Assembly: GCA_963855995.1 (NCBI GenBank)
Contig: OY979723.1
Coordinates: 13,902,713-13,966,712 of the forward strand
Reading direction: 5' to 3'
From: Muricea muricata
Taxonomy: Eukaryota; Cnidaria; Anthozoa; Malacalcyonacea; Plexauridae
DNA: 64,000 bases
Shown here: positions 1 through 64,000 of the stretch, one piece after another
Numbering within the stretch: the stretch's first letter is position 1
How the letters are laid out: each line of letters starts with the position of its first letter
Translations under genes and position numbers: made by a program
The notes under the pieces: generated by a model
Database searches by the model: none
Told to the model about the DNA's origin: nothing
The model's input: the letters and a program-made list of their open reading frames with translations, nothing else

Positions 1-1594
1 TGTATAATGGCCACATCCACAATAATTTAGGATCCTGCTGATTATTTGAATAAATTTAAATTTGAAACAGTCACATCCCACGCTCTCCTGTCGTAACAGC
101 GGAAGCTCTAATAAAGCATGACCAAAGTATGACTGTATGTATCAAGGGTTTTTGCAAGCAGTCTTCCTCACCTTGAATGATCATTATGGAAACCACAGTG
201 GCTGCGTAATATCAGAAATTCAAAGTGTAAATGTTCATATTAAATTTCATCATTATAAAGATTTAAGCAGAATACTTTACTGCATACAGCATACACGGAA
301 CGAGATAGACTGGACAACATCATCTGTGACGAAATTCCGTCAACATGAAAGCTATCAGTCATCTTTTACCCCAAACTGAAAAGTTCTTTTATTAGTTTTA
401 TACGATGCTTGTACTATTAATCAAAGCGGCATTACTGACCTATCCTACTGGTTTTGAGTTGCGGAAGCAAGATTTAATAGTCATATATGATATTAACACC
501 TAGAGGACAGTTTAGGAAATCAAGTGTATTTTTTGATGTTTGTTTAATAGAATTTCAGGGAATCCGTAGCTTCTAGTCTCAAAATCTCAAGTGTTTATCG
601 AGTGTGCTCTAATTCCTATTGAGTGGATCATCAACAAGCATCCACAAAACTAAATTTTGCCCTTTAACGCATTTATTTGTTACAAGCTTTGTCTCAGTGG
701 AGATACAAATTTGACTGGAGCCTTTGAACGCTAAACCATTGAGGATTTGTGTCAATATTAAATGGTACGACATAATTGTATCAGACTTTCAGCAGAAGAA
801 TTTTTCGACTTGCAGAATGTAATTTGCGCTAAGAAGTATGTATTACAAACATGGCCAAACCAAGACTCTTAAAACCATTGAGTTCTCATTTCCACATATC
901 ATTAATGAAAGAGTAATTCATGTCTACATATACTGTTCCGGTCATTAACCATTGATATAGATCTAGATATTTATTTCGTACGTGACTCTGACAAGACACC
1001 GTATGATCACGAATTATTCAAATAAAAACGAAAACCAGGCTTTACATCTTGTATGCGAGTTTATTTATGTGTTTGCAATACCATTGCATCCAAGCAGTAC
1101 AGAATCTTGGCATCAGACTTGTCCTCTCTAGAAAGAAGGAGCCAGCCATGCAGGCTGATGCTGGAGACATCCTAGAGCCACCAGCAAATTAAATACATAT
1201 ATAGAGCAGATTACACGACGGTGCGAAGATATGAATTGTATCTTCAAGTGGTGAAAACAAATACTTTACGAATGAGCGCGCGAATAAGTAAAATATTACT
1301 TTTACCACGAGAAGATATCTTGTGCTAACTTTAGGTTAAAAATTACCCACTGTTTTAATTTCTACTCATCTTTTAACATTTCTATAACTATTTCTTCTGT
1401 TTAATGGCGACCGTTATCGCTATATGTTAATTCAACCTACAACAATTCATCCGTCTTCTCTGTTCTGCGTAGTTTCTCATTATTTTTTTGTCTTGACAAC
1501 TGTTCGTAACGTTCATCCTTAAAGAAAGACGGTTTTATTAGTGGAGTAAATTTAGTCTTCGTCTTTTGGATTGATTAAATATAATCAATCTGAT
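1..1594. other. Intergenic part of receptor repeat unit 1
   Basis: No convincing gene. The first bases match 7,393 onward and 13,861 onward, which lie just upstream of exon 1 of the receptor copies. The window therefore opens in the 5' flank of another minus-strand copy located to the left. The rest is the 3' flank of the copy ending at 1,595. Around 365-383 it carries the uninterrupted form of a site that is filled by a hAT-like element in the two other units. The small plus-strand reading frame at 137 is repeated in the other units but shows no coding features. Confidence 0.7.
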
Positions 1595-2070
1595 TTATCC
1601 GTCTTTTTGGTTGTTTTCTTTCTTTTTTAGATCATTGATTAGAGATGTGTAGCCGTTATCTTCGCTTTCTTTGTCATGTGATAGCGACCTTGCAAGTGGA
1701 GTGTAATTATCTTCTTTTGGATTTATTAACTGATCTGATTTTCCTGTCTTCTGAGATGTGTTTCCTTTCTTTGTTAGATCATTGATTAGTGATGTGTAGG
1801 CGCTATCTTCACGTTCACTGTCTCTTTGTGGCAATCTTACAAGTGGGGTATAGTTGCCGCCCTCAACGCCAAAATCTTTTTTTCCCCTCTTGTTTTCTTC
1901 AGGATCTTTTGTGTTTGTTGATCTGGCTTGACCAACTAAGGGATATTCATAATGATGAGGGGTTGGCAAAGAAGGATATTCGTACGTGTGGGAAGAAGAT
2001 TCTGAAGTATTTGGTATGACATATACTGGTATGACATCTTCTTCTACGAGTGAAGTGTTTTGATCCGTTA
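1595..2070 (-). other. Tail exon of copy A with four YxxL motifs
   Basis: The last exon of copy A keeps an open frame from the acceptor at 2071 (TTTTACCAAG) to the TAA at 1595-1597. It holds one YVIP, the pairs YPSL and YPLV, and YTPL/YTSL twice, each of the latter with D, E or G-rich acidic context upstream. It is 57 nt shorter than the copy B exon because one YVIP repeat and nearby residues are missing. It is downstream of the frameshift in exon 5, so it is translated only if that shift is an error or is bypassed. Confidence 0.75.
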
Positions 2071-4748
2071 CTTGGTAAAAGAAGAATTTTTAGCATTAAA
2101 CAAAGACAACTGTGCACCCCTCTCCCAGAATATCCGTTATAGAACGTGTTATGTATGAATAAAATACCACGTGGATAATAAAGTATATCCTCCTGACATT
2201 TTGAAATGGACAACGAAGACGTTGATCAACTAGTATATCTAGTCGATGCTGTATTTTCCATTTCACAAGAATTATCACTGTAGTAAATCATACTTTCAAA
2301 TTTATTGTAAAAGCAATGTTAGCAATGTTTAAAATGTTACCAGCATGAATAACACGATTTCTACATGATTACCTGGAATATTGCCTTTTGTTTTGCGGCT
2401 TTTTGAACGTACAAGCCTATTTAAAATAGAAGAGAATTGGATCAAGAGTAATAAGCAACAAACCCATGTCTATACTCGCGCTAAAAATAAATCGATGCTG
2501 TATGTTTACAAAAGGATTTAAAGACAGTTGACACCATTGCCATCCTATGTGTGTGGTGTTCTGGATATATTAAGAATCTAATGTCAATGAAAATCAGGCA
2601 GTATTCTAGTATTTATTTATTTCTATACCTGCGTTTATAGACGACTGTTCCGATTACTGCAGCAATACAGAATAGAGCCACTGCACAAACGATAAAGATT
2701 ATAGTTTGCGTATTATTAATCTTGCCATCTTCACTTTTTTCTCTTTGTTTTTGCTTAAATCGCTTTTGACCTTTGTGGTTTTGATCTTATTATCATTACC
2801 GTCATGCGTATTACCATCGGTGGGATAAATACTGATCGGTGAGTCGTAAAATATTACATCAGTGGAACTGAAACCTATGTACAATAGAAAATAAACATTA
2901 TTTAACTACCTTGCAATTGCTAATTTTAATTAAGACGACAGAGTATGTTTTACAGACCTCGCTCAGATATGCCAAATATTCAGTGAAAAAGGTCGCAATA
3001 TAGTGGAGAAAAGAGTTTAGCTTTAAGTCTAGCAATTATACAAGTGCGCAGTCCCCCTATGTATGGTCCGTTTGGACTTGATTTTCTTGCGTAATTTACA
3101 TAAACAAAGAACTCAAATACATGACTGCAACATTGACTTTCATAAAATTTTTACTTATTACTGAGTCTATTTTAGGATCTTCTATTTAGACCGATTTCCG
3201 ACCGCAATGCATTTTGGTAAAATGTAAATCTGCCATATTTTTCGTTACGGTCAATAGGTCAGATCTAAAAAATCGAAAGCGAGTCACTATTCCGAGTCCT
3301 TTTCTTTTTTCAATATTCACTTTCTACTTAAAATATTTATATTCTTAATACTCCATACCATCAACGTTGTTGTCATCATCTTCATCAAACCGTATCGAAA
3401 CGTTTGTTCAAGACAAGGTTGGATTCAAAGTTTTGCGCAGTATTGTTTTACAGGTTACTTCTGATATAGGAGTTTTTATAGATGGTCCCTTACCTTTAAA
3501 TGTTCCAACATATTTTATCACGACACAATGTTCAGTTTCGCCATTTGTATCATAACATTTGAATTGTATCTTGACTAATAATCCTCCCCAGGTTTTAGGA
3601 GTTTCACTCAAGTTCCACTGTGAATAAAAAGCAACAGTTAAAAGATCAACTTTATTAGTAACAATTACATGGTGTATATTGGTTGCATAAATTACATGAA
3701 GCGTCTAGTAAGAGCGTTAAGTCAACTTCCAGTCAATTTCCTTAGTTTTTCCTTGAAATATAGTGTGAAATACCTTCAAAAATGGTTTGTCAACAGTTAT
3801 CTCAAAACTTCCATTCTTTACTTCCAATGCTCTCCATGTGTCATTATGTAAATATTTAGTTTTATATGGTAAAATACTGCATCCAGTTTTTGGTAAATCG
3901 ATTTCCTTCTCTCCTGAACATTCTGAGTGTTCTTCACATTTTGTTTTGTTAAGAATGATGAGCGAAGAACCATCTTCAAACATTTGACACCCCACAGCTA
4001 GGAGGAGAATGTATATTGCATAAACTTCCAAAGAAGATAGCACTAAAAAATAACTGCCGGCTTGCCAAGCTTATATATTGGACTGATAATCCAAGAATAT
4101 ATATATAATAATTGTTACTCAAGGCCTCTACACGAGTAGCCTAGGCCCAGGCCTCTGCCGTATACAATAGAGATCGTTCTAAGAAAGTGACATCAAAATG
4201 TGTTAAAATTTTTGTTTCTGATTCATTGCTGCTGCATTGTTTCTTTAAATTACCTTGTGAACAGACATCTTTCCCTGTATCATAACGCCTCCATTGTGCT
4301 AGGCCGGGCCACGTGATTCCCGTTGTCACATAGTTATGAAATTGTCCATATTTCAAATATCGGTAGGACATTGGCTGCCAAATGTATCTTTTCCTGTCAC
4401 CCACACATTTCCAACCCTGCTTCTGGTTATTTCTATCACATTTCTTCAGTATGACGTAATAGCGTCGACCGTCGTAGTAGTCATCAGTCATACACTCCAG
4501 GGTTTCCCAGTGTAAAATTTGTCCAAAGTTTGTCCACATCCAACTGAAATTACTTTCTTTTTCATCACATTTGTTCTTACTTAGCAGGACAAATTTGTTA
4601 TTACCAGTACTAGTCGCTTGATAAAGACAGTTTCCTGCAAGGTTGTGCTGCACGAGAAATGTCGCCTCGTAAGCTGTGAAACAATGAAACATAGACAGCT
4701 AGAGAACACATTTTAAGCTATCACATGATTTGTTTTGGTTTCATTAAC

Positions 4749-6703
4749 CTGAGCGTAGAGGATCCTCTGCTGGTTGAATCAAGACAAAAAATGTTGAATC
4801 CCGACTCTGCAATAATGGTCTGCACAGATTACTTTTGCTTTCAGTGTCCATGTCTTTGTGGGCGTATTATTTCACATTCTATTGTTGAGTTTAGTTCCTC
4901 TAATATACGATTTAAATTTGCTAATATTAATGTAAGCAATGTTGCAATGAATTTGAGTAGTTTAAAAGTTTCAAAGGCAACGGAAATGGATAATTTACCT
5001 GCTAAAATTCTCAAAATTTCATCGTACTTAATTGCGCCATCACTTACTGCCATTTTTAATATGTCTCTTAAATTTGGTATATATATATAGATGAATGGAA
5101 AATGGCTAGGGTAATCCCAATTTATAAATCCGAAAATCGAAGTAAATGTGAAAATTATCGACCAATATCTATCTTACCGATAATAAGTAAGGTATTCGAG
5201 AGAGAGGTCTTCAACCAAATATACAGATACCTTAATGAAAACTCCCTAATATCAAAATTCCAATCGGGATTTCGACCAAAATATGGAACGGTTAGCGCAC
5301 TGATTCAAATGTGCGATTAATGGTTGACTGATATGGATAACGGCAAACTAAATGGAGTTGTTTTTCTCGATATATGTAAAGCTTTTCATTCGATTAATCA
5401 CGAAATTCTATTGAGGAAGCTCAAAGATCAATTTGGGATCCATAGTAGTGAACTAAAATGGTTCGAGTCATATTTAACAAATAGGAAACAAGTGTGCTCT
5501 GTTAATGGTCAAACATCATCATCCAAAGAAATAGTGTGTGGAATTCCACAAGGCTCTATACTTGGCCCATTATTGTTTTTATTACACATAAATGATATTA
5601 CCGATTGCCTAGAAAAAACAACTCCATATCTGTATGCAGATGATACAGAAATCTCGTCTTCTTCGGACAATTTTGATACTTTGATTGAAAATTTAAATTA
5701 TGATTTAAACAACATCCTAAAAATAAGCTTAAACATCATCCGACAAAATCAAAGGTTATGTTCGTTGGGTCATCACGTAACTTAAATGAGAAAGTTAAAG
5801 ACAACTGTGTTCTATTAAATAATGCTCCAATTCCTCCAGCTGATACTTTTACATGTTTAGGGGTAGATTTGGACGAAAAATTGAGTTGGGAGAAACACAT
5901 TGAAAAAATATGTGGCAAGGTCAGTGCAGGAATTGGGGCGATGAGGCGTATAAAGCCCTTTGTCCCAACTGTCACCCTACAAATTATTTACAAAACATTG
6001 GTACAGCCGTATTTTGATTATTGTTCGCCTTTGTGGGATAATTGCGGCAAAGTACTCCAAGATAAATTACAAAAATCGTGCAGCTAGGATTATCACTGGA
6101 GCCAGCTACGATGTTAGATCTGCTGATGTGCTCGACACCCTTGGGTGGGAGACACTTGATGCAAGACGATCGCGAAATAAATTGATACTAATGTACAAAA
6201 TACTCAATGACCGCACTGCCCCAAATCTAAAAGATCTATTCCGAAAAAAATATGAAACCCATCGGAATACACTTAATCTTCGAAATAGCGGAACAGATTT
6301 AATGCTAGCAAAACCTAAAACTGAATTTCTAAAGAGAACTTTCGGGTACTGTGGTGCTACTTTGTGGAATAATCTTCCACAAGAGCTTAAACTAGCTGAA
6401 TCCGTTAGTTCATTTAAAAGGCAAATACAGCAAATATGATTCATGTTCTGTCGCTGGATTTAGGTCTCAGTTTTTAATGCTTTCCTTTCTCTTGTGTCTT
6501 TTTGCGTATTATTCATTCTCTGTATATATCTTGGTTTATTTTCTGTAAATAGTATCATCATTTGTAAATAGTATTAGGCTTATTTTATATAACATCTTGT
6601 ATTAGTGTGACGCCCCTCGTGGAAACCAGCTATATAGCTAGTTGACCGAGGCTAGCGTGGTTAAATAAAGTTTTTACATACATTACATTACATACATACA
6701 TGT
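4749..6703 (+). mobile_element. Truncated CR1/L2-like non-LTR retrotransposon in intron 1 of copy A
   Basis: The sequence is absent from the corresponding intron of copy B (13,153-13,500). It contains a reverse transcriptase relic and ends in AATAAAG followed by short TACAT/CATTA repeats, the kind of 3' end seen in the CR1/L2/Jockey group. The 5' part with the endonuclease is missing, which is typical of 5' truncation during target-primed integration. It lies antisense to the host gene. Exact edges are estimated from the comparison with copy B. Confidence 0.75.
4842..6439 (+). pseudogene. Reverse transcriptase of non-LTR retrotransposon, broken
   Basis: Recognisable RT blocks occur in order: ENYRPISILP, FQSGFR, an altered catalytic block FLDICKAFHSINH (usually with an Asp where His stands), GIPQGSILGPLLF, and YADD at the catalytic centre. 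The C-terminal part ends with the LWNNLP...FKRQ region typical of this group. The frame is broken by a stop at 5318-5320 and by shifts near 5,750 and 6,087, so no full protein can be made. Family placement (CR1/L2-like) is an inference from motif wording and the 3' end. Confidence 0.8.
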
Positions 6704-7307
6704 TATGGTATTCCAATATACTTTGTTGCGATGCAAAACACAATTATGATATCAAGCTTTGACGACAAAGCTTAATCTTATATCAGTGCTATTTATATAT
6801 TTTTTCATATACCAATTTAGATTTTGCTCATGAATTAAACACGCTTTGAGTGTGACTACAGCTGTGACCAACAACATCAGTAAGTCCTAGAAATGTATCA
6901 CAAACTTATTATAGCTCGTATCATGTAGAATGTGTCTTAGTTAATCTAATTCTTAAAATAATATGTCTGAGAATAATAGCATAGATCTTTTTAAAATTGG
7001 TTGCATACACATACTTAAACGGCCACTTACATGTTGCGTATATTATCAAATCGTTTGAGACACACTCGCCATATTGTCCTCTTGTTTGTATAAATGTCTC
7101 GCCAACAGCACACTGACAGTATGTACAGCTGCCATCGAAACAGTGAGCCTTCAAGATATGACATTCATACCGGTCCGATCCATGTAACATGTTTGTAACC
7201 CTGTCATTTTCTCCCCGAAATATAACCACATTCCCGCAGGTTTCCTCTGATATTAATGTCACCAGAGCGAAATAAAATGATGCCATTGGCAAGAATACAA
7301 CCTGCAT

Positions 7308-7392
7308 TTTGTATAGTTAGCTACGAACTAACTGATTTCTTTGATCATTTATAAGCGCATTTCACAGCTAACCTTTACTGCTTCCTGTAAGT
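7308..7392 (-). promoter_or_regulatory. Promoter of receptor copy A
   Basis: Reading the minus strand, TATAAA lies at 7348-7353, about 41 bases before the ATG, followed by an initiator-like TCAGTTAG. The same arrangement is conserved before copy B (TATAAA at 13,817-13,822). This supports transcription starting a few bases upstream of exon 1 and a very short 5' leader. Confidence 0.6.
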
Positions 7393-7770
7393 GTATAATG
7401 GCCCCATCCACAATCGTTTAGGATCCTGCTGATTGTTTGAATAAATTTAAATGTGAAACAGTCACATCCCACACTTTCCTGTCGTAACAGCGGATGCTCT
7501 AATAAAGCATGACCAAGGTATGACTATTTACAGTTATCAAGGGTTTTTCACACAGTCTTCCTCATCTTGAATGATCATTATGGAAACCACAGTAGCTACG
7601 TAATATCAGAAATTCAAAGTGTAAATGTTCATATTAAATTTCATCATTACAAAGATTTAAGCAGAATACTTTACTGCATACTGCATACACGGAACGAGAT
7701 AGACTTGACAACATCATCCGTGACGAAATTCCGTCAACATGAAAGCTATCAGTCAGCTTTTACCCAAAAC

Positions 7771-7925
7771 CAGTGGCGTAGCCAGCTTCGATAATTGGAG
7801 GAGCGAATATTCATATATTTGTGTTCACAGTCCTTAAAAACAATCGATTTCAAAAGAAATTAATGATGCAAAACATGATACATGAATATTCGCCCCTCCA
7901 ATTATCGACGCTGGCTACGCCACTG
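7771..7925. mobile_element. hAT-like MITE, 155 bp, unit 2
   Basis: The ends are inverted repeats beginning CAGTGGCGTAGCCAG and extend inward for more than 35 bp. The element is flanked by 8-bp direct repeats CCCAAAAC (7763-7770 and 7926-7933), the target-duplication length of hAT transposons. It has no coding capacity. The unit at the start of the window has no insertion at this position. Confidence 0.9.
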
Positions 7926-8935
7926 CCCAAAACTGAAAAGTTCTTTTATTAGTTTTACTCGATGCTTGTACTATTAATCAAAGCGGCATGACTGACCTAT
8001 CCTACTGGTTTTGAGTTGCGGAAGCAAGATTTAATAGTCATATATGATATTAACACCTAGAGGACAGTTTAGGAAGTCAAATTGTATTTTTTGACGTTTG
8101 TTTAATAGAATTTCAGGGAATTCCTATTGAGTGGATCATCAACACAAAACTAAATTTTGCCCTTTAACGCATTTCTTTGTTACAAGCTTTGTCTCAATGG
8201 AGATACAAATTTGACTGGAGTCTTTGAACGCTAAACCATTGAGGATTTGTGTCAATATTAAATGGTACGACATAATTGTATCAGACTTTCAGCAGAAGAA
8301 TTTTTCGACTTGCAGAATGTAATTCGCGCTAATAAGTATGTATTACAAACATGGCCAAACCAAGACTCTTAAAACCATTGAGTTCTTATTTCCACATATC
8401 ATTAATGAAAGAGTGATTCATGTCTACATATACTGTTCCGGTCATTAACCATTGATATAGATCTAGATATTTATTTCGTACGTGACTCTGACAAGACACC
8501 GCATCACGAATTATCAGTGCAGAATCTTGGCATCAGACTTGTCCTCTGTAGAAAGAAAGAGTCTGCCATGCAGGCTGATCCTGGAGACATCCTAGAGCCA
8601 CCAGCAAATTAAATACATATATAGAGCAGATTACACGACGGTGCGAAAATATGAATTGTATCTTCAAGTGGTAAAAACAAATACTTTACGAATGAGCGCC
8701 GCCAGTGAGTAAAATATTACTTTTACCACGAGAAGATATCTTGTGTTAACTTTAAGTTAAAAATTAACCCACTGTTAATTTCTACACATCTTTTAAGATT
8801 TCTATAACTATTTCTTCTGTTTAATGGCGACCGTTATCACTAACTGTTACATCAACCTAGAACAGTTCATTCGTCTTCTCTGTTCTGCCTAGTTTCTCAT
8901 TTTTTTTGTCTTGATCAACTGTTCGTAACGTTCAT

Positions 8936-9013
8936 CATTCAAGAAAGACGATCTTACAAGTAGAGTAAATTTAGTCCTCGTCTTTTGGATTGATTAAATA
9001 TAATCAATCTGAT
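8936..9013 (-). other. Decayed third tail repeat in the 3' UTR of copy B
   Basis: Just beyond the stop codon the minus strand still resembles the segment encoding SDQLINP-EDNYTPLAR, but with stops and a frame shift. The same relic follows the stop in copies A (about 1,500-1,594) and C (about 15,406-15,483). It suggests the tail once had a third YxxL-pair repeat. Confidence 0.5.
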
Positions 9014-13780
<4,767 letters not shown>

Positions 13781-13860
13781 TTTGTATAGTTACGAACTAA
13801 CTGATTTCTTTGATCATTTATAAGCGCATTTCACAGCTAACCTTTACTGCTTCCTGTAAG
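13781..13860 (-). promoter_or_regulatory. Promoter of receptor copy B
   Basis: TATAAA on the minus strand at 13817-13822, then TCAGTTAGTTCG, then the ATG at 13780. The block is nearly identical to that of copy A and sits at the same distance from the ATG. Confidence 0.6.
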
Positions 13861-15483
13861 TGTATAATGGCCCCATCCACAATCGTTTAGGATCCTGCTG
13901 ATTGTTTGAATAAATTTAAATGTGAAACAGTCACATCCCACACTTTCCTGTCGTAACAGCGGAAGCTCTAATAAAGCATGACCAAGGTATGACTATTTAC
14001 AGTTATCAAGGGTTTTTCACACAGTCTTCCTCATCTTGAATGATCATTATGGAAACCACAGTAGCTACGTAATATCAGAAATTCAAAGTGTAAATGTTCA
14101 TATTAAATTTCATCATTACAAAGATTTAAGCAGAATACTTTACTGCATACTGCATACACGGAACGAGATAGACTTGACAACATCATCCGTGACGAAATTC
14201 CGTCAACATGAAAGCTATCAGTCAGCTTTTACCCAAAACCAGTGGCGTAGCCAGCTTCGATGATTGGAGGAGCGAATATTCATATATTTGTGTTCACAGA
14301 CCTTAAAAACAATCGATTTCAAAAGAAATTAATGATGCAAAACATGATACATGAATATTCGCCCCTCCAATTATCGACGCTGGCTACGCCACTGCCCAAA
14401 ACTGAAAAGTTCTTTTATTAGTTTTACTCGATGCTTGTACTATTAATCAAAGCGGCATGACTGACCTATCCTACTGGTTTTGAGTTGCGGAAGCAAGATT
14501 TAATAGTCATATATGATATTAACACCTAGAGGACAGTTTAGGAAGTCAAATTGTATTTTTTGACGTTTGTTTAATAGAATTTCAGGGAATTCCTATTGAG
14601 TGGATCATCAACACAAAACTAAATTTTGCCCTTTAACGCATTTCTTTGTTACAAGCTTTGTCTCAATGGAGATACAAATTTGACTGGAGTCTTTGAACGC
14701 TAAACCATTGAGGATTTGTGTCAATATTAAACGGTACGACATAATTGTATCAGACTTTCAGCAGAAGAATTTTTCGACTTGCAGAATGTAATTCGCGCTA
14801 ATAAGTATGTATTACAAACATGGCCAAACCAAGACTCTTAAAACCATTGAGTTCTTATTTCCACATATCATTAATGAAAGAGTGATTCATGTCTACATAT
14901 ACTGTTCCGGTCATTAACCATTGATATAGATCTAGATATTTATTTCGTACGTGACTCTGACAAGACACCGCATCACGAATTATCAGTGCAGAATCTTGGC
15001 ATCAGACTTGTCCTCTGTAGAAAGAAAGAGCCTGCCATGCAGGCTGATCCTGGAGACATCCTAGAGCCACCAGCAAATTAAATACATATATAGAGCAGAT
15101 TACACGACGGTGCGAAAATATGAATTGTATCTTCAAGTGGTAAAAACAAATACTTTACGAATGAGCGCCGCGAGTGAGTAAAATATTACTTTTACTACGA
15201 GAAGATATCTTGTGTTAACTTTAAGTTAAAAATTAACCCACTGTTAATTTCTACACATCTTTTAAGATTTCTATAACTATTTCTTCTGTTTAATGGCGAC
15301 CGTTATCACTAACTGTTACATCAACCTAGAACAGTTCATTCGTCTTCTCTGTTCTGCCTAGTTTCTCATTTTTTTTTGTCTTGATCAACTGTTCGTAACG
15401 TTCATCATTCAAGAAAGACGATCTTACAAGTAGAGTAAATTTAGTCCTCGTCTTTTGGATTAATTAAATATAATCAATCTGAT
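13861..15483. other. Intergenic part of receptor repeat unit 3
   Basis: Almost identical to 7,393-9,013, including its own copy of the hAT-like element. It joins the 5' flank of copy B to the 3' flank of copy C. No gene is seen. Confidence 0.7.
14240..14394. mobile_element. hAT-like MITE, 155 bp, unit 3
   Basis: Same element, same position and same CCCAAAAC duplications (14232-14239 and 14395-14402) as at 7,771-7,925. The insertion must predate the duplication that made units 2 and 3. Confidence 0.9.
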
Positions 15484-16148
15484 TTATCCGTCTTCTTGAT
15501 TGTTTTCTTTCCTTTTTTGAACGTCGATTAGAGATGTGTAGCCGTTATCTTCTCTTTCTTTGTCATGTGATAGCGACCTTGCAAGTGGAGTGTAATTATC
15601 TTCTTCTGGATTTATTAACTGATCTGATTTTCCTGTCTCCTGAGATGTGTTTCCTTTCTTTGTTTGATCATTGATTAGAGATGTGTAGGCGCTATCTTCA
15701 TGTTCACTGTCTCTTTGTGGCAATCTTACGAGTGGGGTATAGTTGTCGTCCTCAACGCCAAAACCTGTTTTCCCCCTCTTGTTTTCTTCAGGATCTTTTC
15801 TTGCATTTGTTGATCTGGCTTGACCAACTGAGGGATACTCATAATGATGAGGGGTTGGCAAAGAAGGATATTCGTACGTGTGGGATTGGTGAGGATTGTT
15901 TTCAGGACCAGTGTGGACATGCTGGTGTGGATTATTTAATCTTGAAGGTTCTGAAGTATTTGGTATGACATAAGGTTCTGAAGTATTTGGTATCACATAA
16001 GTTTCTGGGTTATTTGGTCTTAAAGGGACTGAAATATTTGGTGTGATACAAGGTTCTGCTTCTCTCTCCGTCAGTTCCAAATTGGCGCCAGCGGCGTTAG
16101 AGGATTCATCCTGCTCTTCTTCCACGAGTGAAGTATTTTGATACGTTA
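15484..16148 (-). pseudogene. Receptor copy C, tail exon only
   Basis: An open tail exon from the acceptor at 16149 to the stop at 15484. It is longer than in copies A and B, with added residues around ELTEREAEPCITPN and a HQHVHTGPENN insert. It has two YVIP repeats, a related CITPNIS repeat, YPSL and YPSV, and the four acidic YxxL motifs. About 50 bases beyond the acceptor the sequence jumps to the 5' flank of the repeat unit (around 16,198), so exons 1-6 are deleted. It can be expressed only if spliced to something else. Confidence 0.8.
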
Positions 16149-16198
16149 CTTGGTAAAATAAGAATTTTTAGCATTAAACAAAGACGACTGTGCACCCC

Positions 16199-17210
16199 CT
16201 TTCACAGCTAACCTTTACTGCTTCCTGCAAGAGTGTAATCGACACATCCACAATAATTTAGGATCCTGCTGATTGTTTGAATAAATTTAAATTTGAAACA
16301 GTCACATCCCACGCTTGAATACTTTACTGTATACAGCATATAAGGAACGAGATAGACTGGACAACATTATCTCTGACAAAATTCGGTCAACATGAAAGCT
16401 ATCAGTCATCTTTTCTTCAAAACTAAAAAGGTCTTTTATTAGTTTTATACGTTGCTTGTACAATTAATTAAAGCGGCATTACTGACATATCCTACTGGTT
16501 TTGAGTTGCTGCCGCAAGATTTAGCAGTCATATTGGTTACACCGGTCATTAACCATTGATATAGATCTAGATATTTATTTCGTACGTGACTCTGACAAGA
16601 CACCGTATCACGAATTATTCAAATAAAAACGAAAACCAGGCTTTACATCTTGTATACGAGTTTATTTATGAGTTTACAATACCATTGCATCCAAGCAGTA
16701 CAAAATATATTGGCATCAGACTTGTCCTCTCTAGATAGAAAGAGCCTGCCATGCAGGCTGATCCTAGAGACATCCTAGAGCTACCAGAAAATTAAATACA
16801 TATATAGAGCAGATTACACGGCGGTGCGAAGATATGATATGTACCTTCGAGTGGTGAAAACAAATACTTTACGAATGAGCGCGCGAATAAGTAAAAGATT
16901 ACTTTTACCACAAGAAGGTATGTTGTGTTAACTTTAGGTTAAAAATTAACCCATTGTTTTAATGTCTACACATCATTTAACATTTCTATACGGCTATTTC
17001 TTCTGTTTAATGACGACCGTTATCACTAACTGTTACATCAACCTACAACAATTCATCCGTCTTCTCTGTTCTGCCTAATTTCTCATTTTTTTGTCTTGAT
17101 CAACTGTCCGTAACGTTCATCATTAAACAAAGACGGTCTTACAAGTGGAGTAAATTTGGTCTTCGTCTTTTGGATTGACTAAAAATAGTCAATCTGATTT
17201 ATCCGTATTT
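16199..17210. repeat. Remnant of a fourth receptor unit (flank only)
   Basis: The segment follows the intergenic part of the other units with several deletions, from the 5' flank (TTTCACAGCTAACC) to the stop codon and last few codons of a tail exon (about 17,195-17,210), where similarity ends. It marks the right edge of the receptor array. Confidence 0.7.
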
Positions 17211-17530
17211 ACTAAAAAAACGTAAAGGGTTGATTTTTCATGCGCTTTTGGTTGACCTTTACTTTTTTGAAGTATTTGACAAAAAAACTTTGGCATAAAA
17301 GGTCTGATATAACTAAGGAAGAAAGTTTTAACAAATCGTAAACCTAGGGGACCTGTTAAATCAGGTTTCGAGGTTCAATTTCTGGAGCAATATAGATGCC
17401 CACCAACCGACGGTTACAGGCGTCACAATACTGTACAGATATCTGACATGCTCAGAAGGTAACTTTAATCTACTATAGCTAGTATATTAGTAGAATCATA
17501 CTAGTATACTATTGCAAATGCTGTAATTTG
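17211..17530. other. Gene-free stretch with first T-arm-like module
   Basis: No coding frame. At 17,345-17,392 lies a diverged copy of the T-arm module (GGTTCAATTTC at 17,372-17,382), followed by ACCGACGGTTACAGGCGTC, whose complement recurs near 21,720. Confidence 0.5.
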
Positions 17531-17540
17531 ATTGGTTACT

Positions 17541-17576
17541 CTACTCGCTATCTATTCCTCGATAGATAGCGAGTAG
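17541..17576. repeat. Perfect hairpin, 15-bp arms
   Basis: CTACTCGCTATCTAT (17541-17555), a six-base loop, and the exact complement at 17562-17576. Confidence 0.85.
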
Positions 17577-17676
17577 CGAAACAATCATCTTCCTTGTAGA
17601 GATTTCTTTTAAAAAAATTGCTTGAAAATCAAATTTTTTGTTGAATATTCCATGTTTGACCTCTGATTCTACTAAA

Positions 17677-17781
17677 ACAATTAGATTACTCGCTCTCGAT
17701 TTCTATGCGGTGATAGTTGATTCGGGCTTCGCTCTCATCAACTATCACCGCATAGAAATCGAGAGCGAGTAATCTAATTGT
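17677..17781. repeat. Perfect 45-bp inverted repeat with 15-base loop
   Basis: Arms 17677-17721 and 17737-17781 are exactly complementary over 45 bases. The loop is TCGGGCTTCGCTCTC. If transcribed it would form a long perfect hairpin. It is more likely a very young fold-back element or the product of replication slippage than a conserved microRNA gene. Confidence 0.9.
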
Positions 17782-18300
17782 TAATTGGTATATTAGGGTT
17801 ATCTTAGTTGACTGACTGAGGTCCTTAGTGGTAGACTAGAGTTACGTTAGTTAACTAAGGTAAAGTTACCCGTCACACAATACTGTACAGATAAGGTAAG
17901 GTTATCCATAAATATAGTAACTATATATTTACTGGTATATACCAAGGTATACCTTCGTATAGTAAGTTCACTATAGTCCAATATTCTAGTAAATATGTTT
18001 AATTTTCTCCCTTTTTTATGAATCATGGTTGACTTGGATATATGAGTGAACGTGTTGTCTGATGCACCCGCGTGATGTTTTATGAAGAGACAATGGGCAA
18101 CATGATGAAACCATAAACAGCATGAGCAACATTCTTCGTAAGTTCAACTTTCGTTTTAATAAAAATTAATATCTCGAACTAGCGTTGCAAGTGTAGGTGG
18201 TGCAGTGAAAAGCTCAGAAATACATAGGATCTTTCTAAATAAACAGCATTCGACGTTCTCACGCTTGTAACCATATTGCTATTAAGTTTTTAAAAAAAAA

Positions 18301-18364
18301 GACCCTGGAGGGTACCTAATTAGAGTAGACCTAATTAGGTTTCCAGGTTCAATTCCTGGAGCCA
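18301..18364 (+). ncRNA. T-arm/B-box-like module 2
   Basis: A hairpin with ACCTAATTAG complementary to a nearby CTAATTAGGT is followed by CCAGG-TTCAATT-CCTGG, which matches a tRNA T-arm and the pol III B box GGTTCAATTCC (18346-18356). A D-arm and a proper 7-bp acceptor stem are missing, so it is not a normal tRNA gene. Whether an RNA is made is unknown. Confidence 0.5.
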
Positions 18365-18987
18365 AAGATGTGCACGAATTGATATACACCAACTATACTT
18401 AGTATAAGAAAAAACATACTCCGAAAAACAATATCTTGTATTTCGACTCTATTCAAAGTCATTGTCAAACCAGAACGAATCGACAATGACAATGACTTTG
18501 AAACAGAGTCGGAATATCACCATAAAACTGTTGTCTTGTTGTTAACAATACGAAATTTAAAATAGTATAACATTAATTTTCTCCTTATTTTATGCTGCTT
18601 GACTAGATATTAGTGAACGTGTTACCAACCAGATGAAACCATAAGCAGCATGATAAAACGAGACCAACGGATGTCAACAACGATCCAAAGATACTGTTAA
18701 TGTAAGTTTGTTATTTATTTCGCCGTTTCCACTTTCTTTGCAAGTTCAGCTTTCGTTTCAATAAAAATTAATATCACGAACTAACGTTACAAGTGTCAGT
18801 GGCGCAGTAAAAAGCACAGAAATACATAGGACTTTCACTGCCTGAAACTATATAAACCCATTCGTCATAGCCCTTCGTCAGGTTAGTATTATTTATGTTA
18901 GTGATCCATTACTATATTTTCTACGTGCTTTGTTTTGTGATGTTATGTCACGCCTGTAGCTATATTACTACAAAGTTCTTGAAAAAA

Positions 18988-19051
18988 GGCCCTGGAGGGT
19001 ACCTAATTAGAGTGGACCTAATTAGGTTTCCAGGTTCGATTCCTGGAGCCA
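18988..19051 (+). ncRNA. T-arm/B-box-like module 3
   Basis: Nearly identical to module 2, with the exact B-box consensus GGTTCGATTCC at 19033-19043 and the same flanking 10-bp hairpin. It is the direct-repeat partner of module 2 and the inverted partner of the module at 20,598. Confidence 0.5.
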
Positions 19052-19458
19052 TGCAAGATGTGCACTGATGATACACACCAACTGTACATAACATAGTTAG
19101 TAGAGGTAAGTGTGCTATATTTAAAATAGTATTGGGTACTTACAGTTCTAAGTAATCCCACTAACCACCCCCGACCATTTTAATTTCCACCCCTACCGGT
19201 TTTCGTAGCTTCATAGTTCTTACTCTTGTCTAGTTATTACGGTTACTGTTAGGTAGGTAAGTCTATCTGACATGCTCAGAAGGTAACTCTAATCTACTGT
19301 AATAGGTATACTTGAGTTACGTTAGTTAACTGAGGTAACTCTAGTCTACCTTAGGAGTAGATTAGAGTTACGTTAGTTAACTAAGGTAGAGTTATCTTTC
19401 TACCTTAGTTAACTAACGTAACTCTAATCTACGCCTAAGGTAAACTAGAGTTACCTCA

Positions 19459-19677
19459 ATTTCCTATAGTTAGTTATACTAGAGTTATCTCAGTTGTCTA
19501 AGATAACTCTAGTGTACCTTCAATAGTGGTAGACCAGAGTTACGTTAGTTAACTGAGGTAAAGTTACGGTAACTCTACCTTAGTCAACTAACGTAACTCT
19601 GGTCTACCACTATTGAAGGTACACTAGAGTTATCTTAGACAACTGAGATAACTCTAGTATAACTAACTATAGGAAAT
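19459..19677. repeat. Palindrome centred near 19,568
   Basis: Arms of about 105 bp built from repeats of TAACTCTAG, GTTAACTAACG and their complements. Arm identity is nearly complete by eye. Confidence 0.8.
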
Positions 19678-20035
19678 TAGAGTTACCTTCTGAGCATGTC
19701 ATATAGACTCTCCTAATGTTAACCGTAATAACTACACAACTGTGAGAGCAATAAAGGTCTGAAATTCCATGGGGTGGTAAGGGTGGCGGGGTGGTTAGTG
19801 GGATTAGTTATGACTGTAAGTACCCTTACCTCCACTAACTACACATAGAGGCAAGTGTACTTACAGTCATAACTAATCCCACTAACCACCCCGCCACCCT
19901 TACCACCCCATGGAATTTCAGACCTTTATTGCTCTCACAGTTGTGTAGTTATTACGGTTAACATTAGGAGAGTCTATATGACATGCTCAGAAGGTAACTC
20001 TAATCTACTATAGTTAGTATACTAGAGTTACCTTA
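19650..20035. repeat. Palindrome centred near 19,840
   Basis: Arms of about 180 bp contain CCATGGGGTGGTAAGGGTGG and its complement, with a short spacer around ACTAACTACACATAG. The left edge overlaps the right arm of the preceding palindrome. Confidence 0.85.
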
Positions 20036-20467
20036 CTTGACTAAGATAACTCTAGTCTACCTTAGTGGCAGACTAGAGTTACGTTAGTTAACTAAGGTAA
20101 AGTTACCGTGACTCTGCCTTAGTTAACTAACGTAACTCTAGTCTACCACTCAGGAAGACTAGAGTTACCTCAGTCAACTAAAGTAACTCAAGTATACTAA
20201 CTATAGTAGATTAGAGTTCTAATCTACTATAGTTAGTATACTTGAGTTACTTTAGTTGACTGAGGTAACTCTAGTCTTCCTGAGTGGTAGACTAGAGTTA
20301 CGTTAGTTAACTAAGGCAGAGTCACGGTAACTTTACCTTAGTTAACTAACGTAACTCTAGTCTGCCACTAAGGTAGACTAGAGTTATCTTAGTCAAGTAA
20401 GGTAACTCTAGTATACTAACTATAGTAGATTAGAGTTACCTTCTGAGCATGTCATATAGACTCTCCT
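19967..20467. repeat. Near-perfect palindrome centred at 20,217
   Basis: Arms of about 250 bp with essentially no spacer (GATTAGAGTT meeting CTAATCTACT). The left arm overlaps the right arm of the preceding palindrome, so the three form a chain. Long spacer-free palindromes can extrude cruciforms and are hard to clone and assemble. Confidence 0.85.
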
Positions 20468-20597
20468 ACCTAACAGTAACCGTAATAACTACACAACTGT
20501 GAGAGCTGTAGTACCCAATACTATTTTAAATATAGTATACTTACCTCTACTAACTAAAGTATAGTTAGTGTATATATCACTTCGTGCACATCTGTAT

Positions 20598-20660
20598 GGC
20601 TCCAGGAATCGAACCTGGAAACCTAATTAGGTCCACTCTAATTAGGTACCCTCCAGGGCC
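20598..20660 (-). ncRNA. T-arm/B-box-like module 4
   Basis: Inverted copy of module 3 with B box at 20605-20615. In the opposite reading GGCTC at one end can pair with GGGCC at the other, which would close the two hairpins into a three-way junction. Confidence 0.5.
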
Positions 20661-21187
20661 TTTTTTCAAGAACTTTGTAGCAATATGGCTACAGGCGTGA
20701 CATAACATAACAAAGCAAAGCAAGTAGAAAATATAATAATGGATCACTAACGTAAATAATACTAACCTGCATGACGAAGGGCTATGACGAATGGGTTTAT
20801 ACAGTTTTAGACAGTGAAAGATCCTATGTATTTCTGTGCTTTTCACTGCGCCACAGACACTTGTAACGTTAGTTCGTGATATTAATTTTATTGAAACGAA
20901 AACTGAACTTGCAAAGAAAGTGAAAACGGCAAAATAAATGAACAAACTTACGTTAACTCTATCTCTGGATCGTCGTTTTATCATGCTGCTTATGGTTTCA
21001 TCTGGTTGGCTTTCTCTCTTCATAGAACATCACGCCGGTGCAGTTGGTAACACGTTCATTCATATCCAGTCAAGCGCCATAAAATAAGGAGAAAATTGAT
21101 GTTATACTATTTTAAATTTCGTAAACTCACCTTTGCTAACTTTACCAAGTATAGTTAGTGTATATATCAGTTAGTGAACATCTGTAT

Positions 21188-21250
21188 GGCTCCAGGAATT
21201 GAACCTGGAAACCTAATTAGATCTATTCTAATTAGGTACCCTCCAGGGCC
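21188..21250 (-). ncRNA. T-arm/B-box-like module 5
   Basis: Inverted copy of module 2, B box at 21195-21205. The second hairpin keeps CCTAATTAG/CTAATTAGG pairing although its loop differs. Confidence 0.5.
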
Positions 21251-21752
21251 TTTTTTTGTTAAAACTAGTAATAAGGTTACAGGCATGACAACACAAAAAC
21301 ACTGTTGTTACATAACAAAACATAGTAGAAAACATAGTAATGTTTTTGTTTGCTTTTGACTACAGGATTGAAGCGAAAGCTGGTCTGACAAAGAAAATGG
21401 AAGACAAATTAAAACGACAAACTTACGCCAACTCTATCTTTGGATCGTCGTGGCTTCGGTTGGTCTCGTTTTATCATGCTTTTTATGGTTTCATCTGGTT
21501 GGCATGCTCTCTTCATAGAACATCACGCCGGTCCAGTAGGTAAAAGGCTCACATCCAGTCACTCATCATAAAATAAGGAGAAAATTAAACATATTTAGTA
21601 GCATATTAGACTACAGTCTACTTACTATACTAAGGTATACTAAAACCTATATCTAGTATAGTTAGTGTATATAGTTACTATATAGTTATAGTTCACCTCA
21701 CCTTATACAGTATTGTGACGCCTGTAACCATCGGTTAGTGCACATCTATTTT

Positions 21753-21802
21753 GCTCCAGGAATTGAACCAGGAAACCTAATTTATTAGGTCCCCGCCAGG
21801 GC
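21753..21802 (-). ncRNA. T-arm/B-box-like modules 6 and 7 (second at 21,890-21,935)
   Basis: Two more diverged modules: GGAATTGAACC at 21759-21769 and the weaker GCAATCGAACC at 21895-21905. Each is preceded by ACCATCGGTTAGTGCACA and followed by an AT-rich pairing segment. Only the T-arm half is well kept in the second. Confidence 0.4.
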
Positions 21803-22025
21803 CACTATTTTGTTGAAACTTCCGGAAAAGAGCCCAACATACACAGTATTGTGAGGCCTGCAACCATCGGTTAGTGCACAGCTATATTGCTCAAGCAATC
21901 GAACCTGGAATCCTAATTTAATAGGTCTCCACTATTTTGTTTCACTTTCCGCAGCTCTTGATAAAGTCGCCAAGCCTTATAGAAGAATCTTTATTAGTTA
22001 AAGGCGAAACGTAGCTACCGGTATA

Positions 22026-22777
22026 CAGGGTATCCCAAAAAGCGAAGTTCTGCATCCAAGTTTAAATTTTGAAAAGAATATTAAGCAGTGAAACTAGTGT
22101 TTATTCTCGTTTAAAAGTGTATTCATTCAGCTTTCCTTGGGTATGTTCTCTATGAAATTTGAGCAAACAAGTCACAGTTATGGTACATTTTAAAATTGAG
22201 ATAGCGCTTTAGTTACATCGCATGTTCACAATCTGTATTCAAAGTGGCTATCTGGATTTCATATCTGGAAGCTGAACATTTATCTCTTTTTTTATTATTT
22301 TCCGTGATTTGTTAATCTCCTGTAATGAAAGTGTGTTTAGAGCAGCGTTTAGTGAATTTCGTCTTAAGACAGTTCAAAAGAAAGTACTAACGCGTTTAAT
22401 TTCAATCATCTCCATCTAATTTCGATCAAGGGAATCTCAATCAGGAAAAAAAAAATTTTCTTTATCGATGTATATTTTGTGTAATTCTGTTAATTAGTAA
22501 AATAATTTCCAACAAGAATTACTTTTCCTGTGAAACATTAAACTAAGCTAACTAACAATGTGGCACCAAATTATGTGCTTTTTTGGAGCATCTCAAAATG
22601 ACCACTTGCGGTAAAATTGTTCCTGTGGTTGTATTACTTGCTTCAAGTAGACAAGGAATACCTTATTCGAAAGCCAAACAAAGAAACCATAAAACTAAAA
22701 CATAGTCGCTCTATATGATCAAGTTTTCAATCAGCAATCAATCTTAGAAGTTGGACTCAGTTTTTTTGGGACACCCT
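22026..22777. mobile_element. Mariner-like short element, copy 1
   Basis: Ends CAGGGTATCCCAAAAA and TTTTTTTGGGACACCCT are inverted repeats flanked by TA, the target site of Tc1/mariner elements. The interior of about 750 bp has no transposase frame, so it is non-autonomous. A near-identical copy lies at 29,753-30,513 and a diverged inverted one near 56,180-56,400. Confidence 0.75.
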
Positions 22778-22914
22778 TATACAGTATGTATTTATTTACC
22801 GGACGCAAGCTCCGGATAAGGAAATACCTGCGCGAGGTCATGAACATGGCCCCAAAAGATTGCTGTGCGTTTCAGAGATATGTCCTAATGTTCTTTTGTT
22901 CCTTTTAAACTAGA

Positions 22915-23890
22915 TTAACTAAATAATTGCAACTCTTCGCTTGCTTTAAGGCAGGGGTGGATTTAGGGGAGGAATGGACAGGGGTGCAAGGGGGGTGCAA
23001 AAATTAGTACCACTATAATTGCAGTAAACGTCCATCATTATAAGTATTCAACATTGAAAAGAGAAATTAAAAGACGTTTAAACACCAATAAAAAACACTG
23101 GAATAAGGCTACTCTTCGAGAGCTGTCATTAAACAAAACTTTAAACTTGCATTATTTTATATTGAAAATAAACATTTGTCGCCATTTCAACTTTTCAAAA
23201 ATGTACCGGACTGGCCAGACTTACATGAAAATGAGTAAATGACACAAGATGCTTAGCTCATAAAATATGGTATAATTTCAAAGGTTTTTCCTTTTTTCCA
23301 AGTCAAACTGGAAGTGGTATTTTCGGGGTTATAATTTTCAAAATTTGCCCTAGGGGGCTTGCACCTTGGCTGTTCGACTCACCGGCACCCCCTTCAAAAA
23401 ACGCTACTGCATGATCCACCCCTGCTTTAAGGCCATTATTTAGGGCACATTCACGTCGCTTGATGTGAAGTGCTTCTTTATATAGCAATAAGTTCCAGTT
23501 ATTAGCCGAATCAATTATTTTTGTGTTATTTACAACAAGATCAACTAGTTTTTTGTTAGTTTTTTTGTTCAGATCTTCAGGATCGTAGCAGGATTGTAAA
23601 TGCTTGTTTACAGCACTGTCGTTGTCTTTGTACGTATGCTCTTTGGTTCGTTCTAATAATGTTAGTTCAGTTTTACCTATGTAGCTTTTGCTACATTTCT
23701 GGCAAGTGAACTCATATACGACATTACATTTGTTTTCTTTTGAAGTTTTGTCTTTCACGTTGGTAAACATGTTAAGTTTTGTGGTTGTAGTTCTTGTTAC
23801 AATTCGTACGTTTGAGATGGTAAGATAACGTTTTAGTTTCTTTGTAAGAGCACGCAAGGGCTGTTCTCCTTTATGCCCAATATAAGGCAT
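22915..23890 (-). pseudogene. Penelope-like GIY-YIG endonuclease fragment, left arm 1
   Basis: The minus strand encodes the C-terminal endonuclease part of a Penelope-like element (VVYEF, SYIGKT, CQKC) from 23890 to 23425. It is then broken by the hAT-like insertion at 22952-23424, after which the last residues and stop (22915-22917) follow. The reverse transcriptase part is absent. Confidence 0.8.
22952..23424. mobile_element. hAT-like MITE in the left Penelope arm, copy 1
   Basis: Ends CAGGGGTGGAT and ATCCACCCCTG are inverted. Flanking 8-bp duplications CTTTAAGG lie at 22944-22951 and 23425-23432. The right arm (near 24,470) and the fragment near 30,685 show the uninterrupted site. Confidence 0.9.
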
Positions 23891-23924
23891 CTCGAACCAA
23901 AGTGTTGGAGTAGTTGATGAGACG

Positions 23925-24506
23925 ATGACACGTTTCAGACAATATCACGAGACTAAGAATGACACTGAAGAAATAACCGAGAACAATACAACTACTCCAA
24001 CACTTTGGTTCGAGATGCCTTATCGTTCGAAACGAGAACAGCTCTTACGTGGTCTTACAAAGAAACTAAAACGTTATCTTACCATCTCAAACGTACGAAT
24101 TGTAACAAGAACTACAACCACAAAACTTAACATGTTTACTAACGTGAAAGACAAAACTTCAAAAGAAAACAAATGTAATGTCGTATATGAGTTCACTTGC
24201 CAGAAATGTAGCAAAAGCTACATAGGTAAAACTGAACGAACATTATTAGAACGAGCCAAAGAGCATGCGTACAAAGACAACGACAGTGCTGTAAACAAGC
24301 ATTTACAAACCTGCTACGATCCTGAAGATCTAAACAAAAAAACAAACGAAGAGCTAGTTGATCTTGTTGTAAATAACACAAAAATAATTGATTCAGCTAA
24401 TAACTGGAACTTATTGCTATATAAAGAAGCACTTCACATAAAGCGACGTGAATGTGCCCTAAATAAAGGCCTTAAAGCAAGCAAAGAATGGCAATTATTT
24501 AGTTAA
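23925..24506 (+). CDS. Penelope-like GIY-YIG endonuclease domain, partial (193 aa)
   Basis: Open frame of 193 residues. Residues 86-91 (NVVYEF) and 98-103 (SYIGKT) are the GIY and YIG blocks. CQKC at 92-95 with H126 and C130 fit the Cys/His signature of Penelope-like endonucleases, and R110/E113/H114 follow in the ERAKEH helix. In a full element this domain nicks target DNA for priming. Here the upstream reverse transcriptase is missing and the ATG is only the first available Met, so the frame is a fragment, not a functional gene. Confidence 0.75.
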   Translation: MTRFRQYHETKNDTEEITENNTTTPTLWFEMPYRSKREQLLRGLTKKLKRYLTISNVRIVTRTTTTKLNMFTNVKDKTSKENKCNVVYEFTCQKCSKSYIGKTERTLLERAKEHAYKDNDSAVNKHLQTCYDPEDLNKKTNEELVDLVVNNTKIIDSANNWNLLLYKEALHIKRRECALNKGLKASKEWQLFS

Positions 24507-24535
24507 TTTAGTTCAAAAGGAACAAAAGAACATTA

Positions 24536-24865
24536 GGATAGATTGTTAATTGTTACCTACGCCATACTCTTCATGAAAATACGTCGACAGAATTCAGCAG
24601 TATGTTGGACTTGGACAAGGATACGTTCATTTGCTTTTCTATGTCACATGACATTAGTGATTCAAGGTCCGCATTCTGATTTGCCACCCGCCTGTCCTGT
24701 TGTCAAGAAAACCATAAATAGTCCAGGTGTACCGATGTTTGGACCAGTGCTTTGACGAGGAAAGGACCGCTTTGATCACAGCGTATTAGTGCAGGAATAT
24801 TTTGCTGCTGACACAAAGGAGATGTAAGCCGTTCAACGGTTCATCAAGTAGTGACATCAGAAGAT
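24536..24865. other. Insertion in the right Penelope arm
   Basis: This piece has no counterpart in the left arm. It contains no convincing coding frame. A copy lies at about 27,653-27,982 in the direct duplication. Confidence 0.45.
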
Positions 24866-25063
24866 CTGAAGATGATCTCTCGGAAACGAACAGCAATCTT
24901 TTGGAGCCATTTTCATGACCTCGCACAAGTATCCCATCCAGACCTAGACGTCACGGTAAATAACATATATCCCATAACTAATAAAATTCCTTGTATAAGG
25001 CTTGGTGGCTTTACCAAGAGTTATATGTGGGCTCGTTTATGGAAAAGAGTTTTAACACAATAT

Positions 25064-25112
25064 TGACCCTGGATGGGGGACCTAAGTGGGTTTCCGGGTT
25101 CAATTCCTGGAG
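25064..25112 (+). ncRNA. T-arm/B-box-like module 8
   Basis: GACCCTGGATGGGGGACC is followed by a T-arm with GGTTCAATTCC at 25097-25107. The second hairpin is reduced. A copy with B box at 28214-28224 follows in the direct duplication, and a degenerate minus-strand one (GGATTGAACC) lies near 29,624. Confidence 0.45.
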
Positions 25113-25119
25113 TAATATA

Positions 25120-25968
25120 GATGTACAATAACCGATATACACTAATTTTACACTACATGGAGCTTTTACCTATATCTAGTATGTTAGTAATCTTAACCAC
25201 AACGTAGGTATGTTAGCATAAGGTGGCTACTGGTACTATAATATGCATGTCATATAGAGTAACTGTAATAACTAGACAACAGTGAGAACTATAAAGCTAA
25301 GAAATACTAGCTAGTTATATTTCTGAAAGTCAACGTTGAAGGTGGTTAAAAATGCAAGTACAACAACACCTATGCTATTTTGAGCATCTTGGGTCACTTT
25401 TAAAAAGTTGTAACAATGGACAAATGTATAACTAGACATAAAATGTGGAAAACACATCTCAAACATAGGAGTCTATTGTAAGTGGAATAATAGTTCTAAG
25501 AGGTGGGCTTTTAGTCGCTTGAGGTTATTAATTTTAGTCCTTGTTTATAGTTTTATTCTACATTTGTACACCATAGTTTATACATAAAGTTTAAACTTCA
25601 AGCTAAAAAATAATTGCCAAGTCTTGGCAACTGAATGGTGTTAGTGGTTTGCTGGTGTAAATGGTTTTCACACTTGCCTACCAACACAGCACCCCCCATA
25701 AAAATACTTTGCTGGATCCGCCTAGGGATATAGCCTGGGGGGTAAGGCAACCACAGTTCCGCCTTTTGTTGATAGAAGGTTCAGCAAAGATGCAATATCA
25801 AAGACGACATAAGAATGGCTTTAGAAATGTCGTGGGAGCCTGCATAGATGGTTATTCCCAGCCATTTTACCTCGTCATTGACACCAATATGGCTAACTGG
25901 TACGGCAATACCCAATTCCCATTTCATGCCAATCATAACTCCTTGCAAATCAAAATCCTCCCTCCATA
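25120..25968. other. Gene-free stretch
   Basis: AT-rich sequence ending with CCTCCCTCC. The frame at 25,661-25,999 runs across the duplication junction and differs from the copy downstream, so it is not supported. A second version of the stretch lies at 28,235-29,025. Confidence 0.5.
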
Positions 25969-26000
25969 TCCTGATGTTCTTTTGTTCCTTTTAAACTAGA

Positions 26001-27007
26001 TTAACTAAATAATTGCAACTCTTCGCTTGCTTTAAGGCAGGGGTGGATTTAGGGGAGGGGTGGACAGGGGTGCGCACCCCTGTTGGCCTTGGTCAACAGG
26101 GGTGCAAGGGGGGTGCAAAAATTAGTATTACTATAATTGCAGTAAACGTCCATCATTATAAGTATTCAACATTGAAAAGAGAAATTAAAAGACGGTTAAA
26201 CACCAATAAAAAACACTCGAATAAGGCTACTCTTCGAGAGCTGTCATTAAACAAAACTTTAAACTTGCATTATTTTATATTGAAAATAAACATTTGTCGC
26301 CATTTCAACTTTTCAAAAATGTACGAATGGCCAGACTTACATGAAAATGAGTAAATGACACAAGATGCTTAGCTCATAAAATATGGTATAATTTCAAAGA
26401 TTTTTCCTTTTTTCCAAGTCAAACTGGAAGTGGTATTTTCGGGGTTATAATTTTCAAAATTTGCCCTAGGGGGCTTGCACCTTGGCTGTTCGACTCACCG
26501 GCACCCCCTTCAAAAAACGCTACTGCATGATCCACCCCTGCTTTAAGGCCATTATTTAGGGCACATTCACGTCGCTTGATGTGAAGTGCTTCTTTATATA
26601 GCAATAAGTTCCAGTTATTAGCTGAATCAATTATTTTTGTGCTATTTACAACAAGATCAACTAGTTCTTTGTTAGTTTTTTTTGTTCAGATCTTCAGGAT
26701 CGTAGCAGGATTGTAAGTGTTTGTTTACAGCACTGTCGTTGTCTTTGTACGTATGCTCTTTGGTTCGTTCTAATAATGTTAGTTCAGTTTTACCTATGTA
26801 GCTTTTGCTACATTTCTGGCAAGTGAACTCATATACGACATTACATTTGTTTTCTTTTGAAGTTTTGTCTTTCACGTTGGTAAACATGTTAAGTTTTGTG
26901 GTTGTAGTTCTTGTTACAATTCGTACGTTTGAGATGGTAAGATAACGTTTTAGTTTCTTTGTAAGAGCACGCAAGGGCTCTTCTCCTTTATGCCCAATAT
27001 AAGGCAT
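26001..27007 (-). pseudogene. Penelope-like GIY-YIG fragment, left arm 2
   Basis: Second copy of the left-arm fragment, again split by the hAT-like element (26,038-26,540). It also carries an extra T in a T-tract near 26,675 that shifts the frame after DLNKK. Confidence 0.8.
26038..26540. mobile_element. hAT-like MITE in the left Penelope arm, copy 2
   Basis: Same ends and same CTTTAAGG duplications (26030-26037 and 26541-26548) as the first copy, with about 30 extra bases around CACCCCTGTTGGCC. It was copied with the 3.1-kb block rather than inserted anew. Confidence 0.9.
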
Positions 27008-27041
27008 CTCGAACCAAAGTGTTGGAGTAGTTGATGAGACG

Positions 27042-27623
27042 ATGACACGTTTCAGACAATATCACGAGACTAAGAATGACACTGAAGAAATAACCGAGAA
27101 CAATACAACTACTCCAACACTTTGGTTCGAGATGCCTTATCGTTCGAAACGAGAACAGCTCTTACGTGGTCTTACAAAGAAACTAAAACGTTATCTTACC
27201 ATCTCAAACGTACGAATTGTAACAAGAACTACAACCACAAAACTTAACATGTTTACTAACGTGAAAGACAAAACTTCAAAAGAAAACAAATGTAATGTCG
27301 TATATGAGTTCACTTGCCAGAAATGTAGCAAAAGCTACATAGGTAAAACTGAACGAACATTATTAGAACGAGCCAAAGAGCATGCGTACAAAGACAACGA
27401 CAGTGCTGTAAACAAGCATTTACAAACCTGCTACGATCCTGAAGATCTGAACAAAAAAACAAACGAAGAGCTAGTTGATCTTGTTCTAAATAACACAAAA
27501 ATAATTGATTCAGCTAATAACTGGAACTTATTGCTATATAAAGAAGCACTTCACATAAAGCGACGTGAATGTGCCCTAAATAAAGGCCTTAAAGCAAGCA
27601 AAGAATGGCAATTATTTAGTTAA
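27042..27623 (+). CDS. Penelope-like GIY-YIG endonuclease domain, partial, copy 2 (193 aa)
   Basis: Same 193-residue frame as at 23,925 with one visible substitution (LVLNN for LVVNN). The GIY-YIG blocks and Cys/His residues are intact. It is a fragment lacking the reverse transcriptase and arose by the direct duplication. Confidence 0.75.
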   Translation: MTRFRQYHETKNDTEEITENNTTTPTLWFEMPYRSKREQLLRGLTKKLKRYLTISNVRIVTRTTTTKLNMFTNVKDKTSKENKCNVVYEFTCQKCSKSYIGKTERTLLERAKEHAYKDNDSAVNKHLQTCYDPEDLNKKTNEELVDLVLNNTKIIDSANNWNLLLYKEALHIKRRECALNKGLKASKEWQLFS

Positions 27624-29178
27624 TTTAGTTCAAAAGGAACAAAAGAACATTAGGATAGATTGTTAATTGTTACCTACGCCATACTCTTCATGAAAATACG
27701 TCGACAGAATTCAGCAGTATGTTGGACTTGGACAAGGATACGTTCATTTGCTTTTCTATGTCACATGACATTAGTGATTCAAGGTCCGCATTCTGATTTG
27801 CCACCCGCCTGTCCTGTTGTCAAGAAAACCATAAATAGTCCAGGTGTACCGATGTTTGGACCAGTGCTTTGACGAGGAAAGGACCGCTTTGATCACAGCG
27901 TATTAGTGCAGGAATATTTTGCTGCTGACACAAAGGAGATGTAAGCCGTTCAACGGTTCATCAAGTAGTGACATCAGAAGATCTGAAGATGATCTCTCGG
28001 AAACGAACAGCAATCTTTTGGAGCCATTTTCATGACCTCGCACAAGTATCCCATCCGGACCTAGACGTAACGGTAAATAACATATATCCCATAACTAATA
28101 AAATTCCTTGTATAAGGCTTGGTGGCTTTACCAAGAGTTAGATGTGGGCTCGTTTATGGAAAAGAGTTTTAACACAATATTGACCCTGGATGGGGGACCT
28201 AAGTGGGTTTCCGGGTTCAATTCCAGGAGTAATATAGATGTACAATAACCGATATACACCAATTTTACACTACATGGAGGTTTTACCTATATCTAGTATG
28301 TTAGTAATCTTAACCACAACGTAGGTATGTTAGCATAAGGTGGCTACTGGTACTATAATATGCATGTCATATAGAGTAACTGTAATAACTACACAACAGT
28401 GAGAACTATAAAGCTAAGAAATACTAGCTAGTTATATTTCTGAAAGTCAACATTGAAGGTGGTTAAAAATGCAAGTACAACAACACCTATGCTAATTTGA
28501 GCATCTTGGGTCACTTTTAGAAAGTTGTAACAATGGACAAATGTATAACTAGACATAAAATGTGCTTTTAGTCGCTTGAGGTTATTAATTTTAGTCCTTG
28601 TTTATAGTTTTATTCTACATTTGTACACCATAGTTTATACATAAAGTTTAAACTTCAAGCTAAAAAATAATTGCCAAGTCTTGGCAACTGAATGGTGTTA
28701 GTGGTTTGCTGGTGTAAATGGTTTTCACACTTGCCTACCAACCCAGCACCCCCCATAAAAATACTTTGCTGGATCTGCCTAGGGATATAGCCTGGGGGGG
28801 CAAGGCAACCACAGTTCCGCCTTTTGTTGATAGAAGGTTCAGCAAAGACGCAATATCAAAGACGACATAAGAATGGCTTTGGAAATGTCGTGGGAGCCTG
28901 CATAGATGGTTATTCCCAGCCATTTTACCTCGTCATTGACACCAATATGGCTACACTGGTACGGCAATACCCAATTCCCATTTCATGCCAATCATAACTC
29001 CTTGCAAATCAAAATCCTCCCTCCCTTTGAAAGAGCTGGCTATGTCCCCGGATCCAACACTATTATTTACACCTCTACTTTTGGCAATGCTCTTGTTTTT
29101 TATATGATTTTGACAAAATCAACCTAATGTGCAAATCTCAAAGGCAATGGACTATTTATTCATGTGTTTTGGTCACCT

Positions 29179-29379
29179 TCAATACCCCGGCGAAAATTTG
29201 TTCATGAAGTCATGAACTTTCATGGTCTGTTCATGAATAATCAACTTGTTCTCCTCTTTTGATTTTGCATAGTCTAAGACAGGTATCAACATTTTTTCGA
29301 CGGATTTCGCTATGTCAACCAATGCTGGTTTAAGATATCCCGTTACTGAAACGCCTCGCGCTTTTAGATATTGTTTCAA
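29179..29379 (-). CDS. SAP-like domain fragment
   Basis: The minus-strand frame (open back to about 29,427) contains LKQYLKARGVSVTGYLKPALVDIAK, shown here only by its key elements: two amphipathic helices joined by a RGVSVTG turn, which fits the SAP DNA-binding fold. It ends at MNKFSPGY. SAP-like motifs of this wording are common at the start of repeated, transposon-associated proteins. An ATG further upstream is not visible, and an AG acceptor precedes YFGAQ. It may be one exon of a gene or a transposon relic. Confidence 0.4.
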   Translation of the reverse strand: MKQYLKARGVSVTGYLKPALVDIAKSVEKMLIPVLDYAKSKEENKLIIHEQTMKVHDFMNKFSPGY

Positions 29380-29752
29380 GTCAGAAGCGACGTTTTCTCG
29401 AAATGATTGCGCTCCAAAGTACTATCCATGCTTTGAATTAGGGCATAGAATTTTGCCCTTTTTTACTTTGCTTTTCTTTGTCTTTAAAAAGTAAATTTCG
29501 CTAAAATTATCGATAATCAATAGTTCCTCGTAAACAAAAGTATTAACGCGACGCTTGTTGTTTGTCCGACTGTTTCGAATTACTACACGTGTCACCCCCC
29601 GTCGGTCAACCTCGAAAAGGGTGGATTGAACCTAAAATCCTAATTTAAAAGGTCTCCACTATTTTGTTTCACTTTCCGCAGCTCTTGATAAAGTCGCTAA
29701 GCCTTATAGAAGAATCTTTATTAGTTAAAGGCGAAACGTAACTACCGGTATA

Positions 29753-30513
29753 GAGGGTGTCCCAAAAAGCGGAGTTCTGCATTCAAGTTTAAATTTTGAA
29801 AAGAATATTAAGCAGTGAAACTGGTGTTTATTCTCGTTAAAAAATGTATTCATTCAGCTTTCTTTGGGTGTATTCTCTATGAAATTTGAGCGAATGAGTC
29901 ACAGTTATGGTACATTTTAAAATTGAGATAGCGCTTTAGTTACATCGCATGTTCACAATCTGTATTCAAAGTGGCTATCTGGATTTCATATCTGGAAGCT
30001 GAACATTTATCTCTTTTTTATTATTTTCCGTGATTTGTTGATCTCCTGTAATGAAAGTGTGTTTAGAGCAGCGTTTAGTGAATTTCGTCTCAAGACATCT
30101 CAAAAGAATGTACTAACGTATTTAATTTCAATCATCTCCATCTAATTTCGATCAAGGGAATCTCAATCAGGAAAAAAAATAATTTTCTTAATTATCGATG
30201 TATATTTTGTGTAATTCTGTTAATTAGTAAAATAATTTCCAACGAGGACAATTACTTTTCCTGTGAAACATTAAACTAAACTAACTAACAATGTGGCACC
30301 AAATTATGTGCTTTTTTGGAGCATCTCAAAATGACCACTTGAGGTAAAATTGTTCCGGTGGTTGTATTACTTGCTTCAAGTAGACAAGGAATACCTTATT
30401 CGAAAGGCTAATGAACAAACCATAAAACTAAAACATAGTCGCTCTATGTGATCAAGTTTTCAATCAGCAATCAACCTTGGAAGCTGGACTCAGTTTTTTT
30501 TTTGGGACACCCT
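29753..30513. mobile_element. Mariner-like short element, copy 2
   Basis: Inverted ends GAGGGTGTCCC and GGGACACCCT with flanking TA. The interior is about 95% like the copy at 22,026-22,777. The surrounding sequence (about 29,650-30,690) also matches 21,925-22,950, so this is part of a longer direct repeat. Confidence 0.75.
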
Positions 30514-30653
30514 TATACAGTATATATTTTATTTACCGGACGCAAGCTCCGGATAAGAAAATATACCTGCCCGACGTCATGAACATGGCTCCAAAAGAGT
30601 GCTGTGCGTTTCAGAGATATGTCCTAATGTTCTTTTGTGCCTTTTAAACTAGA

Positions 30654-30832
30654 TTAACTAAATAATTGCAATTCTTTGCTTGCTTTAAGGCCATTATTTA
30701 GGGCACATTCACGTCGCTTTATGTGAAGTGCTTTTTTATACAGCAATAAGTTCCAGTTATTAGCTGAATCAATTATTTTTGTGTTATTTTCAACAAGATC
30801 AACTAGATCTTTGTTAGTTTTTTTGTTCTTAT
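30654..30832 (-). pseudogene. Penelope-like fragment fused to the satellite
   Basis: The last 60 or so codons of the GIY-YIG fragment, without the hAT-like insertion. They stop abruptly at 30,832 where the 126-bp satellite starts. Confidence 0.7.
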
Positions 30833-31542
30833 AAGGACTGCTGTATTGTTTTCAGAGATTTTATGACTTTGGTTAAACATGATCAAATTTTGTCATTATT
30901 TAACCAAGCCTATCATTACACGAATTATTATGTATTTAGTGTTTGAAAATGTTATTATAAGGATTGAAATTATTGTTTTCAGAGATTTTATGACTTTGGT
31001 TAAATAGGTACAAATTTTGTCATTGTTTAACCAAGCCTATCATTACACGAATTATTATGTCTTTACTGTTGCAAAATGTTATTATCAGGATTGAAATTAT
31101 TGTTTTCAGAGATTTTATGACTTTGGTTAAATAGATACAAATTTTGTCATTGTTTAACCAAGCCCATTATTACACGAATTATTGTGTCTTTAGTGTTGGA
31201 AAATGTTATTATAAGGATTGAAATTATTGTTTTCAGAGATTACATGACTGGTTCAATAGGTACAAATTTTGTCATTGTTTAACCAAGCCTATTAATACAC
31301 GAATAATTGTGTCTTTAGTGTTTAAAAATGTTATTATCAGGGCTGCTGTATTGTTTTCAGAGATTTTATGACTTTGGTTAAACATGATCAAATTTTGTCA
31401 GCATTTAACCAAGCCTATTATTACACGAATTATTGTGTTTTTAGTGTTGGAAAATGTTATTATAAGGATTGAAATTATTGTTTTCAGAGATTTTATGACT
31501 TTGGTTAAATAGGTACAAATTTTGTCATTGTTTAACCAAGCC
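30833..31542. repeat. Satellite block 0, about 126-bp unit
   Basis: Tandem units, each with TTTTCAGAGATTTTATGACT, a GGTTAAA...TTTAACC inverted pair, ACACGAATTATTGTG and AAAATGTTATTATAAGG. The spacing between equivalent points is 126 bp in good units. The unit has variants (AGGTACAAATTT versus CATGATCAAATTT; GGATTGAAATTATT versus GGGCTGCTGTATT). Confidence 0.9.
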
Positions 31543-31795
31543 AGTAGTTCTTAGGGGTCCCTTTGAGATCTCATCAGGTGAGCGTTTGATTTGTGTGAGG
31601 ATAAACATGTAAAGAGAACAGAAACAGTGTTTCGACATATTTACTGCGATATAGCCTTCTCATTACAAGCATTTACTTAGGGCAATAGTTTATCTTTGAT
31701 TCTGTAGTGTTTTCCTTGGTTTCTTTGACAATGGATTGGACGGTAGGCTTATCGCTGTGTAAATTCACCCACTTAATATGACCTGTAGACTGGTG

Positions 31796-33391
31796 CTATA
31801 ATTTCACGGGCCAATAATTTTCGTCGTTAATTAACACACCTCCACGGACAGGCTGATGGTCTTCGTTGCGCGATGTGTTGTACATTTCGATGATAACATA
31901 TCCTTCGGGAATCTTTCCGACCGCTGGTGCTCCCCAGGTGTATTTATACCACACGTCGTTTGGGACATCCGACCAGGTGACGGTTTGCACAGGCTTCTTC
32001 CTTGAAGAGGTGGTTTTGGTTGTTGTGCTGCGTTTGCCTACAGGTTTGGTTTCCATACGTGTAGGCTTATTACTGTTTACACCGAAGTGATAAGCATAGC
32101 ATTCCCCAAATAGGTCTGCAAGAATTTGATTATCGGGTGGTGTGCCGGGCTTGTTATCCACCAACAAGTATCCATACGGTTTTTCGGTCTCTTTGTAATA
32201 AGCATTCATAAAGTGCACTCTATTCTTGTCAAACATGCGTTCTGCAATAATTCCGATTTGTTTTCGATCGCTAGGACTTCGGAAGAGAGCCAAGTACTGG
32301 GCATTTCGGCTGATATCTGTATTATATTTCCCCTTAGGAAACATGTTTTGCAGCAATAAAATAACGCTGGCGTTTCGATGGCGGCCTTGTGTAAACAGTC
32401 GAGATACCACAGGACTGTCTGTCGCTTCAGCCATCAAATCGTCTAGGATGATGATGTTATTGTACCGGGCATTGATTTCACACAGATCTTCAGGCTGTTC
32501 GGGCACACCTCTTTCAAACAGGATGCTTTTACCGAGAGACTTTTTTAATTTTTCATAACATTCTTGCCATTAATAATAATAATAATAATAATAATAACGA
32601 ATTTATTGCAGCATTCCATTTTACATGGCTCTTCATCTACAATACTAAAAGCTATAATTACTAAAGCTATTTACAATATGTAATATTTAATTATATAAAT
32701 ATAATATTAAGATTGAAAATGAGGTTTATAACTTTCCCAGTCTTTCTTTTGCCCGTTCAAAAAGTAATATTTTGGTCTCATTACGAAAGGTTCTAAAATT
32801 TTTCTCCGCCCTAAGAGCGTGTGGCAGATTGTTAAAACATTTAGCTGCAGAAAATTGGAAGGTGTCTTTGATAACAGGAGTTTCCAAAAGGTCTTGTGAG
32901 CAGGACCGAAGGCCAGATCTTCCAGGGTTGTATCTTTTTAGACTTGCATATGCCATTGATTGTAGTACCCAAAAATGTGAATACTCTTTTGCTCTTCATA
33001 CACGATACGCTTGTTTTCCAAAATTTGTTGGACAAAATACGTTTTCCCACTTTGTGTGGGACCCACAACCAAAAGTGGGAATTTATGGCGGAAGTTGAAT
33101 TCCGGACATGGTTTGGTTAGCATGGATGCTGTTACTTTCCGCGCGGCTTTTGTTGGCTGTCGTACAGAACAAGTTTCCTTGCGAACACATCTCACTTCTT
33201 CTACTTGTATGTGTCGGGCATCCAGGTAGTGAACCAGAGCAGTGTTTATGTGAAATTGAGAACCTGGCCTTTCCTAGCCACTTTTTCCTTTCATCACCGT
33301 ATAAATGGTGTACTTGACGTAAATAATCACTCATATACAGAAGACCTGGCTTGTCACAGACAGGACAGTCTCTTTTGTGCTTATAGGGCAT
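31796..33391 (-). pseudogene. Packaging-type ATPase of E1, disrupted
   Basis: The C-terminal half (31,796-32,567) keeps ILDDL and the TQGRHRNASVILLLQN segment. The N-terminal half (32,951-33,391) keeps GPTQSGKT. Between them a retroelement fragment has inserted, and one extra base near 33,205 shifts the N-terminal frame. The gene cannot make a full protein. Confidence 0.9.
32571..32950 (-). mobile_element. 5'-truncated CR1/L2-like retroelement inside the E1 ATPase
   Basis: Flanked by the duplication TGCCAT (32565-32570 and 32951-32956). The 3' end on the minus strand is a (TTA)n repeat. The frame 32,726-32,956 shows the typical C-terminal pattern FSAAKCFNNLPHALR...FR of CR1-like reverse transcriptase proteins. 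Only the last 380 bp were inserted. Confidence 0.85.
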
Positions 33392-33566
33392 CTTGACAGG
33401 TGGAATGTTTAATCATAAATGACCAAGAATGAAGTGTTTGGAAACATCAATATTTTTCTGATGAGGATTGATGCGAGGCCAATGTAGGGTCGATGTGAGG
33501 TCGTTTGTGCATAAATAACATGTATAACTGAAAATTTGTTTATTTTGCATTGACATTCGTAAGACA
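33392..33566. promoter_or_regulatory. Divergent promoter region of E1
   Basis: The 175 bp between the two divergent start codons is conserved in all five elements. It has CATAAATA ahead of the acidic-protein gene and AT-rich CAATATTTTT in the middle. It probably drives both genes. No promoter element is proven. Confidence 0.4.
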
Positions 33567-34040
33567 ATGGACAGTCAGTACAGCGAGGAAAATTCTATGG
33601 AAAGCCATACCGAAGACGATAACACCATTACGACAGAAGAGCGTGATGAAAACAGTTCTGAAGACGAACAAAGCAGCGTCACCATTGATGACAGTTCTGA
33701 AGAGGAAATCGATCCCTGGTGTACATTGATCAACGACGCGGCGTCCAATGTCCGGGATCAGTACGACGACATCTTGCAAGCGCTTCTCATGGAGGATCAT
33801 CACAAAAGTGAAGCGAAAAAGGAAACCTTTGAAAAAATTCTACCTGTATTCCAAAAGGAATTGAGCGCTGTCTACATGAACAATCTGGCATGGATGAAAG
33901 CACTGAAAAAAGATCCCATCCACAAAAAGATCATGGCGACCCAAGGTGATTATGTGAGCAATGATATGTTTGATCAGGATGAACCTATAGCAGCGGCCGT
34001 AGACAAGAGAAAGTTTTTGTTGAAACGGCTATTACGTTAA
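33567..34040 (+). CDS. Acidic protein of E1, open (157 aa)
   Basis: The product has a Ser/Glu/Asp-rich first 50 residues (for example SSEDEQSS and SSEEEIDPW) and then a helical, better conserved part with YDDILQALL, FQKELSAVY, LAWMKALKKDPIHKKIM and a C-terminal AVDKRKFLLKRLL. I do not recognise a family. An acidic N-terminus beside a packaging ATPase could mean a DNA- or capsid-interacting accessory, but that is a guess. E1 ends in LLR where other copies end in LLEGQ, because of a small change near the stop. Confidence 0.75.
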   Translation: MDSQYSEENSMESHTEDDNTITTEERDENSSEDEQSSVTIDDSSEEEIDPWCTLINDAASNVRDQYDDILQALLMEDHHKSEAKKETFEKILPVFQKELSAVYMNNLAWMKALKKDPIHKKIMATQGDYVSNDMFDQDEPIAAAVDKRKFLLKRLLR

Positions 34041-34360
34041 GGTCAATGACGTTTTCCAGAACAATGAATCCAAACACTATAGATAAACTATTGCCCTAAG
34101 TAAATGCTTGTAATGAAAAGGCTATATCGCAGTAAATATGTCGAAACACTGTTTCTGTTCTCTTTACATGTTTATTCTCACACAAATTAAACGCTCACCT
34201 GATGAGATCTCACGTTAGATCTCACGTTAGGTCTCACGCTAGATCTCACGGGAGATCTCACGTTAGATAATGACGTCATCCTGAATCTATAATAAGCTGT
34301 GACGGCCGCAACCTTGCATACTAATTACTTCCCTCGCCAAAGGGACCCCTAAGAACTACT
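34041..34360. promoter_or_regulatory. Right end of E1: inner inverted repeat, GATCTCACG minisatellite, CRE
   Basis: The region holds the inner inverted-repeat arm (from GATAAACTATTGCCC), then 12-bp repeats of GATCTCACGTTA or GATCTCACGGGA type (34,203-34,267), then TGACGTCA at 34271-34278, a palindromic CREB/ATF site, then the outer terminal repeat. The left end lacks this insert between its inner and outer arms. The layout repeats in all copies, with repeat number varying. Confidence 0.6.
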
Positions 34361-35882
34361 CAAGCCCATTATTACACGAATTATTGTGTCTTTAGTGTTT
34401 AAAAATGTTATTATCAGGGCTGCTGTATTGTTTTCAGAGATTTTATGACTTTGGTTAAATAGGTACAAATTTTGTCATTGTTTAACCAAGCCCATTATTA
34501 CACGAATTGTTGTGCCTTTAGTGTTGTAAAATGTTATTATAAGGGCTGCTGTATTGTTTTCAGAGATTTTATGAGTTTGGTTAAACATGATCAAATTTTG
34601 TCATCATTTAACCAAGCCTATTATTGCACGAATTATTGTGTCTTTTGTGTTTAAAAATATTAATGTAAGGACTGCTGAACTGTTTTCAGAGATTTTATGA
34701 CTTTGGTCACATAGGAACAAATTTTGTCATTATTTAGCCAAGCCTATTATTACACGAATTATTGTGTCTTTAGTGTTGGAAAATGTTATTATAAGGATTA
34801 AAATTATTGTTTTCAGAGATTTTATGACTTTGGTCAAACAGGTACAAATTTTTTCATTGTTTAACCAAGCCCATTATTACACGAATTGTTGTGTCTTTAG
34901 TGTTGTAAAATGTTATTATAAGGGCTGCTGTATTGTTTTCAGAGATTTTATGAGTTTGGTTAAACATGATAAAATTTTGTCATCATTTAACGAAGCCTAT
35001 TATTGCACGAATTATTGTGTCTTTTGTGTTTAAAAATATTACTGTAAGGGCTGCTGAACTGTTTTCAGAGATTTTATGACTTTGGTCACATAGGAAAAAA
35101 TTTTGTCATTATTTAGCCAAGCCTATTATTACACGAATTATTATGTATTTAGTGTTTGAAAATGTTATTATAAGGATTCAAATTATTGTTTTCAGAGATT
35201 TTATGACTTTGGTTAAATAGGTACAAATTTTCTCATTGTTTAACCAAGCCTATCATTACACGAATTATTGTGTCTTTACTGTTGGAAAATGTTATTATAA
35301 GGATTGAAATTATTGTTTTCAGAGATTTTATGACTTTGGTTAAATAGATACAAATTTTGTCATTGTTTAACCAAGCCCATTATTACATGAATTATTGTGT
35401 CTTTAGTGCTTAAAAATGTTTTTATACGAACTGCTGTATTGTTTTCAGAGATTATATGACTGGTTCTGAATAGGTACAAATTTTGTCATTGTTTAACTAA
35501 GCCTATTAATACACGAATTATTGTGTCTTTAGTGTTTAAAAATGTTATTATCAGGGCTGCTGTATTGTTTTCAGAGATTTTATGACTTTGGTTAAATAGG
35601 TACAAATTTTGTCATTGTTTAACCAAGCCTATTATTACACGAATTATTGTGTCTTTACTGTTGGAAAATGTTATTATAAGGGCTGCTGTATTGTTTTCAC
35701 AGATTTTATGAGTTTGGTTAAACATGATCAAATTTTGTCATCATTTAACCAAGCCTATTATTGCACGAATTATCGTGTCTTTAGTGTTGTAAAATGTTAT
35801 TATAAGGATTGAAATTATTGTTTTCAGAGATTTTATGACTTTGGTTAAATAGGTACAAATTTTGTCATTGTTTAACCAAGCC
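34361..35882. repeat. Satellite block 1
   Basis: About 12 units of the 126-bp satellite. Its order of unit variants is very close to block 3 (43,484-45,132), showing that E1 plus block 1 and E3 plus block 3 were amplified together. Confidence 0.9.
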
Positions 35883-36135
35883 AGTAGTTCTTAGGGGTCC
35901 CTTTGAGATCTCATCAGGTGAGCGTTTGATTTGTGTGAGAATAAACATGTAAAGAGAACAGAAACAGTGTTTCGACATATTTACTGCGATATAGCCTTCT
36001 CATTACAAGCATTTACTTAGGGCAATAGTTTATCTTTGGTTCTGTAGTGTTTTCCTTGGTTTCTTTGACAATGGATTGGACGGTAGGCTTATCGCTGTGT
36101 AAATTCACCCACTTAATATGACCTGTAGACTGGTG

Positions 36136-37344
36136 CTATAATTTCACGGGCCAATAATTTTCGTCGTTAATTAACACACCTCCACGGACACGCTGATGGT
36201 CTTCGTTGCGCGATGTGTTGTACATTTCGATGATAACATATCCTTCGGGAATCTTTCGGACAGCTGGTGCTCCCCAGGTGTATTTATACCACACGTCGTT
36301 TGGGACATCCGACCAGGTGACGGTTTGCACAGGCTTCTTCCTTGAAGAGGTGGTTTTGGTTGTTGTGCTGCGTTTGCCTACAGGTTTGGTTTCCATACGT
36401 GTAGGCTTAGTACTGTTTACACCGAAGTGATAAGCATAGCATTCCCCAAATAGGTCTGCAAGAGTTTGATTATCGGGTGGTGTGCCGGGCTTGTTATCCA
36501 CCAACAAGTATCCATACGGTTTTTCGGTCTCTTTGTAATAAGCATTCATAAAGTGCACTCTATTCTTGTCAAACATGCGTTCTGCAATAATTCCGATTTG
36601 TTTTCGATCGCTAGGACTTCGGAAGAGAGCCAAGTACTGGACATTTCGGCAGATATCTGTATTATATTTCCCCTTAGGAAACATGTTTTGCAGCAATAAA
36701 ATAACGCTGGCGTTTCGATGGCGGCCTTGTGTAAACAGTCGAGATACCACAGGACTGTCTGTCGCTTCAGCCATCAAATCGTCTAGGATGATGATGTTAT
36801 TGTACCGGGCATTGATTTCACACAGATCTTCAGACTGTTCGGGCACACCTCTTTCAAACAGGATGCTTTTACCGAGAGACTTTTTCAATTTTTCATAACA
36901 TTCTTGCCATTGATTGTAGTACCAAAAAATGTGAATACTCTTTTGCTCTTCATACACGATACGCTTGTTTTCCAAAATTTGTTGGACAAAATACGTTTTC
37001 CCACTTTGTGTGGCACCCACAACCAAAAGTGGGAATTTATGGCGGAAGTTGAATTCCGGACATGGTTTGGTTAGCATGGATGCCGTTACTTTCCGCGCGG
37101 CTTTTGTTGGCTGTCGTACAGAACAAGTTTTCTTGCGAACACATCTCATTTCTTCTACTGTATGTGTCGGGCATCCAGGTAGTGAACCAGAGCAGTGTTT
37201 ATGTGAAATTGAGAACCTGGCCCTTCCTAGCCACTTTTTCCTTTCATCACCGTATAAATGGTGTACTTGACGTAAATAATCACTCATATACAGAAGACCT
37301 GGCTTGTCACAGACAGGACAGTCTCTTTTGTGCTTATAGGGCAT
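36136..37344 (-). CDS. A32/FtsK-like DNA-packaging ATPase of E2, intact (402 aa)
   Basis: P-loop ATPase of the FtsK/HerA-A32 type, which in Polintons and large DNA viruses drives genome packaging into capsids. Walker A is GATQSGKT at 110-117, Walker B IIILDDL at 184-190, followed by TQGRHRNASVILLLQN (205-220), which holds the usual conserved Arg and the sensor Gln region. The N-terminus is a Cys/His-rich, zinc-binding-like segment (C9, C12, H28, H29, C51, C58, H61). A basic Ser/Thr-rich linker (about 315-335) leads to a conserved C-terminal module ending in NDENYWPVKL. At 402 residues it is longer than the bare ATPase domain because of these two extensions. The ATG at 37,342-37,344 is shared by the other copies. 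It is transcribed divergently from the acidic-protein gene. No capsid, protease, polymerase or integrase gene is nearby, so any function would be in trans. Confidence 0.88.
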   Translation of the reverse strand: MPYKHKRDCPVCDKPGLLYMSDYLRQVHHLYGDERKKWLGRARFSISHKHCSGSLPGCPTHTVEEMRCVRKKTCSVRQPTKAARKVTASMLTKPCPEFNFRHKFPLLVVGATQSGKTYFVQQILENKRIVYEEQKSIHIFWYYNQWQECYEKLKKSLGKSILFERGVPEQSEDLCEINARYNNIIILDDLMAEATDSPVVSRLFTQGRHRNASVILLLQNMFPKGKYNTDICRNVQYLALFRSPSDRKQIGIIAERMFDKNRVHFMNAYYKETEKPYGYLLVDNKPGTPPDNQTLADLFGECYAYHFGVNSTKPTRMETKPVGKRSTTTKTTSSRKKPVQTVTWSDVPNDVWYKYTWGAPAVRKIPEGYVIIEMYNTSRNEDHQRVRGGVLINDENYWPVKL

Positions 37345-37519
37345 CTTGACAGGTGGAATGTTTAATCATAAATGACCAAGAATGAAGTGTTTGGAAACAT
37401 TAATATTTTTCTGATGAGGATTGATGCGAGGTCAATGTAGGGTCGATGTGAGGTCGTTTGTGCATAAATAACGTGTATAACTGAAAATTTGTTTATTTTG
37501 CATTGACATTCGTAAGACA

Positions 37520-37944
37520 ATGGACAGTCAGTACAGCGAGGAAAATTCTATGGAAAGCCATACCGAAGACGATAATACCATTACGACAGAAGAGCGTGAT
37601 GAAAACAGTTCTGAAGAAGAACAAAGCAGCGTCACAATTGAAGACAGTTCTGAAGAGAAAATCGATCCCTGGAGTACATTGATCAACGACGCGGCGTCCA
37701 ATGTCCGGGATCAGTACGACGACATCTTGCAAGCGCTCTACCTGTATTCCAAAAGGAATTGAGCGCTGTCTACATGAACAATCTGGCATGGATGAAAGCA
37801 CTGAAAAAAGATCCCATCCACAAAAAGATCATGGCGACCCAAGGTGATTATGTGAACAATGATATGTTTGATCAGGATGAACCTATAGCAGCGGCCGTAG
37901 ACAAGAGAAAGTTTTTGTTGAAACGGCTATTAGAAGGTCAATGA
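37520..37944 (+). pseudogene. Acidic protein of E2, internal deletion
   Basis: The frame starts normally but lacks about 56 bases between codons for DILQAL and the segment before VFQKELSAVY. It therefore shifts and stops at 37,762. The 3' part remains open in the original frame (37,759-37,944). Confidence 0.85.
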
Positions 37945-38097
37945 CGTTTTCCAGAACAATGAATCCAAACACTATAGATAAACTATTGCCCTAAGTAAAT
38001 GCTTGTAATGAGAAGGCTATATCGCAGTAAATATGTCGAAACACTGTTTCTGTTCTCTTTACATGTTTATTCTCACACAAATTAAACGCTCACCTGA

Positions 38098-38266
38098 TGA
38101 GATCTCACGGGAGATCTCACGTTAGATCTCACGTTAGATCTCACGGGAGATCTCACGTTAGATCTCACAGGAGATCTCACGTTAGGTCTCACGCTAGATC
38201 TCACGGGAGATCTCACGTTAAATAATGACGTCATCCTGAATCTATAATAAGACCGCCGCCATCTTG
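38098..38266. promoter_or_regulatory. Right end of E2: expanded GATCTCACG repeats, CRE and YY1-like site
   Basis: About ten 12-bp repeats, TGACGTCA at 38225-38232, and GCCGCCATCTTG at 38255-38266, which matches the YY1 consensus. E4 has the same three parts. In E1 and E3 the YY1-like site reads GGCCGCAACCTTG and is lost. Confidence 0.5.
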
Positions 38267-38310
38267 CGTACTAATTACTTCCCTCGCCAAAGGGACCCCT
38301 AAGAGCTACT

Positions 38311-41055
38311 CAAGCCCATCACTACACGAATTATTGTGTCTTTAGTGTTTAAAAATGTTATTATCAGGGCTGCTGTATTGTTTTCAGAGATTTTATGACT
38401 TTGGTTAAATAGGTACAAATTTTGTCATTGTTTAACCAAGCCCATTGTCACACGAATTATTGTGTCTTTAGTGATATAAAATGTTATTATAAGGGCTGCT
38501 GTATTGTTTTCAGAGATTTTATGAGTTTGGTTATACCAGATCAAATTTTGTCATCATTTAACCAAGCCTATTATTGCACGAATTATTGTGTCTTTAGTGT
38601 TTAAAAATATTACTGTAAGGGCTGCTGTATTGTTTTCAGAGATTTTATGACTTTGGTCACATAGGAACAAATTTTGTCATTATTTAGCCAAGCCTATTAT
38701 TACACGAATTATTGTGTCTTTAGTGTTAGAAAATGTTATTGTAAGGATTGAAATTATTGTTTTCAGAGATTTTATGACTTCGGTTCAATAGGTACAAATT
38801 TTGTCATCATTTAACCAAGCCTATTAATACACGAATTATTGTGTCTTTACTGTATAAAAATGTTCTTATAAGGACTGCTGTATTGTTTTCGGAGATTTTA
38901 TGACTTTGGTCAAACATGATCAAATTTTGTCATTATTTAGCCAAGCCTATTATTACACGAATTATTATGTATTTAGTGTTGGAAAATGTTATTATAAGGA
39001 TTGAAATTATTGTTGTCAGAGAATTAATGACTTTGGTTAAATAGGTACAAATTTTGTCATTATTTAACCAAGCCTATCATTACACGAATTATTGTGTCTT
39101 TAGTGTTATAAAATGTTATTATAAGGGCTGCTGTATTGTTTTCAGAGATTTTATGAGTTTGGTTATACCAGATCAAATTTTGTCATCATTTAACCAAGCC
39201 TATTATTGCACGAATTATTGTGTCTTTAGTGTTTAAAAATATTACTGTAAAGGCTGCTGTATTGTTTTCAGAGATTTTATGACTTTGGTCACATAGGAAC
39301 AAATTTTGTCATTATTTAGCCAAGCCTATTATTACACGAATTATTGTGTCTTTAGTTTTAGAAAATGTTATTGTAAGGATTGAAATTATTGTTTTCAGAG
39401 ATTTTATGACTTCGGTTCAATAGGTACAAATTTTGTCATCATTTAACCAAGCCTATTAATACACGAATTATTGTGTCTTTACTGTATAAAAATGTTCTTA
39501 TAAGGACTGCTGTATTGTTTTCGGAGATTTTATGACTTTTGTCAAACATGATCAAATTTTGTCATTATTTAGCCAAGCCTATTATTACACGAATTATTAT
39601 GTATTTAGTGTTGGAAAATGTTATTATAAGGATTGAAATTGTTGTCAGAGAATTAATGACTTTGGTTAAATAGGTACAAATTTTGTCATTATTTAACCAA
39701 GCCTATCATTACACGAATTATTGTGTCTTTAGTGTTTAAAAATGTTATTATAACGGCTGCTGTATTGTTTTAAGAGATTTTATGACTTTGGTTAAATAGG
39801 TACAAATTTTGTCATTGTCTAACAAAGCCCATTATTACACGAATTATTGTGTCTTTAGTGTTATAAAATGTTATTATAAGGGCTACTGTATTGTTTTTAG
39901 AGATTTTATGAGTTTGGTTAAATTGGTACAAATTTTGTCATTGTTTAACCAAGCCTATTATTACACGAATTATTGTGTCTTTACTGTTGGAAAATGTTAT
40001 TATAAGGGCTGCTGTATTGTTTTCACAGATTTTATGAGTTTGGTTAAACATGATCAAATTTTGTCATCATTTAACCAAGCCTATTATTGCACGAATTATT
40101 GTGTCTTTACTGTTTAAAAAAATTATTGTAAGGACTGCTGTATTGTTTTCAGAGATTTTATGACTTTGGTTAAACATGATCAAATTTTGTCATTATTTAG
40201 TGTTTAAAAATGTTATTATCAGGGCTGCTGTATTGTTTTCAGAGATTTTATGACTTTGGTTAAATAGGTACAAATTTTGTCATTGTTTAACCAAGCCTAT
40301 CATTACACGAATTATTGTGTCTTTACTGTTGGAAAATGTTATTATAAGGATTGAAATTATTGTTTTCAGAGATTTTATGACTTTGGTTAAATAGATACAA
40401 ATTTTGTCATTGTTTAACCAAGCCCATTATTACATGAATTATTGTGTCTTTAGTGCTTAAAAATGTTCTTATACGAACTGCTGTATTGTTTTCAGAGATT
40501 ATATGACTGGTTCTGAATAGGTACAAATTTTGTCATTGTTTAACTAAGCCTATTAATACACGAATTATTGTGTCTTTAGTGTTTAAAAATGTTATTATCA
40601 GGGCTGCTGTATTGTTTTCAGATATTTTATGACTTTGGTTAAATAGGTACAAATTTTGTCATTGTTTAACCAAGCCTATTATTACACGAATTATTGTGTC
40701 TTTACTGTTGGAAAATGTTATTATAAGGGCTGCTGTATTGTTTTCACAGATTTTATGAGTTTGGTTAAACATGATCAAATTTTGTCATCATTTAACCAAG
40801 CCTATTATTGCACGAATTATTGTGTCTTTAGTGTTTAAAAAAATTATTGTAAGGACTGCTGTATTGTTTTCAGAGATTTTATGACTTTGGTTAAACATGA
40901 TCAAATTTTGTCATTATTTAACCAAGCCCATTATTACACGAATTATCGTGTCTTTAGTGTTGTAAAATGTTATTATAAGGATTGAAATTATTGTTTTCAG
41001 AGATTTTATGACTTTGGTTAAATAGGTACAAATTTTGTCATTGTTTAACCAAGCC
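38311..41055. repeat. Satellite block 2
   Basis: About 22 units. Its start matches block 4 (47,630 on), including the AAGCCCATTGTCACACG variant. Part of the block is itself duplicated internally (38,500-39,000 and 39,100-39,650). Confidence 0.9.
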
Positions 41056-41308
41056 AGTAGTTCTTAGGGGTCCCTTTGAGATCTCATCAGGTGAGCGTTT
41101 GATTTGTGTGAGAATAAACATGTAAAGAGAACAGAAACAGTGTTTCGACATATTTACTGCGATATAGCCTTCTCATTACAAGCATTTACTTAGGGCAATA
41201 GTTTATCTTTGGTTCTGTAGTGTTTTCCTTGGTTTCTTTGACAATGGATTGGACGGTAGGCTCATCGCTGTGTAAATTCACCCACTTAATATGACCTGTA
41301 GACTGGTG

Positions 41309-42516
41309 CTATAATTTCACGGGCCAATAATTTTCGTCGTTAATTAACACACTTCCACGGACACGCTGATGGTCTTCGTTGCGCGATGTGTTGTACATTT
41401 CGATGATAACATATCCTTCAGGAATCTTTCGGACCGCTGGTGCTCCCCAGGTGTATTTATACCACACGTCGTTTGGGACATCCGACCAGGTGACGGTTTG
41501 CACAGGCTTCTTCCTTGAAGAGGTGGTTTTGGTTGTTGTGCTGCGTTTGCCTACAGGTTTGGTTTCCATACGTGTAGGCTTAGTACTGTTTACACCGAAG
41601 TGATAAGCATAGCATTCCCCAAATAGGTCTGCAAGAATTTGATTATCGGGTGGTGTGCCGGGCTTGTTATCCACCAACAAGTATCCATACGGTTTTTCGG
41701 TCTCTTTGTAATAAGCATTCATAAAGTGCACTCTATTCTTGTCAAACATGCGTTCTGCAATAATTCCGATTTGTTTTCGATCGCTAGGACTTCGGAAGAG
41801 AGCCAAGTACTGGGCATTTCGGCTGATATCTGTATTATATTTCCCCTTAGGAAACATGTTTTGCAGCAATAAAATAACGCTGGCGTTTCGATGGCGGCCT
41901 TGTGTAAACAGTCGAGATACCACAGGACTGTCTGTCGCTTCAGCCATCAAATCGTCTAGGATGATGATGTTATTGTACCGGACATTGATTTCACACAGAT
42001 CTTCAGACAGTTCGGGCACACCTCTTTCAAATAGGATGCATTTACCGAGACACTTTTTCAATTTTTCATAACATTCTTGCCATTGATTGTAGTACCAAAA
42101 ATGTGAATACTCTTTTGCTCTTCATACACGATACGCTTGTTTTCCAAAATTTGTTGGACAAAATACGTTTTCCCACTTTGTGTGGGACCCACAACCAAAA
42201 GTGAGAATTTATGGCGGAAGTTGAATTCCGGACATGGTTTGGTTAGCATGGATGCTGTTACTTTCCGCGCGGCTTTTGTTGGCTGTCGTACAGAACAAGT
42301 TTTCTTGCGAACACATCTCACTTCTTCTACTGTATGTGTCGGGCATCCAGGTAGTGAACAAGAGCAGTGTTTATGTGAAATTGAGAACCTGGCCCTTCCT
42401 AGCCACTTTTTCCTTTCATCACCGTATAAATGGTGTACTTGACGTAAATAATCACTCATATACAGAAGACCTGGCTTGTCACAGACAGGACAGTCTCTTT
42501 TGTGCTTACAGGGCAT
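41309..42516 (-). pseudogene. Packaging ATPase of E3, frameshifted
   Basis: A single-base loss in an A-tract near 42,095 (the tract that encodes HIFWYYNQW in E2) splits the gene into two overlapping frames, 42,058-42,516 and 41,309-42,061. All catalytic motifs remain. Confidence 0.88.
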
Positions 42517-42691
42517 CTTGACAGGTGGAATGTTTAATCATAAATGACCAAGAATGAAGTGTTTGGAAACATCAATATTTTTCTGATGAGGATTGATGCG
42601 AGGCCAATGTAGGGTCGATGTGAGGTCGTTTGTGCATAAATAACGTGTATAACTGAAAATTTGTTTATTTTGCATTGACATTCGTAAGACA

Positions 42692-43222
42692 ATGGACAGT
42701 CAGTACAGCGAGGAAAATTCTATGGAAAGCCATACCGAAGACGATAACACCATTACGACAGAAGAGCGTGATGAAAACAGTTCTGAAGAAGAACAAAGCA
42801 GCGTCACCATTGATGATAGTTCTGAAGAGGAAATCGATCCCTGGAGTACATTGATCAACGACGCGGCGTCCAATGTCCGGGATCAGTACGACGACATCTT
42901 GCAAGCGCTTCTCATGGAGGGTCATCACGAAAGTGAAGCGAAAGAGGAAACCTTTGAAAAAATTCTACCTGTATTCCAAAAGGAATTGAGCGCTGTCTAC
43001 ATGAACAATCTGGCATGGATGAAAGCACTGAAAAAAGATCCCATCCACAAAAAGATCATGGCGACCCAAGGTGATTATGTGAACAATGATATGTTTGATC
43101 AGGATGAACCTATAGCAGCGGCCGTAGACAAGAGAAAGTTTTTTGTTGAAACGGCTATTAGAAGGTCAATGACGTTTTCCAGAACAATGAATCCAAACAC
43201 TATAGATAAACTATTGCCCTAA
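42692..43222 (+). CDS. Acidic protein of E3, altered C-terminus (176 aa)
   Basis: Identical layout to the E1 protein. An extra T near 43,140 changes the last codons after DKRKF and extends the frame to 43,222, so the usual KRLLEGQ end is lost. Confidence 0.65.
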   Translation: MDSQYSEENSMESHTEDDNTITTEERDENSSEEEQSSVTIDDSSEEEIDPWSTLINDAASNVRDQYDDILQALLMEGHHESEAKEETFEKILPVFQKELSAVYMNNLAWMKALKKDPIHKKIMATQGDYVNNDMFDQDEPIAAAVDKRKFFVETAIRRSMTFSRTMNPNTIDKLLP

Positions 43223-43483
43223 GTAAATGCTTGTAATGAAAAGGCTATATCGCAGTAAATATGTCGAAACACTGTTTCTGTTCTCTTTACATGTTTATTC
43301 TCACACAAATTAAACGCTCACCTGATGAGATCTCACGTTAGATCTCACGTTAGGTCTCACGCTAGATCTCACGGGAGATCTCACGTTAGATAATGACGTC
43401 ATCCTGAATCTATAATAAGCTGTGACGGCCGCAACCTTGCATACTAATTACTTCCCTCGCCAAAGGGACCCCTAAGAACTACT

Positions 43484-45132
43484 CAAGCCCATTATTACAC
43501 GAATTATTGTGTCTTTAGTGTTTAAAAATGTTATTATCAGGGCTGCTGTATTGTTTTCAGAGGTTTTATGACTTTGGTAACATAGGAACAAATTTTGTCA
43601 TTATTTAGCCAAGCCTATTATTACACGAATTATTGTGTCTTTAGTGTTTAAAAATATTACTGTAAGAGCTGCTGTATTGTTTTCAGAGGTTTTATGACTT
43701 TGGTAACATAGGAACAAATTTTGTCATTATTTAGCCAAGCCTATTATTACACGAATTATTGTGTCTTTAGTGTTGCAAAATGTTATTATAAGGATTGAAA
43801 TTATTGTTTTCAGAGATTTTATGACTTTGGTTAAATAGGTACAAATTTTGTCATTGTTTAACCAAGCCCATTATTACACGAATTGTTGTGCCTTTAGTGT
43901 TGTAAAATGTTATTATAAGGGCTGCTGTATTGTTTTCAGAGATTTTATGAGTTTGGTTAAACATGATCAAATTTTGTCATCATTTAACCAAGCCTATTAT
44001 TGCACGAATTATTGTGTCTTTTGTGTTTAAAAATATTACTGTAAGGACTGCTGAACTGTTTTCAGAGATTTTATGACTTTGGTCACATAGGAACGAATTT
44101 TGTAATTATTTAGCCAAGCCTATTATTACACGAATTATTGTGTCTTTAGTGTTGGAAAATGTTATTATAAGGATTGAAATTATTGTTTTCAGAGATTTTA
44201 TGACTTTGGTCAAATAGGTACAAATTTTTTCATTGTTTAACCAAGCCCATTATTACACGAATTGTTGTGTCTTTAGTGTTGTAAAATGTTATTATAAGGG
44301 CTGCTGTATTGTTTTCAGAGATTTTATGAGTTTGGTTAAACATGATCAAATTTTGTCATCATTTAACGAAGCCTATTATTGCACGAATTATTGTGTCTTT
44401 TGTGTTTAAAAATATTACTGTAAGGGCTGCTGAACTGTTTTCAGAGATTTTATGACTTTGGTCACATAGGAAAAAATTTTGTCATTATTTAGTCAAGCCT
44501 ATTATTACACGAATTATTATGTATTTAGTGTTTGAAAATGTTATTATAAGGATTGAAATTATTGTTTTCAGAGATTTTATGACTTTGGTTAAATAGGTAC
44601 AAATTTTGTCATTGTTTAACCAAGCCTATCATTACATGAATTATTGTGTCTTTACTGTTGGAAAATGTTATTATAAGGATTGAAATTATTGTTTTCAGAG
44701 ATTTTATGACTTTGGTTAAATAGATACAAATTTTGTCATTGTTTAACCAAGCCCATTATTACATGAATTATTGTGTCTTTAGTGCTTAAAAATGTTCTTA
44801 TACGAACTGCTGTATTGTTTTCAGAGATTATATGACTGGTTCTGAATAGGTACAAATTTTGTCATTGTTTAACCAAGCCTATTAATACACGAATTATTGT
44901 GTCTTTAGTGTTTAAAAATGTTATTATCAGGGCTGCTGTATTGTTTTCAGAGATTTTATGACTTTGGTTAAACATGATCAACTTTTGTCAGCATTTAACC
45001 AAGTCTATTATTACACGAATTATTATGTATTTAGTGTTGGAAAATGTTATTATAAGGATTGAAATTATTGTTTTCAGAGATTTTCTGACTTTGGTTAAAT
45101 AGGTACAAATTTTGTCATTGTTTAACCAAGCC
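43484..45132. repeat. Satellite block 3
   Basis: About 13 units, close to block 1 in unit order, with one extra pair of GTAACATAGG variants at its start. Confidence 0.9.
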
Positions 45133-45385
45133 AGTAGTTCTTAGGGGTCCCTTTGAGATCTCATCAGGTGAGCGTTTGATTTGTGTGAGAATAAACATGT
45201 AAAGAGAACAGAAACAGTGTTTCGACATATTTACTTCGATATAGCCTTCTCATTACAAGCATTTACTTAGGGCAATAGTTTATCTTTGGTTCTGTAGTGT
45301 TTTCCTTGGTTTCTTTGACAATGGATTGGACGGTAGGCTTATCGCTGTGTAAATTCACCCACTTAATATGACCTGTAGACCGGTG

Positions 45386-46620
45386 CTATAATTTCACGGG
45401 CCAATAATTTTCGTCGTTGATTAACACACCTCCACGGACACGCTGATGGTCTTCGTTGCGCGATGTGTTGTACATTTCGATGATAACATATCCTTCGGGA
45501 ATCTTTCGGACCGCTGGTGCTCCCCAGGTGTATTTATACCACGCGTCGTTTGGGACATCCGACCAGGTGACGGTTTACACAGGCTTCTTCCTTGAAGAGG
45601 TGGTTTTGGTTGTTGTGCTGCGTTTGCCTACAGGTTTGGTTTCCACACGTGTAGGCTCAGTACTGTTTACACCGAAGTGATAAGCATAGCATTCCCCAAA
45701 TAGGTCTGCAAGAATTGATCTCTTATCTCTTATTCTCTGAATCTGATTATCGGGTGGTGTGCCGGGCTTGTTATTCACCAACAAGTATCCATACGGTTTT
45801 TCGGTCTCTTTGTAATAAGCATTCATAAAGTGCACTCTATTCTTGTCAAACATGCGTTCTGCAATAATTCCGATTTGTTTTCGATCGCTAGGACTTCGGA
45901 AGAGAGCCAAGTACTGGGCATTTCGGCTGATATCTGTATTATATTTCCCCTTAGGAAACATGTTTTGCAGCAATAAAATAACGCTGGCGTTTCGATGGCG
46001 GCCTTGTGTAAACAGTCGAGATACCACAGGACTGTCTGTCGCTTCAGCCATCAAATCGTCTAGGATGATGATGTTATTGTACCGGGCATTGATTTCACAC
46101 AGATCTTCAGACTGTTCGGGCACACCTCTTTCAAACAGGATGCTTTTACCGAGAGACTTTTTCAATTTTTCATAACATTCTTGCCATTGATTGTAGTACA
46201 AAAAATGTGAATACTCTTTTGCTCTTCATACACGATACGCTTGTTTTTCAAAATTTGTTGGACAAAATACGTTTTCCCACTTTGTGTGGCACCCACAACC
46301 AAAAGTGGGAATTTATGGCGGAAGTTGAATTCCGGACATGGTTTGGTTAGCATGGATGCTGTTACTTTCTGCGCGGCTTTTGTTGGCTGTCGTACAGAAC
46401 AAGTTTTCTTGCGAACACATCTCACTTCTTCTACTGTATGTGTCGGGCATCCAGGTAGTGAACCAGAGCAGTGTTTATGTGAAATTGAGAACCTGGCCCT
46501 TCCTAGCCACTTTTTCCTTTCATCACCGTATAAATGGTGTACTTGACGTAAATAATCACTCATATACAGAAGACCTGGCTTGTCACAGACAGGACAGTCT
46601 CTTTTGTGCTTATACGGCAT
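45386..46620 (-). pseudogene. Packaging ATPase of E4, several lesions
   Basis: Three changes break it: a one-base loss in the A-tract near 46,200, an in-frame insert around IQRIRDKRSI (about 45,715-45,742), and a CAA-to-TAA change at the VQTVTW segment (about 45,575) that removes the C-terminal module. The Walker motifs are still present. Confidence 0.88.
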
Positions 46621-46795
46621 CTTGACAGGTGGAATGTTTAATCATAAATGACCAAGAATGAAGTGTTTGGAAACATTAATATTTTTCTGATGAGGATTGA
46701 TGCGAGGTCAATGTAGGGTCGATGTGAGGTCGTTTGTGCATAAATAACGTGTATAACTGAAAATTTGTTTATTTTGCATTGACATTCGTAAGACA

Positions 46796-47275
46796 ATGGA
46801 CAGTCAGTACAGCGAGGAAAATTCTATGGAAAGCCATACCGAAGACGATAATACCATTACGACAGAAGAGCGTGATGAAAACAGTTCTGAAGAAGAACAA
46901 AGCAGCGTCACAATTGAAGACAGTTCTGAAGAGAAAATCGATCCCTGGAGTACATTGATCAACGACGCGGCGTCCAATGTCCGGGATCAGTACGACGACA
47001 TCTTGCAAGCGCTTCTCATGGAGGGTCATCACGAAAGTGAAGCGAAAGAGGAAACCTTTGAAAAAATTCTACCTGTATTCCAAAAGGAATTGAGCGCTGT
47101 CTACATGAACAATCTGGCATGGATGAAAGCACTGAAAAAAGATCCCATCCACAAAAAGATCATGGCGACCCAAGGTGATTATGTGAACAATGATATGTTT
47201 GATCAGGATGAACCTATAGCAGCGGCCGTAGACAAGAGAAAGTTTTTGTTGAAACGGCTATTAGAAGGTCAATGA
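46796..47275 (+). CDS. Acidic protein of E4, intact (159 aa)
   Basis: Full-length version ending in KRLLEGQ, which appears to be the ancestral end. It has the acidic N-terminal half and helical C-terminal half described for E1. Family and function are unknown. Confidence 0.75.
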   Translation: MDSQYSEENSMESHTEDDNTITTEERDENSSEEEQSSVTIEDSSEEKIDPWSTLINDAASNVRDQYDDILQALLMEGHHESEAKEETFEKILPVFQKELSAVYMNNLAWMKALKKDPIHKKIMATQGDYVNNDMFDQDEPIAAAVDKRKFLLKRLLEGQ

Positions 47276-47629
47276 CGTTTTCCAGAACAATGAATCCAAA
47301 CACTATAGATAAACTATTGCCCTAAGTAAATGCTTGTAATGAGAAGGCTATATCGCAGTAAATATGTCGAAACACTGTTTCTGTTCTCTTTACATGTTTA
47401 TTCTCACACAAATTAAACGCTCACCTGAAGAGATCTCACGGGAGATCTCACGTTAGATCTCACGTTAGATCTCACGGGAGATCTCACGTTAGATCTCACA
47501 GGAGATCTCACGCTAGGTCTCACGCTAGATCTCACGTTAAATAATGACGTCATCCTGAATCTATAATAAGACCGCCGCCATCTTGCGTACTAATTACTTC
47601 CCTCGCCAAAGGGACCCCTAAGAGCTACT

Positions 47630-49024
47630 CAAGCCCATCACTACACGAATTATTGTGTCTTTAGTGTTTAAAAATGTTATTATCAGGGCTGCTGTATTGT
47701 TTTCAGAGATTTTATGACTTTGGTTAAATAGGTACAAATTTTGTCATTGTTTAACCAAGCCCATTGTCACACGAATTATTGTGTCTTTAGTGTTATAAAA
47801 TGTTATTATAAGGGCTGCTGTATTGTTTTCAGAGATTTTATGAGTTTGGTTATACCAGATCAAATTTTGTCATCATTTAACCAAGCCTATTATTGCACGA
47901 ATTATTGTGTCTTTAGTGTTTAAAAATATTACTGTAAGGGCTGCTGTATATTTTTCAGAGATTTTATGACTTTGGTCACATAGGAACAAATTTTGTCATT
48001 ATTTAGCCAAGCCTATTATTACACGAATTATTGTGTCTTTAGTGTTAGAAAATGTTATTGTAAGGATTGAAATTATTGTTTTCAGAGATTTTATGACTTC
48101 GGTTCAATAGGTACAAATTTTGTCATCATTTAACCAAGCCTATTAGTACACGAATTATTGTGTCTTTACTGTATAAAAATGTTTTTATAAAGACTGCTGT
48201 ATTGTTTTCGGAGATTTTATGACTTTGGTCAAACATGATCAAATTTTGTCATTATTTAGCCAAGCCTATTATTACACGAATTATTATGTATTTAGTGCTG
48301 GAAAATGTTATTATAAGGATTGAAATTATTGTTGTCAGAGAATTAATGACTTTGGTTAAATAGGTACAAATTTTGTCATTATTTAACCAAGCCTATCATT
48401 ACACGAATTATTGTGTCTTTAGTGTTTAAAAATGTTATTATAACGGCTGCTGTATTGTTTTAAGAGATTTTATGACTTTGGTTAAATAGGTACAAATTTT
48501 GTCATTGTCTAACAAAGCCCATTATTACACGAATTATTGTGTCTTTAGTGTTATAAAATGTTATTATAAGGGCTACTGTATTGTTTTCAGAGATTTTATG
48601 AGTTTGGTTAAATAGGTACAAATTTTGTCATTGTTTAACCAAGCCTATTATTACACGAATTATTGTGTCTTTACTGTTGGAAAATGTTATTATAAGGGCT
48701 GCAGTATTGTTTTCACAGATTTTATGAGTTTGGTTAAACATGATCAAATTTTGTCATCATTTAACCAAGCCTATTATTGCACGAATTATTGTGTCTTTAG
48801 TGTTTAAAAAAATTATTGTAAGGACTGCTGTATTGTTTTCAGAGATTTTATGACTTTGGTTAAACATGATCAAATTTTGTCATTATTTAACCAAGCCCAT
48901 TATTACACGAATTATCGTGTCTTTTGTGTTGTAAAATGTTATTATAAGGATTGAAATTATTGTTTTCAGAGATTTTATGACTTTGGTTAAATAGGTACAA
49001 ATTTTGTCATTGTTTAACCAAGCC
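47630..49024. repeat. Satellite block 4
   Basis: About 11 units, matching the outer parts of block 2 but lacking about 1.3 kb of its middle. Confidence 0.9.
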
Positions 49025-49277
49025 AGTAGTTCTTAGGGGTCCCTTTGAGATGTCATCAGGTGAGCGTTCGATTTGTGTGAGAATAAACATGTAAAGAGAA
49101 CAGAAACAGTGTTTCGACATATTTACTGCGATATAGCCTTCTCATTACAAGCATTTACTTAGGGCAATAGTTTATCTTTGGTTCTGTAGTGTTTTCCTTG
49201 GTTTCTTTGACAATGGATTGGACGGTAGGCTCATCGCTGTGTAAATTCACCCACTTAATATGACCTGTAGACTGGTG

Positions 49278-50490
49278 CTATAATTTCACGGGCCAATAAT
49301 TTTCGTCGTTAATTAACACACCTCCACGGACAGGCTGATGGTCTTCGTTGCGCGATGTGTTGTACATTTCGATGATAACATATCCTTCGGGAATCTTTCG
49401 GACCGCTGGTGCTCCCCAGGTGTATTTATACCACACGTCGTTTGGGACATCCGACCAGGTGACGGTTTGCACAGGCTTCTTCCTTGAAGAGGTGGTTTTG
49501 GTTGTTGTGCTGCGTTTGCCTACAGGTTTGGTTTCCATACGTGTAGGCTTAGTACTGTTTACACCGAAGTGATAAGCATAGCATTCCCCAAATAGGTCTG
49601 CAAGAATTTGATTATCGGGTGGTGTGCCGGGCTTGTTATCCACCAACAAGTATCCATACGGTTTTTCGGTCTCTTTGTAATAAGCATTCATAAAGTGCAC
49701 TCTATTCTTGTCAAACATGCGTTCTGCAATAATTCCGATTTGTTTTCGATCGCTAGGACTTCGGAAGAGAGCCAAGTACTGGGCATTTCGGCTGATATCT
49801 GTATTATATTTCCCCTTAGGAAACACGTTTTGCAGCAGTAAAATAACACTGGCGTTTCGATGGCGGCCTTGTGTAAACAGTCGAGATACATACCACAGGA
49901 CTGTCTGTCGCTTCAGCCATCAAATCGTCTAGAATGATGACATTATTGTACCGGGCATTGATTTCACACAGATCTTCAGACAGTTCGGGCACACCTCTTT
50001 CAAACAGGATGCTTTTACCGAGAGACTTTTTTAATTTTTCATAACATTCTTGCCATTGATTGTAGTACCAAAAAATGTGAATACTCTTTTGCTCTTCATA
50101 CACGATACGCTTGTTTTCCAAAATTTGTTGGACAAAATACGTTTTCCCACTTTGTGTGGGACCCACAACCAAAAGTGAGAATTTATGGCGGAAGTTGAAT
50201 TCCGGACATGGTTTGGTTAGCATGGATGCTGTTACTTTCCGCGCGGCTTTTGTTGGCTGTCGTACAGAACAAGTTTTCTTGCGAACACATCTCATTTCTT
50301 CTACTGTATGTGTCGGGCATCCAGGTAGTGAACCAGAGCAGTGTTTGTGTGAAATTGAGAACCTGGCCCTTCCTAGCCACTTTTTCCTTTCATCACCGTA
50401 TAAATGGTGTACTTGACGTAAATAATCACTCATATACAGAAGATTTGGCTTGTCACAGACAGGACAGTCTCTTTTGTGCTTATAGGGCAT
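49278..50490 (-). pseudogene. Packaging ATPase of E5, frameshifted
   Basis: A four-base duplication (ATAC) near 49,888 shifts the frame after DSPVV, within the stretch between Walker B and the TQGRH segment. The N-terminal frame is 49,816-50,490 and the C-terminal frame 49,278-49,826. Confidence 0.88.
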
Positions 50491-50665
50491 CTTGACAGGT
50501 GGAATGTTTAATCATAAATGACCAAGAATGAAGTGTTTGGAAACATTAATATTTTTCTGATGAGGATTGATGCGAGGTCAATGTAGGGTCGATGTGAGGT
50601 CGTTTGTGCATAAATAACGTGTATAACTGAAAATTTGTTTATTTTGCATTGACATTCGTAAGACA

Positions 50666-51160
50666 ATGGACAGTCAGTACAGCGAGGAAAATTTTATGGA
50701 AAGCCATACCGAAGACGATAACACCATTACGACAGAAGAGCGTGATGAAAACAGTTCTGAAGAAGAACAAAGCAGCGTCACAACTGAAGACATTTCTGAA
50801 GAGGAAATCGATCCCTGGAGTACATTGATCAACGACGCGGCGTCCAATGTCCGGGATCAGTACGACGACATCTTGCAAGCGCTTCTCATGGAGGGTCATC
50901 ACGAAAGTGAAGCGAAAGAGGAAACCTTTGAAAAAATTCTACCTGTATTCCAAAAGGAATTGAGCGCTGTCTACATGAACAATCTGGCATGGATGAAAGC
51001 ATTGAAAAATGATCCCATCCACAAAAGATCATGGCGACCCAAGGTGATTATGTGAACAATGATATGTTTGATCAAGATGAACCTATAGCAGCGGCCGTAG
51101 ACAAGAGAAAGTTTTTGTTGAAACGGCTATTAGAAGGTCAAGGACGTTTTCCAGAACAAT
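50666..51160 (+). pseudogene. Acidic protein of E5, frameshifted
   Basis: One base is missing from an A-tract near 51,025, ending the frame at 51,055 after LKNDPIHK. The usual stop further on is also changed (GGTCAAGGACG instead of GGTCAATGACG). Confidence 0.85.
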
Positions 51161-51498
51161 GAATCAAAACACTATAGATAAACTATTGCCCTAAGTAAAT
51201 GCTTGTAATGAGAAGGCTATATCGCAGTAAATATGTCGAAACACTGTTTCTGTTCTCTTTACATGTTTATTCTCATACAAATTAAACGCTCACCTGATGA
51301 GATCTCACGGGAGATCTCACGGTACATCTCACGGGAGATCTCACGTTAGATCTCACAGGAGATCTCACGTTAGGTCTCACGCTAGATCCCACGGGAGATC
51401 TCACGTTAAATAATGACGTCATCCTGAATCTATAATAAGACGGCCGCCATGTTGCATACTAATTACTTCCCTCGCCAAAGGGACCCCTAAGAACTACT

Positions 51499-54400
51499 CA
51501 AGCCCATCATTACACGAATTATTGTGTCTTTAGTGTTTAAAAATGTTATTATCAGGGCTGCTGTATTGTTTTCAGAGATTTTATGACTTTGGTTAAATAG
51601 GTACAAATTTTGTCATGGTTTAACCAAGCCCATTGTTACACGAATTATTGTGTCTTTAGTGTTATAAAATGTTATTGTAAGGGCTGCTGTATTGTTTTCA
51701 GAGATTTTATGAGTTTGGTTCAATAAGTACAAATTTTATATAAGTTGTGAAAATGTTATTATAAGGATTGAAATTATTCTTTTCAGAGAATTTATGACTT
51801 TGGTTCAATAGGTACAAATTTTGTCATTGTTTAACCAAGCCCATTATTACACGAATTATTACGTCTTTAGTGTTTATAAATATGTTCTTATAAGGACTGC
51901 TGTAAATTGCTTTCAGAGATTTTATGACTTTGGTTACATAGGAACAAATTTTGTCATTATTTAGCTAAGCCTATTATTATACGAATTGTGTCTTTAGTGT
52001 TGGAAGATGTTATTATACGGATTGAAATTATTGTTTTCAGAGAATTTATGACTTTGGTTAAATAGGTAAAAATTTTGTCATTATTTAACCAAGCCTATTA
52101 TTACACGAATTATTGTCATTAGTGTTCGAAAATGTTATCACAAGGATTGAAATTATTGTTTTCAGAGATTTTATGACTGGTTAAATAGGTACAAATTTTG
52201 TCATTGTTTAACCAAGCCCATTATTACACGAATTATTGTGTCTTTAGTGTTGTAAAATGTTATTACAAGGGCTGCTGTATTGTTTTCAGAGATTTTATGA
52301 GTTTGGTTAAATTTGATCAAATTTTGTCATCATTTAACCAAGCCTATTATTGCACGAATTATTGTGTCTTTAGTGTTTAAAAATATTACTGTAAGGGCTA
52401 GCTGTTGTATTGTTTTCAGAGATTTTATGACCTTGGTTACATAGGAACAAATTTTGTCATTATTTAGCAAGCCTATTATTACACGAATTATTGTGTCTTT
52501 AGTGTTCGAAAATGTTATTATAAGGATTGAAATTATTGTTTTCAGAGATTTTATGACTGGTTCAATAGGTATAAATTTTGTCATTGTTTAACCAAGCCTA
52601 TTATTACAGGAATTATGGTGTATTTAGTGTTTAAAAATGTTCTTATAAGGACTGCTGTATTGTTTTCAGAGATTTTATGACTTTGGTTAAACATGATCAA
52701 ATTTTGTCATTATTTAACCAAGCCTATTATTACACGAATTATTGTGTCTTTAGTGTTGGAAAATGTTATTATAAGGATTGAAATTATTCTTTTCAGAGAT
52801 TTTATGACTTTGGTTCAATAGGTACAAATGTTGTCATTGTTTAACCAAGCCCATTATTACACGAATTATTACGACTTTAGTGTTTATAAATATGTTCGTA
52901 TAAGGACTGCTGTAAATTGCTTTCAGAGATTTTATGACTTTGGTTAAACATGATCAAATTTAGTCAGCATTTAACCAAGCCTATTATTGCACAAATTATT
53001 GTGTCTTTAGTGTTTAAAAAAATTATTGTAAGGGCTGCTGTATTGTTTTCAGAGATTTTATGACTTTGGTTACATAGGAAAAAGTTTTGTCATTATTTAG
53101 CTAAGCCTATTATTACAAGAATTGTGTCTTTAGTGTTGGAAGATGTTATTATAAGGATTGAAATTATTGTTTTCAGAGATTTTATGACTTTGGTTAAACA
53201 TGATCAAATTTTGTCATTATTTAACCAAGCCTATTATTACACGAATTATTGTGTCTTTAGTGTTTAAAAATGTTATTATAAGGATTGAAATTATTGTTTT
53301 CAGAGAATTTATGACTTTGGTTACATAGGAACAAATTTTGTCATTATTTAGCCAAGCCTATTATTACACGAATTATTGTGTCTTTAGTGTTGGAAAATGT
53401 TATTATAAGGATTGAAATTATTCTTTTCAGAGATTTTATGACTTTGGTTCAATAGGTACAAATTTTGTCATTGTTTAACCAAGCCCATTATTACACGAAT
53501 TATTACGTCTTTAGTGTTTATAAATATGTTCTTATAAGGACTGCTGTAAATTGCTTTCAGAGATTTTATGACTTTGGTTAAACAAGATCAAATTTAGTCA
53601 GCATTTAACCAAGCCTATTATTGCACAAATTATTGTGTCTTTAGTGTTTAAAAAAATTATTGTAAGGGCTGCTGTATTGTTTTCAGAGATTTTATGACTT
53701 TGGTTACATAGGAAAAAGTTTTGTCATTATTTAGCTAAGCCTATTATTACACGAATTGTGTCTTTAGTGTTGGAAGATGTTATTATAAGGATTGAAATTA
53801 TTGTTTTCAGAGATTTTATGACTGGTTCAATAGGTATAAATTTTGTCATTGTTTAACCAAGCCTATTATTACAGGAATTATGGTGTATTTAGTGTTTAAA
53901 AATGTTCTTATAAGGACTGCTGTATTGTTTTCAGAGATTTTATGACTTTGGTTAAACATGATCAAATTTTGTCATTATTTAACCAAGCCTATTATTACAC
54001 GAATTATTGTGTCTTTAGTGTTGGAAAATGTTATTATAAGGATTGAAATTATTCTTTTCAGAGATTTTATGACTTTGGTTCAATAGGTACAAATGTTGTC
54101 ATTGTTTAACCAAGCCCATTATTACACGAATTATTACGACTTTAGTGTTTATAAATATGTTCGTATAAGGACTGCTGTAAATTGCTTTCAGAGATTTTAT
54201 GACTTTGGTTAAACATGATCAAATTTAGTCAGCATTTAACCAAGCCTATTATTGCACAAATTATTGTGTCTTTAGTGTTTAAAAAAATTATTGTAAGGGC
54301 TGCTGTATTGTTTTCAGAGATTTTATGACTTTGGTTACATAGGAAAAAGTTTTGTCATTATTTAGCTAAGCCTATTATTACAAGAATTGTGTCTTTAGTG

Positions 54401-55450
54401 TTGGAAGATGTTATTATAAGGATTGAAATTATTGTTTTCAGAGATTTTATGACTTTGGTTAAACATGATCAAATTTTGTCATTATTTAACCAAGCCTATT
54501 ATTACACGAATTATTGTGTCTTTAGTGTTTAAAAATGTTATTATAAGGATTGAAATTATTGTTTTCAGAGAATTTATGACTTTGGTTACATAGGAACAAA
54601 TTTTGTCATTATTTAGCCAAGCCTATTATTACACGAATTATTGTGTCTTTAGTGTTGGAAAATGTTATTATAAGGATTGAAATTATTCTTTTTAGAGATT
54701 TTATGACTTTGGTTCAATAGGTACAAATTTTGTCATTGTTTAACCAAGCCCATTATTACACGAATTATTACGTCTTTAGTGTTTATAAATATGTTCTTAT
54801 AAGGACTGCTGTAAATTGCTTTCAGAGATTTTATGACTTTGGTTAAACAAGATCAAATTTAGTCAGCATTTAACCAAGCCTATTATTGCACAAATTATTG
54901 TGTCTTTAGTGTTTAAAAAAATTATTGTAAGGGCTGCTGTATTGTTTTCAGAGATTTTATGACTTTGGTTACATAGGAAAAAGTTTTGTCATTATTTAGC
55001 TAAGCCTATTATTACACGAATTGTGTCTTTAGTGTTGGAAGATGTTATTATAAGGATTGAAATTATTGTTTTCAGAGATTTTATGACTTTGGTTAAATAG
55101 ATACAAATTTTGTCATTATTTAACCAAGCCTATTATTACACGAATTATTGTGTCTTTAGTGTTGGAAAATGTTATTATAAGGATTGAAATTATTGTTTTC
55201 AGAGATTATACGACTGGTTCAATAGGTACAAAATTTTGTCATTCTTTAACCAAGCCCATTATTACACGAATTAGTGTGTCTTTAGTGTTTAAAAATGTTC
55301 TTATAAGGACTGGTGTATTGTTTTCAGAGAATTTATGACTTTGGTTAATACAAATTTTGTCATTATTTAACCAAGTCTATTATTACACGAATTATTGTGT
55401 CTTTAGTGTTGGAAGATGTTATTATAAGGATTTAAATTGTTTTCACAGAT
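51499..55450. repeat. Satellite block 5 (right part of the array)
   Basis: About 31 units, more diverged at the left, with an internal duplication of about 1.27 kb (52,550-53,815 and 53,818-55,085, roughly ten units each). No Polinton-like element lies in it. The array ends near 55,450 after a partial TTTTCACAGATTTTATGAC. Confidence 0.9.
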
Positions 55451-56180
55451 TTTATGACACACAATCATAGACTCTCACAACTTGCAGTCAGAATGTATTT
55501 CAACACTATTTGGAAAGTGGCGCTTAGAGAAAGTTTGATACCAAATTTAACATTTTATTTTGTTTACAGGTTTGTTATAACTTGTGCATTTTTACATGTG
55601 CATAACAGTGCACTACACCAATGACCCCAATTAACTCTGACTTTGTACAAACAGCACTATTGTATACCCCCACCCCCCCCCCCCCTATCTAGTTCTATTA
55701 CTATATTAGTCTAAATTTTCCAATTACCTTCGCATTGCTGATTCACTGTGCGTCGACGAAAAGAACGTCTGCGAATACCACTCTCAGTATTTTGTCTGAA
55801 ATAATACCTCAAACATGTGTTTGGGTAGCCATGCTGTACAGATTGCAATTGTATGATTTGTATGGAATGAAGTACTGCTTAGATTTTATTTTCTGTGAGA
55901 ATACAGTGGGCTCTCCTAAATTCCGGGTTCCTGGGGCTAGGCCCTGGGTGGGTGGGTGGGTGGGTGGGTAATGTTTCTTCAGAAATGCTGGCTTGAGAAG
56001 TAGTAGTTTTGGTTACACCGTAACCCAAGGTACACCCCGCATCTAAATTGTACTGGTATTTGGTACCATAGTATTCACAAATGCATGTGCAAGAAAAAGT
56101 GTATAAATAGGAAACCAACCATCTAAGAATTGAATGCTAAATGAAAACTTTGTGATATAAAGCGACTATTGTGTTTTATG
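55451..56180. other. Gene-free stretch with C-runs and (GGGT)n
   Basis: No convincing gene. It includes a run of C near 55,670-55,685 and six GGGT repeats at about 55,944-55,970, which could form a G-quadruplex. Confidence 0.5.
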
Positions 56181-56400
56181 ACTTGTGTTTTTGCCTTTCG
56201 AAGAACGTGTTCCTTGTCTACTTGAAGCAAAGTAATAGAACCACAGGAATGTCTTTAGGCCGTAGCGCAAGTGGTCATTTCGAGATGCTCCAAAATTGCA
56301 CACAATTTGGTGGCATCTAAATATTTCCACACGGACTAATGTTCACTTATTGTTCCACAGGGAAAATAGCTCTTGTTGAAAATGGTTTTAGGCTAATTAA
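56180..56400. mobile_element. Diverged inverted copy of the mariner-like short element
   Basis: CCTTGTCTACTTGAAGCAA, CCACAGGAA and AAGTGGTCATTT are complements of blocks inside the element at 22,026-22,777, in the same order. Ends are not preserved. Confidence 0.6.
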
Positions 56401-57940
56401 CGTAGTCTGCTCGCGACTGTCTTACTCCCCCCCCCCCCCCTTTTTCTAGGTCTGACTTTTCTAGACGCATTAACTTTGAAAAACTAGCGCATTAGCATTT
56501 AGCATTCCGGAGCTTTGTAATCCAGTGTCTTTACTTCAAATACAACACATACACCAACAGAAATTTAACTTTGCTATAATAATGCAACTTTACTATATTT
56601 TCAATTCTTGTACAGTAAATTAAAGTATTGTACATTTCGTTACGTAATAAGTTCATGCTGTAGTTGGGTTTAGGTAAGATGAGCAATCGTACACAATACA
56701 GGTTAGCTGGTTAATCAGCATTTCTGGGGCCAGTTTTTCAAAGTGTTTAACGTTAACTCTGGGTTAAACTTCAATCCACTGGTTTTTTGCCTCTATATTC
56801 CAACGCATCAATTTGCTTTAAATTTTAAACGCCGACCAGGCACGACTTAAGACAAAAATTAAGGTCACAAACACGGTTCTTAGATAATTTGTTTCCAATT
56901 TTGAGTCTACTTTCCTTTGAACAACCGAACCCTCGTAGACAAAAAGTGCGTTTAATATATATGTTTATTAAACGGCTTCCTGCAAACTGCTCCACGAAAT
57001 TCCTGAAGGTGATCCAAATTTAATGTTTTAGGAAAATGAACAACTGTATACCCAGCCTGTTTTCAGGTTGAATGCATATGCGACTTAAATCTAGAAATCC
57101 CTGCAAGGGACAGCGGTCCAGGAGTTTAACCCAGAGATGAAACATTACTGTTCATTAATGCTGCACTGAGGTTTTTGTGTGAATTAACGAGTCGATTCTT
57201 ATATTTTACCGTTAAGCAGCAAGTTGAAAAACTTTTATTTAAAAGTTAATTTTGGAGCGCATGACACTTATGACTCGACTTGCAAGTGCCTTGAAATCAA
57301 TTGTTTGGAATAATTTCTGGGAAACTAATTAACGAACAGTATTTGATTCATTCCCAACACGGCCGCTGGGGAGTTTGTTTTCAGCAAATTTTACAAGATT
57401 GCTCTCATCAGTTTTGAAATACAAAGTACTCCTTTTTACTTGTATCATACTTTGCAATATAGGAGTAATTACATTACAAGGATGTATGTATCACTCGAAA
57501 GCGTTACGGAACATCTTGTATTACAGATTATACCAATGAATTTATGTTACAAACTCACATATACTGTAGTTTTACATCAAGACTTTAAGAATTCTATAAA
57601 TACTAACTACCACAATAGCTGCCCCCTGACAAAGATACCTAATATCGTACCCTAACACGTCTTATCCAGCTTGCAATTTTATGTGCGTGAATTTATTTAA
57701 CTTAATTTATGCAACCAATTTTTGTGAGTTATTAATTCGCCATATTGTTAGAAATTATTTCGCCATATTGTTGCAACTAATGAACGGCTTCACCTAATTC
57801 CTAACTGCAGGGCACCCCCATTTTAAACCGCAGGGTCCCCCATAACCCGTTTTATAGATCACCACAAACCTTACAGCATCTTCTTTCTTCAGTATGAAGC
57901 AATCATGCAGTGTACAGACTGCAGTATCGTAAAGACACAC
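56401..57940. other. Gene-free stretch
   Basis: AT-rich sequence with a C-run near 56,428. Short frames here have no domain features. Nothing else was recognised. Confidence 0.5.
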
Positions 57941-57984
57941 GCTGCCCGACCGCATGACCCCCCTACAATTCCATTTAGCGCACA

Positions 57985-58480
57985 CAGTGCCCAAGATATC
58001 CACCAAATCACTCAATGAAGTTACGCAACATTTACCCAGGATATCCACCAAGCAACTCATTGAAGAAATGCAACATTTGCCCACGATATCCACACCACAG
58101 CGCTGTGGGAAAGCAATAGCAACCTGCAAGAGACAATCACAAATTCATTGCTAGACTTTCCCAAGGGGCACCTCAGATCTTTCTTCATAAGTGCAACCCG
58201 AGGGCACAGCAACTACTTTTAGCCAAAAAATTAACGTGGGAAGAAACTAAATGATTCTTAGCTGAAGCAATAACAGCCTGCCCTTTATAGACCATAACCA
58301 CAAGTTCATTGCTAGACTTTCCCAAGGGGCACCGTCAGATCTTTCTTCATAAGTGCAGCCTGAAGGCACAGCAACTACTATTTGCGATCGATTGTCACAA
58401 CCAGGGCTTGAAACAGCAAAACTTTTTATTTGTGAAGAAACTGAACGACTTTTAGCTGTAGCAATAGCTGGCTGCCTTCA
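57985..58480. repeat. Short tandem repeats of 45 bp and about 175 bp
   Basis: A 45-bp unit (GATATCCACCAA...GCAACATTT) occurs two and a half times at 57,990-58,095. It is followed by about 175-bp repeats that share CATTGCTAGACTTTCCCAAG, CAGATCTTTCTTCATAAGTG and GGCACAGCAACTACT (near 58,150 and 58,310). Both strands have short open frames over the 45-bp unit because 45 is divisible by three; I do not regard them as genes. Confidence 0.6.
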
Positions 58481-59075
58481 TCGAACATCATTGACAGTAA
58501 CATCGCGACTTTATTAGATATCCCAAGAACCTGCAACACTTCAGCCGCCCGACACAGACAAACAGTACACCCAAAAAGTGGCGCCTTCTTTTTAAATGTA
58601 CTGCTTGCTCATGTCGAATGAAGCCTCGCAGAGACCTTAGAAACATAATAAAGTCGCAATGCCACGTGACCTACCCTATTACGCACTTATTTTTTCAGGC
58701 GCGCGAATAATATGAATATGTATAGCCTGGGTCGAGCCTGGTTGCTGCTCTGATGTCAAAATATATAATTCAGAGTTAAAATGGTACAATGCAAACGGAA
58801 TTACCGACGATTGGAAGACATGCAGTCGAGTAAGGCTCTCGACTTCTTCCGGCCTTAAGGTCATGAGTCATGATTGCATGTGAAAATAAAATTTTAGAAA
58901 CGGGCAATCGAAACAAAAAATGTGTAGGCGGTAAAAAAGCGCGACTGCCTACCGCAGTGGAGGGTGGAAGTGGTCTTTCTGCGACAGATATTTTCTTTTA
59001 CACACTCTGGATCTGAAAATAAATAGAAAAATTGTTGAAACAAAATAGCCAGCGAAGTATCAAAGAACGGTACAT
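58481..59075. other. Gene-free stretch
   Basis: No supported feature. Frames at 58,679 and 58,894 have no recognisable domain or splice context. Confidence 0.45.
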
Positions 59076-59436
59076 CGGGGCCGTAGCCAGACGGAAACGA
59101 GTGGGGACGGGGTCCGATTATCCAATACACGCGGTATTCTACTTAAAATACGTCCGTATCTTCTAATTTATTCACTTTATAGTGAAATTATGATACTATA
59201 TACTATAAAAATTACTAAAAAGCCACGTTGTATACAGGTATGTTTTAAGACGCATCTTTGAAGAATTTTTCAGACGATTAAAAAATGAGAGAAACTGAAA
59301 ACTTTGCCTTGTATGCTGTACCCCTCCCCCTTTCCCTTGTATTTCTACCTGGTTTCGACTGATGAATTTGTATCTTGTTCTAAATAAAGTGGGGTCCCGC
59401 TGCTCGTCCCCCATCACTCGCCATGGCTACGTTCCT
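59076..59436. mobile_element. Degenerate hAT-like MITE
   Basis: Ends read CGGGGCCGTAGCCA and, inverted, CAGGAACGTAGCCA, with imperfect flanking repeats GGTACAT and GGTGCAT. No coding sequence. Confidence 0.45.
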
Positions 59437-60365
59437 GAGGTGCATTCATGCACGAAACACGAGCAGATAATTACTACAACCTAAAATGGATGAACGTTTT
59501 TACGTTGCCTGACATGAAGTTATAAAATTTTCGAAAAACGTTTTGAACTTTAGCATATGATGAAAATTTCTGGTATGACAAGGTGTAATATTCCTGTTAT
59601 TTTTCAAAACTTTCTCTTATTGAAGTCCCACTTGCAACAAGCACAAGAAATTATTCACATTTATGTGACAGGTAAAATTTGACGCCATATTAACAACCTG
59701 ACCAGGATTTAAGCTTTCATGCGAAATTTACGTTCCTGCTGCAAAGAACTAAAGTTTAATTTGATGGAGGTATATCAAAATTATCAAACGATCAATGCTT
59801 CAAATTTACGTAAAGAATCTGCTAGCATGTCTGAAAATATCTTCACCAAGACTGGTCAAAATTTAGCAGGGGGCACTAATATGTATTAAGACTGGAAAGT
59901 GCACCGTAACATAAAGTCAGAAACACGTCATATTTTGAGATCGGCGGCTATGTTGAATGGCCCCACCCAAGGACTGAATCGATGGAGTTTGTCAGAAAAC
60001 AAGTTTCTCTGAGAGATTTTGCCTCTAAACGTAATTTTTTCATCTCAAAATGAAAGCTATGCATCCTTTAATAGAAATCTATAGCATTGCTTCTCAAGTT
60101 GACCATCCAAAATGGCCGCAAGTCTAAACTGAGATGCAACTCGAACAACTTAGAGAAAGCATTTCTAAAAAAAATTGCAGCAATGTAGGAACAGGATGCT
60201 TCCCCCGATAAACTGCCTAATATTTTTATCAGCTCCCTTTTCCCAAATTTAAAAATGTGCCCCCCCTACACTTTTCACTTCCCTATCCCTCCTGGTAAAT
60301 TATGACCAGTCCGTAACATTCAACGAAATCCTAACATTTTAAAATTTCATGAAAAGCAACGACTA
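59437..60365. other. Gene-free stretch
   Basis: No gene, repeat or RNA recognised. Confidence 0.5.
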
Positions 60366-60439
60366 TACCGGGTATCCCACAAAAAGCGGACGCTATTAAA
60401 TTCAACTATTGTTAGAATTTGAATGGCCTAGCAGTAGTA

Positions 60440-60939
60440 CAGGGTGTCCCAAAAAACCCCCAAAAACTATTGAAAATGATCTATTGTTAGAATTTCTATG
60501 CCTAGCACTAAATTGAACCCACGAGTGGATAAAGCATTGACATAACCGTCATGATTAATAGTAATACTCAGTGTTACCATTTTTATGCCAGACAAAAAAA
60601 CTAAACGTACGAGTGCATATTAAAAATGCAATCAAGTTTTATGCATGGGTTATTTTAGCCTTTTCAATTTGGTTTTTAACAATATTACCTACACAGGTAT
60701 AAGTTGTTTCAGCCGGGAAAATGACGACATCAAGCAAACTAACAAGATAGTATTGTTTTCATTTTTTCTAAGTCTGATTTGCTTTTAGAGTTAAGAGAAA
60801 ACAATTTACAAATGTAAATTTCCATGAGCAAAACAAACGTACTTTACAAAGATATTTTAATTTTTTAACAAGTGCTAGGGCATTCAAATTTTAACAATAG
60901 GTGATTTTAATAGTTTGGGGGTTTTTTTGGGACACCTTG
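60440..60939. mobile_element. Mariner-like short element nested inside (inner 1)
   Basis: CAGGGTGTCCCAAAAAACCC and its near-complement at 60,920-60,939 with TA on both sides. The subterminal ATTGTTAGAATTT blocks resemble those of the outer element, so they are related families. Confidence 0.8.
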
Positions 60940-60940
60940 T

Positions 60941-61080
60941 ATAATTGCCCCAGAGTGCCCCTCAAAAATTGGCGCTCTTGAAATCACTCAATGTTAGAAC
61001 TGTCAATGGCCTAACACTGACTTCTAACAATAAGTGATTTCAACGGCGTCCATTTTTCAGGGGCGCTCTGGAGTAATTAT
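60941..61080. mobile_element. Small inverted-repeat element (inner 2)
   Basis: About 140 bp with ends ATAATTGCCCCAGAGTGCCC and, inverted, ATAATTACTCCAGAGCGCCC, directly next to inner 1. Confidence 0.7.
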
Positions 61081-61543
61081 GCCGCTCAAATTCTAACAAT
61101 AGTGTAATTTAATAGCACCGCTTTTTGTGGGACACCCTGTAGTTTTCAAGTTATCTTTGCTGGACGTTTGCCAACTATGCAGAATTCTATTTTGGGGAAA
61201 ACATTATTTTGCAAACATTGCAATAATCTTAAGAGAACAATGCCTTTGCGAACATGGAATAAGACATACATTTCTCAGTAGATTTTTTGCTTAAAATCAC
61301 ACACATATTGTCAGGACTACTCTAGAGGCTTGACTTTGTCATTTTTTGGACACAATCCACCTTAAACATGCTTTATGTCTTCATCAAAGGAAACATTCCC
61401 AATCACTTGCAGCCAAAATTATAAAGTTTCAATTCAAGACAAGTTTTAGGAGTTAAATTACAGTTCGTTTCTAACACTCAAATAAAACTATCATTTCTAA
61501 TTTAATAAGTATTATAATTAATGTAGAAAGCTCAAGACCATAC

Positions 61544-61680
61544 AAACCACATTTTAAAAAACTTATAACCACTTATCTTCAAGATCTCGTGGTATTTTGA
61601 AACTTAGTTTATATAAACCACATTTTAAAAAACTTAGCCACTTATCTTTAAGATCTCGTGGCATTTTTAAACTTAGTTTA
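61544..61680 (-). repeat. Two tandem 71-bp copies with telobox-like codons
   Basis: On the minus strand each copy contains a 27-base block almost identical to part of the telobox exon at 62,931-63,105. One would read MPRDLKDKWL and the other IPRDLEDKWL then a stop. The rest of a Myb domain is missing. Confidence 0.55.
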
Positions 61681-61704
61681 TAGCTATAAACGTATTGCGT
61701 AGCT

Positions 61705-62055
61705 ATTTGCGTTCAAGCACAAAGCGAAAACATTTTCGCGAGTTTTTTTACGTTTGTAACGTGACGTTTGCCCTTTGAAACGCAAGGTTTGCCATTATAA
61801 TTGTTACTGTTTAAAATGCTCAGAAACTGAGTCCGTTTCACCTGTAACAAACAATTATTTACAACTTTTATCGCTTTTGTATCATTTGAAATCCTAAACA
61901 AGCTTCTACGCCACGAAATTTGTATGTTTTGTAAAAAAAATGATAAAACGTGCATCAAAGCATGACATTTGCAGCTACAGAACCGGCCAAACGTCACGTT
62001 ACAAACGTAAAAAAACTCGCGAAAATGTTTGCGCTTTGTGCTTGAACGCAAATGC
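61705..62055. mobile_element. Inverted-repeat element of about 350 bp
   Basis: Ends TTTGCGTTCAAGCACAAAGC and its complement, with inverted similarity continuing for about 65 bp (CATTTTCGCGAG, ACGTTTGTAACGTGACGTTTG). The frame at 61,713 covers these repeats and is not a gene. Confidence 0.75.
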
Positions 62056-62133
62056 ATATAAAATGAAGACTGACCAAAACCCAAACCCTAATAATCCCAA
62101 TAATTTTTTGGACACAATAATCGTTGACATAGT

Positions 62134-62350
62134 CCAGCCTCGTCCCCAGGCGCTCTGATTGCTTTTTCTTGCGCGAAATACTGTTGCGTGTACGACGCAG
62201 GACGTCGCGCGTTGCCGCCTTGCCGGAAGACGAATGGGAAGCGTGGAGCCGTTCCCGTTCGTCTTCCGGCCTCGGGCGACAGCCCGCGTCGTACGTGCAA
62301 CAGTATTTCGCGCAAGAAAAAGCAATCAGAGCGCCTGGGGACGAGGCTGG
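62134..62350. mobile_element. MITE with 54-bp inverted ends (217 bp)
   Basis: Ends CCAGCCTCGTCCCCAGGCGC and its complement, flanked by ACATAGT at 62127-62133 and 62351-62357. The GC-rich interior contains GACGAATGGGAA and its near-complement. Superfamily uncertain; the 7-8-bp duplication would fit a P-like or hAT-like element. Confidence 0.85.
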
Positions 62351-62496
62351 ACATAGTCTGCGTTTCAGCTGTGCAGTTTCGTCATCGCTTTAGAAGGGAT
62401 TGGATTTGGATTTTGTCAGTCTTCAACGGAAATTTTCTTAAGAGCGCTAAGAGAGATCTCTGGTGCTGGTGCTTGCATCGCTGGTGCTTGTGACTA

Positions 62497-62853
62497 ATGA
62501 AAAAACAAAAACTTTTATTGAATACATTCATAATTATCATATTTTTTATTCATTTTTGTGATGGACAGCAGGCTATTAACGCAGCCATGTTTGAAATAGA
62601 GCAAGGAGACCAAAAGTCGTACATGTTGAAAGATTGTCGCAAGATGGCTGCTGATGATATAAATTGTAAATGTGTGAATCTAGACAGAGAATGTCAGCAG
62701 GCTGATGTTGAGAATTGCACAAACTGTTCATGTTTAAATAGTTCAGCAAGAATATTTTATATCAAGAAAAGATACAGTCCGCTGTGCTCGAGTCCAAATA
62801 ATCTCTTTAATGCTAGTAGATATTGTATATATAGAACGTATTACTATATATAA
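62497..62853 (+). CDS. Small secreted Cys-rich protein or first exon of one (118 aa)
   Basis: Starts with a clear signal peptide (KKQKLLLNTFIIIIFFIHFCDG). The remainder has ten or more Cys, including CKC and a CTNCSC core followed by a Phe and a later Cys. The order (acidic F-x-x-E/G-D then ML, then CxxCxC, F, C, L) resembles exon 1 of the receptor copies at 7,031-7,307 and 13,501-13,780. This could therefore be a related module on the opposite strand. It may be complete (stop at 62,851) or spliced before the stop; GTATAT lies near the end. A short initiator-like TCAGTC lies about 75 bases upstream. Confidence 0.55.
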   Translation: MKKQKLLLNTFIIIIFFIHFCDGQQAINAAMFEIEQGDQKSYMLKDCRKMAADDINCKCVNLDRECQQADVENCTNCSCLNSSARIFYIKKRYSPLCSSPNNLFNASRYCIYRTYYYI

Positions 62854-62930
62854 CTTACTTTCATGTATAAACGCATTATGTTTAGATATTCAAATATTTG
62901 GCACAAGAATTAACGAAAAACCCTACTAAC

Positions 62931-63105
62931 CTTCAGCCGTTTTTCGGGCTAAATTACGCCACTTATCTTTGAGATCTTGTGGCGTCCTTGCCGAAAAACG
63001 ATATCTTTGACTGATGAGACTCCACGCGTGCCCATGGCGCCACACACCCGCCCTCAGATTCTCCACTTTCTCTTCTGAGAACGGGTGCCTCCTTCTCCTA
63101 GGAGC
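62931..63105 (-). CDS. Telobox Myb exon of a TRF-like telomere-binding protein
   Basis: A minus-strand exon bounded by TTTTTCAG at its start and G|GTTAGT at its end. It encodes a basic segment (APRRRRHPFSEEKVENL), a Myb/SANT helix set (VWRHGHAWSLISQRY) and the telobox RTPQDLKDKWRNL. This sequence type binds double-stranded TTAGGG repeats in TRF1/TRF2 and related proteins. Earlier exons, including any dimerisation domain, would lie to the right beyond or within the remaining 900 bp. The final residues ARKTAEG and the donor show the gene continues leftward. The gene may be a TERF orthologue, but one exon cannot decide this. Confidence 0.7.
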
Positions 63106-63145
63106 CTGAAAAATATTCTTCATATTATATGCCGGTACCGACTAA

Positions 63146-63574
63146 GACCCTGTTTACACTAGAGCAAAAGTTTCCGGATTCGTAAAAATCTCCGGATCCC
63201 AGGTCTACGGCGTTTACACGGCACAGTCTCACACGGTGATTGTCAATACATGAAACCCAACCGTGATTCTACCAATCTTATTTTGCGGCTTTTTGAACGA
63301 CTTTGACAGTTGAAATCACTGGCAAACATTTGAACACCATACGAGGGAGCAAGTTCAGTCAATTTCTTTTACGGAAAGAGTTTTGTCGGATTCAAACTTT
63401 CTCTGATACAAAGATCCTGCAAACTTTGCAGGATTCGAAAGTTTCGGATTCATAATCTATCGGTGATGATGTTGTATCGGATTCATGTTCCTTAGTCCGT
63501 AAAACGAATCCGATGTCAAAACATTCCGGATTAGCGACGAATCCGGAATCATTTGCCCTAGTGTAAAAGGGGTC
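63146..63574. mobile_element. Harbinger-like MITE (429 bp)
   Basis: Ends GACCCTGTTTACACTAGAGC and, inverted, GACCCCTTTTACACTAGGGC. The flanking TAA (63143-63145 and 63575-63577) is the 3-bp target duplication of PIF/Harbinger elements. It lies just upstream of the telobox exon, probably in an intron of that gene. Confidence 0.85.
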
Positions 63575-63577
63575 TAA

Positions 63578-64000
63578 AAAATGTAAAATACGCATACAGT
63601 TCTATCAACACGATTGGAAACTTGGAAAAACGACCGAAACACTGTATTTGGAAACACGACGCCCGACGGCGGGAGTGCTTCCCCAAAGTTTCGGGTTTTA
63701 CAATTTCCACGAGTTTACAAAGTAATTTGGAAAAAGAAAGTAAATGTGCTTATTTAATTAGGAAATGGGAATATTTTTGACTACACTGGCACCATGTTAG
63801 TGCTTTGACACAAAAATTCCATTGTAGCACCAACGGAAGCGGCCAAAGGACACATAATTATCTGGTGGGTCTAGAGAGATTGGATGCAAGTGAAGATATG
63901 TGACGATATAATGTATCACGAATGTAACATACTTTTTTGTCTGAGGATTTTGGGCGCCTATATGTCGCAAATGTCATCTTCTTTGAGATGGCGCAGAATT
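63578..64000. other. Gene-free end of window
   Basis: No exon, repeat or RNA recognised. It may be intronic to the telobox gene. Confidence 0.4.

Follow-up and report, generated by a model that had tools for sequence, protein, structure and literature searches.

Among the closest described systems, the vertebrate paired receptors CEACAM1/CEACAM3 and Siglec-11/-16 carry similar binding regions on different tails, one of them ITAM-like or activating, and according to PMC5112662 and PMC5701461 these binding regions are kept alike by gene conversion. In cnidarians, Hydractinia Alr is described as a receptor cluster with ITAM/ITIM-type tails (PMC12065747), with Ig-like ectodomains and a known allorecognition role given in PMC11999971, where the oyster CgIgIT2 is also characterized as an invertebrate receptor with an ITAM and five Ig domains. 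Draper, MEGF10, and CED-1 are single-pass receptors with an EMI/EGF ectodomain which bear ITAM or YxxL together with NPxY on one protein, a Syk-family kinase being the reader for Draper and MEGF10 (PMC8092387, PMC9388098). The TCR complex contains, according to PMC4428620, 10 ITAMs, 6 of which come from CD3 zeta subunits.

In the window analysed here, a stretch of 64,000 nucleotides from the octocoral Muricea muricata, a receptor family was confirmed (Table 1) which compares with each of these systems. As in the vertebrate pairs, similar ectodomains are joined to different tails, one of them ITAM-like; however, the vertebrate ectodomain belongs to the IgSF, and CEACAM1 bears ITIM/ITSM, while a strict ITIM is absent from the second coral tail (class II). 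Sequence homology between the vertebrate paired and the coral receptors was not seen, and convergence is therefore presumed. With Alr the family shares a cnidarian receptor cluster and ITAM-type tails, with the Draper group a single-pass layout and YxxL and NPxY motifs, and with CgIgIT2 an ITAM-type motif in an invertebrate, whereas in place of Ig domains it has an R-type domain. Like CD3 zeta it sets several motifs in series, but these lie on the receptor itself and not on a separate signalling subunit, in one to five pairs.

The gene model of copy B consists of seven exons on the minus strand, the number proposed in the earlier note, made from the sequence alone; all six introns are GT-AG and 1845 nt form a single frame. 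The note was also right that the window has a single copy both full and intact, copy A being frameshifted and copy C a tail exon alone. The protein includes 614 amino acids with a tail of 194 residues. Judged by eye, its N-terminus is signal-peptide-like, and one TM-like stretch lies at 398-420. The suggested length of 629 residues was rejected: it depends on an upstream AG of exon 3 which adds 15 hydrophobic residues and is used by none of the five aligned homologues (P0001-P0005), all of which use the downstream acceptor. Thus Tyr545/563/594/612 of that model become Tyr530/548/579/597.

Table 1. Receptor copies, their parts, and remnants in the window (positions count from its first letter)
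Feature	Position	Strand	Description
Copy B exon 1	13501..13780	-	Signal peptide and Cys-rich domain D1; homologous to P0001-P0004
Copy B exon 2	12736..13152	-	Mannose-receptor-type cysteine-rich (R-type, ricin-like) domain
Copy B exon 3	11543..11766	-	Domain D3, first part; no Pfam family above cut-off
Copy B exon 4	11263..11380	-	Domain D3, second part
Copy B exon 5	10386..10614	-	Stalk and transmembrane helix
Copy B exon 6	10137..10180	-	Juxtamembrane
Copy B exon 7	9014..9546	-	Tail: YVIP/YEYP motifs and two ITAM-like pairs
ITAM-like pair 1, copy B (Y530-L551)	9206..9271	-	Counterparts in P0001, P0008, and others
ITAM-like pair 2, copy B (Y579-L600)	9059..9124	-	
Decayed third ITAM-like module beyond copy B stop	8870..9013 (approximate)	-	Read by eye
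Relic of class II exon 5 start within copy B intron 4	11141..11160	-	Bases identical to those of G3 exon 5 following the acceptor; also in copy A
Copy A	1595..7307	-	Exons 7307-7031, 4673-4254, 3997-3774, 3617-3494, 2874-2629, 2416-2373, 2070-1595
Reverse-transcriptase-like insert, copy A intron 1	5072..6439	+	ORFs, judged by eye only
Decayed third module beyond copy A stop	1413..1550	-	tblastn with P0011, E 9.9e-15
Copy C	15484..16148	-	Consists of a tail exon alone, with two ITAM-like pairs and the longest YVIP segment; P0009 is copy C
Decayed third module beyond copy C stop	15302..15463	-	tblastn with P0011, E 9.3e-6
Copy D, decayed remnant of a further unit's 3' end	17019..17206	-	P0011, E 5.5e-4

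The other copies are in different states of preservation. Copy A retains all seven exons and splice sites; the A-run of its exon 5 falls one base short of that in copy B, and because of this the frame shifts ahead of the TM. The third module beyond the stop of copy B, out-of-frame and interrupted (...FTLLVRSSFLNDERYEQLIK...), by eye resembles module 5 of P0011. Exon 7 encodes 157 residues in A, 176 in B, and 220 in C, mainly owing to the membrane-proximal YVIP part. BLASTP without composition correction gave E 0.29 for a possible D1 relative at 62494-62853, which is not claimed.

The second domain of the ectodomain is the one of recognizable family: the family profile matched the mannose-receptor cysteine-rich domain 1dqg with E 3.6e-7 over nearly the full domain (chain 5-133 of 135), so that the proposed mannose-receptor ricin-like ectodomain finds its evidence at the profile level. 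All single-sequence Pfam matches to the R-type domain were under the curated cut-off, including Ricin_B_lectin for copy B exon 2 (E 0.006), and P0003 has a precomputed PF00652 tag. Searched by itself against the PDB, the copy B ectodomain gave one match, unrelated (E 1.8), and the structure predictions for P0001 and exon 2 had low pLDDT (36 and 42, respectively). The alignment of the coral second domain takes in almost all of the CysR domain of the mannose receptor family (MRC1, MRC2), but there CysR is N-terminal, and neither fibronectin II nor C-type lectin domains were found in Pfam scans of the coral family. The members of the mannose receptor family have a short endocytic tail.

The tail of copy B contains four acidic YxxL motifs in two pairs, as had been noticed earlier, and in 100,000 shuffles of this tail four acidic YxxL were reached twice and two pairs at the same spacing also twice. 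One to five such pairs per tail are present in the relatives, and this conservation in other octocoral proteins upholds the idea of an immune-type tyrosine tail. Among 39 regex pairs in 17 proteins the Tyr-Tyr spacing was 16 (7 pairs), 17 (5), or 18 (27). In a reduced set of 36 pairs from 16 proteins, with near-identical proteins included and the spurious first P0021 pair and the window's copy C left out, an acid stands at Tyr-3 in 44/72 tyrosines and within Tyr-5 to -1 in 67/72. The gap between the motif halves was correctly given as 14 residues for copy B, the pairs found across the family ranging from 12 to 14. Two YxxL/I cassettes are present in the tail, but not at the 6-8 residues of the classical ITAM (PMC4428620); an ITAM in the strict sense is not supported, and the pairs are termed ITAM-like.

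The named relatives are octocoral, and Paramuricea clavata P0001, matching copy B at 47% over 97%, is a predicted protein which joins the ectodomain to an ITAM-like tail. In the Muricea genome 34 of the 36 P0001 matches lie within C8:13,880,606-13,918,798, all on the minus strand, in accordance with the proposed tandem family, and the exon map of this cluster includes eight units. One of them, G3, splices into 561 amino acids with a class II tail and is open over seven exons; G4-G7 are exon-by-exon readings, not proven gene models, and the G4 tail has a stop within its match to P0004. The predicted proteins of copy B and G3 are built alike: D1 is followed by a cysteine-rich (R-type) domain of mannose-receptor type, then by D3, the stalk, a single TM stretch, and a tail rich in tyrosines. 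No such receptor is described in the titles and abstract beginnings listed by searches of open-access papers. Taken as a whole, the earlier reading is partly supported: the ricin-like domain, the immune-type tail, and the tandem family stood, while the exon 3 boundary, the strict ITAM, and allorecognition did not gain support.

Beyond the window, on the same strand of C8, the ITAM-tailed genes adjoin genes whose ectodomain matches theirs but whose tail is unrelated. By their predicted sequences the tails of the family fall into these two unrelated classes, one with one to five ITAM-like YxxL pairs and the other, class II, with NP[LI]Y (7/9 tails), LYE, and C-terminal YxxL motifs; an ITIM on the class II partner was considered and rejected, since the strict motif [SIVL]xYxx[LIV] was found in 0/9. 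The ectodomains of copy A and its neighbour G3 are 91% identical (exon 2: 92% of amino acids, dS 0.15; exons 3-4: dS 0.02 and 0.00), and their introns 2-4 are 94-96% identical, introns 5-6 about 50%. G6, with one ITAM-like pair at spacing 17, and G7 have 77% identical ectodomains, nearly the same TM, and a different tail exon, and the pattern is repeated in Paramuricea by P0001/P0002 (73%). In the ectodomain tree, where split-codon residues were placed by hand, A/G3, G6/G7, and P0001/P0002 form three sister pairs of opposite tail class at 86/89 (a fork not starred), 100/99, and 99/98, respectively. A single clade of ITAM-tailed ectodomains was rejected (p-AU 7.5e-6), as was a clade of A, B, and P0001 alone (6.7e-12, a test named after the tree was made). 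In three cases an ITAM-tailed gene and a class II gene from a single species are sisters by their ectodomains, and the Muricea genome shows two different junctions.

Neighbouring genes with similar ectodomains and different tails, as in paired receptors, are therefore represented by A/G3 and G6/G7, and matching of ectodomains by recombination or conversion is indicated because the tree conflicts with tail class and the homology ends abruptly, either conversion or exchange being a possible cause. Since no class II tail has a strict ITIM, the family is said to work like a paired-receptor system and not to be a member of one. As copy A is frameshifted and copy C is a fragment, this haplotype may leave the closest pair, A/G3, with only a single working member; copy B is 84% identical to G3 and, if A is not working, would be the nearest intact ITAM-tailed gene.

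Selection was estimated by exon. The dN/dS values were 0.32-0.79 for exon 1, 0.26-0.42 for exon 2, and 0.46 and 0.55 for exon 3, where A/G3 gave 2.5 on 10 nonsynonymous versus 1 synonymous change; A/G3 exon 4 had zero synonymous changes. Between A and B, divergence among exons 1-4 is greatest in exon 2 (dS 0.34, 78% of amino acids). With these small counts no clear sign of diversifying selection is seen.

The genome also encodes an SH2-SH2-kinase of Syk/ZAP-70 type (best PDB match SYK 4fl3, E 3.8e-138), and the octocoral receptors probably signal through Syk. Judging from the gene models, it appears rather likely that the locus belongs to a tandem cluster of type I octocoral receptors working like a paired-receptor system. 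A less likely but appreciable alternative is that these receptors serve the phagocytosis or engulfment of microbes, debris, or algal symbionts, in which ITAM-like tails call Syk and NPxY tails call PTB adaptors, both for uptake and not opposed. It is favoured by the NP[LI]Y of most class II tails and by the homology of the second domain to a lectin-type family, as well as by Draper and MEGF10, which combine an ITAM with an NPxY and bring in CED-6/GULP besides a Syk-family kinase (PMC8092387), by CED-1, which works via NPXY and YXXL (PMC9388098), and by the endosymbiotic cells of Xenia, which according to PMC7332420 express genes implicated in algal recognition and phagocytosis, one with lectin domains. 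However, Draper has both motifs on one protein, while the coral motifs are on separate genes with matched ectodomains, which is the paired-receptor pattern, and no EMI or EGF domain was found in Pfam scans of the family.

It is improbable, though not to the last degree, that the YxxL pairs are serial docking or sorting sites (for NCK-type adaptors or AP-2) and class II another trafficking tail. YTPL, YEYP, and YVIP could suit several SH2 or sorting readers, the gap of 12-14 exceeds 6-8 (PMC4428620), and the YXXL of CED-1 binds NCK-1 (PMC9388098); yet the strict pairing, the near-constant spacing over one to five modules, and the acids before 67/72 tyrosines would be unexpected of lone sorting signals, and the tandem-SH2 kinase in the genome also argues against it. 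Still less probable are allorecognition receptors like the Hydractinia Alr or Botryllus fuhc families, whose candidate genes carry ITAM/ITIM and hemITAM motifs (PMC12065747): the tandem, species-specific clustering, the ITAM-type tails, and the exon 2 divergence between A and B would fit, but Ig family domains (V-set/I-set) had no match in Pfam scans of the ectodomain at the sequence level, and the dN/dS of exon 2 speaks against it. That the cluster is decaying and functionless in this species is very improbable: the frameshift of A, fragment C, remnant D, the decayed third modules, the insertions, and the stop in the G4 tail point to decay, but B and G3 are each open across seven exons and the motifs are conserved in other octocoral proteins.

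If the cluster works like a paired-receptor system, the ITAM-tailed receptor would be clustered by a ligand, most probably some glycan or glycoprotein that microbes, symbionts, or adjacent cells display, Src-type kinases would phosphorylate the paired tyrosines, and Syk would dock on the phosphorylated pairs and evoke a cellular response, be it phagocytosis, degranulation, or the induction of genes. Its class II partner would see the same ligand and route it elsewhere, to adaptor/PTB binding, endocytosis, or damping, so that, as is proposed, the balance of partners would set the response. Cassette exchange or conversion may preserve the match between partners even as these diverge among species.

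Syk/Zap70 homologues, CARD-CC, and Bcl10 co-occur in invertebrates, cnidarians being among the Bcl10 holders, and upstream ITAM-containing receptors were inferred to be anciently conserved, as stated in PMC5978004. The coral family offers concrete cnidarian candidates for such receptors, with a Syk-type kinase encoded alongside them in the genome, and its one-to-five module ladder may serve as a natural experiment in how many ITAMs a tail bears. That matched ectodomains occur on different tails suggests that neither a vertebrate setting nor the Ig fold is needed for paired receptors to evolve. Tentatively, and at a little short of even confidence, octocorals may own a non-IgSF paired-receptor system, in which an R-type-lectin ectodomain has moved between two tails, an activating one, extendable as a Syk-read ladder from one up to five ITAM-like modules, and another of a new kind; hence NK-type paired-receptor logic would have arisen, or already existed, near the animal base.

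Copy B of the receptor cluster is a complete minus-strand gene of seven exons with GT-AG borders at all introns and a reading frame unbroken through all exons, which encodes a type I receptor of 614 residues. The intact seven-exon type I receptor proposed in the earlier note stands, while its length of 629 residues does not: that model used the upstream AG of exon 3, adding a hydrophobic stretch, and the downstream AG is the one used by all five aligned homologues. Copy A retains all seven exons with their splice sites; an A-run in its exon 5 is one base shorter, which shifts the frame ahead of the membrane helix, and its intron 1 contains what by eye is a reverse-transcriptase-like insert. 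Copy C is the tail exon alone and copy D a remnant. Short imperfect MITE-like inverted repeats (76–78%) flank two units.

Elsewhere in the window a unit of about 4 kb, repeated several times in tandem, contains a satellite array with a period of roughly 126 bp, an ORF matching a Pox_A32/FtsK-like packaging ATPase (PF04665, E 3.8e-7), and a small acidic ORF; by eye the repeat looks like an amplified Maverick/polinton-like element. In another region an ORF recurs in direct and inverted copies (91–99%); it has a YIGKTE-type motif, looks GIY-YIG-like by eye and is perhaps Penelope-like.

Positions of cluster features, related loci and other elements
Feature	Contig or sequence	Position	Strand
P0001 matches (34)	C8	13,880,606-13,918,798	minus
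Two divergent partial units	C8	13.861-13.870 Mb	
Distant relatives (L014, L015)	C3	45.015-45.026 Mb	
Distant relatives (L013)	C3	37.5415 Mb	
SH2-SH2-kinase	C5 (L018)	5,284,742-5,286,460 (2742-4460)	
Inverted repeats	window	7771-7925, 14240-14394	
Exon 2 of copy A	window	4673-4254	minus
Exon 2 of copy B	window	13152-12736	minus
Class II relic, intron 4 of copy B	window	11141-11162	
YIGKTE-type ORF copies	window	23303-27623	
Tandem 4 kb units	window	30800-55500	
Packaging ATPase-like ORF	window	36139-37365	
D1-like ORF	window	62494-62853	

In the 453 Mb genome (74 contigs) the homologous protein P0001 matched at least 36 places, 34 of those found lying on contig C8 and two on C3, and P0004 at least 37, with 34 found on C8 and three on C3. 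The suggested tandem family is thus borne out by at least 34 P0001 matches packed on one strand of C8. Exon mapping gave the transcription order C, B, A, G3, G4, G5, G6, G7, where G3–G7 are units beyond the window; still further to the left are two partial units that are more divergent. ITAM-like tails are carried by C, B, A and G6 (the last with one pair, spacing 17), and the unrelated class II tails by G3, G4, G5 and G7. The spliced product of G3 has 561 residues; G4–G7 were read at exon level only, and the G4 tail has a stop codon within its P0004 match. Distant relatives of the R-type exon, the ectodomain part D3 and a class II-like tail (LNPIY ... LEYDYAK ... VYQTLEEE) occur on C3.

All five species-named relatives, in a protein search reaching proteins that share short words with the query, are octocoral: P0001, P0002 and P0005 of Paramuricea clavata and P0004 and P0008 of Dendronephthya gigantea, which points to an octocoral origin of the window as well. 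In Pfam scans the ectodomain parts D1 and D3 matched no family above its cut-off, and exon 2 gave a weak ricin-like match under the curated cut-off in every scanned protein, while P0003 has a precomputed PF00652 tag. The family profile, built from the eight members P0001–P0008 with the window copies left out, matched the cysteine-rich domain of the mannose receptor nearly full length (1dqg, residues 5–133 of 135, E 3.6e-7), which upholds the relation to mannose-receptor ricin domains noticed earlier, and also plant R-type lectin chains (E 8e-4) and MRC2 (E 1.3e-3). The copy B ectodomain as a single query gave nothing of note in the PDB search, and AlphaFold models of P0001 and of exon 2 were of too low quality for use. 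A separate window ORF, which begins with a signal-peptide-like segment, has a CxxCxC pattern and is D1-like by eye, reached a BLASTP E of 0.29 only and had no Pfam match.

The tail of copy B does carry the four acidic YxxL motifs in two repeats that had been described: four [DE]xxYxx[LI] motifs form two pairs, each with a Tyr-to-Tyr spacing of 18 residues. Of 100,000 tail shuffles, 2 reached four motifs and 2 reached two pairs at that spacing. P0001 has four motifs at matching positions (pair spacings 18 and 17), and P0008 a single pair (spacing 18). A five-tail query retrieved 16 proteins, including P0008 and P0009 (the window's own copy C), and the census of 18 proteins (copy B, P0001, P0008–P0023), which leaves out modules with a lost tyrosine such as the middle module of P0012, found 39 pairs in 17 of them and none in the short P0019. 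The spacing was 16 in 7 pairs, 17 in 5 and 18 in 27, that is, gaps of 12 to 14 alone where the pattern allowed 8 to 16. After removal of the spurious first pair of P0021 and the two pairs of copy C there remained 36 pairs in 16 proteins, several of them near-copies and hence not independent, with one to five pairs per protein (five in P0011); of the 72 tyrosines, 44 have an acidic residue at Tyr-3 and 67 have one among the five preceding residues. Among the 36 modules, identity between proteins was 43% for first against first, 46% for last against last and 35% for first against last, and 47% inside one protein, so that both old positional identity and within-protein duplication or homogenization are visible. 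A decayed further module beyond the stop codons of copies A, B and C, and also in D, indicates that the array has also shrunk. According to the definition given in PMC4428620 the two cassettes of an ITAM are separated by 6–8 residues; the tail has both cassettes, and its gap is longer, as the earlier note had remarked.

Nine class II tails were aligned, two of them truncated (G4 and P0005). C-x-LYE is present in all nine, NP[LI]Y in seven (absent in G3 and P0002), and YxxL near the C-terminus in all seven that extend that far, while a strict ITIM was found in 0 of 9.

Closely matched ectodomains are joined to these different tails. Copy A adjoins G3, their ectodomains are 91% identical, and dS in exons 1–4 is 0.09, 0.15, 0.02 and 0.00, rough values given the small synonymous counts per exon (0 to 22). 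Introns 2–4 are 94–96% identical (for intron 4 across the 102 bases present in G3), introns 5 and 6 about 50%, and the DNA match stops about 30 bases inside exon 5 of G3. The first 20 bases of this exon persist in intron 4 of both B and A, in A with one change. This relic keeps its preceding AG in B and has lost it in A; if ever spliced, the AG of B would bring a stop after about 15 residues and yield a soluble ectodomain. Exon 2 of A and B differs by dS 0.34, above exons 1 and 3 (0.13 each), which fits a separate history of exon 2 via exchange with G3. G6 (ITAM-like) and G7 (class II) have 77% of the ectodomain in common and a nearly identical membrane helix and diverge just upstream of the tail exon, so their junction differs from that of A and G3. 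P0001 (ITAM-like) and P0002 (class II) of Paramuricea are likewise sister ectodomains.

In the tree of 12 ectodomains, where P0005 is without its N-terminal part and the start of exon 2 may be missing from G6 and G7, the supports are 86/89 for A/G3, 100/99 for G6/G7 and 99/98 for P0001/P0002. Four changes of tail class are needed, at least three of them forced by strongly supported branches, against 3.5 on average for shuffled labels; tail class is therefore not clustered at all on the ectodomain tree. Grouping of the four ITAM-tailed ectodomains into one clade was rejected (p-AU 7.5e-6), with groups defined by tail class independently of the tree. The pairing may have arisen either by tail exchange or by ectodomain conversion.

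Two stretches were inspected among 59 SH2 matches in the genome. One, on C5, encodes an SH2-SH2-kinase of the Syk/ZAP-70 type, 572 residues in a single frame, to which the closest solved structures are SYK (4fl3, E 3.8e-138) and ZAP-70; as one open frame free of introns in an animal genome, it is possibly a retrocopy. The other (L019) has ORFs with single SH2 domains. The receptors would probably signal through Syk.

A description of this octocoral receptor family was not found among the titles and abstract openings listed in searches of open-access papers. By domain content the receptors belong neither to Alr nor to Draper nor to the mannose-receptor family, and, since the gap is outside 6–8 and the partner lacks an ITIM, they are not filed as ITAM immunoreceptors or paired receptors. 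Closest in working are the CEACAM-type paired receptors; according to PMC5112662, gene conversion adjusts their binding domains, which are similar to each other. The parts of the octocoral family, as read from sequence, fit a system that would work like paired receptors, with allorecognition as a possible, candidate role.
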